Shown one piece after another: positions 1 through 64,000 of a stretch of DNA of 64,000 nucleotides; within the stretch, counting starts at the first letter, position 1, and each line of letters begins with the position of its first letter. The stretch lies in contig OX031065.1 in the NCBI GenBank assembly GCA_943736015.1, forward strand, positions 14,413,427-14,477,426, written 5' to 3'. Below the pieces are notes generated by a model that made no database searches, was not told the origin of the DNA, and saw only the letters and a program-made list of their open reading frames with translations. The position numbers and the translations under genes are program-made. The DNA is from Tridacna crocea (lineage: Eukaryota > Mollusca > Bivalvia > Cardiida > Cardiidae).

Positions 1-589
1 CTTGGAACAAAGATTCTTCCTTATTATTTTCGTTTTCTTATATTATACCCATCCATATTTGCGATCAACAACGCTTTAAATATCAGATCTATTTATGAAA
101 TAATGTTGAAATCGATGTCAGGCACCATGCAAACACACAATTCTGCATGGATTGTAAGCAGTTGGCTTGATTGAAAAAAACATTTGAATTAATGATAAAA
201 TATCAGTGCAAGTGTTTAAACCCCAATCAAACATTGATAATGTGTTCAAAGATGGGAGACAGATTTAAAGGACATTCCCAGATAATCTAGTTAAAATTCA
301 AGTACATCTGACATGCTTTGGAAAATGTCATTCAATATCGGGATCATTAAAGATATTTGGGTTGAAACATATCTTGTAGATCAACCCGTGATTGACAAGT
401 ACCTATAAATACTCACCTTGAACTTTTAGATCTGTCAACAAGCTTTCATAACATTTGAATAAATATGAGCCATATTCTGGTAAAAAGGGGACAGTTTGAT
501 GTATCTACATGATGCATGATACCAGGCAAGTCGCCATGGATACATATAATCCATTTTATATGATAACGGAATGAATCACAAGGCATGCA

Positions 590-745
590 TACTGGTCCTT
601 GAAATGCAGAAAGTTGATCAATAGCTTAGAGTCTTGACTCGGGTCAGCTTGCGTAAACCTCACAGGCTATCCTTGGTTAATTGTCTTTGCAGATGCATTA
701 AGCCCCCTTTTCACAGATCTTGGCTCATTCATCATGAAACAAAAG
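590..745. repeat. Dispersed repeat fragment (GCATTAAGCCCC type)
   Basis: The stretch has GGTCAGCTTGCG followed by GATGCATTAAGCCCCCTTTT. Similar strings recur at 16780-16880 and weakly at 7505-7615, so this is a dispersed repeat rather than a gene. The empty TTAA at 677-680 lies inside it. Confidence 0.5.
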
Positions 746-761
746 AAAAGAAAAAAAATCC

Positions 762-990
762 TTAACTCATTACCAAACGACAAAATTTTAGGTTTGTTCA
801 AATTGAAAGCATTTGTAGACGACAAAATAAAAGTGTCCCAAAATTTGAAATTTGTTTTGTGAAAGGTAGAAAACATTGTGGGAAAAGGAGAAAATGCTAG
901 TTATCAGCATTTTCTCCTTTTCCCACAATGTTTTCTAAAGGCTTCTTTCTCAGGGGCGTCAAAAGTTGGGATTGTGTGGTAATGGGTTAA
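762..990 (+). mobile_element. Family P MITE (reference description)
   Basis: TTAA flanks both ends. The left A-arm reads CTCATTACCAAACGACAAAA, then GCATTTGTAGACGACAAA and GGTAGAAAACATTGTGGG. A stem of about 60 nt folds back on itself around an apex of the CTGGTTACCAG type (here CTAGTTATCAG). The right B-arm ends TCAGGGGCGTCAAAAG..GTGTGGTAATGGG-TTAA. Outer inverted repeats are about 10 bp (CCCTTTACCA or CCCATTACCA). TTAA target sites are a hallmark of piggyBac-type transposases. No coding capacity, so it must be mobilised in trans. Orientation '+' means A-arm on the left. Confidence 0.92.
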
Positions 991-1561
991 ATCTGGCTTT
1001 GTAAGTGGCATTTTAAAACAGTCAAAAAACTAGATGTGTCATTATTCCTTAGACACAATATTTTCCACGAAAAAACGGTTCGTGCTGGATGTAAAAACAG
1101 TGACTAATGACATCATCATATCCAATGACTGTTCAATGCGTACACAAAAGTCAATAAACATGCTGCAAGTAAGAGGAAATAAGATAATACTTATGTACTC
1201 ATTAAACTGGCTATGATTTTTAAGTAATAGCCCAGTCCGTAAATAACTATTGCGGCACCAGATGAGTGGCTGAACTACATGTATATTTTTATTCGCTTTT
1301 GAAAAGTACCAATGGAGGCAGCCATATTGTTTACGCAGCTTTTACATATTTCATAATTAGATCATTTCATACAATTTTTATTATTTTTGACCAATCAGGT
1401 AGAATGAGCAAAACATTGTGATGTGTGATGCTGTTTGATAAACTGGAAGACGCTCAATTTTTAGTCATCCCCTTCTAGATTTAGACTAAAAAACTCAGAA
1501 TGAGGTCTTATTTTATTTCTAAAAATCTAGAACTGTGTTACCACAAAACAAGCTTTGCTCT
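991..1561. other. No gene recognised
   Basis: AT-rich sequence between P elements. The 60-codon frame at 1034-1216 is duplicated at 9850-10032 only because of the segmental duplication; it shows no family resemblance. Confidence 0.5.
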
Positions 1562-2016
1562 TTAACCCTTTCCCAAACGGCAAATTGTTTACCAGACCAA
1601 ATTAAAAGCATTTTGCAGATGACAAATTAACCCTTTACTCCATAGATACTCGTTTTGACGTATCAACAACAGACAGCTTTTGAAAACATTGTGGGAAAAG
1701 GAGAAATTGCTCCTAACGAGCAATTTCTCCTTTTCCCACAATGTTTTCCACTCAATCAGATATTTGTATCCTCATTTGTCCATATTTTTGACATCATATC
1801 TTTATTTGCTGCTGTAATGGAAGAGCCTTAAATTGGCATATCAGGTAAAGGGTTAACAGTTGCTAAAAAGATGATTTTTCTATATGGTAGGGTAGAAAAC
1901 ATTGTGGGAAAAGGAGAAAATGCTGGTTACCAGCATTTTCTCCTTTTCCCACAATGTTTTCAAAAGGCTTCTATTCCTGACCCGTAAAAACCAGGGATTG
2001 TTTGGGAAAGGGTTAA
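1562..2016 (+). mobile_element. P MITE (CCCTTTCCC subtype) interrupted by another P
   Basis: The outer element begins TTAACCCTTTCCCAAACGGC and ends GGATTGTTTGGGAAAGGG-TTAA. Its A-arm is split at a TTAA by the element at 1627-1856. Without that insert the outer copy is about 229 bp, the normal length. Confidence 0.9.
1627..1856. mobile_element. P2-subfamily MITE nested in a P element
   Basis: TTAACCCTTTACTCCATAG ... CAGGTAAAGGG-TTAA. The apex is TTGCTC..GAGCAA instead of CTGGTTACCAG, and both outer arms differ from A and B. The stem CATTGTGGGAAAAGGAG is shared with P1. Relatives lie at 10443, 22175 and 28415. Confidence 0.9.
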
Positions 2017-2298
2017 TAAGAGATATAACATAACATCAAACTTTTGCACAAAAATGAAGACGTCAGGGCTACAACAATGCCATGGAGTTTTCTTAGAAAA
2101 CAGCTGAGCTAAAATGATCAAGAGTAATAAGCCAAAACCTGACAGTATCAGATGTACTTTATTCAGTTTGAAATGTCATGGAAACAGAAATATATAATGA
2201 CAAAATACTCTTCAATATAAAAGAACCCCATAAACATCGAACTCTTCTATTGGATACTTTACCCTTTGATCCACATTTTTTCTCAAGGAAGAAAGCAT
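2017..2298. other. No gene recognised
   Basis: AT-rich spacer with no repeat or coding signal that I can support; duplicated at 10834-11115. Confidence 0.4.
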
Positions 2299-2524
2299 TT
2301 AACCCATTACCACACAATCCCTACTTTTGACGACCCTGAGAATGAAGCCTTTAGAAAACGTTGTGGGAAAAGAAGAAAAAAAATGCTGGTAACCAGCATT
2401 TTCTCCTTTTCCTACAATGTTTTCTATCCTTCACAAAACAATTTCAAATTTTCAGTCACTTTTATTTTGTTGTCTGCAAATGCTTTCAATTTAGACAAAC
2501 CTATTATTTTGTCGTTTGAGTTAA
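2299..2524 (-). mobile_element. P MITE, reversed
   Basis: B-arm on the left (CCCATTACCACACAATCCC), A-arm on the right. The apex has an extra run of A in the left stem. The right end has lost the GGTAA before GAGTTAA. Confidence 0.85.
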
Positions 2525-2596
2525 AAGCATGGTGGGAAAGAAGAAAGTGCTGGTAAACAGCATTTCTTTTTTTTTTTAGCTATTTTTCCTCCATTT

Positions 2597-2655
2597 TAAC
2601 CCTTTACCAAACAATTCCTGGTTTTTACGGCCCAAGGACAGATCTTTTAGTTTTA
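2597..2655 (-). mobile_element. P MITE B-arm fragment
   Basis: TTAACCCTTTACCAAACAAT then CCTGGTTTTTACGGCCC is a B-arm alone; the stem is missing. A short stem-like piece with GTGCTGGTAAACAGCA precedes it at 2530-2565. Confidence 0.6.
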
Positions 2656-2730
2656 GTACTTGATCAATAGAGCTTCAAATGCCTGTGCTTCACCAACAAA
2701 AAAAGAAATTAGATTTGTCTAAATTCAACT

Positions 2731-2937
2731 CTTTATCAAATGACAAAACTGGACCAAAGTCAATGCATCTGCAGACGACAAAGGTAAAATGATGATTTCT
2801 GACTATAATAGGGTAGAAAATATTATGGGAAAAAGGAGAAAATGCTGGTTACCAGCATTTTCTCCTTTTCCCACAATGTTTTCCATAGGCTTCCTTCTCA
2901 GGGTTGTTAACAGTCAGGATTGTGTGCTAAAGAGTTA
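2731..2937 (+). mobile_element. P MITE, left end worn
   Basis: It starts CTCTTTATCAAATGACAAA without a clear TTAA. The stem is intact around CTGGTTACCAG and the right end GTGTGCTAAAGAG-TTAA abuts the next element. Confidence 0.8.
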
Positions 2938-3097
2938 AAGCATTTGCAGATAACAAATTTAAATCAGGCTACAATAATAGGAAGTTTCCCTTAAAGGTTT
3001 GAAAACATTGTGGGGAGGAAAAGGAGAAAATGATGGTTACCAGCATTTTCTCCTTACCCACAATGTTTTCAAATGCTCCTGCCCACGGGATCATTAA
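2934..3097 (+). mobile_element. P MITE, 5'-truncated
   Basis: It shares its left TTAA with the preceding copy but begins inside the A-arm at AGCATTTGCAGATAAC. It shares its right TTAA with the next copy, so three elements sit head to tail. Confidence 0.75.
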
Positions 3098-3319
3098 CCC
3101 TTTACCACATTGAAAAATATTAGACCCATCCAAATTGAAATTTTTCCACATAACAATTTCAAAGTGACTCGATTGAAAAGTTTTCTTTGACAGGGTAGAA
3201 AACTTTGTGGGAAAAGGAGAAAATGCTGGTAACAAGCATTTTCTTCTTCATCCACAATGTTTTCAAAAGGCTTCTTCCTCAGAGTCATCAAATGCCGTCA
3301 TTGTATGGTAAAGGGTTAA
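3094..3319 (+). mobile_element. P MITE
   Basis: TTAACCCTTTACCACATTG ... GTATGGTAAAGGG-TTAA. The right stem arm is damaged (TTCTTCTTCATCCAC). Confidence 0.85.
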
Positions 3320-3685
3320 AATGGTGAACAGAAAACTTAAATCTATTACAAATGATATGAATTTGGGGCTCTTTCACAAAATCTCTGATTAAAACTGAAT
3401 ACCCTTAATCCCTTATGCATGAATGTGTCTGTAATGATGAATTAGTTCTAATACTAGAGTGTTAGGTGAACATAATACTGGTGTATCTAAAAAAACAACA
3501 TGAAAAACAAAGTGAATTAAACTGTTACTCCTAAATGTTTGACATACTATTTCAAACAATGAAATGGCTTTCCTTTCAACTTCTCATCTATCTATGTCAT
3601 GTATATTCTTTGATTTTACAGTTCCTAAGGGGTTCAGTAAATAAAAGCTTTAAATTTCGCTGTAAGCTTGGCTTTGAACTTTTCA
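3320..3685. other. No gene recognised
   Basis: AT-rich spacer; only a short chance ORF (3535-3720) that runs into the next MITE. Confidence 0.4.
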
Positions 3686-3914
3686 TTAACCTTTTCCCAA
3701 ACGACAAAATTTTGGACTAGACCAAATTGAAAGCATTTGCAGACGACAATTCAACTCTTGCTGAAAAGATGATTTCCGTCTATGATAGAGTAGAAAACAT
3801 TGTGGGAAAAGGAGAAAATGCTGGTAACCAGCATTTTCTCCTTTTCCCACAATGTTTTCAAAAGGCTTCCATTCTAGACCCACAAAAACCAGGGATTGTT
3901 TGGGAAAGGGTTAA
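3686..3914 (+). mobile_element. P MITE (CCCTTTCCC subtype)
   Basis: TTAACCTTTTCCCAAACGAC ... TTTGGGAAAGGG-TTAA with a perfect apex CTGGTAACCAG. Confidence 0.92.
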
Positions 3915-3966
3915 AAGACAAAATTTTAGAATTGTCCACACTGATAGCATGCAGGACTAACAAAGT

Positions 3967-4192
3967 AAACCGTTACCAAACAATCCTGACCTTTAATGAC
4001 CTTGAGGAAGAATTCCCTTTTGCAAGCATTATGGGAAAGGAAAAAATGCTGGTTAACACCCTTTTCTCCTTCTCCCAAAACAATTTTCACCCTAGCTTGT
4101 TTAGAGAAACAATTTGCTTGCTGAGTGCAAATGCTTTCAATTTGACTTTTAAAATTGACCTTTAAAATTTTGCTGTATGTAAAGAGTTGAAT
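3967..4192 (-). mobile_element. P MITE, degraded
   Basis: B-arm CCGTTACCAAACAATCCTGA on the left, worn stem, A-arm GCAAATGCTTTCAATTTG on the right, ending GTAAAGAGTTGA. Confidence 0.75.
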
Positions 4193-4253
4193 ACAGCTCA
4201 AATTGTGCTACTTGTCTGAGAAGGGCTTTTCTTTTTTAATGTTCCAAAAAGAT

Positions 4254-4520
4254 GGTTGGTTGGTTGTATTTGGGTTTTAACACCACTTTAACAGCTAAGG
4301 TCATATCATGGCAGTCGGTGATGCACATGTGTTTCCTGGCTTTCTCATACCGGTACTAACACAACTTTCTTTCCAAAGCAACTGACTACTTTTCTTGCAT
4401 GCTTCAGCAGAGATGAGAGGCGAAAATAAGCCGACAAGAAAGTTCACTTCAACCTGGTATCGAACTCACAACCACTAGGTCACGAGTCTGACACGCTCAC
4501 CACTGAGCCACCCGGGCGGT
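4254..4520 (-). mobile_element. tRNA-derived SINE (SINE-1)
   Basis: Read on the minus strand, the head has an A-box-like TGGCTCAGTGGTGAG and a B-box-like GAGTTCGATACC about 35 nt later, the internal RNA polymerase III promoter layout. The body ends in a (TTGG)n-like tail (GGTTGGTTGGTTG on +). It is not a functional tRNA: there is no complete cloverleaf. The second copy is at 13069-13339. Confidence 0.8.
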
Positions 4521-4572
4521 CTGACCCCATAAGAAGTCTCATCCACTGAGCCATAATTTTGTTTGAATGATG

Positions 4573-4857
4573 TGTGGTATTCGACACATTTTTTTACATT
4601 CTTTCAATTATACTTCAGTGACAAGTGCAACTATCCATGCTTTCATGGAGTTTCTTCAGCACTTTGCAAAATACTTTTCCCATGCCATTTATTGGTCCCA
4701 CATAACCATCATCAAAATAATGATCGGCTATGAGAGAGAAATAAATCCTGTCACAATGACTATCAACAAACCCTGGAAAGAAATTGGCTGAGCTATGGAT
4801 TCAAAACATACACTCATGGTCATAAGTCCTGTATGCTACCAACTGACCTACCAACTT
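4573..4857 (-). mobile_element. tRNA-derived SINE (SINE-2)
   Basis: The minus-strand head GTTGGTAGGTCAGTTGGTAG resembles a tRNA A-box region and TTTTGAATCC a B-box. The body (ACTATCCATGCTTTCATGGA; CCTGGAAAGAAATTGGC on +) recurs at 13391-13676 and, split by a P MITE, at 24948-25460. Confidence 0.7.
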
Positions 4858-4893
4858 TCACTGAGGCATATGGACAAGTCCGTCATTTTGCCA

Positions 4894-5121
4894 TTAACTC
4901 ATTACCACATGACAAAATTTTAGACTTGTCCAAATTGAAAGTATTTGCAGACGAAAAATAAAGGTGACTGAAAAATTTAAATTTGCTCTGGGAAAGGTAG
5001 AAAACACTGTGGGAAAAGGAGAAAATGCTGGTTTCCAGCATTTTCTCCTTTTCCTACAGTGTTTTCAAAAGGCTTAATTCTCAGGGGCGTCACAAGTAGG
5101 GATTGTATGGTAAAGGGTTAA
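4894..5121 (+). mobile_element. P MITE with paired stem change
   Basis: TTAACTCATTACCACATGAC ... GTATGGTAAAGGG-TTAA. The stem reads AACACTGTGGG on the left and TACAGTGTT on the right, so the ACTG/CAGT change is matched in both arms. Confidence 0.92.
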
Positions 5122-5502
5122 GTACAGACTTCAAAAAAGTTTGTCAAATACACAGTTTCAGGTTGACACAGAATTCTACAGGTAACAAAGATCTCTCCTA
5201 GGGAAGATTACTCTCTTACATGCCTTAAGTGACCTCAAAAATTTTATGTTCAGTTTGAAAATAACATGAGATGAACAGCAAAATTGTTTTAAAATAAAAA
5301 ACCAATCAATCTTCCTAATGATTGCATTAACAATTTTAGAAACTAAGGTTCTAATGATATCCTTCAGCTACATCATAAAGACTACCTGTACTAAATATAG
5401 ACTTGTCCATAATATGATTTATACATGGTTTTTCTTTGCTCAGGAGTCACAGCTAAACACCATTTGTTCCTATCATATATGAAAATTAATGACCAGAAAG
5501 TC

Positions 5503-5727
5503 TTAACTCATTACCAAACGACAAAATTTTGGGTTTGTCCAAATCAAAAGCATCTGCAGACGACAAAAAAAAAAGTGACTGAAAATTTGAAATTTGTTTT
5601 GTAAAGGTTAGAAAACATTGTGGGAAAAGGAGAAAATGCTGGTTACCAGCATATTCTCTTTTTCCCCCAGTGTTTTCCAAAGGCTACTTTCTCAGTAAAA
5701 AGTTGGGATTGTGTGGTAATGGTTTAA
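5503..5727 (+). mobile_element. P MITE
   Basis: TTAACTCATTACCAAACGAC ... GTGTGGTAATGGT-TTAA; the right TTAA is shared with the next element. Confidence 0.88.
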
Positions 5728-5941
5728 CCCTTTATCAAGTGACAAAAAATTAGACTGGTACATAATGAAAACATTTGCAGACGACAAATGAAATGCGGCT
5801 CAAATGATGGAAATTTGTCTTTGAAAGAGAAAAAGACATTGTGAGGCAGGGAGAAATGCTGGTTACCAGCATTTGCTGTTTCTCCAAAAACATTTTCGAA
5901 AACCTTCTTCTAATACACATAATTCTTTGGTAAAGGCTTAT
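5724..5941 (+). mobile_element. P MITE, degraded
   Basis: Starts at the shared TTAA (CCCTTTATCAAGTGAC). Stem CATTGTGAGGCAGGGAG is worn. Ends TTTGGTAAAGGCTTA. Confidence 0.75.
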
Positions 5942-5972
5942 ACAGGAAAAGCTATGAATTTTTCATTTCATA

Positions 5973-6179
5973 TTAAACCCTTTATCAAACAACCCCTGTT
6001 TTTACGACCCTGAGATAGGAGCCTTTTGAAAACATTGATAACCAGCATATTCTCCTTTTCCCACAATGTTTTCTATCCTGCTGGAAACAAACATCAAATT
6101 TTTAGTTTCTTTTAATTTGTCGTCTGCATGTGCCTTAAATTTGGACCAGTGTAAAATTTTGTCGTTTGGTAAAGAGTTA
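5973..6179 (-). mobile_element. P MITE with deleted left stem
   Basis: B-arm ACCCTTTATCAAACAACCCC on the left; most of the left stem is missing (AACATTGATAACCAGC), so the hairpin is lost. A-arm on the right. Confidence 0.8.
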
Positions 6180-6911
6180 CCGTAAGTTGACCCACTGAAA
6201 ATAGGACAGTGACTGCCACAATATAATTGCCACAATTTACTAAACTATGTGTTAAAATTCTCTATCAAAAACTACAAACTAAACAATAAAATATGTTTAA
6301 GGTGATTGTTAAAACTCCTCTTATTACAAATAAATTGCTCCTATTGCAAACATAAATAAAACACGGACAGTGTAAAAATGGATACATGTATATAGAGACT
6401 ATGGATATTTTTTACTCTGTATTACGAGACCGAATAATAAAACGTAAAATATTGCTCAGATCATAATCCTTAAAAATACGAAATTATGATAAAATAAAAT
6501 ATTCCCTTTTCCCTTATTTATATACGAGTGATAAAACCAAATACAACATAAAGTTTGATTTCAGATACTGATGTCTTAATATCAAGGACTAACTACAAGA
6601 AAATATAAATGTATATGATATAAAACAAACAACTAAAACAACAGCAGGCACAAAACAAAAAATGTACAACAAAGCACCCACAGTTGTAGCACTTGGACAA
6701 AAAAACAAAAATGGCACATAAGAAACATGATTATGTAGGATTAAAACAAGACAAAAAGTCCTTGAAAAATTTTTATAGTAAACAATGCAAACAGAGGCCA
6801 TGAAAACATTTTGTTCAGACACAATCGAGTCCTTTACGGAAAATTGAAACAAAAACACTTTTCTTTGGCCTTCAGATTTAGACCAGACACAGGCGTACCT
6901 ATATACACCAG
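6180..6911. other. No gene recognised
   Basis: AT-rich sequence. A minus-strand frame of 111 codons (6589-6924) has a hydrophobic, low-complexity translation, and its copy-2 counterpart extends into a MITE. I see no family signature. Confidence 0.4.
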
Positions 6912-7136
6912 TGAACTCTACCAAACGTCAAAATTTTGGACAAGTCCAAATTGAAAATATTTGCAGACGACAAAATAAATGTGAACCAAAAACTGAAATT
7001 TGATTTGGAAAAGGTAGAAAACATTGTGGGAAAAGGTGAAAATGCTGGTCACCAGCATTTTCTCCTTTTCCCATTATGTTTTCTAATAAGTTCTTTCTCA
7101 GGGTCATTAAAAGTCGGGACGGTGTGGTAAAGGATT
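6912..7136 (+). mobile_element. P MITE, ends worn
   Basis: Left end reads GTGAACTCTACCAAACGTC; in copy 2 the same place still has GTTAACTCTTTACC. Apex CTGGTCACCAG. Right end GTGTGGTAAAGGATTA. Confidence 0.85.
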
Positions 7137-7179
7137 ATGCCATTTGGTCCAGGAATCCTTCATAATGCAAAAAAAATCT

Positions 7180-7412
7180 CATTAAATCTCCACAAACAGA
7201 TAAATTCCAGATTTTTCGGAATTAAAAACATTTCAGACAGCAAAATAAATATGCCTTATAAAATTGATATTTGTCTCTAGAAAGGTAGAAAACATTGTGG
7301 AAAACGGAGAAAATGCTGGTGGCCAGCATTTTCTCCATTTTCCACAATGTTTTTCAAAAAAGCATTTGTTTTGCGGGGTATAATGAGGATTGTATTACAT
7401 ATGTTTAAAAAA
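7180..7412 (+). mobile_element. P MITE, degraded, apex GGTGGCC
   Basis: Outer arms are weak, but the stem TTGTGGAAAACGGAGAAAAT pairs with its right arm around a CTGGTGGCCAG apex. Confidence 0.75.
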
Positions 7413-7664
7413 TAGTTACAGGTTAGATTATTAGGCAATAATGCAGTCTTTCAAAGAACTGAATCATGAGGTAAAATGGTCCTTTGACAAGCCAAAGATT
7501 TACAATTAGCCACCCATGTCAGCGGCCTGTGTAGAGTGATATAGATGCATACTTTTTGTAGATGCTGTAAACCCCTTTTTGACAGAGCATTTCCCACACG
7601 TAATGATTCTACATTGAGAGTTGTCTTTTCTAGTTACATCAAAATAGAGATTTGATTTAGACTG

Positions 7665-7888
7665 ATACTCTTTACCACAGAATCCCGACTTTTAACAAAC
7701 CTAAAGAAGCCTTTTAAAAAGATTGTGGGAAAAGGAAAAAATGCTGGTAACCAGCATTTTCTCTTTTTCCCACAATCTTTTCTTCACTAGTGAAAACAAA
7801 TTTCTTTTTTGAGTTACGTGTAAGTTGTCGTCTGCTAGTGTTTTCAGTTTGGACTAGTCTAAAATTTTGTACTTTGATAAAGAGTTAT
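7665..7888 (-). mobile_element. P MITE with matched GATTG/CAATC stem change
   Basis: Left stem AAAGATTGTGGG, right stem CCCACAATCTTT: the family ACATTG is changed to AGATTG and the opposite arm changes to match. The ends have lost TTAA. Confidence 0.82.
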
Positions 7889-7977
7889 TGTTAAGAATAC
7901 TTTGATATACCGAGTCTTTGCAAGACTTTCAAGGCCAATAAAAATTATCAATTTTTATGTCAGTAAACTCATGTAAA

Positions 7978-8204
7978 TTAACCCTTTACCACACGACAAA
8001 ATTTTAGCCCAGTCCAAATTGAAAGCATTTGCAGACAACAATTTCAATGTGGCTCAAATGGTGCAATTGTTTATTGATAGAGTAGAAAACATTGTGGGAA
8101 AAGGAGAAAATGCTAAACCAGCATTTTCTCCTTTTCCCACAATGTTTGCAAAATGCTTCTTTTCAAAGGTCGTCAAAAGTCGTCATTGTGTGGTAAAGGG
8201 TTAA
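7978..8204 (+). mobile_element. P MITE
   Basis: TTAACCCTTTACCACACGAC ... GTGTGGTAAAGGG-TTAA. The apex is shortened to GCTAAACCAGC. Confidence 0.92.
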
Positions 8205-8320
8205 TTGATGACATAGAATGATCATGTATGGGGTGTATTAACAGCAAATTGAAACAACTTCATCGAAGAAACTATTGACAGATCAAGGTTCCTTTCATAT
8301 TGATTGATGGCCAGTCACTT

Positions 8321-8378
8321 AACCCTTTACCACACAATGGAAAAGAAGCCTTTTGAAAACACTGACAGAAAAGAAGAA
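8321..8378 (-). mobile_element. P MITE B-arm remnant
   Basis: TTAACCCTTTACCACACAAT followed by AAGCCTTTTGAAAACACTGA; the rest is gone. Confidence 0.6.
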
Positions 8379-8463
8379 AGTTCAAAATGGTATTTTACAT
8401 AATTTTAAAGAACATTTATGGAGTCATTTCCTCATTGCATGTAGATCAAGATGTAGATTTATG

Positions 8464-8495
8464 TGTGAGAGAGAGAGGGAGAGAGAGGAAGGAAG
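8464..8495. repeat. GA-rich microsatellite
   Basis: Imperfect (GA)n run: GTGAGAGAGAGAGGGAGAG and on. Confidence 0.85.
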
Positions 8496-9267
8496 AAATT
8501 TTCGTTCACATTTTCATATTGCGTGTAAAAAGAAGGGAAAAAAGATTAGTTCTACCGGTTTTATTCTCGTATTGGATTTTCAGGAAATGTCTTGGAACAA
8601 AGATTCTTCCATATTATTTTCGTTTTCTTATATTATACCCATCCATATTTGCAATCAACAACGCTTTAAATATCAGATCTATTTATGAAATAATGTTGAA
8701 ATCGATGTCAGGCACCATGCAAACACACAATTCTGCATGGATTGTAAGCAGTTGGCTTGATTTAAAAAAACATTTGAATTAATGATAAAATATCAGTGCA
8801 AGTGTTTATACCCCAATCAAACACTGATAATGTGTTCAAAGATGGGAAGACAGATTTAAAGAACATTCCCAGATAATCTAGTTAAAATTCAAGTACATCT
8901 GACATGCTTTGGAAAATGTCATTCAATATCAGGATCATTAAAGATATTTGGGTTGAAACATATCTTGTAGATCAACCCGTGATTGACAAGTACCTATAAA
9001 TACTCATCTTGGACTTTTAGATCTGTCAACAAGCTTTCAAAACATTTGAATAAATATGAGCCATATTCTGGTAAAAAGGGGACCGTTTGATGTATCTACG
9101 TGATGCATGATTCCAGGCAAGTCACCATGAATACATATAATCCATTTCATATGATAACGGAATGAATCACAAGGCATGCATACTGGTCCTTGACATGCAG
9201 AAAGTTGATCAATAGCTTACAGTCTTGACTCGGGTCAGCTTGCGTAAACCTCACAGGCTATCCTTGG

Positions 9268-9496
9268 TTAACCCATTACTACTCAATCCCTACTTTTGAC
9301 GCCCCTGAGCAAAAAGCCTTTTGAAAACAATGTGGGAAAAGGAGAAAATGCTGGTAACCAGCATTTTCTCCTTTTCCCACAGTGTTTTCTACCCTTTCCG
9401 GAACAAATTTCTATTTTTCAGTCACCTTTATTTTGTCGTCTGCAAATGCTTTCAATTTGGACCAGTCTAAAAATTTCTCGTGTGGTAATGAGTTAA
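9268..9496 (-). mobile_element. P MITE, insertion private to copy 2 (filled site)
   Basis: CTTGG-TTAACCCATTACTACTCAA ... TCTCGTGTGGTAATGAG-TTAATTGTC. The matching place in copy 1 (677-680) reads CTTGG-TTAA-TTGTC. The net insertion is 225 bp with exact TTAA duplication. Same CACTCAATCCC/CTCGTGTGG subtype as the variable insertion of the 3.2 kb array. Confidence 0.97.
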
Positions 9497-9577
9497 TTGT
9501 CTTTGCAGATGCATTAAGCCCCCTTTTCACAGATCTTGGCTCATTCATCATGAAACAAAAGAAAGGAAAAAAAATCC

Positions 9578-9806
9578 TTAACTCATTACCAAACGACAAA
9601 ATTTTAGGTTTGTTCAAATTGAAAGCATTTGTAGACGACAAAATAAAAGTGTCCCAAAATTTGAAATTTGTTTTGTGAAAGGTAGAAAACATTGTGGGAA
9701 AAGGAGAAAATGCTAGTTATCAGCATTTTCTCCTTTTCCCACAATGTTTTCTAAAGGCTTCTTTCTCAGGGGCGTCAAAAGTTGGGATTGTGTGGTAATG
9801 GGTTAA
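9578..9806 (+). mobile_element. P MITE (copy-2 counterpart of 762)
   Basis: TTAACTCATTACCAAACGAC ... GTGTGGTAATGGG-TTAA. Confidence 0.92.
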
Positions 9807-10377
9807 ATCTGGCTTTGTAAGTGGCATTTTAAAACAGTCAAAAAACTAGATGTGTCATTATTCCTTAGACACAATATTTTCCACGAAAAAACGGTTCGTG
9901 CTGGATGTAAAAACAGTGACTAATGACATCATCATATCCAATGACTGTTCAATGCGTACACAAAAGTCAATAAACATGCTGCAAGTAAGAGGAAATAAGA
10001 TAATACTTATGTACTCATTAAACTGGCTATGATTTTTAAGTAATAGCCCAGTCCCTAAATAACTATTGTTGCGCCAGATGAGTGGCTGAACTACATGTAT
10101 ATTTTTATCCGCTTTTGAAAAGTACCTATGGAGGCAGCCATATTGTTTACGCAGCTTTAACATATTTCATAATTAGATCATTTCATACAGTTTTTATTTT
10201 TTTTGACCAATCAGGTAGAATGAGCGAAACATTGTGATGTGTGACGCTGTTTGATAAACTGGAAGACGCTCAATTTTTAGTCATCTCCTTCTAGATTTAG
10301 ACTAAAAAACTCAGAATGAGGTCTTATTTTATTTCTAAAAATCTAGAACTCTGTTACCACAAAACAAGCTTTGCTTG

Positions 10378-10833
10378 TTAACCCTTTCCCAAACGGCAAA
10401 TTTTTGACCAGACCAAATTAAAAGCATTTTGCAGATGACAAATTAACCCTTTACTCCATAGATACTCGTTTTGACATATCAACAACAGACAGCTTTTGAA
10501 AACATTGTGGGAAAAGGAGAAATTGCTCCTAACGAGCAATTTCTCCTTTTCCCACAATGTTTTCCATTCAATCAGATATTTGTATCCTCATTTGTCCATA
10601 TTTTTGACATCATATCTTTATTTGCTGCTGTAATGGAAGAGCCTTAAATTGGCATATCAGGTAAAGGGTTAACAGTTGCTAAAAAAGATGATTTTTCTAT
10701 ATGGTAGGGTAGAAAACATTGTGGGAAAAGGAGAAAATGCTGGTTACCAGCATTTTCTCCTTTTCCCACAATGTTTTCAAAAGGCTTCTATTCCTGACCC
10801 GTAAAAACCAGGGATTGTTTGGGAAAGGGTTAA
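10378..10833 (+). mobile_element. P MITE interrupted by P2 (counterpart of 1562)
   Basis: TTAACCCTTTCCCAAACGGC ... TTTGGGAAAGGG-TTAA, so the nesting predates the segmental duplication. Confidence 0.9.
10443..10672. mobile_element. P2-subfamily MITE, nested
   Basis: TTAACCCTTTACTCCATAG ... CAGGTAAAGGG-TTAA; apex TTGCTCCTAACGAGCAA. Confidence 0.9.
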
Positions 10834-11115
10834 TAAGAGATATAACATAACATCAAACTTTTGCACAAAAATGAAGACGTCGGGGCTACAACAATACCAT
10901 GGAGTTTTCTTAGAAAACAGCTGAGCTAAAATGATCAAGAGTAATAAGCTAAAACCAGACAGTATCAGATGTACTTTATTCAGTTTGAAATGTCATGGAA
11001 ACAGAAATATATAATGACAAAATACTCTTCAATATAAAAGAACCCCATAAACATTGAACTCTTCTATTGGATACTTTACCCTTTGATCCACATTTTTTGT
11101 CAAGGAAGAAAGCAT

Positions 11116-11342
11116 TTAACCCATTACCACCCAATCCCTACTTTTGACGACCCTGAGAATGAAGCCTTTAGAAAACATTGTGGGAAAAGGAGAAAAAAAA
11201 TGCTGGTAACCAGCATTTTCTCCTTTTCCAACAATGTTTTCTATCCTTCACAAAACAAATTTCAAATTTTCAGTCACTTTTATTTTGTTGTCTGCAAATG
11301 CTTTCAATTTAGACAAACCTATTATTTTGTCGTTTGAGTTAA
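11116..11342 (-). mobile_element. P MITE (counterpart of 2299)
   Basis: TTAACCCATTACCACCCAAT ... TCGTTTGAG-TTAA; again without GGTAA at the right end. Confidence 0.85.
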
Positions 11343-11411
11343 AAGCATGGTGGGAAAGAAGAAAGTGCTGGTAACCAGCATTTCTTTTTTTTTAGCTATT
11401 TTTCCTCCATT

Positions 11412-11470
11412 TTAACCCTTTACCAAACAATTCCTGGTTTTTACGGCCCAAGGACAGATCTTTTAGTTTT
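11412..11470 (-). mobile_element. P MITE B-arm fragment (counterpart of 2597)
   Basis: TTAACCCTTTACCAAACAAT then TTTTTACGGCCC, with no stem. Confidence 0.6.
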
Positions 11471-11544
11471 AGTACTAGGTCAATAGAGCTTCAAATGCCT
11501 GTGCTTCACCAACAAAAAAAGAAATTAGATTTGTTTAAATTCAA

Positions 11545-11754
11545 ATCTTTATCAAATGACAAAACTGGACCAAAGTCAATGCATCTGCAGACAACAAAGG
11601 TAAAATGATGATTTCTGACTATAATAGGGTAGAAAATATTGTGGGAAAAAGGAGAAAATGCTGGTTACCAGCATTTTCTCCTTTTCCCACAATGTTTTCC
11701 ATAGGCTTCCTTCTCAGGGTTGTTAACAGTCGGGATTGTGTGCTTAAGAGTTAA
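11545..11754 (+). mobile_element. P MITE (counterpart of 2731)
   Basis: Worn left end TCTTTATCAAATGAC, intact stem, right end AAGAG-TTAA shared with the next copy. Confidence 0.8.
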
Positions 11755-11913
11755 AGGATTTGCAGATAACAAATTTAAATCAGGCTACAATAATAGGAAT
11801 TTTCCCTTAAAGGTTTGAAAACATTGTGGGGAGGAAAAGGAGAAAATGCTGGTTACCAGCATTTTCTCCTTACCCACAATGTTTTCAAATGCTCCTGCCC
11901 ACGGGATCATTAA
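11751..11913 (+). mobile_element. P MITE, 5'-truncated (counterpart of 2934)
   Basis: Starts inside the A-arm. Apex CTGGTTACCAG is intact here, whereas copy 1 has TGATGGTTACCAGCA. Confidence 0.75.
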
Positions 11914-12131
11914 CCCTTTACCACATTGAAAAATATTAGACCGATCCAAATTGAAATTTTTCCACATAACAATTTCAAATTGACTCGATTGAAAAGTTTT
12001 CTTTGACAGGGTAGAAAACTTTGTGGGAAAAGGAGAAAATGCTGGTTACCAGCATTTTCTTCTTCACAATGTTTTCAAAAGGCTTCTTCCTCAGGGTCAT
12101 CAAATGCCGTCATTGTATGGTAAAGGGTTAA
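11910..12131 (+). mobile_element. P MITE (counterpart of 3094)
   Basis: TTAACCCTTTACCACATTG ... GGTAAAGGG-TTAA; the right stem arm is shortened to CTTCTTCACAATG. Confidence 0.85.
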
Positions 12132-12499
12132 AATGGTGAACAGAAAACTTAAATCTATTACAAATGATATGAATTTGGGGCTCTTTCACAAAATCTTTCT
12201 GATTAAAACTGAATACCCTTAATCCCTTATGCATGAATGTGTCTGTAATGATGAATTAGTTCTAATACTAGAGTGTTAGGTGAACATAATACTGGTGTAT
12301 CTAAAAAAACAACATGAAAAACAAAGTGAATTAAACTATTACTCCTAAATGTTTGACATACTATTTCAAACAATGAAATGGCTTTCCTTTCAACTTCTCA
12401 TCTATCTATGTCATGTATATTCTTTGATTTTACAGTTCCTAAGGGGTTCAGTAAATAAAAGCTTTAAATTTCGCTGTAAGCTTGGCTTTGAACTTTTCA

Positions 12500-12728
12500 T
12501 TAACCTTTTCCCAAACGACAAAATTTTGGACTAGACCAAATTGAAAGCATTTGCAGACGACAATTCAACTCTTGCTGAAAAGATGATTTCCGTATATGAT
12601 AGAGTAGAAAACATTGTGGGAAAAGGAGAAAATGCTGGTTACCAGCATTTTCTCCTTTTCCCACAATGTTTTCAAAAGGCTTCCATTCTAGACCCACAAA
12701 AACCAGGGATTGTTTGGGAAAGGGTTAA
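12500..12728 (+). mobile_element. P MITE (counterpart of 3686)
   Basis: TTAACCTTTTCCCAAACGAC ... TTTGGGAAAGGG-TTAA. Apex CTGGTTACCAG here versus CTGGTAACCAG in copy 1; because the apex is palindromic, both remain self-complementary. Confidence 0.92.
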
Positions 12729-12780
12729 AAGACAAAATTTTAGAATTGTCCACACTGATAGCATGCAGGACTAACAAAGT

Positions 12781-13006
12781 AAACCGTTACCAAACAATCC
12801 TGACCTTTAATGACCTTCAGGAAGAATTCCCTTTTGCAAGCATTATGGGAAAGGAAAAAATGCTGGTTAACACCCTTTTCTCCTTCTCCCAAAACAATTT
12901 TCACCCTAGCTTGTTTAGAGAAACAATTTGCTTGCTGAGTGCAAATGCTTTCAATGTGACTTTAAAAATTGACCTTTAAAATTTTGCTGTATGTAAAGAG
13001 TTGAAT
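12781..13006 (-). mobile_element. P MITE, degraded (counterpart of 3967)
   Basis: CCGTTACCAAACAATCCTGA on the left, GCAAATGCTTTCAATGTG on the right. Confidence 0.72.
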
Positions 13007-13068
13007 ACAGCTCAAATTGTGCTACTTGTCTGAGAAGGGCTTTTCTTTTTTAATGTTCCAAAAAGATG

Positions 13069-13339
13069 GTTGGTTGGTTGTATTTGGGTTTTAACACCAC
13101 TTTAACAGCTAAGGTCATATCATGGCTGTCGGTGATGCACATGTGTTTCCTGGCTTTCTCATACCGGTACTAACACAACTTTCTTTCCAAAGCCACTGAC
13201 CACTTTTCTCGCATGCTTCAGCAGAGATGAGAGGCGAAAATATGCCGACAAGAAAGTTCATTTCAACCAGGTATCAAACTCACAACCACAACCACTAGGT
13301 CACGAGTCTGACACCCTCACCACTGAGCCACCCGGGCGG
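13069..13339 (-). mobile_element. SINE-1, second copy
   Basis: Same A-box/B-box head on the minus strand and (TTGG)n tail as 4254-4520; the B-box region carries an extra ACCACA. Confidence 0.78.
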
Positions 13340-13390
13340 TCTGACCCCATAAGAAGTCTCATCCACTGAGCCATAATTTTGTTTGAATGA

Positions 13391-13676
13391 TTTATGGTAT
13401 TCAACACATTTTTTTTACATTCTTTCAATCATACTTCAGTGACAAGTGCAACTATCCATGCTTTCATGGAGTTCCTTCAGCACTTTGCAAAATACTTTTC
13501 CCATGCCATTTATTGGTCCCACATAACCATCATCAAAATAATGATCGGCTATGAGAGAGAAATAAATCCTGTCACAATGACTATCAACAAACCCTGGAAA
13601 GAAATTGGCTGAGCTATGGATTCAAAACATACACTCATGGTCATAAGTCCTGTATGCTACCAACTGACCTACCAAC
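13391..13676 (-). mobile_element. SINE-2, second copy
   Basis: Counterpart of 4573-4857 with the same tRNA-like head at its right end. Confidence 0.7.
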
Positions 13677-13714
13677 TTCTACTAAGGCATATGGACAAGT
13701 CCGTCATTTTGCCA

Positions 13715-13943
13715 TTAACTCATTACCACACAACAAAATTTTAGACTTGTCCAAATTGAAAGCATTTGCAGATGACAAAATAAAGGTGACTGAAAAATTT
13801 AAATTTGCTCTGGGAAAGGTAGAAAACACTGTGGGAAAAGGAGAAAATGCTGGTTACCAGCATTTTCTCCTTTTCCTACAGTGTTTTCAAAAGGCTTCAT
13901 TCTCAGGGGCGTCAAAAGTAGGGATTGTATGGTAAAGGGTTAA
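13715..13943 (+). mobile_element. P MITE (counterpart of 4894)
   Basis: TTAACTCATTACCACACAAC ... GTATGGTAAAGGG-TTAA. Keeps the paired ACTG/CAGT stem change; the apex here is a perfect CTGGTTACCAG. Confidence 0.92.
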
Positions 13944-14312
13944 GTACAGACTTCAAAAAAGTTTGTCAAATACACAGTTTCAGGTTGACACAGAATTCTA
14001 CAGGTAACAAAGATCTCTCCTGGGGCAGATTACTCTTCTACAAGCCTTAGGTGACCTCAAAAATTCTATGTTCAGTTTGTAAATAACATGAGATGAACAG
14101 CAAATGGTTTTTAAAATAAAAATACAATCAATTTTCCTAACAGTTTTAGAAACTAAGGTTCTAATGATATCCTTCAGCCACATCATAAAGACTACCTGTA
14201 CTAAATATAGACTTGTCCATAATATGATTTATACATGGTTTTTCTTTGCTCAGGAGTCACAGCTAAACACCATTTGTTCCTATCATATATGAAAATTAAT
14301 GACCAGAAAGTC

Positions 14313-14537
14313 TTAACTCATTACCAAACGACAAAATTTTGGGTTTGTCCAAATCGAAGCATCTGCAGATGACAAAACAAAAAAGTGACTCAAAATTTGA
14401 AATTTGTTTTGTAAAGGTTAGAAAACATTGTGGGAAAAGGAGAAAATGCTGGTTATCAGCATATTCTCTTTTTCCCACAATGTTTTCCAAAGGCTACTTT
14501 CTCAGTAAAAAGTTGGGACTGTGTGTTAATGGTTTAA
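14313..14537 (+). mobile_element. P MITE (counterpart of 5503)
   Basis: TTAACTCATTACCAAACGAC; right TTAA shared with the next copy. Confidence 0.88.
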
Positions 14538-14745
14538 CCCTTTATCAAGTGACAAATTAGACTGGTACATAATGAAAACATTTGCAGACGACAAATGAAA
14601 TGTGGCTCAAATGATGGAAATTTGTCTTTGAAAGAAAAAAAGACATTGTGAGGCAGGGAGAAATGCTGGTTACCAGCATTTGCTGTTTCTCCAAAAACAT
14701 TTTCGAAAACCTTCTTCTAATACACATAATTCTTTGGTAAAGGCT
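14534..14745 (+). mobile_element. P MITE, degraded (counterpart of 5724)
   Basis: CCCTTTATCAAGTGACAAA ... TTTGGTAAAGGCTTA. Confidence 0.72.
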
Positions 14746-14779
14746 TATACAGGAAAACCTATGAATTTTTCATTTCATA

Positions 14780-14987
14780 TTAAACCTTTTATCAAACAAC
14801 CCCTGTTTTTACGACCCTGAGATAGGAGCCTTTTGAAAACATTGATAACCAGCATATTCTCCTTTTCCCACAATGTTTTCTATCCTGCTGGAAACAAACA
14901 TCAAACTTTTAGTTTCTTTTAATTTGTTGTCTGCAAGTGCCTTAAATTTGGACCAGTGTAAAATTTTGTCGTTTGGTAAAGAGTTAA
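14780..14987 (-). mobile_element. P MITE with deleted left stem (counterpart of 5973)
   Basis: TTAAACCTTTTATCAAACAA ... GTAAAGAG-TTAA; here the right TTAA survives, in copy 1 it is TTACC. Confidence 0.82.
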
Positions 14988-15713
14988 GTTGATCCACTGA
15001 AAATAGGACAGTGACTGCCACAATACAATTGCCACAATTTACTAAACTATGTGTTAAAATTCTCTATCAAAAACTACAAACTAAACAATAAAATATGTTT
15101 AAGATGATTGTTAAAACTCCTCTTACTACAAATAAATTGCTCCTATTGCAAACATAAATAAAACATGGACAGTGTAAAAATGGATACATGTATATAGAGA
15201 CTATGGATATTTTTTACTCTGTATTACGAGACCGAATAATAAAACGTAAAATATTGCTCAGATCATAATCCTTAAAAATACGAAATTATGACAAAATAAA
15301 ATATTCCCTTTTCCCTTATTTATATACGAGTGATAAAACCAAATACAACATAAAGTTTGATTTCAGATACTGATGTCTTAATATCAAGGACTAACTACAA
15401 GAAAATATAAATGTATATGATATAAAATAAACAACTAAAACAACAGCAGGCACAAAACAAAAAATGTTTGACAAAGCACCCACAGTTGTAGCACTTAGAC
15501 AAAAAAACAAAAATGGCACATAAGAAACATGATTATGTAGGATTAAAACAAGACAAAAAGTCCTTGAAAATTTTTTATAGTAAACGATGCAAACAGAAGC
15601 CATGAAAACATTTCGTTCAGACACAATCGAGTCCTTTACGGAAAATTGAAACAAAACCACTTTTCTTTGGCCTTCAGATTTAGACCAGACACAGGCATAC
15701 CAATATAAACCAG

Positions 15714-15937
15714 TTAACTCTTTACCAAACGTCAAAATTTTGGACAAGTCCAAATTGAAAATATTTGCAGACGACAAATGTGAACCAAAAACTGAAATTT
15801 GATTTGGAAAAGGTAGATAACATTGTGGGAAAAGGTGAAAATGCTGGTCACCAGCATTTTCTCCTTTTCCCATTATGTTTTCTAGTAAGTTCTTTCTCAG
15901 GGTCATTAAAAGTCGGGACGGTGTGGTAAAGGATTAT
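15714..15937 (+). mobile_element. P MITE (counterpart of 6912)
   Basis: TTAACTCTTTACCAAACGTC ... GTGTGGTAAAGGATTA. It lacks the AATAA of the A-arm after GACGACAAA. Confidence 0.85.
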
Positions 15938-15979
15938 GCCATTTGGGCCAGGAATCCTTCATAAAGCAAAAAAAAATCT

Positions 15980-16230
15980 CATTAAATCTCCACAAATAGA
16001 AAAATTCCAGATTTTTCGGAATTAAAAACATTTCAGACAGCAAAATAAATATGCCTTATAAAATTGATATTTGTCTCTAGAAAAGTAGAAAACATTGTGG
16101 AAAAAGGAGAAAATGCTGGTGGCCAGCAATGAGAAAATGCTGGTGGCCAGCATTTTCTCCATTTTCCACAATGTTTTTCAAAAAAACATTTGTTTTGCAG
16201 GGTATAATGAGGATTGTATTACATATGTTT
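15980..16230 (+). mobile_element. P MITE with duplicated apex
   Basis: Counterpart of 7180. A 20-nt stretch around the apex is repeated (GAGAAAATGCTGGTGGCCAG occurs twice, at about 16109 and 16131). A slip of replication at the hairpin tip would explain this. Confidence 0.75.
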
Positions 16231-16393
16231 AAAAAATAGTTACAGGTTAGATTATTAGGCAATAATACAGTCTTTCAAAGAATTTTTTCTAACATTTACC
16301 CAGGGAAATTCAAAATATTAGGAGCCAGAAATTTTTAGGTAGAAATGCTTTGGCCATTTGGAGTCCATCTGCCAAAACAAAGAGAATGCATGT

Positions 16394-16640
16394 TTAACCA
16401 TTACCACAGAACCCTGTGTTTTATCGACCCTCAGGAAGAATGCTTTTCAAAACATTGTGGGGAAAGGAGAAAATGTTGGCTACCACCATTTTCTCCTTTT
16501 TCCACAATGTTTTCTACCTTTCCAGAGACCAATAAGGGGAAATACTAGTTATTAATAGATTCATTTGAGCTACATCTACATGTATTTTATGGTCTGCAAG
16601 TGTTGTTAACTTGAACAAGTATTAAAATTTTGTTATGGTT
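16394..16640 (-). mobile_element. P MITE, degraded
   Basis: TTAACCATTACCACAGAACC on the left, stem CATTGTGGGGAAAGGAG around GGCTACCACC, weak A-arm on the right. Confidence 0.65.
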
Positions 16641-17040
16641 TTTTTCTTGGATTCACATTAAAGTGAGCCAAGCTCTGAGTGTGCTTATCTGATGCATCTC
16701 CATCCTGCATCTAACAAATCACAGTCAACTGGAGCAGAAGAAGCCTTGGACACTCAGAAAGTTTACAAATTATACAAAGACCCATGTCAGCTTGTGGATC
16801 TACGAAGGCCGACATTGTCTGGTAGGTTTGCGGGTGCATTAAGCCCCCTTTTTACAAAGCATAGCTCAAATGAATGTGATAGATTTTCCCACAGGATCAG
16901 CCCTCTCTCCATTAACAACTTTCTTTCATACAGGGTTGTGAAAATACAAAAAACTGATGGATAACAATTAAGATATGAAATAGTATTCAAACAAACTATA
17001 CAAATACAAAACTTAACCTGTAAACTTATCACAAACCATA
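16641..17040. other. Gene-free stretch with a dispersed repeat fragment
   Basis: At 16780-16880 it resembles the repeat at 590-745 (GTGCATTAAGCCCCCTTTT). The 90-codon plus frame at 16692-16964 is probably chance; no family resemblance. Confidence 0.4.
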
Positions 17041-17130
17041 AGAAAGAGAGCAGGAAAGAAAGACAGTAAGAGGAATGGAGAGAGAGAACAGGGAGAATGA
17101 GAAAGAGAGAGACAGAGAGAGAGAGAAATG
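17041..17130. repeat. GA-rich low-complexity tract
   Basis: Purine-rich run with AGAGAGAGACAGAGAGAGAG. Confidence 0.85.
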
Positions 17131-17248
17131 TAATTCTTCTTTAAAGGCACACAGGGTGAATATGTACATATACATTGTGACAGTTTGCAAAAGCATTTAG
17201 GTGTATAACAAAGGTAAAGATACAGGCAAGGGGGAGAAAAGGAGGAAA

Positions 17249-17262
17249 GGGGGGGGGGGGGA
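17249..17262. repeat. Poly-G tract
   Basis: A run of a dozen or more G in otherwise AT-rich DNA. Confidence 0.9.
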
Positions 17263-17481
17263 TTTGAGTCATTAAAAATAAAAAAAATCCCACAAAACAG
17301 CAAGACTGCAACGTAATAGAGCAACACAACAATATTTACAGCAAGATACTCCAAAAGTATCTTCCATAAACTCAACATTTTTATGTAAGTTATGTGGGTA
17401 CCTGTTATATATTTTTTCTTACCCCCTGAAATAAATTTGCAGGGGAACTACGTACTTTATGACCACATAACCCTGTGTTTT

Positions 17482-17676
17482 ACCATAGTTCCAGATAGAG
17501 AGAATGATTTTGATTTCAATACTGAAAATATTTATACTTCTCCACTAAATCCTATGTTATGGGTACTCATTAGAAATGTCTCATCGAGACGATTCTAATG
17601 AGTACCCACAACATAGGGTTTAAAAGCAAAATAATGGATTTAGAATACCATCACTCCCTCTTACCTGGAGCTTTAT
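17482..17676. mobile_element. Family Q hairpin MITE (degraded)
   Basis: Left end CATAGTTCCAGATAGAGAG, right end CTCTTACCTGGAGCTTTATA, with a central palindrome in which GGGTACTCATTAGAA pairs with TTCTAATGAGTACCC around GTCTCATCGAGAC. The intact copy is at 36508-36700. Confidence 0.82.
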
Positions 17677-17868
17677 AAACCCATTAGAAAAAGGCTCTTG
17701 AAAACATTGTTGGTAAAAATGTAAACATAAACAAATTTTCTCATTTTTCAACAATGTTTTCTACCCTATTAAAGACAATTTCTATAATTTCGTCCAAAGT
17801 CAATATTTCATCTGCAATTGCCTTCAAATTGGAAGTCTTAAATTTTGTATTCTGGTAAAGAATTGACT
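17677..17868 (-). mobile_element. P MITE, degraded
   Basis: CCCATTAGAAAAAGGC then GAAAACATTGTTGGTAA; the stem pairs loosely. Right A-arm ends CTGGTAAAGAATTG. Confidence 0.65.
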
Positions 17869-18033
17869 CTTTACCTCTTACTGTTTGCAGGAAACAACTT
17901 TGAAAACATTCTTGTAAAACAGAGATACTACACATGAAGTTTCATATAATTTAAACAACAAAATTTTGGACTCAACCAAACTAAAAGCATTTGCAGAAGA
18001 CATAATTAGTGTAGCTCAAATGATGATTTGTCT
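17866..18033. mobile_element. P MITE fragments
   Basis: A B-arm-like piece (TTGACTCTTTACCTC, 17866-17930) and an A-arm piece (ACAACAAAATTTTGGACTC, 17955-18033) without stems. Confidence 0.5.
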
Positions 18034-18260
18034 TTAACCCTTTCCCAAACGACAAATTTTGGACCCTTCCAAACCGAAAGAGTTTGAGGACGACAATTTT
18101 AGATTTGGAGAAAATAGCAGAAAGTTCTCAAAAAAGGGTAGAAAACACTGTGGGAATAGGAGAAGTTGCTCATTACGAGCAATTTCTCCTTTTCCCAGTG
18201 TTTTCAAAAGACTTTTACTGCAGACATGTAAAAACCAGGGCTTGTTCGGGAAAGGGTTAA
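18034..18260 (+). mobile_element. P3-subfamily MITE
   Basis: TTAACCCTTTCCCAAACGAC ... GGGAAAGGG-TTAA with apex TTGCTCATTACGAGCAA. The arms are A-like but diverged (CCGAAAGAGTTTGAGGACG). A second copy is at 38096. Confidence 0.88.
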
Positions 18261-18496
18261 ATGGTAAAAAGCATAGTTAGAACAGGAGAAAATGCTGGTT
18301 TTATGCTGGAACAATATTCTCCAGAGTGACTTACCTCTAGGTCTTTAAAACTTGAGATAGCATTGTTATAAACTATATATATATTGTTAATAAACTTGGT
18401 TATTTTTTTCCTTCGCTAGGAAATGCAAAGTTGTCTTTTGGAGGAACTTTTTAGCCGTACAAAAAATAAATGATCAATTTTCTGTGAAAAGGGAGT

Positions 18497-18726
18497 TTAA
18501 CTCTGTACCAAACAACAAAGTTTTAGGCCAGTCCAAATTGAAAGCATTTGCTGACGACAAAATAAATGCAATTCAAAAATTGAAATTTGTTTTGGGACGG
18601 GTAGTAAAAATTGTGGGAAAAGGAGAAAATGCTGGTGACCACCATTTTCTCCTTTTCCCACAATGTTTTCAGAGGGCTTCTTCCTCTGGGTCCTAAAAAC
18701 TAGGGAATTGTCTGGTAAAGACTTAA
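18497..18726 (+). mobile_element. P MITE
   Basis: TTAACTCTGTACCAAACAAC ... CTGGTAAAGAC-TTAA; apex CTGGTGACCACC. Confidence 0.85.
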
Positions 18727-19030
18727 GTCCTATATATAAATGTATATTACTTCAACTGCTCTCTAATAAATTTTAACAAAACTTGGATATGCATGACAAA
18801 GACCACCGACATAAAAACTTAACATGTAACATATATCATATACTAGTACATATTATAATTCTAATATTCACTACAAGCTGTTATATTTACTCTGATAACA
18901 CAATATAATGGATATTGGTTTTTTAAAACAAAAATATATTATTCTATAATTTGGCACTCAAACAAATATCTCAGCTTTCAGATTGTGTCAAAAATAAAAA
19001 ATTCAGATTATGTCAAAAAACAAGAAAAAC
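18727..19030. other. No gene recognised
   Basis: AT-rich; nothing supportable. Confidence 0.4.
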
Positions 19031-19312
19031 TAGAGCTGTCAATGAACTGACTTAATACCCCCACAAGGGCTTTGACAGAAAAAAGTGTCAAGTTCAATGG
19101 GAGATAATTCCTCAAGCAGGAAGAGATGACACTTGAAAATTGCATCCTGCAAACCTTCAATATATGATCAATGTATGTGCAAAATTTCAATACAATTGAA
19201 GGAAAACCGTAGAAGGAGTTTGCAACACAAAATTACTTGTTTTTTTTGTACACAGAAAAACGGATGGACACACAGACAGACAGGCTGATTCCAGTATACC
19301 CCTGAAAACATT
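19030..19312. repeat. Dispersed repeat ending in TACCCC
   Basis: AGAGCTGTCAATGA ... ACTTAATACCCCCACAAG ... GACAGACAGGCTGATTCCAG and TATACCCCTGAAAACATT. A diverged shorter copy is at 26044-26182. No coding capacity. Confidence 0.65.
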
Positions 19313-19400
19313 CTTTATGAACATTTTCTTTTCTTTTCTTTATAAAACAAACCCCTGTTTACACAGCCCTGGAGAAAAAGCAAGGGAGAGAGAAGAAAAT

Positions 19401-19648
19401 GTGACCCATCACGCAAAAAGGGACCATCTTGAAATTCTGTATGTCAATATTAAATACAAGCAGATCAACGATCAAAGTTGACAATTCAAAAATGATTGTA
19501 TAACAAGGCACAATGATCACTTTTCATAGAGAAAATGTCATTAAAGCAAAAAGTGTCAACCCTGGTCAGCCTGCGCAATACGCGCAGTATGACCAGGGTT
19601 GACACTTTTTGCAGTTCCTAGAAGGTCCCTTTTTGCATGATGGGTCAC
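19401..19648. mobile_element. Family R hairpin MITE
   Basis: Terminal inverted repeats of about 22 bp (GTGACCCATCACGCAAAAAG and its near-complement at the right end). The central palindrome pairs GTGTCAACCCTGGTCA with TGACCAGGGTTGACAC around a GC-rich tip. AAAT sits on both sides (19397-19400, 19649-19652), a possible 4-bp target duplication. Confidence 0.88.
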
Positions 19649-20333
19649 AAATACTTATGACCAGATTTTTCCACCTATTCTAGCATTTTATCTATTAACA
19701 ATGAAATTTTCTTTAATTTCAGTGAAGAATCCTGCCATATGAACAACATTTAGTTAGCTGTTTATAAATGGTTACCATACAGATCAGTATAAGATGTGTT
19801 GCCTGAGAAAGAGTGGACTATAACGATAATATACAGTAGATCAAAGATCAGACTGCGCTCTTTTTTTTTCATTCCGGTTTTGATCAACACTGGCTACAAT
19901 GGGAACTAGAGCTGTGAAAGGCACTTGCTAAGCTCAGGTAGATGCTCAAATACCCAAAATTTTACAGTCAACCTCAATTTTCATATTTAACAACCTCATT
20001 TCTTAAGTTTTCTTTTTTTCTTTATCACAAAAATTGTAATGGCTATTTAGTTTCTGCAATTGAATGATAGTTGATTCCTAACCTAAAACTGATAGACTTG
20101 TGAAAAATGATTTCAAATAATGTATTTTTTACATGGATAAAATGTTTTTATTATAACAAAATGTATAAAACTCATAACAGCTACTACAATGAAAAACTTG
20201 TGAGGACTTTGAAATACTACAATTAATGATTAATGACAAAGAGAACTTAATTGTTCCAAATTTCAAGCTGTTTTCCACATTGTTTTATAATGTCACAACA
20301 ACAAGTGCACCTACCATGTGATCATGGAATTCT

Positions 20334-20562
20334 TTAACCCTTTAACAAACGACAATATTTTAGACTGACCCAAATAAAAAGCACTTGCAGACGACAAAAT
20401 AAACATAATTCAAAAACTGAAATTTGTTTCCAGCATGGAAGAAAACATTGTGGGAAATGGAGAAAATGCTGGTTTCCAGCATTTTCTCCTTTTCCCTTAA
20501 TGTTTTCAAAAGGCATCTATCTCGGGGTCATAAAAACCAGTGATTGTTTGGTAAAGGGTTGA
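20334..20562 (+). mobile_element. P MITE
   Basis: TTAACCCTTTAACAAACGAC ... TTTGGTAAAGGG-TTGA. The left flank (ACAAGTGCACCTACCATG) looks like a worn piece of SINE-2. Confidence 0.88.
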
Positions 20563-21498
20563 TTCTTCACTACACAACAAAAACTTTAGTCCTGTCCAAA
20601 TCGAAAGCATTTTCAGATCACAGATGACCTGCAACATCTTTGGTCACCACGCAGGCTGATGTGAAATGACACTTTCTGTTTTTATATGATTTTCCTTTTT
20701 AGAGCAAGTTCACTGTAGAACAAAATCAAATGTAGTCTTAAAGTGTCCTGTTAGATAAGCAAGCTGATCCAATACAACACTTTACGCAAAAGTCTGAATG
20801 CCCCTTTTCGCATGTTGCAACCCAAATGTTGCGAAATTATTAGATTTGTCTTGACCTCCTTATGGGTGTCAACTTTGGGATTTTTCATCGGCCCACACAT
20901 TTTGTGTGAGTACTGGTGTAGTTCTAAGGAAGAGAGATTAGTATAAGTTGTCAGAACTTGTTTCTCAATCGATGTAAAATAAATATGTTTAAACTAAAGA
21001 TGGAAGATCTCCGATACCCTCTGGGATTTTCAGAATTACTTTTTTACTTTCCACAGTAAAAACTTGCAAGAATGGTACATATCAAATGAAAGTGAATTAT
21101 TTGGACAAGCTGAAATCTGGTCTTTCTGAACAAATTCTCCTACTGTCAAATAGCTTTCAATACTTGTCAAAGGCCAATGCATAAAAATTTTGTGTTCAAG
21201 AAAAGAAATTTAAGAATCATCTCCATAAACCTTTCTTAAAACCTGTTAAAATTCTTAACCCTTGACTTGCTAGATAAATAAAGTTTTCAAACCCATAGTT
21301 AAAACCCATATGTTGCTATTTCAAAGTGTTTTTTGTGGGGAAAAGTATCTCATGGGACAGTGTAGATCCAAAATCAGACTGCATGTTCTATGCACTCTTA
21401 TTTCCTTCTACTGTATCTGCAAAAGGTGCTTAAATTGCCCTCTGCAGCCTAAGAGTTATTTCCAAGACAAGACATGGCTGAAACAGAAGGTATCACCC
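20563..21498. other. Gene-free stretch downstream of rhophilin
   Basis: Contains a dispersed-repeat scrap at 20755-20825 (AAGCTGATCCAATACAACAC, CCCCTTTTCGCATGTTGCA) similar to 29640-29885 and 39128-39200. Some of it may be rhophilin 3' UTR, but I could not place a poly(A) signal. Confidence 0.4.
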
Positions 21499-21724
21499 AA
21501 TAACCTTTTGCCATACAGTTCCAACTTTAAATGAGCAAGAGGAAAAAAGGCTTTTGGAAACATTGTAGGAAAAGGAGAAAATGCTGGTAACCAGTACTTT
21601 TTCCTTTTCCCACTATATTTTCTACCCGACAATTTCCCTTAATACAAGCCTAAACCAACATCATCTGCAAATCCCTTCAAATGAACTAGTCTGCAGTTTT
21701 ACAGAATAGTATAGAGTTCTAATA
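21499..21724 (-). mobile_element. P MITE, degraded, just after the rhophilin stop
   Basis: CCTTTTGCCATACAGTTCC on the left, stem GGAAACATTGTAGGAAAAGG, apex CTGGTAACCAG. It starts only 25 bp beyond the rhophilin stop codon in transcript direction, so it is probably transcribed in the 3' UTR. Confidence 0.75.
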
Positions 21725-21748
21725 GACTTTAAACATGTTAACAAAAAA

Positions 21749-22126
21749 TTACATAATAATATCATGATCACTAAATTTATCATTACCATCTTGACCCAAC
21801 AGAACAAAATCTTCAGATTTCTCTTCCTTGTCCTTTGACCCCTTTTTAGAGAAAATCCAGGGGGCGCTCAGTCTACTTTTACTGCTTTTTGAACTTGCTC
21901 CAGATAGACTGTGTCCTGGACTCTGCATTCTCATTGGTGTTCTAGGTGTACTAGGAGCAGACTGTGTCCCTGCTTCAAGACAGTCTTGGTTCATTGGAGT
22001 TATCAGCTTCAGTACAAGATGGGTACCAGATTTCCTGACTAAATTGACAACTTCATCGTGTTTGGCCCATTTTGTGTTTGTGTCACTCACAGCAACAACA
22101 AAGTCTCCCACATTCACATTTCCGGA
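21749..22126 (-). CDS. RHPN2: Rhophilin exon 15: PDZ second half, C-tail and stop
   Basis: Acceptor TTTTATAG at 22127. Codes residues 549-673: the rest of the PDZ domain (VGDFVVAVSDTNTKW, then the alphaB-like HDEVVNLVRKSG and HLVLKLITP), then a Ser/Pro/Lys-rich tail (SSKSSKSRLSAPWIFSKKG) that looks disordered and ends DHDIIM. The basic W-F patch APWIFSKKG resembles the region after the PDZ in vertebrate rhophilins. Confidence 0.95.
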   Translation of the reverse strand, partial: SGNVNVGDFVVAVSDTNTKWAKHDEVVNLVRKSGTHLVLKLITPMNQDCLEAGTQSAPSTPRTPMRMQSPGHSLSGASSKSSKSRLSAPWIFSKKGSKDKEEKSEDFVLLGQDGNDKFSDHDIIM

Positions 22127-25100
22127 CTATAAAATTCAATGACAAAAATATTTAGATAATACATGTAGTATACATTAACCCTTTACTCCATAGATACTCA
22201 TTTCTACACATCGCTTGTATGAGCCTTTGGAAAACATTGTGGCAAAAGGTGAAATTGCTCGTGATGAGCAATTTCACCTTTTGTCACAATGTTTTCTATG
22301 CTATCAAAAGGTGTCATATACACATAAGAAATGGCTTCATCTTTGCTGCTACAGTCGAAACTGTCTTAAGCAGCCAACCAAGGGACAAGCCAAAAGTGGC
22401 TGCATACGACAGTTGGCTGCTTAACACAGATCAGATTAGCAAAAATATTTTTCATTCTTTCACAACAAATTTAGAATTTTTCAATCACATGTATGATTTA
22501 CATTGTTGTCTGCAAAAGCTTTCAATTTGGACAAGTCCAATTTTTTTTAATTTCACTGCCGATGATAACTGTTGAAAACATTGTGGAATGAAAATAGAAA
22601 TCATTCCTCATGAGCACTTTCACCTCTTCCAGTCTTTCTCTGCTATACATTTTTATTGTAATCAGTAGATTTCCTTCGTTATCCAAGACCCATAACGTGT
22701 ATACCTGTACATCCGAGGTTGACAGGGTTGACATGCGTGTATTTTAGGTCAATCGAGTTCATTGTTTATAAATAGAAATAAAGGTACACAGTTTTACCCA
22801 AGGTCAATCGATCGATTTGAAAACGGTCCGAGCAGGTAGGCTACCTGTCAGAGTGGAAATAACGTTGTTCACCTCTCGTAGATGTAAGCAGGTAAATTAT
22901 GTTGTGAATTTTATCTACAAACGCAAAATAACATATTCATCGCGATCCCAAAAGGCAGACAATAATGAGCGAAAAGTTAATAATCAACAAAAACGATGAG
23001 AAAAAGCGAAGTTTTAAACTCTTGTGCTCAAACTGATCGGTGGAATTCCAATCAATCTAAAAATAGACAACCTGCAAACCTGACATCACTGACGTTCAAC
23101 GTCGGCAATATTCGACGGTTTAGCCAGTGACTTTCAGTATGACAGATTGTCTTGTTTGATCATATTTTTCTTGTAGACCACAGTATTGGGACACGAAAAA
23201 GAATAATTATTTTTTACTGTCCCAAAATTTACGCAAATCACGGTACTCGACGCCATTTTGGAAATTGGTAACCTCGTTTCCAATATAGTAATGTAAAGCA
23301 TTGCGGGGAAGCAGCGTCTATCTGCCGATCGAATAGCAAAGAATAGCCCGCTATAACACCATAACGTGTGACCATTTATGCAAAGTGTACACCTGCACTA
23401 TCATGAAGTTCAACTGTTTATCACACATGTTGATTGGTATAGCGTCGCGGTGTATGCACACGGAGCCAGACGTGTTAATTAATTTTTCACACCAACTGCT
23501 AGCAATTAGTCGGGTCGCGTGACCACTTTATGGGATATGCTTTAAGTGCAATTAAGATCGTTAAATGTGACCGCTGACCACATATCACAGTTTACCGTTA
23601 ATTAAAGGACTTTAAAGAGTTAATTTGCACGGGCGGGCCTGAACTGACCGTTAATCACAGATTGGCCGCTACGCACGTATGACCGCTAACTCAGATTCGA
23701 CTGTACTTAGGATCAATTAGAGATAACAGAAATGCCTTATGGGGTAAAGGGTTAATCTTTTACAACAGAATTCCGTTTTAACAACATAAGGAAAAAGCCT
23801 TTTGAAAACATTGTTGAAATGGGGGTAATAATTGGTCACCAGCATTTTCTCTTTTTAAAACAATGTTTTACACCTTTTTTCAAGAGAAGTGTCAGCATTT
23901 GAGTCGCATATGCCTTGTCATCTGCAAATGCTTTAAGGTTTGGTCAGACTGCCAGACGGATATGTAACATGCGGAAAAACGGAAAAACATGCAAGCTTTC
24001 ACCCTCAGGGATTATTTATTGTGCCTCATAACTGACAGCCGTGGTTTTTTTAACAATAAACCATGATAGAAAGAAGATTATTTTTTAACCCATTACCACA
24101 CAATCCCTACTTTTGACGCCCCTGAGAAAGAAGCCTTAGAAAACATCGTGGGAAAAGGAGAAAATGCTGGTAACCAGCATTTTCCCTTTTTCCCACAATG
24201 TTTTCTTACCTTCACAAAACGAATTTCAAATTTTGAGTCACTTTTATTTTGTCATCTGCAAATGCTTTCAATTTTAGTCCAGTCTAGAATATTGTCGTTT
24301 GGTAATGGGTTAAATATACATATTTTAAATGGTGTGAATTAAAATTTGCCTGCTATTTGATCCCCTAAGTTGTTTGGCTGCTAAGTGGTGTTCAATTGCT
24401 ACAGTGTTTCAATACAATGGCAGTTTCAAACACAAAGTCATGGTCACAAAGAGGAGAGGGACAGACAAGAAGACAGGCAAGGGGTGACCTATGTGTTGAC
24501 CCTGTACCAAACGACAAAATTTCAGACTGGTCTGAATTGAAAGCACTTGCAGATGACAAATAAATGCAAGTCAAAAATTGAAATTTGTTTACAGCATTGT
24601 AGAAAACATTGTGGGAAAAGGAGAAAATGCTGGTTACCAGCATTTTCTCCTTTTCCCACAATGTTTTCAAAAGTGTTCTATCTCAGGGTCATAAAAAACC
24701 AGGGATTGTTTGGTAAAGGGTTAGGGAGTGATATACCTACCTCTGCCACACTGCCAGGTTCAATATCAGCCACTTTGACTGGGGAGTCGCCCCTGACGCT
24801 GAACCCAAACCCCTGGTCATTAGTTCTATCTAAAGTAACAGTTCTGGGTGCTGTCCAATGGTTCTTTGCATTGAATATGGATATCGGACCCTGAAATGTA
24901 TGTCAACGCAACTAAGTTTGAATCATAGACTGTTTGTTTATTTTTATGGTATTTTACACCATTTTCAACATTATTTCAGTTACATCTCAGCAGCCTGTGC
25001 AGCTATCCATGCTTTCATGAAGTTTCTTTAACTCTTCACCAAACAGCAAAATTTTAGACTGTTCCAAATAGAAAGCATTTGCAGATGACAAAATAAATAT

Positions 25101-28100
25101 GAAATTTCAAATGTTGTTTTGAAAGAGCAGAAAACATTGCGGGAAAAGGAAAAAAATGCCGTTTACCAGTATTTTCTCCTTTTCCCACAATGTTTTCAAA
25201 AGACTTCTTTTTTAGGATTGTTAAAAGTCGGGATTGTGTGGTAAAGGGTTAAGCACTACTTTATACAATATTCTTCCCAAGCTACTGGCTGCTTTCCCAC
25301 ATAGTAACTGTCAAAACAATGATCAGCAGTGCAAGAGGAATGATTCCTGTTGAAATCACTGTCATCAATCCTCGGAAAGAAATTGGCCAAACTGGAGATT
25401 CAAATCAGTCACTCCCTTGGACTGAAGTCCTACTAGCTACAGACTGCACTAACAGACTTACCTGTAGTCAAAGAATACCAGGGCCAGTATTCACCGACCA
25501 TTCTTAAGAACGTTTTTTATCTAATTCTCCAGAAATTCAATATTTGAAATTAACACAGCTTCTGATTGGCTAAACCATGGGTTAGCTAATCAGAAGCTGT
25601 TTTACTTTCAAAGTTGGAAAATCCTGGACAGAAAGACAAAGAACGTTCTTGGTTGGTGAATACAGGCCCATATTTGTTTCACATAAAACTACTACATAAC
25701 ATCTGTATCTATATTCACCAAACATTTCAGTATAGATCAAACTCTAAATTCCATGACTAGCAATGTGATCAGACAAGACCAAATGTCACTGCCAATGACA
25801 TGGCTAGTCCTGGAATTCAGATTTAGATTTGAACTGCAAATAGTTGGTTAATTATGGTCTGTGGATGACCAGTATGTTTTTCATGAACTTTTGTATCATC
25901 CTACCATGAATGGATTCTACAAGATTTGGCAGAGCTTGTGTTTGCCAAACGGAACATGCAAAGACAGATATGAGCTTTCAACAAATATTATATAAATGCA
26001 TATCTGCAGATTTTTTTTTCTTCTTTTTAATCACAATACAATCAGAGCTGTCACTAAATCTAACTTAATACCCCCCCCCCAAGCGCTTTGACTGAAACAG
26101 GCAATTATCTGTACACAGATGGACACATGGACAGACAGGCTGATGCCAGTATAGCCCCGAAAACATTTGTTTTTCGGGGTATAGGTCATGCTCTGTGAGA
26201 CGGGTTTTTACAGTATGTACAAAAAGTATCGAACTAGGTCACCCTGTACAATCCGAACAAGCCAACCTGGGTAAAACAGTTTGGCTATTTTTAAGTTTGG
26301 GTTTCATGGATCCATAATTATGAGACCACATGCTCAGAATAATGCATCATTAAACTTCATTAGACTACCCCCCCCCTTTTTTGTCAGAATGTTTCCCATA
26401 TCTATAGCTGTTTAGATCATTCTTACTCTTTACCACACAAACCCGACTTTTGAACAACTCTGAGAAAGAAAGTCTTTGAAAACATTGTGGGAAAAGGAGA
26501 AAATGCTGGTAACCAGCATTTTCTCCATTTCCCACAATGTTTTTTACCTTTCCCAAATCAATATTCAATTTTTGATTCACATTTATTTTGTCGGCCGCAA
26601 AAGAGGTGCTAACCATTAGAGCACACATGATTAGCACAAATTACAAGAATCAAAAATTGATTATTGATTTGGTAAAGGTAGAAAACATTGTGGGAAAAGT
26701 AGAAAATGCTGGTAAAGGCAATGTTCCAACAATCTTTTCTACCTTTCCCAAATCAATATTCAGTTTTTGATTCACATTTATTTTGTCAGCCGCATAAGAG
26801 GTGCTAACCACTGGAGCACACATGATTAGCACAAATTAAGTTGCAGTACTATTGTAGAGAGATTATAATCATACTGCACAGAACTGACCCGTCATCTTGA
26901 GAAACTTGGGCAATATAATCTTAGATAATTTACTGATAAATACTACAGTAGACACTACTCACCAGTTTGTGGAAGATTTCTTGCACTTTGACCTTGGTAA
27001 ATTCTGGACTGATTGGAGCAACTATCTGTTGGGTGGAGGCCTTTATTTTCGGAGCTGTATGTATCTCTGTAAAATCATCTTCTTCTTCCAATGTGGAGAA
27101 TTTTGAAACAGATCTGTTGGAGGACAAGCAGAGGGATCGAAATAAATACATACAATAATGAAAACATCATATAAAGTACATGTATAAGCCATGGCTCTTG
27201 GTTTGAAAAGTAATATCTTAGCTTCAGGAATTTATCTACTCCATATTTTTGAGCTAAATGTGTACACACAAAAATACTCCAAACAATACAAGCTCTAGCG
27301 AAAGATCTAGTAAAAATGGTTACCAGCATTTTCTAGAAAACATTTTCTACTTTTCCCACAATGTTTTCCGAAGGCTTCTTTCTCAGGGTCGTAAAAAGTA
27401 GGGATTGTGTGGTAATGGGTTAACTTAAAACTTAAGCAGCTATTTTGAAAATTCACTTTCTGTGCAGCCTGATCTTATCCATATCAACTAAAAAGCCTCT
27501 TTTCACCCTCAGTACTGATATACATGTAATTTATAAATCTTTTTTGCAGTGCACACTATGTTAATTCATTACCAAACGACACAATTTTAGCTTTGTCCAA
27601 ATCGAAAGCATTTGCAGACAACACGATATAAGTGACTGAAAATTTTAAATTGTTTTGTGAAGGGTAGAAAACATTGTTAGAAAAGGAGAAAATGCTGCTT
27701 ACCAGCATTTTCTCCTTTTCCATAATGTTTTCTAAAGGCTTCTTTCTTAGGCTCGTCAAAAGTAGGGATTGTGTGGTAATGAGTTAAAAGCTATACTATG
27801 ACATCATTCTTCATATGGCCTCTTAAAATCTATTCTATACACATTTTCTGAATCTACACCCTTTATCACACAACAAAATTCATTTTTGACTTGTCAAAAC
27901 AGAAAACATTTGCAAACAACAAAATTATTGGGAATCAAATATTAAAATTTGTTTTTGAAAGGGTTTGAAAGGGTAGAAAATATTGTGGGAAAGGGAGAAA
28001 ATACTGGTTACCAACAATTTCTACCTTTCCTACAGTATTTTCAGAAGTCTCCTATACTGTTGTTAAAGGTTGGGATTGTGTGGTAAAGGGTAAATATCTG

Positions 28101-31100
28101 ACTGCTCATTGAGTTCTCTTACCTTTCATGAGCTCTCTTCAAAATCGCAAAAAATGTGTCCACCTTTCTTAGCTGTTTACACATGTCATGTAAGCGTAGA
28201 CCTTCCTCATGGCAGATTAAAGCTTCCTTTAAATGTGCTTTAGCTGTAAAGATAAATAAGTCAATATGTGACCTGTCACATGGAAAAAAAAAGGAGCATC
28301 TGGGAAAAGCAAAACTGAATCTTGTCAAACTGTGAGAATTGCGAAGACTGACCAGGGTCGACACTTTTCTCTTTTATGATATTTTCTGCATGAAAAGTAG
28401 TCATTCTACCTCACTTAACCCTTTACTCCACAGATACTCATTTTGACGCATCAACAACAGACAGCTTCTGAAAACATTGTGGGAAAAGGAGAAATTGCTC
28501 GTAACGAGCAATTTCTCCTTTTTCCACAATGTTTTCCACTCAGTCAGATATTTGTATCCCCATTTGTCCGTATTTTTGACATCATAATTATCTTTATTTG
28601 CTGCTGAAATGGAACAGCCTCAAATTGGCATATCAGGTAAAGGGTTAACACATTAAACAATCATTTTTTGAACTATCATCTAAAACTGAATTACACTATT
28701 GTTGATCTGTTTTCATTCAACTGATTTACGGAGTTCCCAGATTGTCCCTTTTTGCATAACGGATCACAAATGTTAACTCCTTACCAAATGACAAAATTTT
28801 AGACTTGTCCAAATGGAAAGCATTTGCAGACGAGAAAACAAATGTGACTCAAAAATTGAAACTTGACTTTAGAAGAATAGAATAGAAAACATTGTGGAAA
28901 AAGGAGAAAATGCTGGTTACCAGCATTTTCTCCTTTTCCCATAATATTTTCAAAAAGCATCTATCTCAGGGTCGTGAAAACCAGGAATTGTTTTGTAAAG
29001 GGTTAAGACTGATGAGAATATGAGAATTTATTTTCTTACAATTTCCTTGAAATGATAATTTGTACAAAATAGGTATGATATTGAAATTGTATTCAACCCT
29101 TCACCAACTTGACCACTTCCAGATTCTTTCAATTCTAAAGCATCTGTGGACAACAAATTTGTTACTGGAACTCTTTGACAAAGTGGGAAACGTTGTAGGA
29201 AAAGGAGGGTATGTTGTTAGCCAGCATTTTCTCCTTTTACCACACTGTTTTCCAAATTCTGCTCAATTAGGATTACTGAAACCCATAATTGTTTGGTACC
29301 AAATTAACCCATTACCAAACAATCCCGGGGTTTTCACGACCCTGATAGAAAAGCCTTCTGAAAACATTGTGGGAAAAGGAGAAAATGCTGGTAACCAGCA
29401 TTTTCTCCTTTTCTTACAATGTTTTCTACCTTTCCAAAAACAAATTTCAGTTTTTGAGCAACTTTAATTTGGGTGTCTTGAAATGCTTCCGATTTGGACT
29501 AGTCTAAAATTATGTCGTTTGGTAAAGAGTTAAAAGTGAAATAAAGACAGATGTTTGGCAAAGGGCCAAACCCACTTTTTCCAGAACATGGCTTATTCAT
29601 TATCATCTCACTGATTATCGTTGAATCATATGGCCTACAGTACGCAAAAAGGACTTTCAGGCATTTGCATAAAGTATAGCCCTGAATCACCCTCCGCAGG
29701 CTGATCAAAGACAACACTCTCCAAAAGTGTGTGATTTTCTATTTCATGTAAGTCCATGGCAGGATAAAGTCTAATGTTGATGTTAAGTGCAGTCTCTGAT
29801 TAGCCTGGACTACTGCATAGGCTGATCCAAGATGACAATTTATGAAAATTGTCCAAAAGCCTCTTTTTACATGTTGAACACCATATGATATTATCATGAA
29901 CCATTTACCAAGCTGTTTCCTGTCATCAAAGGTTTGTGGTACTTTAACGGGTAAATCTTCCTCTCCTTCCTCACACCGGGACAACCCAGACACTAGCTCT
30001 GTCACCTTGTCTAGATCAATGCTATCTGTACCAGAATAAAGAAACAAGACTAATTCTGAAAGAGGATTATGTTCACCCTATATCACCCTCCTCTTTAACA
30101 AAGTAAGGTAAAAATATGGAAAAAAAACATTTAGGGCATAGGAGAAAATTTTTACTCTTTCCCAAACAATCCCTAGTTTTGATGACAATGAGATACAAGC
30201 CTTTTGAAAACATTGTGGCAAAAGGAGAAAATGCTGGTAACCAGCATTTTCTTCTTTTCCCACAATGTTTTCTACCCTGCTAGAAACAAATTTCATTTTT
30301 TGAATTATGTTTATTTTGTTGTCAGTAAGAGCTTTAAATTTGGACCAGTCTAAAATTTTGTGATTGGGTAAAGGGTTAAATGTCCTTTTCCCACAATGTA
30401 CTCTATCCTATCAGAAAATTTACTGTATGCATACTATTTTGAATATATTCTCTGCAGATATTTTGAATTAGAGGGAGTCTAGAATTTCTTGTGTGGGAAA
30501 GGGCTTAGCAAGTATTTTTCTTTCCTCTAATATGAAAGAAGTATGTACTAAAAGGGGGAATTCCTCAATTTTGACAATTTCTCCTTTAATCACATTGGTT
30601 TTCATGAGCAATATAATGAATGAATAAACAATTATTTTTGTACGTGGTAATCAATATAATGAAAGGATAAACAACTATTTTTGTATGTGGTAATCTATCG
30701 ACCCTTTGCCACAAGAATAAGTTTTAGACTTTCCTGCAGTGAAAGCTTTTGCAATGAGAAATTGAACTCATCTGAAATGATGCAATTTGCTTTCAAATGG
30801 ACAGAAAAAAAAGTGCTAAAAAGGAAAAACTGCCGGTTACCAGCATTTTCTTCTTTTCCAACAATGTTTTCAGAAGCCTATTTTCTCAGCGTTGTATAAC
30901 TCTTTGCCACAAGATCCCAACTTTTAATGACCCTTTGTAACAGGTCGTCTGAGAACATTTTTGGAAGAGGAGAAATTGCTGGTTACCAGCATTTTCTCCT
31001 TTTCTCACAATGTTTTTTTACTTTTTACATTTCCTAAAACAAATTTCAATTTTTTTATAATGTAAATTTTGTCACCTGCAACTGTTTTGAATTTGGACTG

Positions 31101-34100
31101 GTCCAAAATTTTGTTGTTTGGGCAAGAGTTAAACTTGGGTCTGTGTAGTCAATAGTTAACTTTTTACGACACAGCAAAACTTTGAACCTATCCAAATTAA
31201 AAGCATTTGCAGATGACAATTTCATAATGGATCAGATGACATAATTTTACTTTGATAAGGTAGAAAACTTTGTGGGAAAAAGAGAAAATGCCAGTTTCAA
31301 AAGACTTCTTCTTCAGGGTCGTTAAAGGTCAAGGTTGTGTGGTAAAGCCTAAAGGGTTAAAATATTTCTGCTTGGAGTCACTTGCACTGCATGGTGACTG
31401 GTTCAATAACCAAAGATTCCCCTAGCACAGAAGGAAGGGAAAAGCTCACCTGGCTGATCCAGTAAAGCATCAGCAATATGATGGTTGGCTAATGCGTTAT
31501 AATACTCTGTCTTCACTTGGGCCATACACAACCATGAGAATGGTATATAGTCTTTTACTGGCTCTGTGCTCATTAGTTGTTGGGTGTCACGGTACATGTG
31601 AGACACCTGCAAAGGGTAGTTAGTGATAAAATTAAGAAACAATCTTCTTTCTATTGTGGTTTATTGTCCAATAAACTAGTTGTGAGTTATGAGGCATAAT
31701 AAATAATCCACAAGGTTGATAGCCTGAGTGTTTTATTCATTGTGCCTCGTAACTCACAGCATAGTTTATTGAACTATAAACCACAATAAAAGATAGTTTC
31801 GATTCTAACATGACCAAGTCTTAATGACAGGAAAACAAGTTCATACTTTGACTAAAAACACAGATCCAGTTTATATTCCATTAAAAAACTCACTCACTTA
31901 CTTTATACAGCATGATGTCACTTTATACAGAATGACGTCACTCTAAATACGCATAATAACATAGACTTCAGGATTTCAGATCAAGATATTGTAGGTAGGG
32001 TAGGTAGGAATTTATCTTTTTTTTTTTACCCCAAAAACATTTTACATGGAACACATAATGAAATCACACACAGCGGGTAACTTTTTTTCAATCATGGCAA
32101 AAAAGGATTAGGGTCAGCAGCACTTTCTAAGTAGGGAAGGGAAACCCTAAACACAGATATTTTTTCATGCCTAACCATTTTTCTTACTAGCTGGTGGTTG
32201 CCAATATGGGCAATACTCCTAGACAACTTCTGGTCATTTCTAGTGGGGATAGTGTAAATATAGGAAAAAAAACAATCCCAAGTTATGCCTTGTTCTTTAA
32301 CCCATTTCCACACAATCCCTAATTTTTACCACCCCAAGAATGGAGCCTTTAGAAGATATTGTGGGAAAATGAGAAAACGCTGTTAACCAGCATTTTCTCC
32401 TTTTCCCACAATATTTTCTACCCTTCACAAAACAAATCTCAAGCTTTCAGTCACTTTTATTTTGTCATCTGCAAATGCTTTCGATTTAGACAAACAGAAA
32501 ATTTTGTTGTTTGGTAATGAGTTAACTGTTTACTACACAATCCTGAGTTTTATCAACCCTCAAGTGCATGGCTTTTGAAAACACTGGAGAAAAAAAAAGA
32601 AAATGCTGGTCACTGTCACTTTCATCTTTTCTATATTCTTTTTTTAAATACTATTCAAAGGCAACAATAATCATTCAGACTGCATTTGTTTCGCTGTCAG
32701 GAAAAGCAGTCAATTTGGTCTTGTTTGCAATCTTGTTGTACTACAGGTATAAAAGTTTAATCTTTTACCACACAACAAAATTTTAGAGCTGTCCAAATTG
32801 AAAGCATTTGCAAACAACAATTTCAATGTTGCCCAATAAGGCAATTTTTGTTTGATTGGGTAGAAAACATTGTGGGAAAAGGAGAAAATGCTGGTTACCA
32901 GCATTTTCTCCTTTTCCCACAATGTTTTCAAAAGGCTTCTTCTTTAGGATCGTTTAAAAGTCTGCATTGTGTGGTACAGGGTTAAAGTGCTCTGTGTATA
33001 GCACTGTCTTGCTGGGCCTCAGATTAAAGTTTTATCTGAAAAATAATCAGTAATTGTATCTTTCACATTAGAAACAAGTAGTGGCACTGTTGCCATGGTG
33101 ATACATACCATAGAAGCTTCCTGAGCGATACAAAAATACTGTAAGATTCCCTGACTGACCCCTCCCAAGGTCAAACTTTGGTACACACATTCCTGAGCTT
33201 GAGACTGCAAATACAAACATATATTAACATATAAAGTACTGATAACCAGTGCTGATAACCAGCATTTCTACTTTTTCCTTCATTGTTTTCTGTACTTTCA
33301 GGTGCAAATTTCACCATTCACCTCTTTACCAGATCACAAAATTAAAACTTGCTACAAGATGTGCCAGCAACAAATGAAATTAGGCTATAGAAAAATATAA
33401 GATTTGTCCTTAACTCTTTACCACACAGTGACAACTTTTAATGACCCTGAGTTGAGGAAGAAGCCTTCTGAAAACATTTGGTACCCAGCATTTTCTCCTT
33501 TTCCCACAAAGTTTTCTACCCTTTCAAAGAAAAGCTGTATCATTTTAGCCTCTTTGCTATTTTCCTGCAAGGTTTTCAATAGGCTTCCTGGTTATCAGCA
33601 TTTTTCTCCTTTTCCCTCAATGTTTTCAGAAGGCATCTTCCCTGCTGGGAAGTAGCATTTTCTCCTTTTCCCACAATGTTTTCTACCCTTCACAAAACAA
33701 ATTTCAAATTTTCAGTCCCTTTTACTTCATCATCTTCAAATACTTTCAATTTGGACAAACCTTAAATTTTGTCGTTTGGTAATGGGTTTAGATATCCCCA
33801 GCAGGCTAAAATACAGACCTTAGAAATTCACACCTTCATGTGATTATGTAACACTTGCAGTAAACAATTCTCTTTCGCTATTTATTACCTGTAGTTTATA
33901 TTTTACAATCTATTGTGCAATCAAGGTGTGATAATGCCTGCAGTGTGATTCAATCAATCCTTCCTTTTCATTTTAATTTTGGCCCCCTAAAGTCTTGTAA
34001 CAAACACACATGAAAGGCCATTGCACAACAAATTTTGAAGAAGTTAGCATGGGTGTTAAACCATAACATTTAACAGATTTAGTTGGTTACCTTCTCAAGA

Positions 34101-37100
34101 AAAATAACCATACTGGACTTTTGTTTCAAGTTTCTTGTTTGAACCGTGGATATTCTAGCAACATTTCTAGTATAAGCAGAATAGTAAGTAGGTTTGTTTT
34201 TCTATGATAATCACAGAAACTGTCACTATTTTTTACCAAAAAACAATTGTTGATTTGACAATGATGTACATCAAAATGTTACAGCGCATTGTGGGAAAAG
34301 GAGAAAATATTGGTTACAAGAATCATCTCAACTTATCACGATGCTTTCAAAAAACATTTTTCCAAGGTAAGTTAAAACTCAGAATAGTTGGGTAAAGGGC
34401 TAACTGTATAAAAACCTGCTTTCACTATATCTAGGTAATTATTCTCCTTAACCCATTACCACACAGCAAAATTTTAGATCTATCCAAGTTGAAAGTATTT
34501 GTAGACGACAATTTCAAAGTGGCTCAAATGGTGCAATTTTGCTTTGATAGAATAGAAAACTTTGTGGGAAAAGGAGAAAATACTGGTTACCAGCATTTTC
34601 TCCTTTTCCCACAATGTTTTCAAAAGGCTTCTTCCTCAGGGGCGTTAAAAGTCGTCATCGTGAAGTAAAGGATTAAGGTGTTTCAGAAGTCTACCACACA
34701 ATCAACAAAGACAGCATAAAGACAAGATTTTCTCCTGCAATACAAAATCAAATACATGTAGCTTCATCTTTAGAGGAAAGAAACCATATACCTTTGCCTT
34801 ACAATACAGACAATCAACACTTAATCATTCTGCCAAAATATTTTTCAGAAGACTGATACTGTATAACTTCTACCACAGACATGCTAGAAAACTCTTCAGA
34901 AAATCTTGCAACTCCCACAGAATGGGAAGTAACTGCAGTGCGATTTGTAACATCCACAAAATATTACTTCCAAGTTGATGAAAATTTTAACTCACAATAT
35001 GATGGTCTAATAAACAGTACAGAAAATGCAGAAGAAATTCTAACTGGTCCTGAAAAGGCATTTGATGATGACACAAATCAGCAACCTGTTTCAGAGGTAG
35101 TGGGTAGTGACAAGATTCCTACAAAGAATGATTCAGATGATCCCGGCACTTGCAGCAGGAATTTTTGCTCAGATAAATCAGGAGGAGAAATAGATGGTAC
35201 TATAACAGGACAGAGGATTCATCAAGGAGGTGATCCACATGGGGGTGATGGTTGTGATACTGGCAATAGGTTCTGTTGCCCAAGTGATGTGGATGGCTTT
35301 GAATTACCGCATGGTGGACTAAGCAGAAAGCATAATTGCTTAAGCAGTTTCAAACAAGAAATAAAGCCAGTTACAGACCAAAAAGTGAAGAAAATGAAGA
35401 AGAGTAAAAGTTTTGTGAATCAGTTCAGGCGCTGTTTACCAATTGGACAACATTAAGACGGAAAGTTCTCATTTTGTAATTGTGAAGGTAAATTCAAAAA
35501 GGGATCCTTCAAGAACACACACAGGAAACTATGAAAAATGATATGAGAAATGAACTCTTTACCAAACAACAAAATTTTGGACAAGTCCGAATTGAAAGCA
35601 TTTGCAGACGAAAAAATAAATGTGAATGAAAAGTTGAAATTTGATTTGAGAAGGCCAGAAAATGTGAGAAAAGGAGAAAGTGCTGGTTACCAGCATTTTC
35701 TTCTTTTCCCAAAATGTTTTCAAAAGGCTTCTTTTCCAGGGTTGTCAAAAGTCAGCATTGTGTGGTAAAAAGTTTAAAAAAATGTCTTTATCCTAAAACT
35801 CTCTTATTTTGAGTGCAATATACCATCACAAATTTTCTTATCTTTAATGCACTTTTGATATCACAGTTGTTTGTCATCATTTTGTTCATATTTCAAAGAA
35901 GTGAATGTTTTTTATGGATATCACCACTGGTGCCACCACAGATGATATATCTTCTGATCTATCATTTGTAACACATTGTTATGTGATAAAAAGAATCTGA
36001 CATTTGTTGGCAATTGAGAGAGAATTTTCATAGACTCATCAAGAAAAAAATGTTGAGCAAAAGCTCACAATTTCCCCAGACTTGTTTAACCCATTACCAC
36101 ACAATTCCCGACTTTTGACAACCCTGGGAAAGACACCTATTGAAAACATAGAGGGAAAAAGAGAAAATGCTGGTTACCTATAAAAAGAATTTGCATCATT
36201 TGAATCACAATGAAATTGTCATTTGCAGAAATCTTAAGTTTATCTATACAAACTCTGAAACCACTGTGTGTGGCTGCTTTGAATTTGAAATTGTCTGAAA
36301 TTTGTCAGTAGGAACAGGTTAAAATCAAATATGATCATACCATCATGAGTTGAACCAACATTGTTAATGTCTGAGGCTGCATATCCATGGACGGGGCGTG
36401 ACTAAAATGGTTGTGTAAGTAGCGGAAGGCCCCTCCCGCCATCTCAAAGTAGTGTATAGCTCTCCGTAATCCATCTTTTGTGCTCCTATCCTGTAGTGTA
36501 AAATGTATCAGAGCTCCAGACAGAGGTAGTGAATTTTCTTTGAAAATTGAAAATGTTACTTATTGTCCACTAAATCCTATGTTGTGGGTACTCACTAGAA
36601 TCGTCTCATCAAGACGATTCTAATGAGTACCAACAATATAGGGTTGGAAGAGAAATAATGGGTTTGGAATACTATCACTCCCTCTTATCTGGAGCTCTGA
36701 TGTATTCTGTCTGATTGCTTAGCATGACAATAACCTTCACCGTATAATCCGGTGTTTTAATGACTCTGAAGAAGAACCCTTTTGAAAACATATTAGGAAA
36801 ATGAGAAATGATGGCCACCAGCATTTTCTCCTTTTCCCACAATAATTTTTATCCTCTCAAAGAGGAATTTTCTTTAGATTCACAATTATTCTGTTGTTTG
36901 CAAAGACTCTCCATTTGGATAAAACTAAAATTATGTTATTCATAAAGGTTAACTATTTTGGAGCTATTAATGATCAACATCAGGTGGCAGAAAAAGTCCA
37001 GTCTGATTTTGATCTGAACTATAATAATCTTCAGGAGTTTAACACCTCACAACTCCATGATTTAATGATCTTTAGGAAGACTACCTATGTTTTCTCCATT

Positions 37101-40100
37101 TCCAACAATGTGTTGAAAAGACACTCTTCTTCAGGGTCATCCAAACTTGGTATTGCATGGTAAAGGGTTAAAGTAAGACCACAGTAGAGCATGAGCATAG
37201 CTTAGCCTAGAGTATAGCAGCCCCAGAGTCTCTTTCTCTTAGGTCAAAATTTTCAATCTATTTCATATATTTTCAAAACCCTGAGGAGCATACCTTTTAA
37301 AACACAATGTGGAGAAATAGAGAAAACACTGGTTAACAGCATTTAATTTTTCTTTTTCCACCCTTTCTAGGATAAATCCTATCCCTTGAGCTTTATCGGG
37401 CATGAAATGCTATCAATGTGGGAATGTCACCAGTTTCATTTAATGCAAAAGAGTAAAAGATGATCAGTAACTAACAGGTGATATGTATTGCTTTGTTGGA
37501 AATCTACGAAAAAAAAAAATGAATCAAATTCAGAGTATGAAATTCTTACCTGTCTGCATGCAAGCTGGGTATACAGGGAGCCAATGTTAAACAGAACACA
37601 CCCTTTTTCAAAGGTCAAGGTCTTCTGTATGTTTGGTACTCCTGTTAATGAGTCATACCTGCAGGCAAGAAACACAGACAAATTCTAATTTGCTAATACA
37701 GCATTACCTTTTTGAAAATATTGTGGCGAGAACAAATTCTAAGACCAAATTCTAATTCTTCCTTGTTATGATACAATGTGTTAATATGTATTTATGTATG
37801 AAAATTGCAATCATTTAGGTTAGTTCTACTTTAACCCTTTCCCAAACTATCTTTAATGCCAGGAAAGAAAGATTTTGAAAACACTGTAGCAAAAGGTGAA
37901 AATGCTGGTAACCAGCATTTTCTCCTTTTCCCACAATATATTCTGCACATTCAGACAAAAATTATCATTTACATTACACTTGATTTGTTGTCTGCAGAAC
38001 TTTCAATCTGGCCTGGTCCAAATTTGTCGTTTGGGAAAGGGCTAAAAGGATGTTTCCAGAGTTATGTGATGCATCTTTTCTTCCAAAGATAAAAATTAAC
38101 CCTTTCCCAAATGACAAATTTTGGACTCTTCCAAACCAAGAGTTTGTAGACGACAATTCTAGATTTGGAGAAAATGGCAAAAAGTTCTCTAAAAGGGTAG
38201 AAAACACTGTGGGAAAAGGAGAAATTGCTCATTACGAGCAATTTCTCCTTTTCCCACAGCATTTTCAAAAGACTTTTACTGCCAGGGCTTGTTTGGGAAT
38301 GGGTTAAAGAAGTTCTGTGCCTGGAAACTTTGAAAAAGGTCAAAAAGGTTTAAACAATAGAAACGCAACCTTTTTATCCTTTACCTCACAATTCCCAATT
38401 CAACAACCCTGAATATGAAGACTTTTGAAATCACTTTTGGAAAAAGACAAAATACTGGTAACCACTATTTCTCCTTTTCCCTAAATGCTTTTAGAAGCTC
38501 TTTTCCTATGGGGCATTAAATCTTGGGATTATTTGGTAAAAGGTCGAAAGTGGAAAACACGTGGGCCCCATTTCACCAAGGTAGTTACAAACAAAATTAG
38601 CATAAGTTTTATGTTACTACAGTTCATTGGCATTAATCTGCCACGAGATACATGAAAATTATCATGATAGTTTTTATGTGTCCTATGGCAGATTAATGCC
38701 ACTATACTATAGTTACTTAAAACTTGCAGAAATTTTGTTCATAATTACCTAGGCTAGTTGAAATGGGGCCAAGGTCAGTGAAACTTGAATAATGCATAAT
38801 TTGCAGTTGAGTACTTGCGCTACAGTTATAAATCATGACATACAAGCAAATTGTTACCAAAGAAACATGAATAATGCATACTTTGATGTTCAATTCTAAC
38901 AATACATTTGTAGATTATGGCATAAAAAACAAATTACTACCAGTGAAACATTATTGGGACTCTTCTATCTGGAGGGAAAAATCTTTTCTCTAGAAAGTAC
39001 AGCTGATTATAATATTCCATCAGCAGTTCAACTCCTGTGTCATTTCTCTGGGGTGTTCTTAAAGCCTGTAAGCAAACAAACTAAAGTACCTGATTGCAGT
39101 TGGATTGCAGATAAACATATTACTTTATGCCTGGAAACTTTCCAGTTTTCTTGTGCAGTCTGCACAGGCTGATCCAACTCAACACTTTCCATTTTTGTGC
39201 CACCTTACAACTACTCGATGCAACATTTGGCATTGAGATACACAAATTATTATAGTTTTATTATAGTTTTATAAAATAAAGTTGAAATGGATTTAAACAA
39301 AAATTGCTTGAAACAAGTAAACATGCATCTATAAATCTGGACGAGTCTAATAAAAGTTTGTCATTTCGATAAATAGTAAAAAAAAACCTATGTGTAAAAC
39401 ATACCATCCTAAGCTCATGGAGATCCTGTATTTCTGTATTGTAATCGTCAGCATTTTCACTGTAGTGTTCTGAAATAAAGTCCTGGAAGAAAGTAAATGA
39501 TTTTGTTAACTCTTTAACACACAATCTTGACTTTTAACAACCTTTAGAAAGAAGCTTTCTGAAAAAATTTTATGGGAAAGGAAGAAAATGCTAATGCCCA
39601 GCATTTTCTCTACCCATTAACATATACATGTACATGCAATTTCTATAATCTTTTTTAATTTTAGCCAATTTTTATATGTTTTCTGTAGATGCTTTGAGGT
39701 GTGGAAAAGATTATACAAACTCTTTGCATGCTTTTCTATAGAAAACACAAAAATATGAGTAGACTTTAACTCTCTACCACAAAAGAAAATTTAAAACCAG
39801 TAACCGTCTAATTTGAAAACATTTGCCGACAACAAATTTGAGGTGACTCAAATGGCAAAACTTTGCCCTTGAAAGGGTGGAAAACTATAAGAAAAAGAGA
39901 AAATGCTAATTACCAGCATTTTCTCCTTTCCCACAAAATTTCCAAAAAGCCATCCCTTTTGGGTTGTTTAAAGTTTGGACTGCATGGTAAAGGATTAACT
40001 TGATAATTCCGTTCTGGCAACTTCACTGCTTATGCAGTTATGTATCCCTTTGTCACATAACAATGTATTTTGCCTGTTACAAATTTGGTCATGAGTGTGA

Positions 40101-43100
40101 TATTCTATTATGTACATGTATATTTTGGCAGTGGAATGTTGTTTTCCATTTACTTCTGTCATGTTTTTAGTACATAAGACAAAGGTAAATACATGTAGTT
40201 TTTTTGTGTGTAATTAACAGATGAAAATGAATTATTTGGTAAATAATTAGCTCCTGACCACACAACAAAAATGTGCACATATACAAACTGAAACCAGTAA
40301 CAGATGACAAATAAAACGATGCATGTGTTATAGAATCTGACCATGATTATGGTAGAAAAGTTTTGGGAAAAGGAGAAAATGTTGGTTACTCAATTCCTTT
40401 ACCCACAATGTTTTCAAAAAGAATTCTTTCTTAGAATTATTAAAATTCATGAATTTGTGGTAGAGTTAAAACAACTTTTTAAAATATATAAATGAAACTG
40501 AAATAGGAAAAAAATATGATCCAACAAACCTTTATGGTAACTTTGAAATCTATATCTTTGGTTTCTTTTAGGCCAAGTGGAATCATGGGCTCAACATTGT
40601 TACTATAAAAAGGAAAAAAACCAATATTGATAAATCATCAGAGCTCCAGATAAGAGGGAGTGATGGTATTCTAGATCCATTATTTCTCTTCCAAACACTA
40701 AATTGTGGGTACTCATTAGAATTGTCTCAATGTGAGTTAAAAAGAAAAGCATATAACTTTAGTCATATTTTAAAGTTTTCCATCCGCATATGATTTGAAT
40801 TTTGACAAAAAAATCCAAATTTGTATCATTTAGTTAACCCTTTACCACACAATGGTGACTTTTGATGACCCTTGGTAACAAGCATTTTAAAAACATTGTG
40901 GGAAAAGGAGAAAATGCTGGTAACCAGCATTTTCTCCTTTTCCCACAAAGTTTTCTATCCTATCAATAAAGAGTTGCACCATTTGAGCCATACTGAAACT
41001 ATTGTCTGCAAATGTTTTCATTTTGGAAAGGGCTAAAATTTTGTCATCTGGAAAAGGGTTAAGTGTTATGACCAATTTTAGGAAAGATAAGTACTCTTAC
41101 AGTTCCTACACCACATTCCCCCTTAACCTATTACCAAACAGCAAAATGTTAGACTGGTCCAATCGAAAGCATTTGCAGCCAACAAAAAAAAATTAAAGTG
41201 ACTGAAAATTTGAAATTTTTCTGTGAAGAGTAGAAAACATTGTTGGAAAAGGAAAAAATGCTGGTTACCAGCATTTTTTCCTTTTCCCACAATGTTTTCT
41301 GAAGGCTTCTTTTTCAGGGGCGTCAAAAGTAAGGACTGAGTGGTAATGGGTTAACCTACAAAAGTACTGCGCATAAACAAGAAGATGTAATAGCTACTTG
41401 TCATGTTGATAGATCTGCACACTGCTGTTCAGTTCTGACACCTCCTCCTTCAACAGCTGTATGTTGGAGTTGAAGAACAGTAACTCTACAGACACTAACT
41501 CCTTCAGTCTTTTGTTGTCTGTAGCCCTGAAATAATAATTATGTCCATTGCTTACAAAATTTTGACAAAGAAACAACAAATTTGCATGGAAAAATTATGA
41601 CAATGAATCATAGGCCAGTAAGCACATCTCACAGATAGGGCACCCTAATGGGATTCATGTAACATTTGTGTAATGATGTCTTTCATTGTTGAATAACCCC
41701 TTTCATTGTCTAAGAGTTGGCTAATCCATAATCTAGGCAGGGACAAGCATCTAATGGCTGATCAAATACGAATTACCTGAGTCTTAGCCAAATCTGATTG
41801 TCTTTTCAGCGATGCAAGGCAATGTTATGTGTCTCCCATTTGGGTGCCCTTTCTTTAACCCTTTACCAAACGACAAAATTTTGGACAAGTCCAAACTTAA
41901 AATATTTGCAGAAGACTAAATAAATTTGAATCAAAAATTGAAATTTGATTTGGAGAGCGTAGAAAACATTGTGGGAAAAGAGGAAAATGCTGGTTACCAG
42001 CATTTTCTCCTTTCCCCACAATGTTTTCAAAAGGCTTCTTTCTCAGGGTCGTTAAAAGTTGGGATTGTGTGGCAAAGTTTTAAAAACTAAAAGTATACCA
42101 GCTTGATGGAACCTCTGAATTGTAAAGAAAAAAAATGTAGATATTTACAATATCTAATTTTCTTTTAAACCTTTGTTGAACGTGTTGCAGAGTTTTAGCA
42201 TCACAATACTGATTTAACCGGAAGACTTACATTTTTGGATTTTCAGAATTAATGAAAACAAAATCATCTTGTATCTTGACTCTGAACACCAGTAATTGTT
42301 TAAAATTCAAATTTCTCAAGATTTTCCTGTCAAGAAACAGTTGCTCCATCTGGTACTTATTAGCTTTATAGCTCTAGATAGTAATCTTTAGTAATTACCG
42401 TATATGCTCGACTATAAGACGCATTTTTTTCCATCAAGGACTTTGCAAAATTTCATCTGAAGAACGTACTTACCTGCTGATCAGCACGAAGGAAAAAACA
42501 CCTCAGAGACGAGTTACGCTGATCTAAAGCTATAAGTGACTAAGTAATAGTTGTTGTTATCACCCATTGTGAGAAGAAATAAAAGTTTAAAACACAGTTA
42601 TCACGTTTTACTAGTTAGTTTAGATTAAAAATTACTCGACTGAGCAGTTATTCCTCTTACTATGTCAGTTTCAGCCAGTTCATTTATGGCCCACTAGTTC
42701 ACTGTAGTACAGATAAAAGTACTGTCTACTGATTGACCCTTTCCACCATTGTAAAATTCAAAGATGAATCATTACTTTTTCAAAATCAAACGCGTTCTAA
42801 TATATTGATAAGTTTTGGCATTGTGACGAATCAGAATGATGTAATAAGTAACCTAACTGAGGTAAAAATTTTCACGCTGTAATTCAGATCTAAATAAAAA
42901 TTATGAAGCATTTATTATTTGATCGTGCAGGTAAGGAGGTAAAGGGTTGTGACAGCAGTCAGACTCTGTGGTTTACAAGACAGTACACACCTATTTTTAG
43001 AAGTTTAACATACAGATGTCAAACTTTTATAGGTTACACTACCAAGGCCATCGATCGATAAATTAGTGCAGTTTACATCACTTTGGTTAACTCTTTACCG

Positions 43101-45180
43101 AACGACATAATCTTGGACTGGTCCAAACTGAAGGATTTTCAGACAAAAAAAAGAAAAATTAATGCGGTTCAAAGATTAAAACTTGCTCTTGGGGGGTAGA
43201 AAAAAATCGCAGGAAAAGGGGAAATGCTGGTGACCATCATTTCTCCTTTTTCCACAATGATTTCAGGAGGCTTTTTTCTCACAGCCATGAAAACTTCAGA
43301 TTGTTTGGTAAAGAATTAACATTGCCTAAAGTTACCGTAAAGGTTTGCCGATTATATAATTTAGGTGTGAATTAGCAAGCATTACAGTCCCTTTTGTGAT
43401 AACTCATCATTTACGGCTAGAAAGTATCCTCGCCATGCAGATATTCAATCCCTTACCATATAATTCGTGGTATTTACAACCTGGAAGAAAAAGACTGATA
43501 CAACACAAAGTGTTGGAAAATTCGAGATGCTGATGAAACAAAATCCTGTTTTTGAGTCTGGTACTTTTATAATATTCAAATCCTTTGGATTTGGACCGGT
43601 CCAAATTTCTTTCTTTTGGTAGAGATTTAAATTACAACCTACTGAGCGTAATACACTCTTGAATACTTTAGTTCTTTGATTTAACTCTTCCATAATTAAC
43701 AGTTAATGCAAACCGTCGAAGGCCTAATTTCCCCGAAAGGATTATTTTAACAAAAAATGTGAGTGATTTGGTCTATGCCTTTCACTTTTTTCACCCTTTT
43801 CTTTTTCCCATTTTAAAAAGAAATTAGATTTGAATCAATGTATGATCGGCTAAGATAAAGGCTATTCATTTTTGGAATGATGCAACCTTGACACCCGACG
43901 ATAGGTCGTAATATCTGCTTGGTGTATATCCAGCAGAATAATCACAATTTTAGGACTGTTATGGTTCGTCTACATGCGTCTTATAGGAGGTCATCAACGA
44001 AATCCCTGATTTTGAATCACAAAGTTGGGGAAGCGTCTTATAAGCGAAGGCGTCTTATAGTCGAGCATATACGGTACATAAACCATTCAGGGTCAGTTTA
44101 TTAATTTTTTTCCAATAAATAGATTTTCCTGTCTAAATCCTTTTAATACGCTTTAAGTCTTCTAACCTATACAAATTTTCTGCCCCATTCCTCATTCTAA
44201 GTTCTCTGTTGATTTCATCATTTAACTTAGACCTTCTCTTTTGCAACTTTCCTCTGGCTGTAGATATCAGTGGATCAGATCCCTAAAAATTAAAAGGTAA
44301 AAGAAGAAAATACAAGTAAAACAAATAATGTTTCTTCATATATTCTGAGAGAGAGAACTAGACAGACAGACAGACAGACAGAAAGACAAATACACTATCA
44401 GAAAGACAGACAGAGTACATATTCAGCTCTTCCGTCAGAACTTGAATACATTAAAATGTTTCCATGGGAGATACATGAACTGAAACATCCTCCAGTATAA
44501 TTCTGCTATATTCTAACCCTCTACCGCATAATCCTAGTTTTAATGATCCTGAAGAAATGGCTTTTGGGACAGTTTGCAAGGAAAAGGAGAAAATGCTGGT
44601 AACCAGGATTTTTTTCCTTTTCCCACAAGGTTTCCTACACTTTCAAGGACAGTTACAATCATTTCAGCAAAATATAAAGTGTTGTCTGCTAAATTAATGC
44701 TTTCAATTTGGACCATTCTAAAGTTTTGTTGTCTTGAAAAGAGTTAATAATAAAACGCGATCGAAGTTCTTCTCAGAGCACTTGTTAAAAAAAAAACACC
44801 AGTCGACCATATATTTCAGAATCCCGAAATCCTGTTGAAAAATATAAGAAAAGGACAAAACACTTTAAAAGGAACGTCGTAAAGTATCCGGATACTAGTT
44901 TATCCGAACAAATAACTAATCTGAGATATATTAGTCAAAGTTCGACTAAAATGGGCCTCTTTAAGATAATCTTCTATCTTGTGGGACAATTTTCAGTTCT
45001 AAACATACTCTTTGCACTACAGAACCTTTAACTAGCTGATGATACGTGTTCTGCATCTGAGCAAGTGAAATTGAGTTTTGTGTGTGCCAGCAGTGGCATG
45101 ACACTAACCTTTCGACATTTCGTGTCAGCCAGATGATCTTCATTTAGTTTAGAATCATCAATCATGTTTTGTATCTCCAT
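21749..45180 (-). CDS. RHPN2: Rhophilin, Rho GTPase effector (HR1-BRO1-PDZ), 15 coding exons
   Basis: Complete minus-strand gene model. Joining the exons listed below gives 2022 nt: 673 residues plus stop, against about 690 in vertebrate RHPN2. Residues about 30-105 form an HR1 (REM-1) coiled coil, the type that binds GTP-bound Rho; about 110-455 form a BRO1 banana domain (YDSLTGVP, FEKGCVLFN and IPFSWLCMAQVK are close to human); about 505-585 form a PDZ domain with GFGF as carboxylate-binding loop. The family is a cytoplasmic scaffold linking Rho signalling to actin and endosomal proteins; that role is from family knowledge. The start is chosen because an in-frame TGA lies three codons upstream. 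A non-coding first exon cannot be excluded. Invertebrates usually have one rhophilin, so the symbol means orthologue of RHPN1/RHPN2, not specifically RHPN2. Introns are packed with MITEs. Confidence 0.96.
22175..23755. mobile_element. P2 MITE split by element V
   Basis: Left part TTAACCCTTTACTCCATAG with a fully paired stem (TGGCAAAAGGTGAAATTGCT and complement). Right part, after the 1352-bp insert, ends GCCTTATGGGGTAAAGGG-TTAA. Removing the insert restores the TTTGCTGCT..GGTAAAGGG order seen in the intact P2 at 28415-28648. Confidence 0.85.
22352..23703. mobile_element. Element V: TA-flanked, Tigger/pogo-like TIRs, non-autonomous
   Basis: TA-CAGTCGAAACTGTCTTAAGC on the left; TCAGATTCGACTG-TA on the right, the inverted repeat CAGTCGAA being exact at both ends. 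A TA duplication and CAGT-type termini are typical of pogo/Tigger elements. Subterminal GGCTGCTTAA / TGACCGCTAA motifs also recur. 1352 bp with only a 60-codon frame (22817-22999), so no transposase. It sits in rhophilin intron 14. Confidence 0.75.
23752..23955 (-). mobile_element. P MITE, degraded
   Basis: Shares TTAA with the preceding P2. ATCTTTTACAACAGAATTCC, AAAGCCTTTTGAAAACATTG; the stem is poor. Confidence 0.65.
23996..24072. mobile_element. Family T MITE fragment
   Basis: TTATTTATTGTGCCTCATAA ... AACAATAAACCATGATAG matches one arm of the element at 31652-31788. Confidence 0.65.
24085..24313 (-). mobile_element. P MITE
   Basis: TTAACCCATTACCACACAAT ... TTTGGTAATGGG-TTAA; apex CTGGTAACCAG. 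Confidence 0.93.
24496..24723 (+). mobile_element. P MITE 16 nt from the exon 14 donor
   Basis: TTGACCCTGTACCAAACGAC ... TTTGGTAAAGGG-TTAG, perfect stem around CTGGTTACCAG. The exon 14 donor GT is at 24740-24739, so the hairpin begins almost immediately inside the intron. Confidence 0.9.
24741..24890 (-). CDS. RHPN2: Rhophilin exon 14: start of PDZ
   Basis: Acceptor TTTCAG, donor GTAGGT, 150 nt, phase 0-0. Residues 499-548: GPISIFNAKNHWTAPRTV then GFGFSVRGDSPVKVADIEPG. The GFGF loop and the R-G-D after it are the ligand-binding strand of a PDZ. Confidence 0.96.
24948..25460 (-). mobile_element. SINE-2 copy interrupted by a P MITE
   Basis: GCAGCTATCCATGCTTTCAT to 25027, then the P element, then TACTGGCTGCTTTCCCACAT and CCTCGGAAAGAAATTGGCC from 25253. 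The P element inserted after the SINE. Confidence 0.68.
25028..25252 (+). mobile_element. P MITE inserted in SINE-2
   Basis: TTAACTCTTCACCAAACAGC ... GTGTGGTAAAGGG-TTAA. Confidence 0.9.
25481..25669. mobile_element. Family S hairpin MITE
   Basis: GGGCCAGTATTCACCGACC on the left is the inverse of GGTTGGTGAATACAGGCCC on the right. Inside, CAGCTTCTGATTGGCTAA pairs with TTAGCTAATCAGAAGCTG around CCATGG. Confidence 0.85.
26044..26182. repeat. Dispersed repeat ending in TACCCC, shorter copy
   Basis: AGAGCTGTCACTAAATC, ACTTAATACCCCCCCCCC, GACAGACAGGCTGATGCCAG. A poly-C run at about 26071-26080. Confidence 0.6.
26425..26640 (-). mobile_element. P MITE fused to a tRNA-like tail, copy 1
   Basis: CTCTTTACCACACAAACCCG on the left, good stem. 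The A-arm ends at TTATTTTGTCGGCCGC and is replaced by AGGTGCTAACCATTAGAGC and ACATGATTAGCACAAATTA. On the minus strand that tail reads TCTAATGGTTAGCACC, like a tRNA A-box. Confidence 0.75.
26641..26838 (-). repeat. Tandem repeat of the P/tRNA-like fusion, copy 2
   Basis: The A-arm half and the GTGCTAACCACTGGAGCACA tail of the previous entry are repeated, with the stem reduced (CATTGTGGGAAAAGTAG, CAACAATCTTTTCTACC). Confidence 0.7.
26963..27113 (-). CDS. RHPN2: Rhophilin exon 13: BRO1-PDZ linker
   Basis: Acceptor CCAACAG, donor GTGAGT, 151 nt. Residues 448-498: SVSKFSTLEEEDDFTEIHTA then IVAPISPEFTKVKVQEIFHK, matching the human EEDDLLNLIDAP..LPQFSKLTVTDFFQKL region. Confidence 0.95.
27311..27423 (+). 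mobile_element. P MITE, right half only
   Basis: Begins at the apex (GGTTACCAGCATTTTCT) and ends GTGTGGTAATGGG-TTAA. The breakpoint is at the palindrome tip. Confidence 0.82.
27561..27787 (+). mobile_element. P MITE
   Basis: TTAATTCATTACCAAACGAC ... GTGTGGTAATGAG-TTAA; apex CTGCTTACCAG. Confidence 0.9.
27855..28094 (+). mobile_element. P MITE, ends worn
   Basis: CACCCTTTATCACACAACAA ... GTGTGGTAAAGGGTAAA. It ends about 28 nt from the exon 12 donor. Confidence 0.8.
28123..28243 (-). CDS. RHPN2: Rhophilin exon 12: end of BRO1
   Basis: Acceptor CTTTACAG, donor GTAAGA, 121 nt, phase 1 to 2. Residues 408-447, including KEALICHEEGLRLHDMCKQL, matching the human RRAMAHHEESVREASLCKKL helix. Confidence 0.96.
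28269..28767. mobile_element. Family R MITE interrupted by P2
   Basis: Left end GTGACCTGTCACATGG, internal TGACCAGGGTCGACACTT, right end CCCTTTTTGCATAACGGATC. Removing the P2 at 28415-28648 leaves about 265 bp, close to the 248 bp of the intact R copy. The left end is 24 nt upstream of the exon 12 acceptor. Confidence 0.75.
28415..28648. mobile_element. P2-subfamily MITE
   Basis: TTAACCCTTTACTCCACAG ... CAGGTAAAGGG-TTAA; apex TTGCTCGTAACGAGCAA. The clearest uninterrupted P2 in the gene region. Confidence 0.92.
28773..29006 (+). mobile_element. P MITE
   Basis: TTAACTCCTTACCAAATGAC ... TTTGTAAAGGG-TTAA. Confidence 0.9.
29092..29307 (+). mobile_element. P MITE, degraded
   Basis: CAACCCTTCACCAACTTGAC; stem GAAACGTTGTAGGAAAAGG; right TTAA shared with the next copy. 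Confidence 0.72.
29304..29533 (-). mobile_element. P MITE
   Basis: TTAACCCATTACCAAACAAT ... TTTGGTAAAGAG-TTAA; apex CTGGTAACCAG. Confidence 0.92.
29640..29885. repeat. Dispersed repeat scraps (CAGGCTGATC type)
   Basis: CCTCCGCAGGCTGATCAAAG, CTGCATAGGCTGATCCAAG and AAAAGCCTCTTTTTACATG. Related scraps are at 20755-20825, 27465-27520 and 39128-39200. Confidence 0.45.
29909..30025 (-). CDS. RHPN2: Rhophilin exon 11: BRO1
   Basis: Acceptor CTGGTACAG, donor GTAAAT, 117 nt, phase 1-1. Residues 369-407: DKVTELVSGLSRCEEGEED and FDDRKQLG. The loop is acidic where human RHPN2 has LYDHMPEG. Confidence 0.93.
30150..30379 (-). mobile_element. P MITE
   Basis: TTTACTCTTTCCCAAACAAT ... TTGGGTAAAGGG-TTAA; apex CTGGTAACCAG. 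Confidence 0.88.
30376..30509 (-). mobile_element. P MITE, A-arm half
   Basis: Starts at the shared TTAA directly with the right stem arm (GTCCTTTTCCCACAATGTAC) and ends TGTGTGGGAAAGGGCTTA. The left half is missing. Confidence 0.7.
30697..30902 (+). mobile_element. P MITE, degraded
   Basis: CGACCCTTTGCCACAAGAAT; apex CCGGTTACCAG. Confidence 0.7.
30896..31132 (-). mobile_element. P MITE
   Basis: ATAACTCTTTGCCACAAGAT ... TTTGGGCAAGAG-TTAA. A GGTTACCAG apex is flanked by a worn stem. Confidence 0.82.
31156..31360 (+). mobile_element. P MITE lacking the right stem arm
   Basis: TTAACTTTTTACGACACAGC; the left stem ends at AAATGCCAG and jumps to TTTCAAAAGACTTC. Right end TAAAGGG-TTAA. It cannot fold into the family hairpin. 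Confidence 0.8.
31450..31606 (-). CDS. RHPN2: Rhophilin exon 10: BRO1 core
   Basis: Acceptor CTTTGCAG, donor GTGAGC, 157 nt, phase 0 to 1. Residues 317-368: VKDYIPFSWLCMAQVKTEYY and ALANHHIADALLDQP. Highly like human VKENIPYSWASLACVKAHHY..LAHYFTAILL. Confidence 0.97.
31652..31788. mobile_element. Family T hairpin MITE
   Basis: TATTGTGGTTTATTGTCC on the left and ACTATAAACCACAATA on the right. Subterminal GTGAGTTATGAGGCA pairs with TGCCTCGTAACTCAC. Confidence 0.85.
32297..32525 (-). mobile_element. P MITE
   Basis: TTAACCCATTTCCACACAAT ... TTTGGTAATGAG-TTAA; stem paired around TGTTAACCAGC. Confidence 0.9.
32522..32650 (-). mobile_element. P MITE, degraded
   Basis: Shared TTAA, CTGTTTACTACACAATCC, then GGCTTTTGAAAACACTGGAG; the right half fades out. 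Confidence 0.6.
32757..32985 (+). mobile_element. P MITE
   Basis: TTAATCTTTTACCACACAAC ... GTGTGGTACAGGG-TTAA; perfect stem around CTGGTTACCAG. Confidence 0.93.
33109..33204 (-). CDS. RHPN2: Rhophilin exon 9: BRO1
   Basis: Acceptor TATTTGCAG, donor GTATGT, 96 nt, phase 0-0. Residues 285-316: SQAQECVYQSLTLGGVSQG then FCIAQEAS, matching human LAQAQESVFEKISLPG..VAQEAA. Confidence 0.96.
33241..33410. mobile_element. P MITE fragments
   Basis: GATAACCAGCATTTCTAC stem piece followed by an A-arm-like piece (CCTCTTTACCAGATCACAAA). Confidence 0.5.
33411..33788 (-). mobile_element. Composite of P MITE pieces
   Basis: One B-arm start (TTAACTCTTTACCACACAG), three right-stem segments (CCAGCATTTTCTCC, TCAGCATTTTTCTCC, AGTAGCATTTTCTCC) and one A-arm end (TCGTTTGGTAATGGGTTTA). 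It looks like repeated unequal exchange within the stem. Confidence 0.7.
33789..34205. other. No gene recognised (rhophilin intron 8)
   Basis: AT-rich, no repeat match seen within the window. Confidence 0.4.
34210..34404 (+). mobile_element. P MITE, degraded
   Basis: Left stem CATTGTGGGAAAAGGAG is intact, right arm worn (TTATCACGATGCTTTC); ends GGTAAAGGGCTAAC. Confidence 0.65.
34448..34676 (+). mobile_element. P MITE
   Basis: TTAACCCATTACCACACAGC ... GTAAAGGA-TTAA. Confidence 0.9.
34881..35456 (+). CDS. Unidentified 191-codon ORF inside rhophilin intron 8, opposite strand
   Basis: The longest open frame in the window and repeat-free. Not recognised. The N-terminal half is acidic and Asn/Thr/Glu-rich. 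Residues about 110-135 are Gly/Asp/His-rich with several Cys (HQGGDPHGGDGCDTGNRFCC). The C-terminus is basic (KVKKMKKSKSFVNQFRRCL). No signal peptide or membrane segment is evident. A stop lies nine codons upstream in frame, but an acceptor-like CTTCTACCACAG ends one base before the ATG, so it could be the last exon of a gene whose other exons I cannot see. By eye it is less AT-rich than its surroundings, which favours coding origin. Alternatives: a processed pseudogene or chance. Confidence 0.4.
   Translation: MLENSSENLATPTEWEVTAVRFVTSTKYYFQVDENFNSQYDGLINSTENAEEILTGPEKAFDDDTNQQPVSEVVGSDKIPTKNDSDDPGTCSRNFCSDKSGGEIDGTITGQRIHQGGDPHGGDGCDTGNRFCCPSDVDGFELPHGGLSRKHNCLSSFKQEIKPVTDQKVKKMKKSKSFVNQFRRCLPIGQH
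35552..35777 (+). mobile_element. P MITE
   Basis: TGAACTCTTTACCAAACAAC ... GTGTGGTAAAAAGTTTAA. Left stem shortened (AAAATGTGAGAAAAGGAG). Confidence 0.85.
36086..36322 (-). mobile_element. P MITE, right half worn, 16 nt from the exon 8 donor
   Basis: TTAACCCATTACCACACAAT, left stem GAAAACATAGAGGGAAAAAG, truncated at GCTGGTTACC; the right half is poor but ends GGAACAGG-TTAA at 36322. Confidence 0.75.
36341..36490 (-). CDS. RHPN2: Rhophilin exon 8: BRO1
   Basis: Acceptor CACTACAG, donor GTATGA, 150 nt, phase 0-0. Residues 235-284: DGLRRAIHYFEMAGGAFRYL then HAPSMDMQPQTLTMLVQLMM. Matches human ESAIDAFQRAAGVLNYL..THTPSYDMSPAMLSVLVKMM. MITEs lie within 20 nt on each side. Confidence 0.97.
36508..36700. 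mobile_element. Family Q hairpin MITE (best copy)
   Basis: TCAGAGCTCCAGACAGAGGT on the left and CTCTTATCTGGAGCTCTGA on the right, flanked by TGTA on both sides (36504-36507, 36701-36704). Central palindrome GTACTCACTAGAATCGTCTC pairs with GAGACGATTC-type sequence. It starts 16 nt from the exon 8 acceptor AG. Confidence 0.9.
36733..36952 (-). mobile_element. P MITE, degraded
   Basis: CCTTCACCGTATAATCCGG; stem CATATTAGGAAAATGAG around GGCCACCAGC; A-arm on the right. Confidence 0.7.
37039..37171. mobile_element. P MITE with two B-arms, stem reduced
   Basis: TTAACACCTCACAACTCC with ATGATCTTTAGGAAG on the left and CTTCAGGGTCATCCAAAC, GCATGGTAAAGGG-TTAA on the right. Both ends are B-type, so this is a symmetric B-B' form. 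Confidence 0.65.
37275..37440 (-). mobile_element. P MITE remnant
   Basis: AACCCTGAGGAGCATACC, CACAATGTGGAGAAATAGAG, CTGGTTAACAGC; weak right arm. Confidence 0.5.
37550..37658 (-). CDS. RHPN2: Rhophilin exon 7: BRO1 signature
   Basis: Acceptor CTTGCCTGCAG, donor GTAAGA, 109 nt, phase 2 to 0. Residues 198-234: YDSLTGVPNIQKTLTFEKGC then VLFNIGSLYTQLACR. This Y-x-S-L-T-G...EK...LFN...YTQ segment is the most conserved part of BRO1 proteins. Confidence 0.98.
37831..38045 (-). mobile_element. P MITE (CCCTTTCCC subtype)
   Basis: TTAACCCTTTCCCAAACTAT ... TTTGGGAAAGGG-CTAA. Confidence 0.85.
38096..38307 (+). mobile_element. P3-subfamily MITE
   Basis: TTAACCCTTTCCCAAATGAC ... GTTTGGGAATGGG-TTAA; apex TTGCTCATTACGAGCAA, as at 18034. 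Confidence 0.9.
38372..38547. mobile_element. P MITE with two B-arms
   Basis: Left CCTTTACCTCACAATTCCC and CAACAACCCTGAATATGAAG; right CTATGGGGCATTAAATCTTG and TTTGGTAAAAGG. Both outer arms are B-type, the reciprocal of the A-A' form at the array junctions. Confidence 0.68.
38564..38770. mobile_element. Family U hairpin MITE
   Basis: GGCCCCATTTCACCAAGGTA on the left, TTGAAATGGGGCC on the right. Inside, GGCATTAATCTGCCA pairs with TGGCAGATTAATGCC. Confidence 0.87.
38941..39065 (-). CDS. RHPN2: Rhophilin exon 6: BRO1
   Basis: Acceptor TGCTTACAG, donor GTAGTA, 125 nt, phase 0 to 2. Residues 157-197: TPQRNDTGVELLMEYYNQLY then FLEKRFFPPDRRVPIMFH. Human has TPSRDEAGVELLMTYFIQLGFVESRFFPP. Confidence 0.97.
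39128..39200. repeat. Dispersed repeat scrap (CAGGCTGATCC type)
   Basis: GTGCAGTCTGCACAGGCTG with an internal short palindrome; similar to 20755 and 29640-29885. Confidence 0.45.
39405..39482 (-). CDS. RHPN2: Rhophilin exon 5: BRO1 start
   Basis: Acceptor TTTCTTCCAG, donor GTATGT, 78 nt, phase 0-0. Residues 131-156: DFISEHYSENADDYNTEIQD then LHELRM, matching human DFILEHYSEDGYLYEDEIADLMDLR. Confidence 0.97.
39506..39735 (-). mobile_element. P MITE, right half worn, 21 nt upstream of the exon 5 acceptor
   Basis: TTAACTCTTTAACACACAAT; stem TTTTATGGGAAAGGAAG. The left TTAA is in the region where the intron 4 branch point is expected. Confidence 0.75.
39766..39998 (+). mobile_element. P MITE
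   Basis: TTAACTCTCTACCACAAAAG ... GCATGGTAAAGGA-TTAA; worn stem. Confidence 0.82.
40243..40470 (+). mobile_element. P MITE, degraded
   Basis: AATTAGCTCCTGACCACACA; left stem TTTTGGGAAAAGGAG, right arm partly deleted (GGTTACTCAATTCC). Confidence 0.68.
40530..40602 (-). CDS. RHPN2: Rhophilin exon 4: HR1-BRO1 linker
   Basis: Acceptor TTTTTATAG, donor GTTTGT, 73 nt, phase 2 to 0. Residues 106-130: MIPLGLKETKDIDFKVTIK, matching human LIPLGLKETKDVDFAVVLK. Confidence 0.97.
40638..40735. mobile_element. Family Q half element
   Basis: TCAGAGCTCCAGATAAGAGG through GGGTACTCATTAGAATTG, stopping at the palindrome centre. It lies 33 nt upstream of the exon 4 acceptor. Confidence 0.82.
40834..41062 (-). 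mobile_element. P MITE
   Basis: TTAACCCTTTACCACACAAT ... CTGGAAAAGGG-TTAA; apex CTGGTAACCAG. Confidence 0.93.
41123..41354 (+). mobile_element. P MITE
   Basis: TTAACCTATTACCAAACAGC ... GAGTGGTAATGGG-TTAA. The stem has matched AAAAAATGC/GCATTTTTT changes. It ends 41 nt from the exon 3 donor. Confidence 0.93.
41398..41526 (-). CDS. RHPN2: Rhophilin exon 3: HR1 second half
   Basis: Acceptor TATTTCAG, donor GTAGCT, 129 nt, phase 2-2. Residues 63-105: NKRLKELVSVELLFFNSNIQ then LLKEEVSELNSSVQIYQ. Human has REQVRLELSFVNSDLQMLKEELEGLN. Heptad-like leucines fit an HR1 coiled coil. Confidence 0.97.
41855..42084 (+). mobile_element. P MITE
   Basis: TTAACCCTTTACCAAACGAC ... GTGTGGCAAAGTTTTAA. Confidence 0.9.
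43087..43319 (+). mobile_element. P MITE inside element W
   Basis: TTAACTCTTTACCGAACGAC ... TTTGGTAAAGAA-TTAA; worn stem. Confidence 0.82.
43447..43632 (-). mobile_element. P MITE, degraded, inside element W
   Basis: CAATCCCTTACCATATAATT on the left, TTTGGACCGGTCC and TTTTGGTAGAGATTTAA on the right; the stem is nearly lost. Confidence 0.65.
44167..44282 (-). CDS. RHPN2: Rhophilin exon 2: HR1 first half
   Basis: Acceptor TAATTTTTAG, donor GTTAGA, 116 nt, phase 0 to 2. Residues 25-63: GKLQKRRSKLNDEINREL then RMRNGAENL. Human has SKLQNQRAALNQQILKAVRMRTGAENL. Confidence 0.97.
44361..44391. repeat. (GACA)n microsatellite
   Basis: TAGACAGACAGACAGACAGA and on, in intron 1. Confidence 0.9.
44514..44747 (-). 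mobile_element. P MITE
   Basis: CTAACCCTCTACCGCATAAT ... TTGAAAAGAG-TTAA; right stem has extra T run. Confidence 0.82.
45109..45180 (-). CDS. RHPN2: Rhophilin exon 1: start codon and N-terminus
   Basis: ATG at 45180-45178; in-frame TGA three codons before it. 24 codons, then donor GTTAGT. The peptide (MEIQNMIDDSKLNEDHLADT) is not conserved, as expected for rhophilin N-termini, so this exon is supported by frame, donor and position rather than by similarity. A second in-frame ATG at residue 6 is possible. Confidence 0.78.
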
Positions 45181-45909
45181 CCTGTTTCACGTCACCATTC
45201 TCTTTTCACTCCGTGTTTTCTTGATTAAAAACTTTAAAAACTTTACACATCAGAAACCTGTTGACAACATGTTAATCTTTTTCAGGAAAAGTGTTAATCA
45301 ATAAATGTACTCACTTTCCTAAGTTGTCATTAGCAAAAACGGGAAGCATTTTCGGATAGTATAAAGATCAAGATTAGACTACACATATCGTGCATTCTGA
45401 TCTGTGGAATTTACTTTTTCTGCTTGTATATTCATGCCTGTATGATAAAAATCTGCTCTAACTTCAGTGAATTGTATTTTCTGCGTCGAAAAGAGGTACA
45501 AATTATCTAAACTTTGACTTTAGAGCCTATAGTTTGATGCTGAAAAAAAAATCACTTAAAACGCTGCAAGGTGCATTGGCATCAAGGTGTTCTGGGCAAA
45601 AATCGGCACCTTTTATTTGCCAGCTTTTGTGCAAAATTATGTAATATCCCGTAAATCAGATCGTGTCTTTTCCAACTGCCTGTGAACTGTCTCAGGACCG
45701 TGTGCCATGAGCAACCCGCACCTAAAGAGACGCACATGTACGTGGTTTTCGTAGGAATCACAATTACCTAATTTCCAAAAACTCAAATTTTAGCCATGAT
45801 AACAAGTTGCCATCAGATTGTTTTATGGCTTGTGGATTTTCCTACAGAAATTAGGGTCCGTCGTAGTCACAGACCATTCTAGTAATTAATATAATATTAA
45901 TCTTATGCT
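45181..45909. other. 5' flank of rhophilin, no gene recognised
   Basis: Expected to hold the 5' UTR and promoter of rhophilin on the minus strand. I see no convincing TATA-initiator pair or other gene. Confidence 0.35.
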
Positions 45910-47745
45910 GAAGAATTCAGTGATATTAATTGGAGAACTCAGTCTACTAATGCAAACCCAGAAAAATTCACTGTAAAGTTTTTAGTTATCGTGCAATCTG
46001 AGTCATTTCTATACAAACATGTAAAGAACCCGATAAGGCAGAAAACGGGGAATAAACCTAGCATCCTTGACTTAATATTTACAAACGAAGAAACTATATG
46101 ATAGATAGTGTTTAAATGCTCCATTTGGAAAAAGAATGATCATCAGATTTTAGAATTTCAAACAACATTTTGAAATAGTAAGTATTCGAATTCAGATAAT
46201 TCAAGGCTAAGACTGAACTATTTTAGTAACAGTATTATTCTTTGACAGGTTTGATGTTTCTATGTACACAAGTTATTTATCTTCTTAACATGTAATGACA
46301 CTTCGTTAGCACGTCGTTAGCACGGTATGTTATATAACATCCCATGTTCTTGTCTTTTGCAAATATGCCTTACAATATTTACAAATCAACCCATGATAAA
46401 TCGTGACTATTATTGTATGTCATTGTTGTATTGTCATGATGAGGTACTGTATGCACAAATCGTAAATAAATCTATGTCTGTGTCTATGTCTTTAAAGGAG
46501 ATTACGACAAAATCAATTCAAAATTGACCATCATCGATTGGGAACCGGAATTCATACATGCCAATATTGAATCTGCTTGGCAGAAGTTAGCCGATAAGAC
46601 TCAACAAATAAGAAGAGACAACATACCGGTGAACAACTTAAAGCACAAACAAAACAATACGCCATGGGTGAATGCTGATGTTCTAAAGGCAGTAAGAAAA
46701 GAACAAGATGAAAGAAATACAAGTACTGTAAAAACAACCCTAAATATGCAGAGATACAACAATTCTAAGTACACTGCATCACTGAAAGTGAAAGAAGCCA
46801 AAAGAAGATGTGAAAAAAAAAAAAAGCTATTAATATAAAATCAAATCCGAAGGTATTCTGGAAATTAATTCAATCTAAAACTAAGGTAAAAGAAGAAATT
46901 CCATGTTTGAGGGATGATCAAGGAGACATCGTGACTAATAATTCTAGAAAAGCAGAACTTTTAAATATCTTTTTTAAAAACGTGTTCATAGAAGAAACAC
47001 TAGATGATATTCCTGATTTCCCTACGAGAACAGACCAAGTGTTGAGCATGGTGGCATTCACTGAAGATACTATAACAAAAACAACATTTAGAATCTCTTG
47101 GTGAAAATAAAAGCGTAGGACCTAATGATCTCCATCCCAAAATTCTAAAAGAAACTGCAAAAACACTTTCCAAACCTATTTCAATACTGTTCACAAAATC
47201 CTTTGATGAAATGGAAATTCCACAAATATGGAAAATGCAAATGTCACCTCTCTCCATAAAAAAGAATAAAAAAAATTATGTCAAAAATTATCGTCCAGTT
47301 AGTTTGACTTCAATATTATGCAAAATTATGGAGAAAATAATTAGGGATAAAATCATGAAACATATCCATGGAGGAAAATCAGCTTTTCAAAACAAACCAG
47401 CATGGTTTTAGGAAAGGAAAGTCCTGTGTTACGCAATTATTAGAAACAATTAATGATTGGACAGACAATATAGACAAAGGGGATGGCACAGATATAATTT
47501 ATCTAGATTTCCAGAAGGCCTTCGATACTGTTCATCATCCAAGATTAATAGAGTTAAGGGATTCAGGGGAAACTTCTTGGATGGATCAATAGCTTTTTGA
47601 CAGGTAGGGCACAGAGAGTTGTTTTAAATGGAACAACTTCTAAACAGTTGACCGTAACTAACCTAGCCTATGTTCTGCAGTTAACCGTAGTTTTGGAAGA
47701 TCAACGTTTCTTCATAGATGACTTGCCAGAGAAACAAATGTCAAT
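45910..47745 (+). pseudogene. Broken non-LTR retrotransposon (endonuclease C-terminus and reverse transcriptase)
   Basis: From 45916 the translation SDINWRTQ.. and SILDLIFTNEE is the C-terminal part of an apurinic-type endonuclease (GDxN-W, LDLxFTN). From 46490 a connector (INSKLTIIDWE, PWVNADVLKAVRKEQ), and from 46840 reverse transcriptase: VFWKLIQSKTK, SVGPNDLHPKILKE, NYRPVSLTSILCKIMEK, HGFRKGKSCVTQLLE and IIYLDFQKAFDTVHH, then RAQRVVLNG. Frames shift at about 46835, 47100, 47400 and 47590, with an in-frame TGA near 46100, and 46180-46480 looks inserted. The catalytic Y-x-D-D region is absent because the copy is cut off at 47745 by half a P MITE. CR1/L2/Jockey-like by motif style; clade uncertain. 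Confidence 0.88.
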
Positions 47746-47892
47746 GCTGATAACCAGCATTTTCTCCTTTTCCCACAATGTTTTCTACTCTTCTAAAGTC
47801 AAGTTTCAATTTTTGAGTCAAGTTTATTGTGTCGTCTGCAAATGCTGTCAATTTGGACCAGTCTAAGATTTTGCCGTTTGGTAAAGAGTTAA
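47746..47892 (-). mobile_element. P MITE, half element ending the retrotransposon
   Basis: Starts at the apex (GATAACCAGCATTTTCTC) directly after the reverse transcriptase frame and ends TTTGGTAAAGAG-TTAA. Another half-like piece with CCATTTTCCAGCGATG follows at 47940-47995. Confidence 0.85.
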
Positions 47893-47995
47893 GTGATTGT
47901 ACTTCTGCTGGTCTTCAAAGAGGTGCTGATCATCGGAACTAGTTTTCTCCATTTTCCAGCGATGTTTTTCAAAGCTATCTCTCTTAAAAGGGCTT

Positions 47996-48221
47996 AAAAT
48001 CAAATCACTTTTTTTTAAAGGTTAAAGTTTCAAAGATACATTATTTTCAGTTAATATGAATGAAAAAGCAATACGAGGAAAGAATAAAAAAAACATCTAA
48101 CTTTAAAGAATTATTTATTCTTTTTGTAAAATTCCAGATTTTACCCTAATTTTAATTTACTATTAGCTGTTCAAGCTAAACTTGTCTTTCTTGAAATACT
48201 TTCCTTTTGTTCAAATATCAG
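47996..48221. other. No gene recognised
   Basis: AT-rich spacer before the array. Confidence 0.4.
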
Positions 48222-48430
48222 TTAACCCCTTACTAAACAATCGGATAGAAACATTTTAAAAACATTGCAGGAAAAGCAGAAAATGTTGGTTACCAGCATT
48301 TTCTCCTTTTCCCACAATGTTTTCTACCCTGGTGGAAACAAATTTCAATTTTTGAGTTACTTTTATTTTGTCGTCTGCAAATGCTTTCAATTTGGACCAG
48401 TCTAACCTTTCATCGTTTGGTAAAGAATTA
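48222..48430 (-). mobile_element. P MITE at the left edge of the array (B-A' form)
   Basis: TTAACCCCTTACTAAACAAT (B-arm, shortened), stem CATTGCAGGAAAAGCAG, apex TTGGTTACCAG, right A-arm ending TCGTTTGGTAAAGAATTA. The array repeat begins within this element's stem. Confidence 0.88.
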
Positions 48431-48507
48431 GCTTATGGCATATGCAAATGCTTTCAATTTGGACCAGTCTAACATTTTATCCTTTGGTAAAGAATTAACT
48501 TATGGCA
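48375..48507. repeat. 66-67 bp tandem duplication of a P A-arm
   Basis: GCAAATGCTTTCAATTTGGA through AAAGAATTA and CTTATGGCAT occurs twice in direct order. The pair is present in every array unit (51790, 54983, 58674 and 61866 onward). Confidence 0.92.
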
Positions 48508-49140
48508 TACCTTTATAATGGTTGCGTGAACCGTAAATGCGTCTTATCGTTATGCAAACAGTGTTGACCAAATAAGACGCAACATTTCCAATTCAATTTT
48601 GTTTTCAGACGACCTCAGGATAAAATTGCGATAAAATACTTTTAAAAAAAGTCTCATATAAATGTCATTAATCACTATAGGTTGTAGCATATATATACTT
48701 TAAACCATTAACTTTTTACCAGCGACAGGGAAATTTTAGGCTAGACCATACATGTATTTCAAGCCAATCGTAAGTAAACTGAATACACAGTCGAGCCGCG
48801 TTTAACGCATCACTCTCCCTAAAGTTGAGGGTATTAGTACGCGCCATAAAGTAGCACTGGAAACAATGGCTTTTATCGATACGTTTGAGGAGAAATGAGG
48901 CCTGTTTTAGCTTCAGATTTCTCTAAACTGCTGATCATAGCTGAATGAATCGTACCAGGTAGCGTTTTATTGAGTAAACGTTAATTTTAGTTTGAAATTC
49001 TAAGTAACGGTTGTCGCGTAGAAAACTAGTCCGGTTCTGTACCAAGAATGCCGAAATAGAAGATAGATGTGTATGTGTAGAATGTCATCTACATGTATAG
49101 CGGGAGATAATGTTGGTATAATGGTTCGCGAAGATATGCC

Positions 49141-49369
49141 TTAACCCATTACCACTCAATCCCTACTTTTGACGCCCATGAGAAAGAAGCCTTTTGAAAA
49201 CACTGTGGGAAAAGGAGAAAATGCTGGTAACCAGCATTTTCTCCCTTTCCCACAGTGTTTTCTACCCTTCCCAGAACAAATTTCAATTTTTCAGTCACCT
49301 TTATTTTGTCGTCTGCAAATGCTTTGAATTTGGATCAGTCCAAAATTTTCTCGTGTGGTAATGAGTTAA
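49141..49369 (-). mobile_element. P MITE, variable insertion of array (filled in unit 1)
   Basis: GATATGCC-TTAACCCATTACC ... GTGTGGTAATGAG-TTAAGACCCC. Units 2 and 4 have GATATGCC-TTAA-GACCCC instead. Stem has the matched ACTG/CAGT change. Confidence 0.97.
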
Positions 49370-49424
49370 GACCCCAGTAGCCTGAGCATTGCTTAAATCT
49401 TTCCAAAGGTGCAATACTTTAAAT

Positions 49425-49602
49425 CAACCCTTTACCACAAAATCACGTATTTTTACGACTCTAAGAAAGAAGTCTTTTGAAAATATTGTGGGAACAGGAG
49501 AATATGCCTCCAATTTTTTTTAAAAAATTCAATTTCTTAGTGACATTTATTTGTCATCTGCAAATGCTTTGAATTTTGACAGGTCGTTTGGTGAAGAATA
49601 AG
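49425..49602 (-). mobile_element. P MITE, degraded, stem deleted
   Basis: CAACCCTTTACCACAAAATC on the left, AATATTGTGGGAACAGGAG, then directly into the A-arm (CATCTGCAAATGCTTTG). Also in units 2-5 at about 52613, 56030, 59496 and 62913. Confidence 0.78.
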
Positions 49603-49634
49603 TCCATGGTTTGTATAGGACTAACGTTACATGT

Positions 49635-49863
49635 TTAACCCATTACCACACAATGCCTACTTTTGATGACTCTGAGAAAGAAGCCTTTAGAAAACAATGT
49701 GGGAAAGGGAGAAAATGCTGGTAACCCGCATTTTCTCATTTTCCCACAATGTTTTCTACCCTTCACAAAGCTAATTTCAAATTTTCCGTCACTCTTATTT
49801 TGTCGTCTGCAAATGCTTTCGATTTGGACCAGTCCAAAATTTTGTTGTTTGGTAAAGAGTTAA
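49635..49863 (-). mobile_element. P MITE, fixed in all array units
   Basis: TTAACCCATTACCACACAAT ... TTTGGTAAAGAG-TTAA. Copies at 52823-53051, 56240-56468, 59706-59934 and 63123-63351. Confidence 0.93.
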
Positions 49864-49948
49864 TTGGAGTGTGTATGAGCATTTATATCACGTCAGAGTT
49901 ACAAGTTTAATTTTTCGATATATCTACATAGAACCGACTCTTATCGCC

Positions 49949-50170
49949 TTTACTCTTCGCAAAAGCAAAGTTCTAGGCTTGTCAAAAAAAAAGCATATGC
50001 AGACGACAAGGTAAATTTGACTAAAAAAATGATGTAAGGTTTTGGAATGGTAGAAAAGGAGCAAAAAGGAGAAAATGCTGGTGACCATCATTTTCTCCTC
50101 TACCCAAAATGTTTTAAAGTCTCTTTTAGGTGGTCATAAGGAGGTAGGTATTATTTGGTAAAAGGGCTAG
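49949..50170 (+). mobile_element. P MITE, degraded
   Basis: CCTTTACTCTTCGCAAAAGC, GCATATGCAGACGACAAGG; apex CTGGTGACCATC; ends TTTGGTAAAAGGGCTAG, followed by a poly-A run that differs in length between units. Confidence 0.75.
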
Positions 50171-50434
50171 AAAAAAAAAAACTTTGCCGATTGTTCTATA
50201 GACGTTTTAAGGTAACTCATTCTGTTTTTCTAAATAAGGAAGCTTTACAGAGAAAGAAATTGTAATTCTTCCATAGGATTCTATTTGACTATGATCGCTA
50301 TTCACTGGCTGGAGATATGTTAAATAATTAAAATGTGACATTCTTTTTACCTTGTATTGGATAACATAGTAGTATTCATAGAGTAATTACTATAAAACAA
50401 AAAAAGCCCTGCCTGTGGTATATATCGGATTTGC

Positions 50435-50643
50435 CAAACTCTTTCTCTGTGGACAATTTTATAGAATAATCCGGATTAAAAGCATTTGCATACTACAGAT
50501 TAAACATTGCTGAAATAACGGGACATGTTTTCAAAGCGGTAGAAAATATTCATGCAAATCAGCATTTTTCTTTCCTCATAATGTTTTAAAAACAGTCGTT
50601 AATTGAGTGGTAACATTACGGAACTATTCGATAAAGCGTTAAA
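50435..50643 (+). mobile_element. P MITE, heavily degraded
   Basis: CCAAACTCTTTCTCTGTGGAC, AAAAGCATTTGCATACTACA, GGTAGAAAATATTCATGC; ends GATAAAGCGTTAA. Confidence 0.6.
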
Positions 50644-50955
50644 AAGCTGTTATTTGGGTGATTTGCTATTGTTCTATGTCATTGAGTGTGACCTTGCATA
50701 CTTGTAAGTTGGAATAAGCTAAACCGACAGGTTAGTGACATTTAAAAACTTGCGCAATTTTCTATGATTTTTCATTTAACCAAATTTGTTTTCGCTCAGA
50801 AAAATGTTGTATTTCGCTTTTTTGTGTTCGTAAATTTTGTTTTGAATGAGCTTGTTTTTCTTTGGTCTACAGTCGAACACTTGATTCTCCTCATCAATAG
50901 GCAGACAACCATTCATTAACCATTGTAAACTGCATTCTTAACCTCAATAATTTTC

Positions 50956-51180
50956 AGCATTGCAAAATAACACAACTTCTGGTTGGCTAGAGCAAAGGTA
51001 GATTTGAAGGGGGTGGGGCGTCTCCATCAGGTTACCCTCCACAGGCGTTCGTGTTATGACGAACTCCGCTACCAATATAATGTTATAAATAAAATAGGTG
51101 GCGAAGTTCGTCATGACACAAACGCCTGTGGTACATTCGCCTTGGTTGTTCTTGGCCAATACTTTCAAGTTTTGCAGTAG
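50956..51180. repeat. Long hairpin in every array unit
   Basis: The 35-nt arm at 51039-51074 (CCACAGGCGTTCGTGTTATG...) pairs with 51098-51131 (...CATGACACAAACGCCTGTGG) across a 23-nt AT-rich loop. Flanks GCATTGCAAAA and TTTTGCAGT hint at a MITE, but target duplication is unclear. Copies start at about 54148, 57839 and 61031. It explains the mirrored 65- and 81-codon frames on the two strands. Confidence 0.88.
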
Positions 51181-51242
51181 GGACAGCAATGATTTTAGGC
51201 CCCTAACATTTCCCCAACGTGATTAACTGAGTCAAGACTGCT

Positions 51243-51472
51243 TAACCTATTACCACTCAATCCCTACTTTTTACGCCCCTGAGAAAAAAAGCCTTTTGAA
51301 AACACAGTGGGAAAAAGGAGAAAATGCTGGTAACCAGCATTTTCTCCTTTTCCCACAGTGTTTTCTACCCTTACCAGAACAAATTTCTATTTTTGAGTCA
51401 CCTTTATTTTGTCGTCTGCAAATGCTTTCCATTTGGACCAGACTAAAATTTTCTCGTGTGGCAAAGAGTTGA
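51243..51472 (-). mobile_element. P MITE, fixed in array units
   Basis: TTAACCTATTACCACTCAAT ... CTCGTGTGGCAAAGAG-TTGA. Copies at 54435-54664, 58126-58355 and 61318-61547. ACGCCCC (units 1, 3) versus ACACCCC (units 2, 4) inside its B-arm marks the dimer. Confidence 0.92.
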
Positions 51473-51565
51473 AATGAATGTACATGTATGAGCGCTCCCG
51501 AAAGGGACTTGAATGCCTTGATACAGCAAATCATAGCATAATCATGGATCCACAAAATTAATTGT

Positions 51566-51844
51566 AACTCATTACCAAACGACAAACTTTTAGGCTTGTC
51601 CAAATTGAAAGCATTTGCAGACGACAAAATAAATGTGACCGAAAATTTGAAATCTCTTTTATGAAGGGTAGAAAAAATTGTGGGAAAAGGAGAAAATGCT
51701 GCTTACCAGCATTTTCTCCTTTTCCCACAATGTTTTCTACCCTGGTGGAAACAAATTTCAATTTTTGAGTTACTTTTATTTTGTCGTCTGCAAATGCTTT
51801 CAATTTGGACCAGTCTAACCTTTCATCCTTTGGTAAAGAATTAA
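51566..51844. mobile_element. Chimeric A-A' P MITE at junction of units 1/2
   Basis: Left arm is A (CTCATTACCAAACGACAAAC), right arm is also A, inverted (TCGTCTGCAAATGCTTTC..TTTGGTAAAGAA-TTAA). From the apex rightward it is near-identical to the element at 48222-48430. Apex CTGCTTACCAG is imperfect, as expected for two fused halves. Confidence 0.95.
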
Positions 51845-54800
51845 CTTATGGCATATGCAAATGCTTTCAATTTGGACCAGTCTAACATTTTATCCTTTGG
51901 TAAAGAATTAACTTATGGCATACCTTTATAATGGTTGCGTGAACCGTAAATGCGTCTTATCGTTATGCAAACAGTGTTGACCAAATAAGACGCAACATTT
52001 CCAATTCAATTTTGTTTTCAGACGACCTCAGGATAAAATTGCGATAAAATACTTTTAAAAAAAGTCTCATATAAATGTCATTAATCACTATAGGTTGTAG
52101 CATATATATACTTTAAACCATTAACTTTTTACCAGCGACAGGGAAATTTTAGGCTAGACCATACATGTATTTCAAGCCAATCGTAAGTAAACTGAATACA
52201 CAGTCGAGCCGCGTTTAACGCATCACTCTCCCTAAAGTTGAGGGTATTAGTACGCGCCATAAAGTAGCACTGGAAACAATGGCTTTTATCGATACGTTTG
52301 AGGAGAAATGAGGCCTGTTTTAGCTTCAGATTTCTCTAAACTGCTGATCATAGCTGAATGAATCGTACCAGGTAGCGTTTTATTGAGTAAACGTTAATTT
52401 TAGTTTGAAATTCTAAGTAACGGTTGTCGCGTAGAAAACTAGTCCGGTTCTGTACCAAGAATGCCGAAATAGAAGATAGATGTGTATGTGTAGAATGTCA
52501 TCTACATGTATAGCGGGAGATAATGTTGGTATAATGGTTCGCGAAGATATGCCTTAAGACCCCAGTAGCCTGAGCATTGCTTAAATCTTTCCAAAGGTGC
52601 AATACTTTAAATCAACCCTTTACCACAAAATCACGTATTTTTACGACTCTAAGAAAGAAGTCTTTTGAAAATATTGTGGGAACAGGAGAATATGCCTCCA
52701 ATTTTTTTTAAAAAATTCAATTTCTTAGTGACATTTATTTGTCATCTGCAAATGCTTTGAATTTTGACAGGTCGTTTGGTGAAGAATAAGTCCATGGTTT
52801 GTATAGGACTAACGTTACATGTTTAACCCATTACCACACAATGCCTACTTTTGATGACTCTGAGAAAGAAGCCTTTAGAAAACAATGTGGGAAAGGGAGA
52901 AAATGCTGGTAACCCGCATTTTCTCATTTTCCCACAATGTTTTCTACCCTTCACAAAGCTAATTTCAAATTTTCCGTCACTCTTATTTTGTCGTCTGCAA
53001 ATGCTTTCGATTTGGACCAGTCCAAAATTTTGTTGTTTGGTAAAGAGTTAATTGGAGTGTGTATGAGCATTTATATCACGTCAGAGTTACAAGTTTAATT
53101 TTTCGATATATCTACATAGAACCGACTCTTATCGCCTTTACTCTTCGCAAAAGCAAAGTTCTAGGCTTGTCAAAAAAAAAGCATATGCAGACGACAAGGT
53201 AAATTTGACTAAAAAAATGATGTAAGGTTTTGGAATGGTAGAAAAGGAGCAAAAAGGAGAAAATGCTGGTGACCATCATTTTCTCCTCTACCCAAAATGT
53301 TTTAAAGTCTCTTTTAGGTGGTCATAAGGAGGTAGGTATTATTTGGTAAAAGGGCTAGAAAAAAAAAAAAAAACTTTGCCGATTGTTCTATAGACGTTTT
53401 AAGGTAACTCATTCTGTTTTTCTAAATAAGGAAGCTTTACAGAGAAAGAAATTGTAATTCTTCCATAGGATTCTATTTGACTATGATCGCTATTCACTGG
53501 CTGGAGATATGTTAAATAATTAAAATGTGACATTCTTTTTACCTTGTATTGGATAACATAGTAGTATTCATAGAGTAATTACTATAAAACAAAAAAAGCC
53601 CTGCCTGTGGTATATATCGGATTTGCCAAACTCTTTCTCTGTGGACAATTTTATAGAATAATCCGGATTAAAAGCATTTGCATACTACAGATTAAACATT
53701 GCTGAAATAACGGGACATGTTTTCAAAGCGGTAGAAAATATTCATGCAAATCAGCATTTTTCTTTCCTCATAATGTTTTAAAAACAGTCGTTAATTGAGT
53801 GGTAACATTACGGAACTATTCGATAAAGCGTTAAAAAGCTGTTATTTGGGTGATTTGCTATTGTTCTATGTCATTGAGTGTGACCTTGCATACTTGTAAG
53901 TTGGAATAAGCTAAACCGACAGGTTAGTGACATTTAAAAACTTGCGCAATTTTCTATGATTTTTCATTTAACCAAATTTGTTTTCGCTCAGAAAAATGTT
54001 GTATTTCGCTTTTTTGTGTTCGTAAATTTTGTTTTGAATGAGCTTGTTTTTCTTTGGTCTACAGTCGAACACTTGATTCTCCTCATCAATAGGCAGACAA
54101 CCATTCATTAACCATTGTAAACTGCATTCTTAACCTCAATAATTTTCAGCATTGCAAAATAACACAACTTCTGGTTGGCTAGAGCAAAGGTAGATTTGAA
54201 GGGGGTGGGGCGTCTCCATCAGGTTACCCTCCACAGGCGTTCGTGTTATGACGAACTCCGCTACCAATATAATGTTATAAATAAAATAGGTGGCGAAGTT
54301 CGTCATGACACAAACGCCTGTGGTACATTCGCCTTGGTTGTTCTTGGCCAATACTTTCAAGTTTTGCAGTAGGGACAGCAATGATTGTAGGCCCCTAACA
54401 TTTCCCCAACGTGATTAACTGAGTCAAGACTGCTTAACCTATTACCACTCAATCCCTACTTTTTACACCCCTGAGAAAAAAAGCCTTTTGAAAACACAGT
54501 GGGAAAAAGGAGAAAATGCTGGTAACCAGCATTTTCTCCTTTTCCCACAGTGTTTTCTACCCTTACCAGAACAAATTTCTATTTTTGAGTCACCTTTATT
54601 TTGTCGTCTGCAAATGCTTTCCATTTGGACCAGACTAAAATTTTCTCGTGTGGCAAAGAGTTGAAATGAATGTACATGTATGAGCGCTCCCGAAAGGGAC
54701 TTGAATGCCTTGATACAGCAAATCATAGCATAATCATGGATCCACAAAATTAATTGTAACTCATTACCAAACGACAAACTTTTAGGCTTGTCCAAATTGA

Positions 54801-54897
54801 AAGCATTTGCAGACGACAAAATAAATGTGACCGAAAATTTGAAATCTCTTTTATGAAGGGTAGAAAAAATTGTGGGAAAAGGAGAAAATGCTGCTTA
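51706..54897. repeat. Array unit 2 (type B, 3192 bp)
   Basis: Lacks the variable P insertion: single TTAA at 52554-52557. Carries ACACCCC (near 54469) and GATTGTAGG (near 54385), the type B marks. Confidence 0.97.
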
Positions 54898-55036
54898 CCA
54901 GCATTTTCTCCTTTTCCCACAATGTTTTCTACCCTGGTGGAAACAAATTTCAATTTTTGAGTTACTTTTATTTTGTCGTCTGCAAATGCTTTCAATTTGG
55001 ACCAGTCTAACCTTTCATCCTTTGGTAAAGAATTAA
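54758..55036. mobile_element. Chimeric A-A' P MITE at junction of units 2/3
   Basis: Same structure as 51566-51844, including the CTGCTTACCAG apex. Confidence 0.95.
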
Positions 55037-55745
55037 CTTATGGCATATGCAAATGCTTTCAATTTGGACCAGTCTAACATTTTATCCTTTGGTAAAGAAT
55101 TAACTTATGGCATACCTTTATAATGGTTGCGTGAACCGTAAATGCGTCTTATCGTTATGCAAACAGTGTTGACCAAATAAGACGCAACATTTCCAATTCA
55201 ATTTTGTTTTCAGACGACCTCAGGATAAAATTGCGATAAAATACTTTTAAAAAAAGTCTCATATAAATGTCATTAATCACTATAGGTTGTAGCATATATA
55301 TACTTTAAACCATTAACTTTTTACCAGCGACAGGGAAATTTTAGGCTAGACCATACATGTATTTCAAGCCAATCGTAAGTAAACTGAATACACAGTCGAG
55401 CCGCGTTTAACGCATCACTCTCCCTAAAGTTGAGGGTATTAGTACGCGCCATAAAGTAGCACTGGAAACAATGGCTTTTATCGATACGTTTGAGGAGAAA
55501 TGAGGCCTGTTTTAGCTTCAGATTTCTCTAAACTGCTGATCATAGCTGAATGAATCGTACCAGGTAGCGTTTTATTGAGTAAACGTTAATTTTAGTTTGA
55601 AATTCTAAGTAACGGTTGTCGCGTAGAAAACTAGTCCGGTTCTGTACCAAGAATGCCGAAATAGAAGATAGATGTGTATGTGTAGAATGTCATCTACATG
55701 TATAGCGGGAGATAATGTTGGTATAATGGTTCGCGAAGATATGCC

Positions 55746-55974
55746 TTAACCCATTACCACTCAATCCCTACTTTTGACGCCCCTGAGAAAGAAGCCTTTT
55801 GAAAACACTGTGGGAAAAGGAGAAAATGCTGGTAACCAGCATTTTCTCCCTTTCCCACAGTGTTTTCTACCCTTCCCAGAACAAATTTCAATTTTTCAGT
55901 CACCTTTATTTTGTCGTCTGCAAATGCTTTGAATTTGGATCAGTCCAAAATTTTCTCGTGTGGTAATGAGTTAA
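55746..55974 (-). mobile_element. P MITE, variable insertion (filled in unit 3)
   Basis: Identical placement to 49141; GCCCCTGAG here versus GCCCATGAG in unit 1. Confidence 0.97.
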
Positions 55975-57478
55975 GACCCCAGTAGCCTGAGCATTGCTTA
56001 AATCTTTCCAAAGGTGCAATACTTTAAATCAACCCTTTACCACAAAATCACGTATTTTTACGACTCTAAGAAAGAAGTCTTTTGAAAATATTGTGGGAAC
56101 AGGAGAATATGCCTCCAATTTTTTTTAAAAAATTCAATTTCTTAGTGACATTTATTTGTCATCTGCAAATGCTTTGAATTTTGACAGGTCGTTTGGTGAA
56201 GAATAAGTCCATGGTTTGTATAGGACTAACGTTACATGTTTAACCCATTACCACACAATGCCTACTTTTGATGACTCTGAGAAAGAAGCCTTTAGAAAAC
56301 AATGTGGGAAAGGGAGAAAATGCTGGTAACCCGCATTTTCTCATTTTCCCACAATGTTTTCTACCCTTCACAAAGCTAATTTCAAATTTTCCGTCACTCT
56401 TATTTTGTCGTCTGCAAATGCTTTCGATTTGGACCAGTCCAAAATTTTGTTGTTTGGTAAAGAGTTAATTGGAGTGTGTATGAGCATTTATATCACGTCA
56501 GAGTTACAAGTTTAATTTTTCGATATATCTACATAGAACCGACTCTTATCGCCTTTACTCTTCGCAAAAGCAAAGTTCTAGGCTTGTCAAAAAAAAAGCA
56601 TATGCAGACGACAAGGTAAATTTGACTAAAAAAATGATGTAAGGTTTTGGAATGGTAGAAAAGGAGCAAAAAGGAGAAAATGCTGGTGACCATCATTTTC
56701 TCCTCTACCCAAAATGTTTTAAAGTCTCTTTTAGGTGGTCATAAGGAGGTAGGTATTATTTGGTAAAAGGGCTAGAAAAAAAAAAAAAACTTTGCCGATT
56801 GTTCTATAGACGTTTTAAGGTAACTCATTCTGTTTTTCTAAATAAGGAAGCTTTACAGAGAAAGAAATTGTAATTCTTCCATAGGATTCTATTTGACTAT
56901 GATCGCTATTCACTGGCTGGAGATATGTTAAATAATTAAAATGTGACATTCTTTTTACCTTGTATTGGATAACATAGTAGTATTCATAGAGTAATTACTA
57001 TAAAACAAAAAAAGCCCTGCCTGTGGTATATATCGGATTTGCCAAACTCTTTCTCTGTGGACAATTTTATAGAATAATCCGGATTAAAAGCATTTGCATA
57101 CTACAGATTAAACATTGCTGAAATAACGGGACATGTTTTCAAAGCGGTAGAAAATATTCATGCAAATCAGCATTTTTCTTTCCTCATAATGTTTTAAAAA
57201 CAGTCGTTAATTGAGTGGTAACATTACGGAACTATTCGATAAAGCGTTAAAAAGCTGTTATTTGGGTGATTTGCTATTGTTCTATGTCATTGAGTGTGAC
57301 CTTGCATACTTGTAAGTTGGAATAAGCTAAACCGACAGGTTAGTGACATTTAAAAACTTGCGCAATTTTCTATGATTTTTCATTTAACCAAATTTGTTTT
57401 CGCTCAGAAAAATGTTGTATTTCGCTTTTTTGTGTTCGTAAATTTTGTTTTGAATGAGTTTGTTTTTCTTTGGTCTAC

Positions 57479-57753
57479 TCGCTCCCTCCACTGAACATTG
57501 TTTTGTTGTAGCATGTGGCATCATATTACTTGAAATCGTATAAGGACTCGATCATAACGCCATGTGAATCGTTTCATGAGGAAATATCTATCTACCTGCC
57601 TACACTACCCGCCGCCCGCCCAAACGTATGTATGTGCGTACGTACGTACACATGTATGTATGTATGATGTGGTAGCAAGAGAGCATCCCTCTCCCTCCTC
57701 CTACTAAAAGGACGAGTATATCTTGTCAAACAACAAAACATGCGCCTCAACAA
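57479..57753. other. 275-bp insertion private to unit 3
   Basis: Sits between GGTCTAC and AGTCGAACAC, contiguous in the other units. Contains a pyrimidine-rich start (TCGCTCCCTCC), a GTAC/GTAT microsatellite at 57625-57666 and a GCCGCCCGCCC patch. No terminal repeats or target duplication that I can see. Confidence 0.9.
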
Positions 57754-58448
57754 AGTCGAACACTTGATTCTCCTCATCAATAGGCAGACAACCATTCATT
57801 AACCATTGTAAACTGCATTCTTAGCCTCAATAATTTTCAGCATTGCAAAATAACACAACTTCTGGTTGGCTAGAGCAAAGGTAGATTTGAAGGGGGTGGG
57901 GCGTCTCCATCAGGTTACCCTCCACAGGCGTTCGTGTTATGACGAACTCCGCTACCAATATAATGTTATAAATAAAATAGGTGGCGAAGTTCGTCATGAC
58001 ACAAACGCCTGTGGTACATTCGCCTTGGTTGTTCTTGGCCAATACTTTCAAGTTTTGCAGTAGGGACAGCAATGATTTTAGGCCCCTAACATTTCCCCAA
58101 CGTGATTAACTGAGTCAAGACTGCTTAACCTATTACCACTCAATTCCTACTTTTTACGCCCCTGAGAAAAAAAGCCTTTTGAAAACACAGTGGGAAAAAG
58201 GAGAAAATGCTGGTAACCAGCATTTTCTCCTTTTCCCACAGTGTTTTCTACCCTTACCAGAACAAATTTCTATTTTTGAGTCACCTTTATTTTGTCGTCT
58301 GCAAATGCTTTCCATTTGGACCAGACTAAAATTTTCTCGTGTGGCAAAGAGTTGAAATGAATGTACATGTATGAGCGCTCCCGAAAGGGACTTGAATGCC
58401 TTGATACAGCAAATCATAGCATAATCATGGATCCACAAAATTAATTGT

Positions 58449-58727
58449 AACTCATTACCAAACGACAAACTTTTAGGCTTGTCCAAATTGAAAGCATTTG
58501 CAGACGACAAAATAAATGTGACCGAAAATTTGAAATCTCTTTTATGAAGGGTAGAAAAAATTGTGGGAAAAGGAGAAAATGCTGCTTACCAGCATTTTCT
58601 CCTTTTCCCACAATGTTTTCTACCCTGGTGGAAACAAATTTCAATTTTTGAGTTACTTTTATTTTGTCGTCTGCAAATGCTTTCAATTTGGACCAGTCTA
58701 ACCTTTCATCGTTTGGTAAAGAATTAA
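58449..58727. mobile_element. Chimeric A-A' P MITE at junction of units 3/4
   Basis: As 51566-51844, but TCATCGTTTGG rather than TCATCCTTTGG near the right end. Confidence 0.95.
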
Positions 58728-61700
58728 CTTATGGCATATGCAAATGCTTTCAATTTGGACCAGTCTAACATTTTATCCTTTGGTAAAGAATTAACTTATG
58801 GCATACCTTTATAATGGTTGCGTGAACCGTAAATGCGTCTTATCGTTATGCAAACAGTGTTGACCAAATAAGACGCAACATTTCCAATTCAATTTTGTTT
58901 TCAGACGACCTCAGGATAAAATTGCGATAAAATACTTTTAAAAAAAGTCTCATATAAATGTCATTAATCACTATAGGTTGTAGCATATATATACTTTAAA
59001 CCATTAACTTTTTACCAGCGACAGGGAAATTTTAGGCTAGACCATACATGTATTTCAAGCCAATCGTAAGTAAACTGAATACACAGTCGAGCCGCGTTTA
59101 ACGCATCACTCTCCCTAAAGTTGAGGGTATTAGTACGCGCCATAAAGTAGCACTGGAAACAATGGCTTTTATCGATACGTTTGAGGAGAAATGAGGCCTG
59201 TTTTAGCTTCAGATTTCTCTAAACTGCTGATCATAGCTGAATGAATCGTACCAGGTAGCGTTTTATTGAGTAAACGTTAATTTTAGTTTGAAATTCTAAG
59301 TAACGGTTGTCGCGTAGAAAACTAGTCCGGTTCTGTACCAAGAATGCCGAAATAGAAGATAGATGTGTATGTGTAGAATGTCATCTACATGTATAGCGGG
59401 AGATAATGTTGGTATAATGGTTCGCGAAGATATGCCTTAAGACCCCAGTAGCCTGAGCATTGCTTAAATCTTTCCAAAGGTGCAATACTTTAAATCAACC
59501 CTTTACCACAAAATCACGTATTTTTACGACTCTAAGAAAGAAGTCTTTTGAAAATATTGTGGGAACAGGAGAATATGCCTCCAATTTTTTTTAAAAAATT
59601 CAATTTCTTAGTGACATTTATTTGTCATCTGCAAATGCTTTGAATTTTGACAGGTCGTTTGGTGAAGAATAAGTCCATGGTTTGTATAGGACTAACGTTA
59701 CATGTTTAACCCATTACCACACAATGCCTACTTTTGATGACTCTGAGAAAGAAGCCTTTAGAAAACAATGTGGGAAAGGGAGAAAATGCTGGTAACCCGC
59801 ATTTTCTCATTTTCCCACAATGTTTTCTACCCTTCACAAAGCTAATTTCAAATTTTCCGTCACTCTTATTTTGTCGTCTGCAAATGCTTTCGATTTGGAC
59901 CAGTCCAAAATTTTGTTGTTTGGTAAAGAGTTAATTGGAGTGTGTATGAGCATTTATATCACGTCAGAGTTACAAGTTTAATTTTTCGATATATCTACAT
60001 AGAACCGACTCTTATCGCCTTTACTCTTCGCAAAAGCAAAGTTCTAGGCTTGTCAAAAAAAAAGCATATGCAGACGACAAGGTAAATTTGACTAAAAAAA
60101 TGATGTAAGGTTTTGGAATGGTAGAAAAGGAGCAAAAAGGAGAAAATGCTGGTGACCATCATTTTCTCCTCTACCCAAAATGTTTTAAAGTCTCTTTTAG
60201 GTGGTCATAAGGAGGTAGGTATTATTTGGTAAAAGGGCTAGAAAAAAAAAAAAAAACTTTGCCGATTGTTCTATAGACGTTTTAAGGTAACTCATTCTGT
60301 TTTTCTAAATAAGGAAGCTTTACAGAGAAAGAAATTGTAATTCTTCCATAGGATTCTATTTGACTATGATCGCTATTCACTGGCTGGAGATATGTTAAAT
60401 AATTAAAATGTGACATTCTTTTTACCTTGTATTGGATAACATAGTAGTATTCATAGAGTAATTACTATAAAACAAAAAAAGCCCTGCCTGTGGTATATAT
60501 CGGATTTGCCAAACTCTTTCTCTGTGGACAATTTTATAGAATAATCCGGATTAAAAGCATTTGCATACTACAGATTAAACATTGCTGAAATAACGGGACA
60601 TGTTTTCAAAGCGGTAGAAAATATTCATGCAAATCAGCATTTTTCTTTCCTCATAATGTTTTAAAAACAGTCGTTAATTGAGTGGTAACATTACGGAACT
60701 ATTCGATAAAGCGTTAAAAAGCTGTTATTTGGGTGATTTGCTATTGTTCTATGTCATTGAGTGTGACCTTGCATACTTGTAAGTTGGAATAAGCTAAACC
60801 GACAGGTTAGTGACATTTAAAAACTTGCGCAATTTTCTATGATTTTTCATTTAACCAAATTTGTTTTCGCTCAGAAAAATGTTGTATTTCGCTTTTTTGT
60901 GTTCGTAAATTTTGTTTTGAATGAGCTTGTTTTTCTTTGGTCTACAGTCGAACACTTGATTCTCCTCATCAATAGGCAGACAACCATTCATTAACCATTG
61001 TAAACTGCATTCTTAACCTCAATAATTTTCAGCATTGCAAAATAACACAACTTCTGGTTGGCTAGAGCAAAGGTAGATTTGAAGGGGGTGGGGCGTCTCC
61101 ATCAGGTTACCCTCCACAGGCGTTCGTGTTATGACGAACTCCGCTACCAATATAATGTTATAAATAAAATAGGTGGCGAAGTTCGTCATGACACAAACGC
61201 CTGTGGTACATTCGCCTTGGTTGTTCTTGGCCAATACTTTCAAGTTTTGCAGTAGGGACAGCAATGATTGTAGGCCCCTAACATTTCCCCAACGTGATTA
61301 ACTGAGTCAAGACTGCTTAACCTATTACCACTCAATCCCTACTTTTTACACCCCTGAGAAAAAAAGCCTTTTGAAAACACAGTGGGAAAAAGGAGAAAAT
61401 GCTGGTAACCAGCATTTTCTCCTTTTCCCACAGTGTTTTCTACCCTTACCAGAACAAATTTCTATTTTTGAGTCACCTTTATTTTGTCGTCTGCAAATGC
61501 TTTCCATTTGGACCAGACTAAAATTTTCTCGTGTGGCAAAGAGTTGAAATGAATGTACATGTATGAGCGCTCCCGAAAGGGACTTGAATGCCTTGATACA
61601 GCAAATCATAGCATAATCATGGATCCACAAAATTAATTGTAACTCATTACCAAACGACAAACTTTTAGGCTTGTCCAAATTGAAAGCATTTGCAGACGAC

Positions 61701-61780
61701 AAAATAAATGTGACCGAAAATTTGAAATCTCTTTTATGAAGGGTAGAAAAAATTGTGGGAAAAGGAGAAAATGCTGCTTA
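58589..61780. repeat. Array unit 4 (type B, 3192 bp)
   Basis: Empty TTAA at 59437-59440, ACACCCC, GATTGTAGG: same marks as unit 2. Confidence 0.97.
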
Positions 61781-61919
61781 CCAGCATTTTCTCCTTTTCC
61801 CACAATGTTTTCTACCCTGGTGGAAACAAATTTCAATTTTTGAGTTACTTTTATTTTGTCGTCTGCAAATGCTTTCAATTTGGACCAGTCTAACCTTTCA
61901 TCGTTTGGTAAAGAATTAA
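61641..61919. mobile_element. Chimeric A-A' P MITE at junction of units 4/5
   Basis: As the other junction copies; TCATCGTTTGG version. Confidence 0.95.
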
Positions 61920-64000
61920 CTTATGGCATATGCAAATGCTTTCAATTTGGACCAGTCTAACATTTTATCCTTTGGTAAAGAATTAACTTATGGCATACCT
62001 TTATAATGGTTGCGTGAACCGTAAATGCGTCTTATCGTTATGCAAACAGTGTTGACCAAATAAGACGCAACATTTCCAATTCAATTTTGTTTTCAGACGA
62101 CCTCAGGATAAAATTGCGATAAAATACTTTTAAAAAAAGTCTCATATAAATGTCATTAATCACTATAGGTTGTAGCATATATATACTTTAAACCATTAAC
62201 TTTTTACCAGCGACAGGGAAATTTTAGGCTAGACCATACATGTATTTCAAGCCAATCGTAAGTAAACTGAATACACAGTCGAGCCGCGTTTAACGCATCA
62301 CTCTCCCTAAAGTTGAGGGTATTAGTACGCGCCATAAAGTAGCACTGGAAACAATGGCTTTTATCGATACGTTTGAGGAGAAATGAGGCCTGTTTTAGCT
62401 TCAGATTTCTCTAAACTGCTGATCATAGCTGAATGAATCGTACCAGGTAGCGTTTTATTGAGTAAACGTTAATTTTAGTTTGAAATTCTAAGTAACGGTT
62501 GTCGCGTAGAAAACTAGTCCGGTTCTGTACCAAGAATGCCGAAATAGAAGATAGATGTGTATGTGTAGAATGTCATCTACATGTATAGCGGGAGATAATG
62601 TTGGTATAATGGTTCGCGAAGATATGCCTTAACCCATTACCACTCAATCCCTACTTTTGACGCCCCTGAGAAAGAAGCCTTTTGAAAACACTGTGGGAAA
62701 AGGAGAAAATGCTGGTAACCAGCATTTTCTCCCTTTCCCACAGTGTTTTCTACCCTTCCCAGAACAAATTTCAATTTTTCAGTCACCTTTATTTTGTCGT
62801 CTGCAAATGCTTTGAATTTGGATCAGTCCAAAATTTTCTCGTGTGGTAATGAGTTAAGACCCCAGTAGCCTGAGCATTGCTTAAATCTTTCCAAAGGTGC
62901 AATACTTTAAATCAACCCTTTACCACAAAATCACGTATTTTTACGACTCTAAGAAAGAAGTCTTTTGAAAATATTGTGGGAACAGGAGAATATGCCTCCA
63001 ATTTTTTTTAAAAAATTCAATTTCTTAGTGACATTTATTTGTCATCTGCAAATGCTTTGAATTTTGACAGGTCGTTTGGTGAAGAATAAGTCCATGGTTT
63101 GTATAGGACTAACGTTACATGTTTAACCCATTACCACACAATGCCTACTTTTGATGACTCTGAGAAAGAAGCCTTTAGAAAACAATGTGGGAAAGGGAGA
63201 AAATGCTGGTAACCCGCATTTTCTCATTTTCCCACAATGTTTTCTACCCTTCACAAAGCTAATTTCAAATTTTCCGTCACTCTTATTTTGTCGTCTGCAA
63301 ATGCTTTCGATTTGGACCAGTCCAAAATTTTGTTGTTTGGTAAAGAGTTAATTGGAGTGTGTATGAGCATTTATATCACGTCAGAGTTACAAGTTTAATT
63401 TTTCGATATATCTACATAGAACCGACTCTTATCGCCTTTACTCTTCGCAAAAGCAAAGTTCTAGGCTTGTCAAAAAAAAAGCATATGCAGACGACAAGGT
63501 AAATTTGACTAAAAAAATGATGTAAGGTTTTGGAATGGTAGAAAAGGAGCAAAAAGGAGAAAATGCTGGTGACCATCATTTTCTCCTCTACCCAAAATGT
63601 TTTAAAGTCTCTTTTAGGTGGTCATAAGGAGGTAGGTATTATTTGGTAAAAGGGCTAGAAAAAAAAAAAAAACTTTGCCGATTGTTCTATAGACGTTTTA
63701 AGGTAACTCATTCTGTTTTTCTAAATAAGGAAGCTTTACAGAGAAAGAAATTGTAATTCTTCCATAGGATTCTATTTGACTATGATCGCTATTCACTGGC
63801 TGGAGATATGTTAAATAATTAAAATGTGACATTCTTTTTACCTTGTATTGGATAACATAGTAGTATTCATAGAGTAATTACTATAAAACAAAAAAAGCCC
63901 TGCCTGTGGTATATATCGGATTTGCCAAACTCTTTCTCTGTGGACAATTTTATAGAATAATCCGGATTAAAAGCATTTGCATACTACAGATTAAACATTG
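61781..64000. repeat. Array unit 5 (type A, cut by window end)
   Basis: Has the variable P insertion at 62629-62857, so type A. The array continues past the window. Confidence 0.95.
62629..62857 (-). mobile_element. P MITE, variable insertion (filled in unit 5)
   Basis: GATATGCC-TTAACCCATTACC ... GGTAATGAG-TTAAGACCCC. Confidence 0.97.

Follow-up and report, generated by a model that had tools for sequence, protein, structure and literature searches.

The locus considered in the present work raises the question of how a segment of about 3.2 kb, rich in MITEs, came to be repeated head to tail in the genome of Tridacna crocea, and of whether the resulting array should be regarded as a satellite or as the outcome of a local rearrangement. 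The window, that is, the whole stretch of DNA that was analysed (64,000 bp), corresponds to C10:14413427-14477426 in a genome of 1.05 Gb in 31 contigs. In the same assembly, COX1 is found on a contig of 29 kb and is readable with mitochondrial code 5 (invertebrate).

Extent of the Array and Its Place in the Genome

According to the self-alignment of the assembly, on which both the array itself and its copy number are based, the array occupies C10:14461685-14485588 (23,904 bp), at 14.4 Mb of a 58.6-Mb contig, and is composed of seven head-to-tail units whose lengths are, in order, 3413, 3192, 3691, 3192, 3691, 3191, and 3534 bp, the last one with a 68-bp tail. In the window, unit 1 is located at 48259..51671, unit 2 at 51672..54863, unit 3 at 54864..58554, unit 4 at 58555..61746, and unit 5 at 61747..64000, where the window end cuts it, all of them on the plus strand; the array extends beyond the window with the rest of unit 5 and with units 6 and 7, up to C10:14485588. 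A previous reading of the window made without any search (the sequence-only reading) had recognized at least five units, of 3413, 3192, 3691, and 3192 bp plus a fifth one truncated by the window end, starting from position 48293. The alignment of the units confirmed the four lengths and the truncated fifth unit. The array is indeed present at position 48293; however, its left edge lies 34 bases earlier, at 48259, and, while five units do fall in the window, beyond it the fifth is completed (3691 bp) and followed by two more, for a total of seven.

Furthermore, the genome was searched using 3 kb of the unit as a query. No second place harboring the array was found in the 1.05 Gb among the best 40 of the 29,150 first-look candidates, which were those scored; besides the array, the matches listed were pieces of up to about 500 bases, mostly dispersed repeats. 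Since further whole-unit copies should rank first in such a search, this looks like a single local array.

Differences among the Units and the Dimeric Period

The seven units, aligned from the left edge of the array, differ at few sites. Substitutions at columns 3219 and 3299 separate odd from even units across all seven, column 157 has a C in units 2 and 3 against a G in the remaining units, and the poly-A length sets the two edge units apart from the five inner ones. The largest differences are an insertion, P (225 bp net), and a 275-bp segment. The former is present in unit 1 (49141..49369), unit 3 (55746..55974), and unit 5 (62629..62857), in each case on the plus strand, and is absent from unit 7. 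P is a MITE flanked by TTAA: it matches positions 1-227 of the family model described below, the filled site has one TTAA at each end, and the empty site in unit 2 has a single TTAA. The 275-bp segment (57479..57753, plus strand, in unit 3) is found in units 3, 5, and 7, where two substitutions accompany it, and not in units 1, 2, 4, and 6; unit 1 thus harbors P without the segment, and unit 3 harbors both.

The scoring of all 8 first-look candidates did not retrieve any full copy of the 275-bp segment outside its three places in the array, the matches elsewhere in the genome being of about 40-47 bases only. Its interpretation as a mobile element is, therefore, unsupported, and an insertion and a loss from the other units are equally likely.

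The sequence-only reading had proposed a strict A-B alternation of the units and, from this, a dimer of about 6.6 kb amplified with a satellite-like higher-order organization. Within the window, the alternation holds for P and for the two named substitutions; that of P fails at the seventh unit, because unit 7 lacks P although it carries the 275-bp segment. Parity fits nine out of the ten listed sites, and 144 of the 5,040 unit orders fit equally well; hence, the order of the units by parity alone represents modest evidence for a dimer. Stronger evidence comes from the identity of the dimers themselves. Over 6,883 bp, 2 substitutions distinguish units 2+3 from units 4+5, one per unit pair and both at column 157, and unit 6 is the same as unit 4 except for one poly-A base. 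Inner units of equal parity are 0 or 1 substitution apart, and within units 2 to 5 those of differing parity are separated by 5 or 6 substitutions and three indels. Shifting the start of the dimer frame back by 801 bases, into unit 1, leaves four differing sites between the first two dimers. The repeating dimer is, therefore, of 6,883 bp and spans units 2-6, the value of 6,605 bp applying to the first pair only; a dimeric period is supported, and the two edge units, which carry private substitutions and unique edges, depart from it as differing mixtures. The TCATCG/TCATCC site, reported as not following the alternation, does read G,C,C,G,G in units 1-5 and then G,G in units 6 and 7, and gene conversion is a possible source of this pattern.

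Satellite higher-order repeats have a period of several monomers, with dimers more alike than the monomers, and form large arrays. In our case, a multi-monomer repeat more alike than its neighbouring monomers is present, whereas a large array, with many copies or several places, is not: there are just seven units, in 23.9 kb and at one place, and no other copy of the unit was found in the genome search. The term "satellite-like" does not, in our opinion, apply to an array of 24 kb of this kind.

The MITE Family

The MITEs were mapped by nhmmer with a family profile of 227 positions with TTAA ends. The family accounts for 38.5% of the window as a whole and for 39.7% of the array, compared with 37.2% of the part of the window lying to the left of the array and 25.3% of the 26 kb on its right. 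The unit had been described as full of MITEs, which is correct, but the left flank is nearly as rich. Each element consists of a near-perfect palindrome of about 65-70 bp between two different arms. Among the 66 end-to-end copies outside the array, 44 have TTAA at both ends and 22 do not; the terminal inverted repeats are short, the consensus ends being CCCTTTACCA and, inverted, CTCTTTACCA.

The TTAA target duplication and the short terminal inverted repeats are features of piggyBac-type MITEs. As for the terminal motif of the latter, given as CC[C/T]T in PMC2872659, the left consensus end (CCCT) fits it and the right one (CTCT) does not, and the ends of P (CCCA and CTCA) show it at neither side. 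Probing the genome with PF13843 (piggyBac-type transposase) retrieved 118 matches, many of them without internal stops; clearly matching MITE ends were present at neither of the two loci fetched out of these 118. Pieces of piggyBac-type transposase also form two clusters, at C13:4481437-4612957 (about 131 kb) and C8:56710862-56757774 (about 47 kb), in which many pieces have stops. Moreover, the TTAA family is extremely abundant: strict patterns comprising the core and both arms gave 20,628 normal copies genome-wide, 10,324 and 10,304 on the two strands, respectively.

Edges and Junctions of the Array

Both edges of the array fall inside MITEs of this family having both arms. The left edge (48259) is contained in the left parental MITE (L-MITE; 48223..48430, plus strand, 208 bp, nhmmer match to model positions 1-227), and the right edge in a MITE on the minus strand at C10:14485414-14485640. 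A 67-bp tandem duplication of the right end of the L-MITE (window 48376-48509) is shared by all five units reaching into the window and, thus, probably predates the array.

All six internal junctions have the same structure, that is, a right arm (-), the palindromic core, and a right arm (+). The four chimeras located in the window, mapped by nhmmer, are those between units 1/2 (51565..51843, with the model pair 53-227 on the minus and 48-227 on the plus strand), 2/3 (54757..55035), 3/4 (58448..58726), and 4/5 (61640..61918). According to their sequence, the first arm derives from the right-hand MITE and the second one from the left-hand MITE. Six of the first 31 bases of unit 1 are private to it, and units 2-7 carry the bases of the right parent at those positions; since the two parents are identical for 37 bp from position 32 onwards (48290..48326, plus strand), the founding switch falls within those 37 bp.

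The right parent also contains the longest perfect palindrome (25-bp arms and a 5-bp spacer, in a scan allowing spacers of 0-8 bp) of the 15.6-kb stretch taken without the array. The predicted hairpin of the junction core of units 1/2 has an energy of -33.6 kcal/mol versus -6.2 (sd 2.2) for shuffled sequences (z -12.6), scoring better than 200 out of 200 of them. In the same 15.6-kb stretch, nine other direct pairs share at least 35 identical bp, and five of them at least 37; this, in turn, implies that the pair used is not special for the length of the shared sequence.

Proposed Founding Event and Growth to Seven Units

As in NAHR, homologous repeats are found at both edges (2/2) and a chimeric repeat at each internal junction (6/6). 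NAHR also involves direct repeats; in this respect the locus departs from it, the two MITEs being inverted and only their palindromic cores matching directly. Inverted copies of a repeat ordinarily recombine into an inversion, and this is what an ordinary alignment of these two elements would yield; a direct alignment is nonetheless open to them because the core reads nearly alike on both strands. Judging from the sequence, the origin of the array appears to resemble NAHR acting on a direct core, rather than the textbook arrangement.

On the whole, we consider it probable that the array is a young local tandem duplication that arose by exchange between two inverted MITEs of one TTAA-flanked family. 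The starting point would have been two such elements, in opposite orientation and about 3.2 kb apart, whose palindromic cores aligned in direct orientation; a crossover (or a template switch) within the shared 37 bp would have fused the right arms of the two elements, that of the right-hand MITE with that of the left-hand one, thereby duplicating the intervening 3.2 kb or so. The founding event was presumably a recombination rather than a template switch, the palindrome may have caused the initial break, and the array seems to be young.

That the same junction recurs six times suggests a single founding event. Later on, out-of-register exchange between whole units (unequal crossing-over) would have brought the array to seven units, and in one round of it two slightly different units would have been copied together, giving rise to the 6,883-bp dimer. 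Divergence is highest in the two edge units, and inner units of the same parity hardly differ, as expected from unequal crossing-over. We can depict a simple, albeit conjectural, order of steps: a first duplication; divergence; the appearance, between the edge units, of a copy without P and without the 275-bp segment; and the duplication of a pair. Units 3 and 5, which combine P, shared with unit 1, and the 275-bp segment, shared with unit 7, would require one more event, either a gene conversion or a precise excision of P from unit 7; the need for this extra event to account for P in the edge units counts against the explanation that we favor, as does the fact that a template switch during replication, or the re-integration of a circle, would serve equally well as the first step.

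Other Features of the Window

A further point against it is the existence, in the same window, of a second tandem duplication that has no MITE at its left edge, at its junction, or at its right edge and that lends, therefore, no support to a MITE mechanism. It is of about 8.6 kb (window -1097..7458 and 7452..16282), begins upstream of the window, and is more divergent than the array, with 95-97% identity between the copies; its junction is characterized by few shared bases (CAAAGAA/CACAGAA).

The coding potential was checked by scanning 10 of the 54 open frames of the window, three of them from the repeat unit, against Pfam. None of the three frames of the unit gave a Pfam match; matches were obtained in two of the 10 frames, all below the curated cut-off. 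One frame (window about 21749-22126, minus strand) matched PDZ (E 0.05) and one weaker family, below cut-off, and is possibly an exon of a host gene. Broken reverse-transcriptase-like frames adjoin the array on its left (window 46470-47866), with a weak RVT_1 match in one out of four (47076-47408, E 5e-4). The comparison of the window with Rfam gave no match at or above a family's gathering score.

Same-Arm Chimeras in the Rest of the Genome

The strict patterns used to count the normal copies also retrieved same-arm chimeras genome-wide, 140 of the right-right and 46 of the left-left type, and the reversed control patterns had no match in the genome. If both kinds are equally common, these chimeras would correspond to about 0.4% of the copies, a ratio that is rough because the three strict patterns differ in length. 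A base change keeps the junctions of the array itself out of the strict right-right set, and in one or more of the left-left matches the middle does not resemble the family core.

Fifteen of the 140 right-right loci were fetched, namely, the first 15 in contig order and, thus, a non-random sample. By inspection, five of them (L024, L026, L029, L031, and L035) have short inverted pieces within one MITE: near position 1500, a short inverted piece of its own core and right arm is present, as though the polymerase had turned back and then resumed its course. The two arms were compared at eight right-right loci (L034 and L037 were omitted as incomplete or ambiguous) and turned out to be 76-84% identical, much as when arms of different loci are paired (n = 268, mean 79%, sd 4). 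Such a divergence speaks against a recent copying of one arm, with old events being indistinguishable by this comparison, and would fit either an exchange between different copies or old age. Direct self-matches longer than 260 bp are present in five of the 15 right-right 3-kb loci (68-75% identical) versus one of eight normal ones (66%), and they are probably neighbouring MITEs. Lastly, three of the 15 loci were compared with the whole genome, scoring the best 40 of 13,095-22,449 candidates per search, and no tandem copy was found for any of them; as the candidates scored were mostly other dispersed repeats, this is a weak test, and it speaks against a general mechanism of duplication.

Starting from these data, we tentatively suggest that the palindromic core might make the family a recombination substrate that is blind to orientation, so that any two copies, direct or inverted, could give duplications, deletions, or inversions, and the same-arm chimeras would be the countable scars of such events.

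Alternative Explanations

The same anatomy might have originated during replication, if the hairpin of one MITE core arrested the polymerase and synthesis resumed on the other core, which would give the same junction in one step; this possibility differs from an exchange between the two MITEs only in the making of the first copy. In agreement with it, the core forms a strong hairpin, hairpins are described in PMC7999016 as able to stall replication and lead to template switching, and palindromes as able to stall it and to break, and the short inverted pieces seen inside one MITE at five of the 15 right-right loci inspected are of the kind that it would leave. The junction of the array, however, joins the complete arms of two different MITEs and has no short inverted pieces, and the dimer pattern would still need unequal exchange; we regard a replicative origin as a possible but rather unlikely alternative. 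An excision of a circle through recombination at the cores, followed by rolling-circle replication, perhaps with a dimer as the circle, and by re-integration at the same place, would produce the same junction too, and the near-identical dimers would suit a dimer circle. This scenario involves more steps, though, and edge units unlike the inner ones match better a stepwise exchange, which makes it very unlikely.

It might also be argued that the array is a product of the assembly and that one or two real copies were multiplied in it, given that no more than 0 or 1 substitution separates inner units of the same parity. Yet the units combine the two large indels in different ways, and units 1 and 7 have their own substitutions and edges, so that we assign to an artefact a similarly small probability. 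As to a genuine satellite with dimeric higher-order organization, the dimer is real, with 2 substitutions between units 2+3 and 4+5, but an array of only seven units with no other place found in the genome, embedded in flanks where the same MITE is abundant on both sides (37.2% and 25.3%), renders this the most improbable of the explanations considered. The exchange between two inverted MITEs remains, in our opinion, the one that best accounts for the locus.

Comparison with Known Systems and Significance

Tandem duplication by TE-mediated NAHR is a known process, and exchange between mobile elements is indicated as a source of arrays in a review (PMC12628747). Like the cases outlined there, the present array has a segment bounded by two copies of one element, chimeric junctions, and growth attributable to unequal exchange; unlike them, the elements are inverted, only their symmetric core aligns directly, and the chimeras consist of two right arms. 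The piggyBac-related CMITEs of Acropora, for which replication slippage has been proposed (PMC2872659), likewise are MITEs flanked by TTAA, with a piggyBac-like target and a tie to tandem arrays. According to that paper, in Acropora it is the MITE itself that is repeated, with or without gaps, whereas here the repeat consists of the 3.2 kb that separate two MITEs, and its junction reveals which sequence was exchanged. For the Xstir arrays of Xenopus, it has been proposed that two MITEs close to each other form a stem-loop as the DNA is replicated (Hikosaka and Kawahara, as reported in PMC12628747). That model shares with our case two close MITEs and a stem-loop as the source of a tandem repeat; the Xstir repeats, however, are described as stemming from internal MITE sequence, and the array analysed here from the DNA between two MITEs. 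Palindromic mobile elements are found in Anopheles gambiae as well, where six of 32 MITE-like clusters are reported as palindromic (PMC3212995); these are palindromic throughout, and the MITE of T. crocea is palindromic in the middle only, with two different outer arms.

Hence, MITEs in tandem arrays (PMC2872659), as well as exchange between mobile elements and a stem-loop model with two MITEs (PMC12628747), are already known. Among the titles and abstract beginnings listed from the open literature for the terms tried, none describes inverted MITEs recombining via a palindrome in their interior, and within this scope we did not come across a direct duplication originated in this way.

The founding junction is still present at this locus, which makes it possible to trace, at the level of single bases, how dispersed mobile elements turned into a small array. 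Should same-arm chimeras prove to be general traces of exchange through the core, the rearrangements caused by one MITE family would become countable in a genome; in that case, the counts of chimeras could be used to assess whether internal palindromes raise the recombination of MITEs above that of other repeats.
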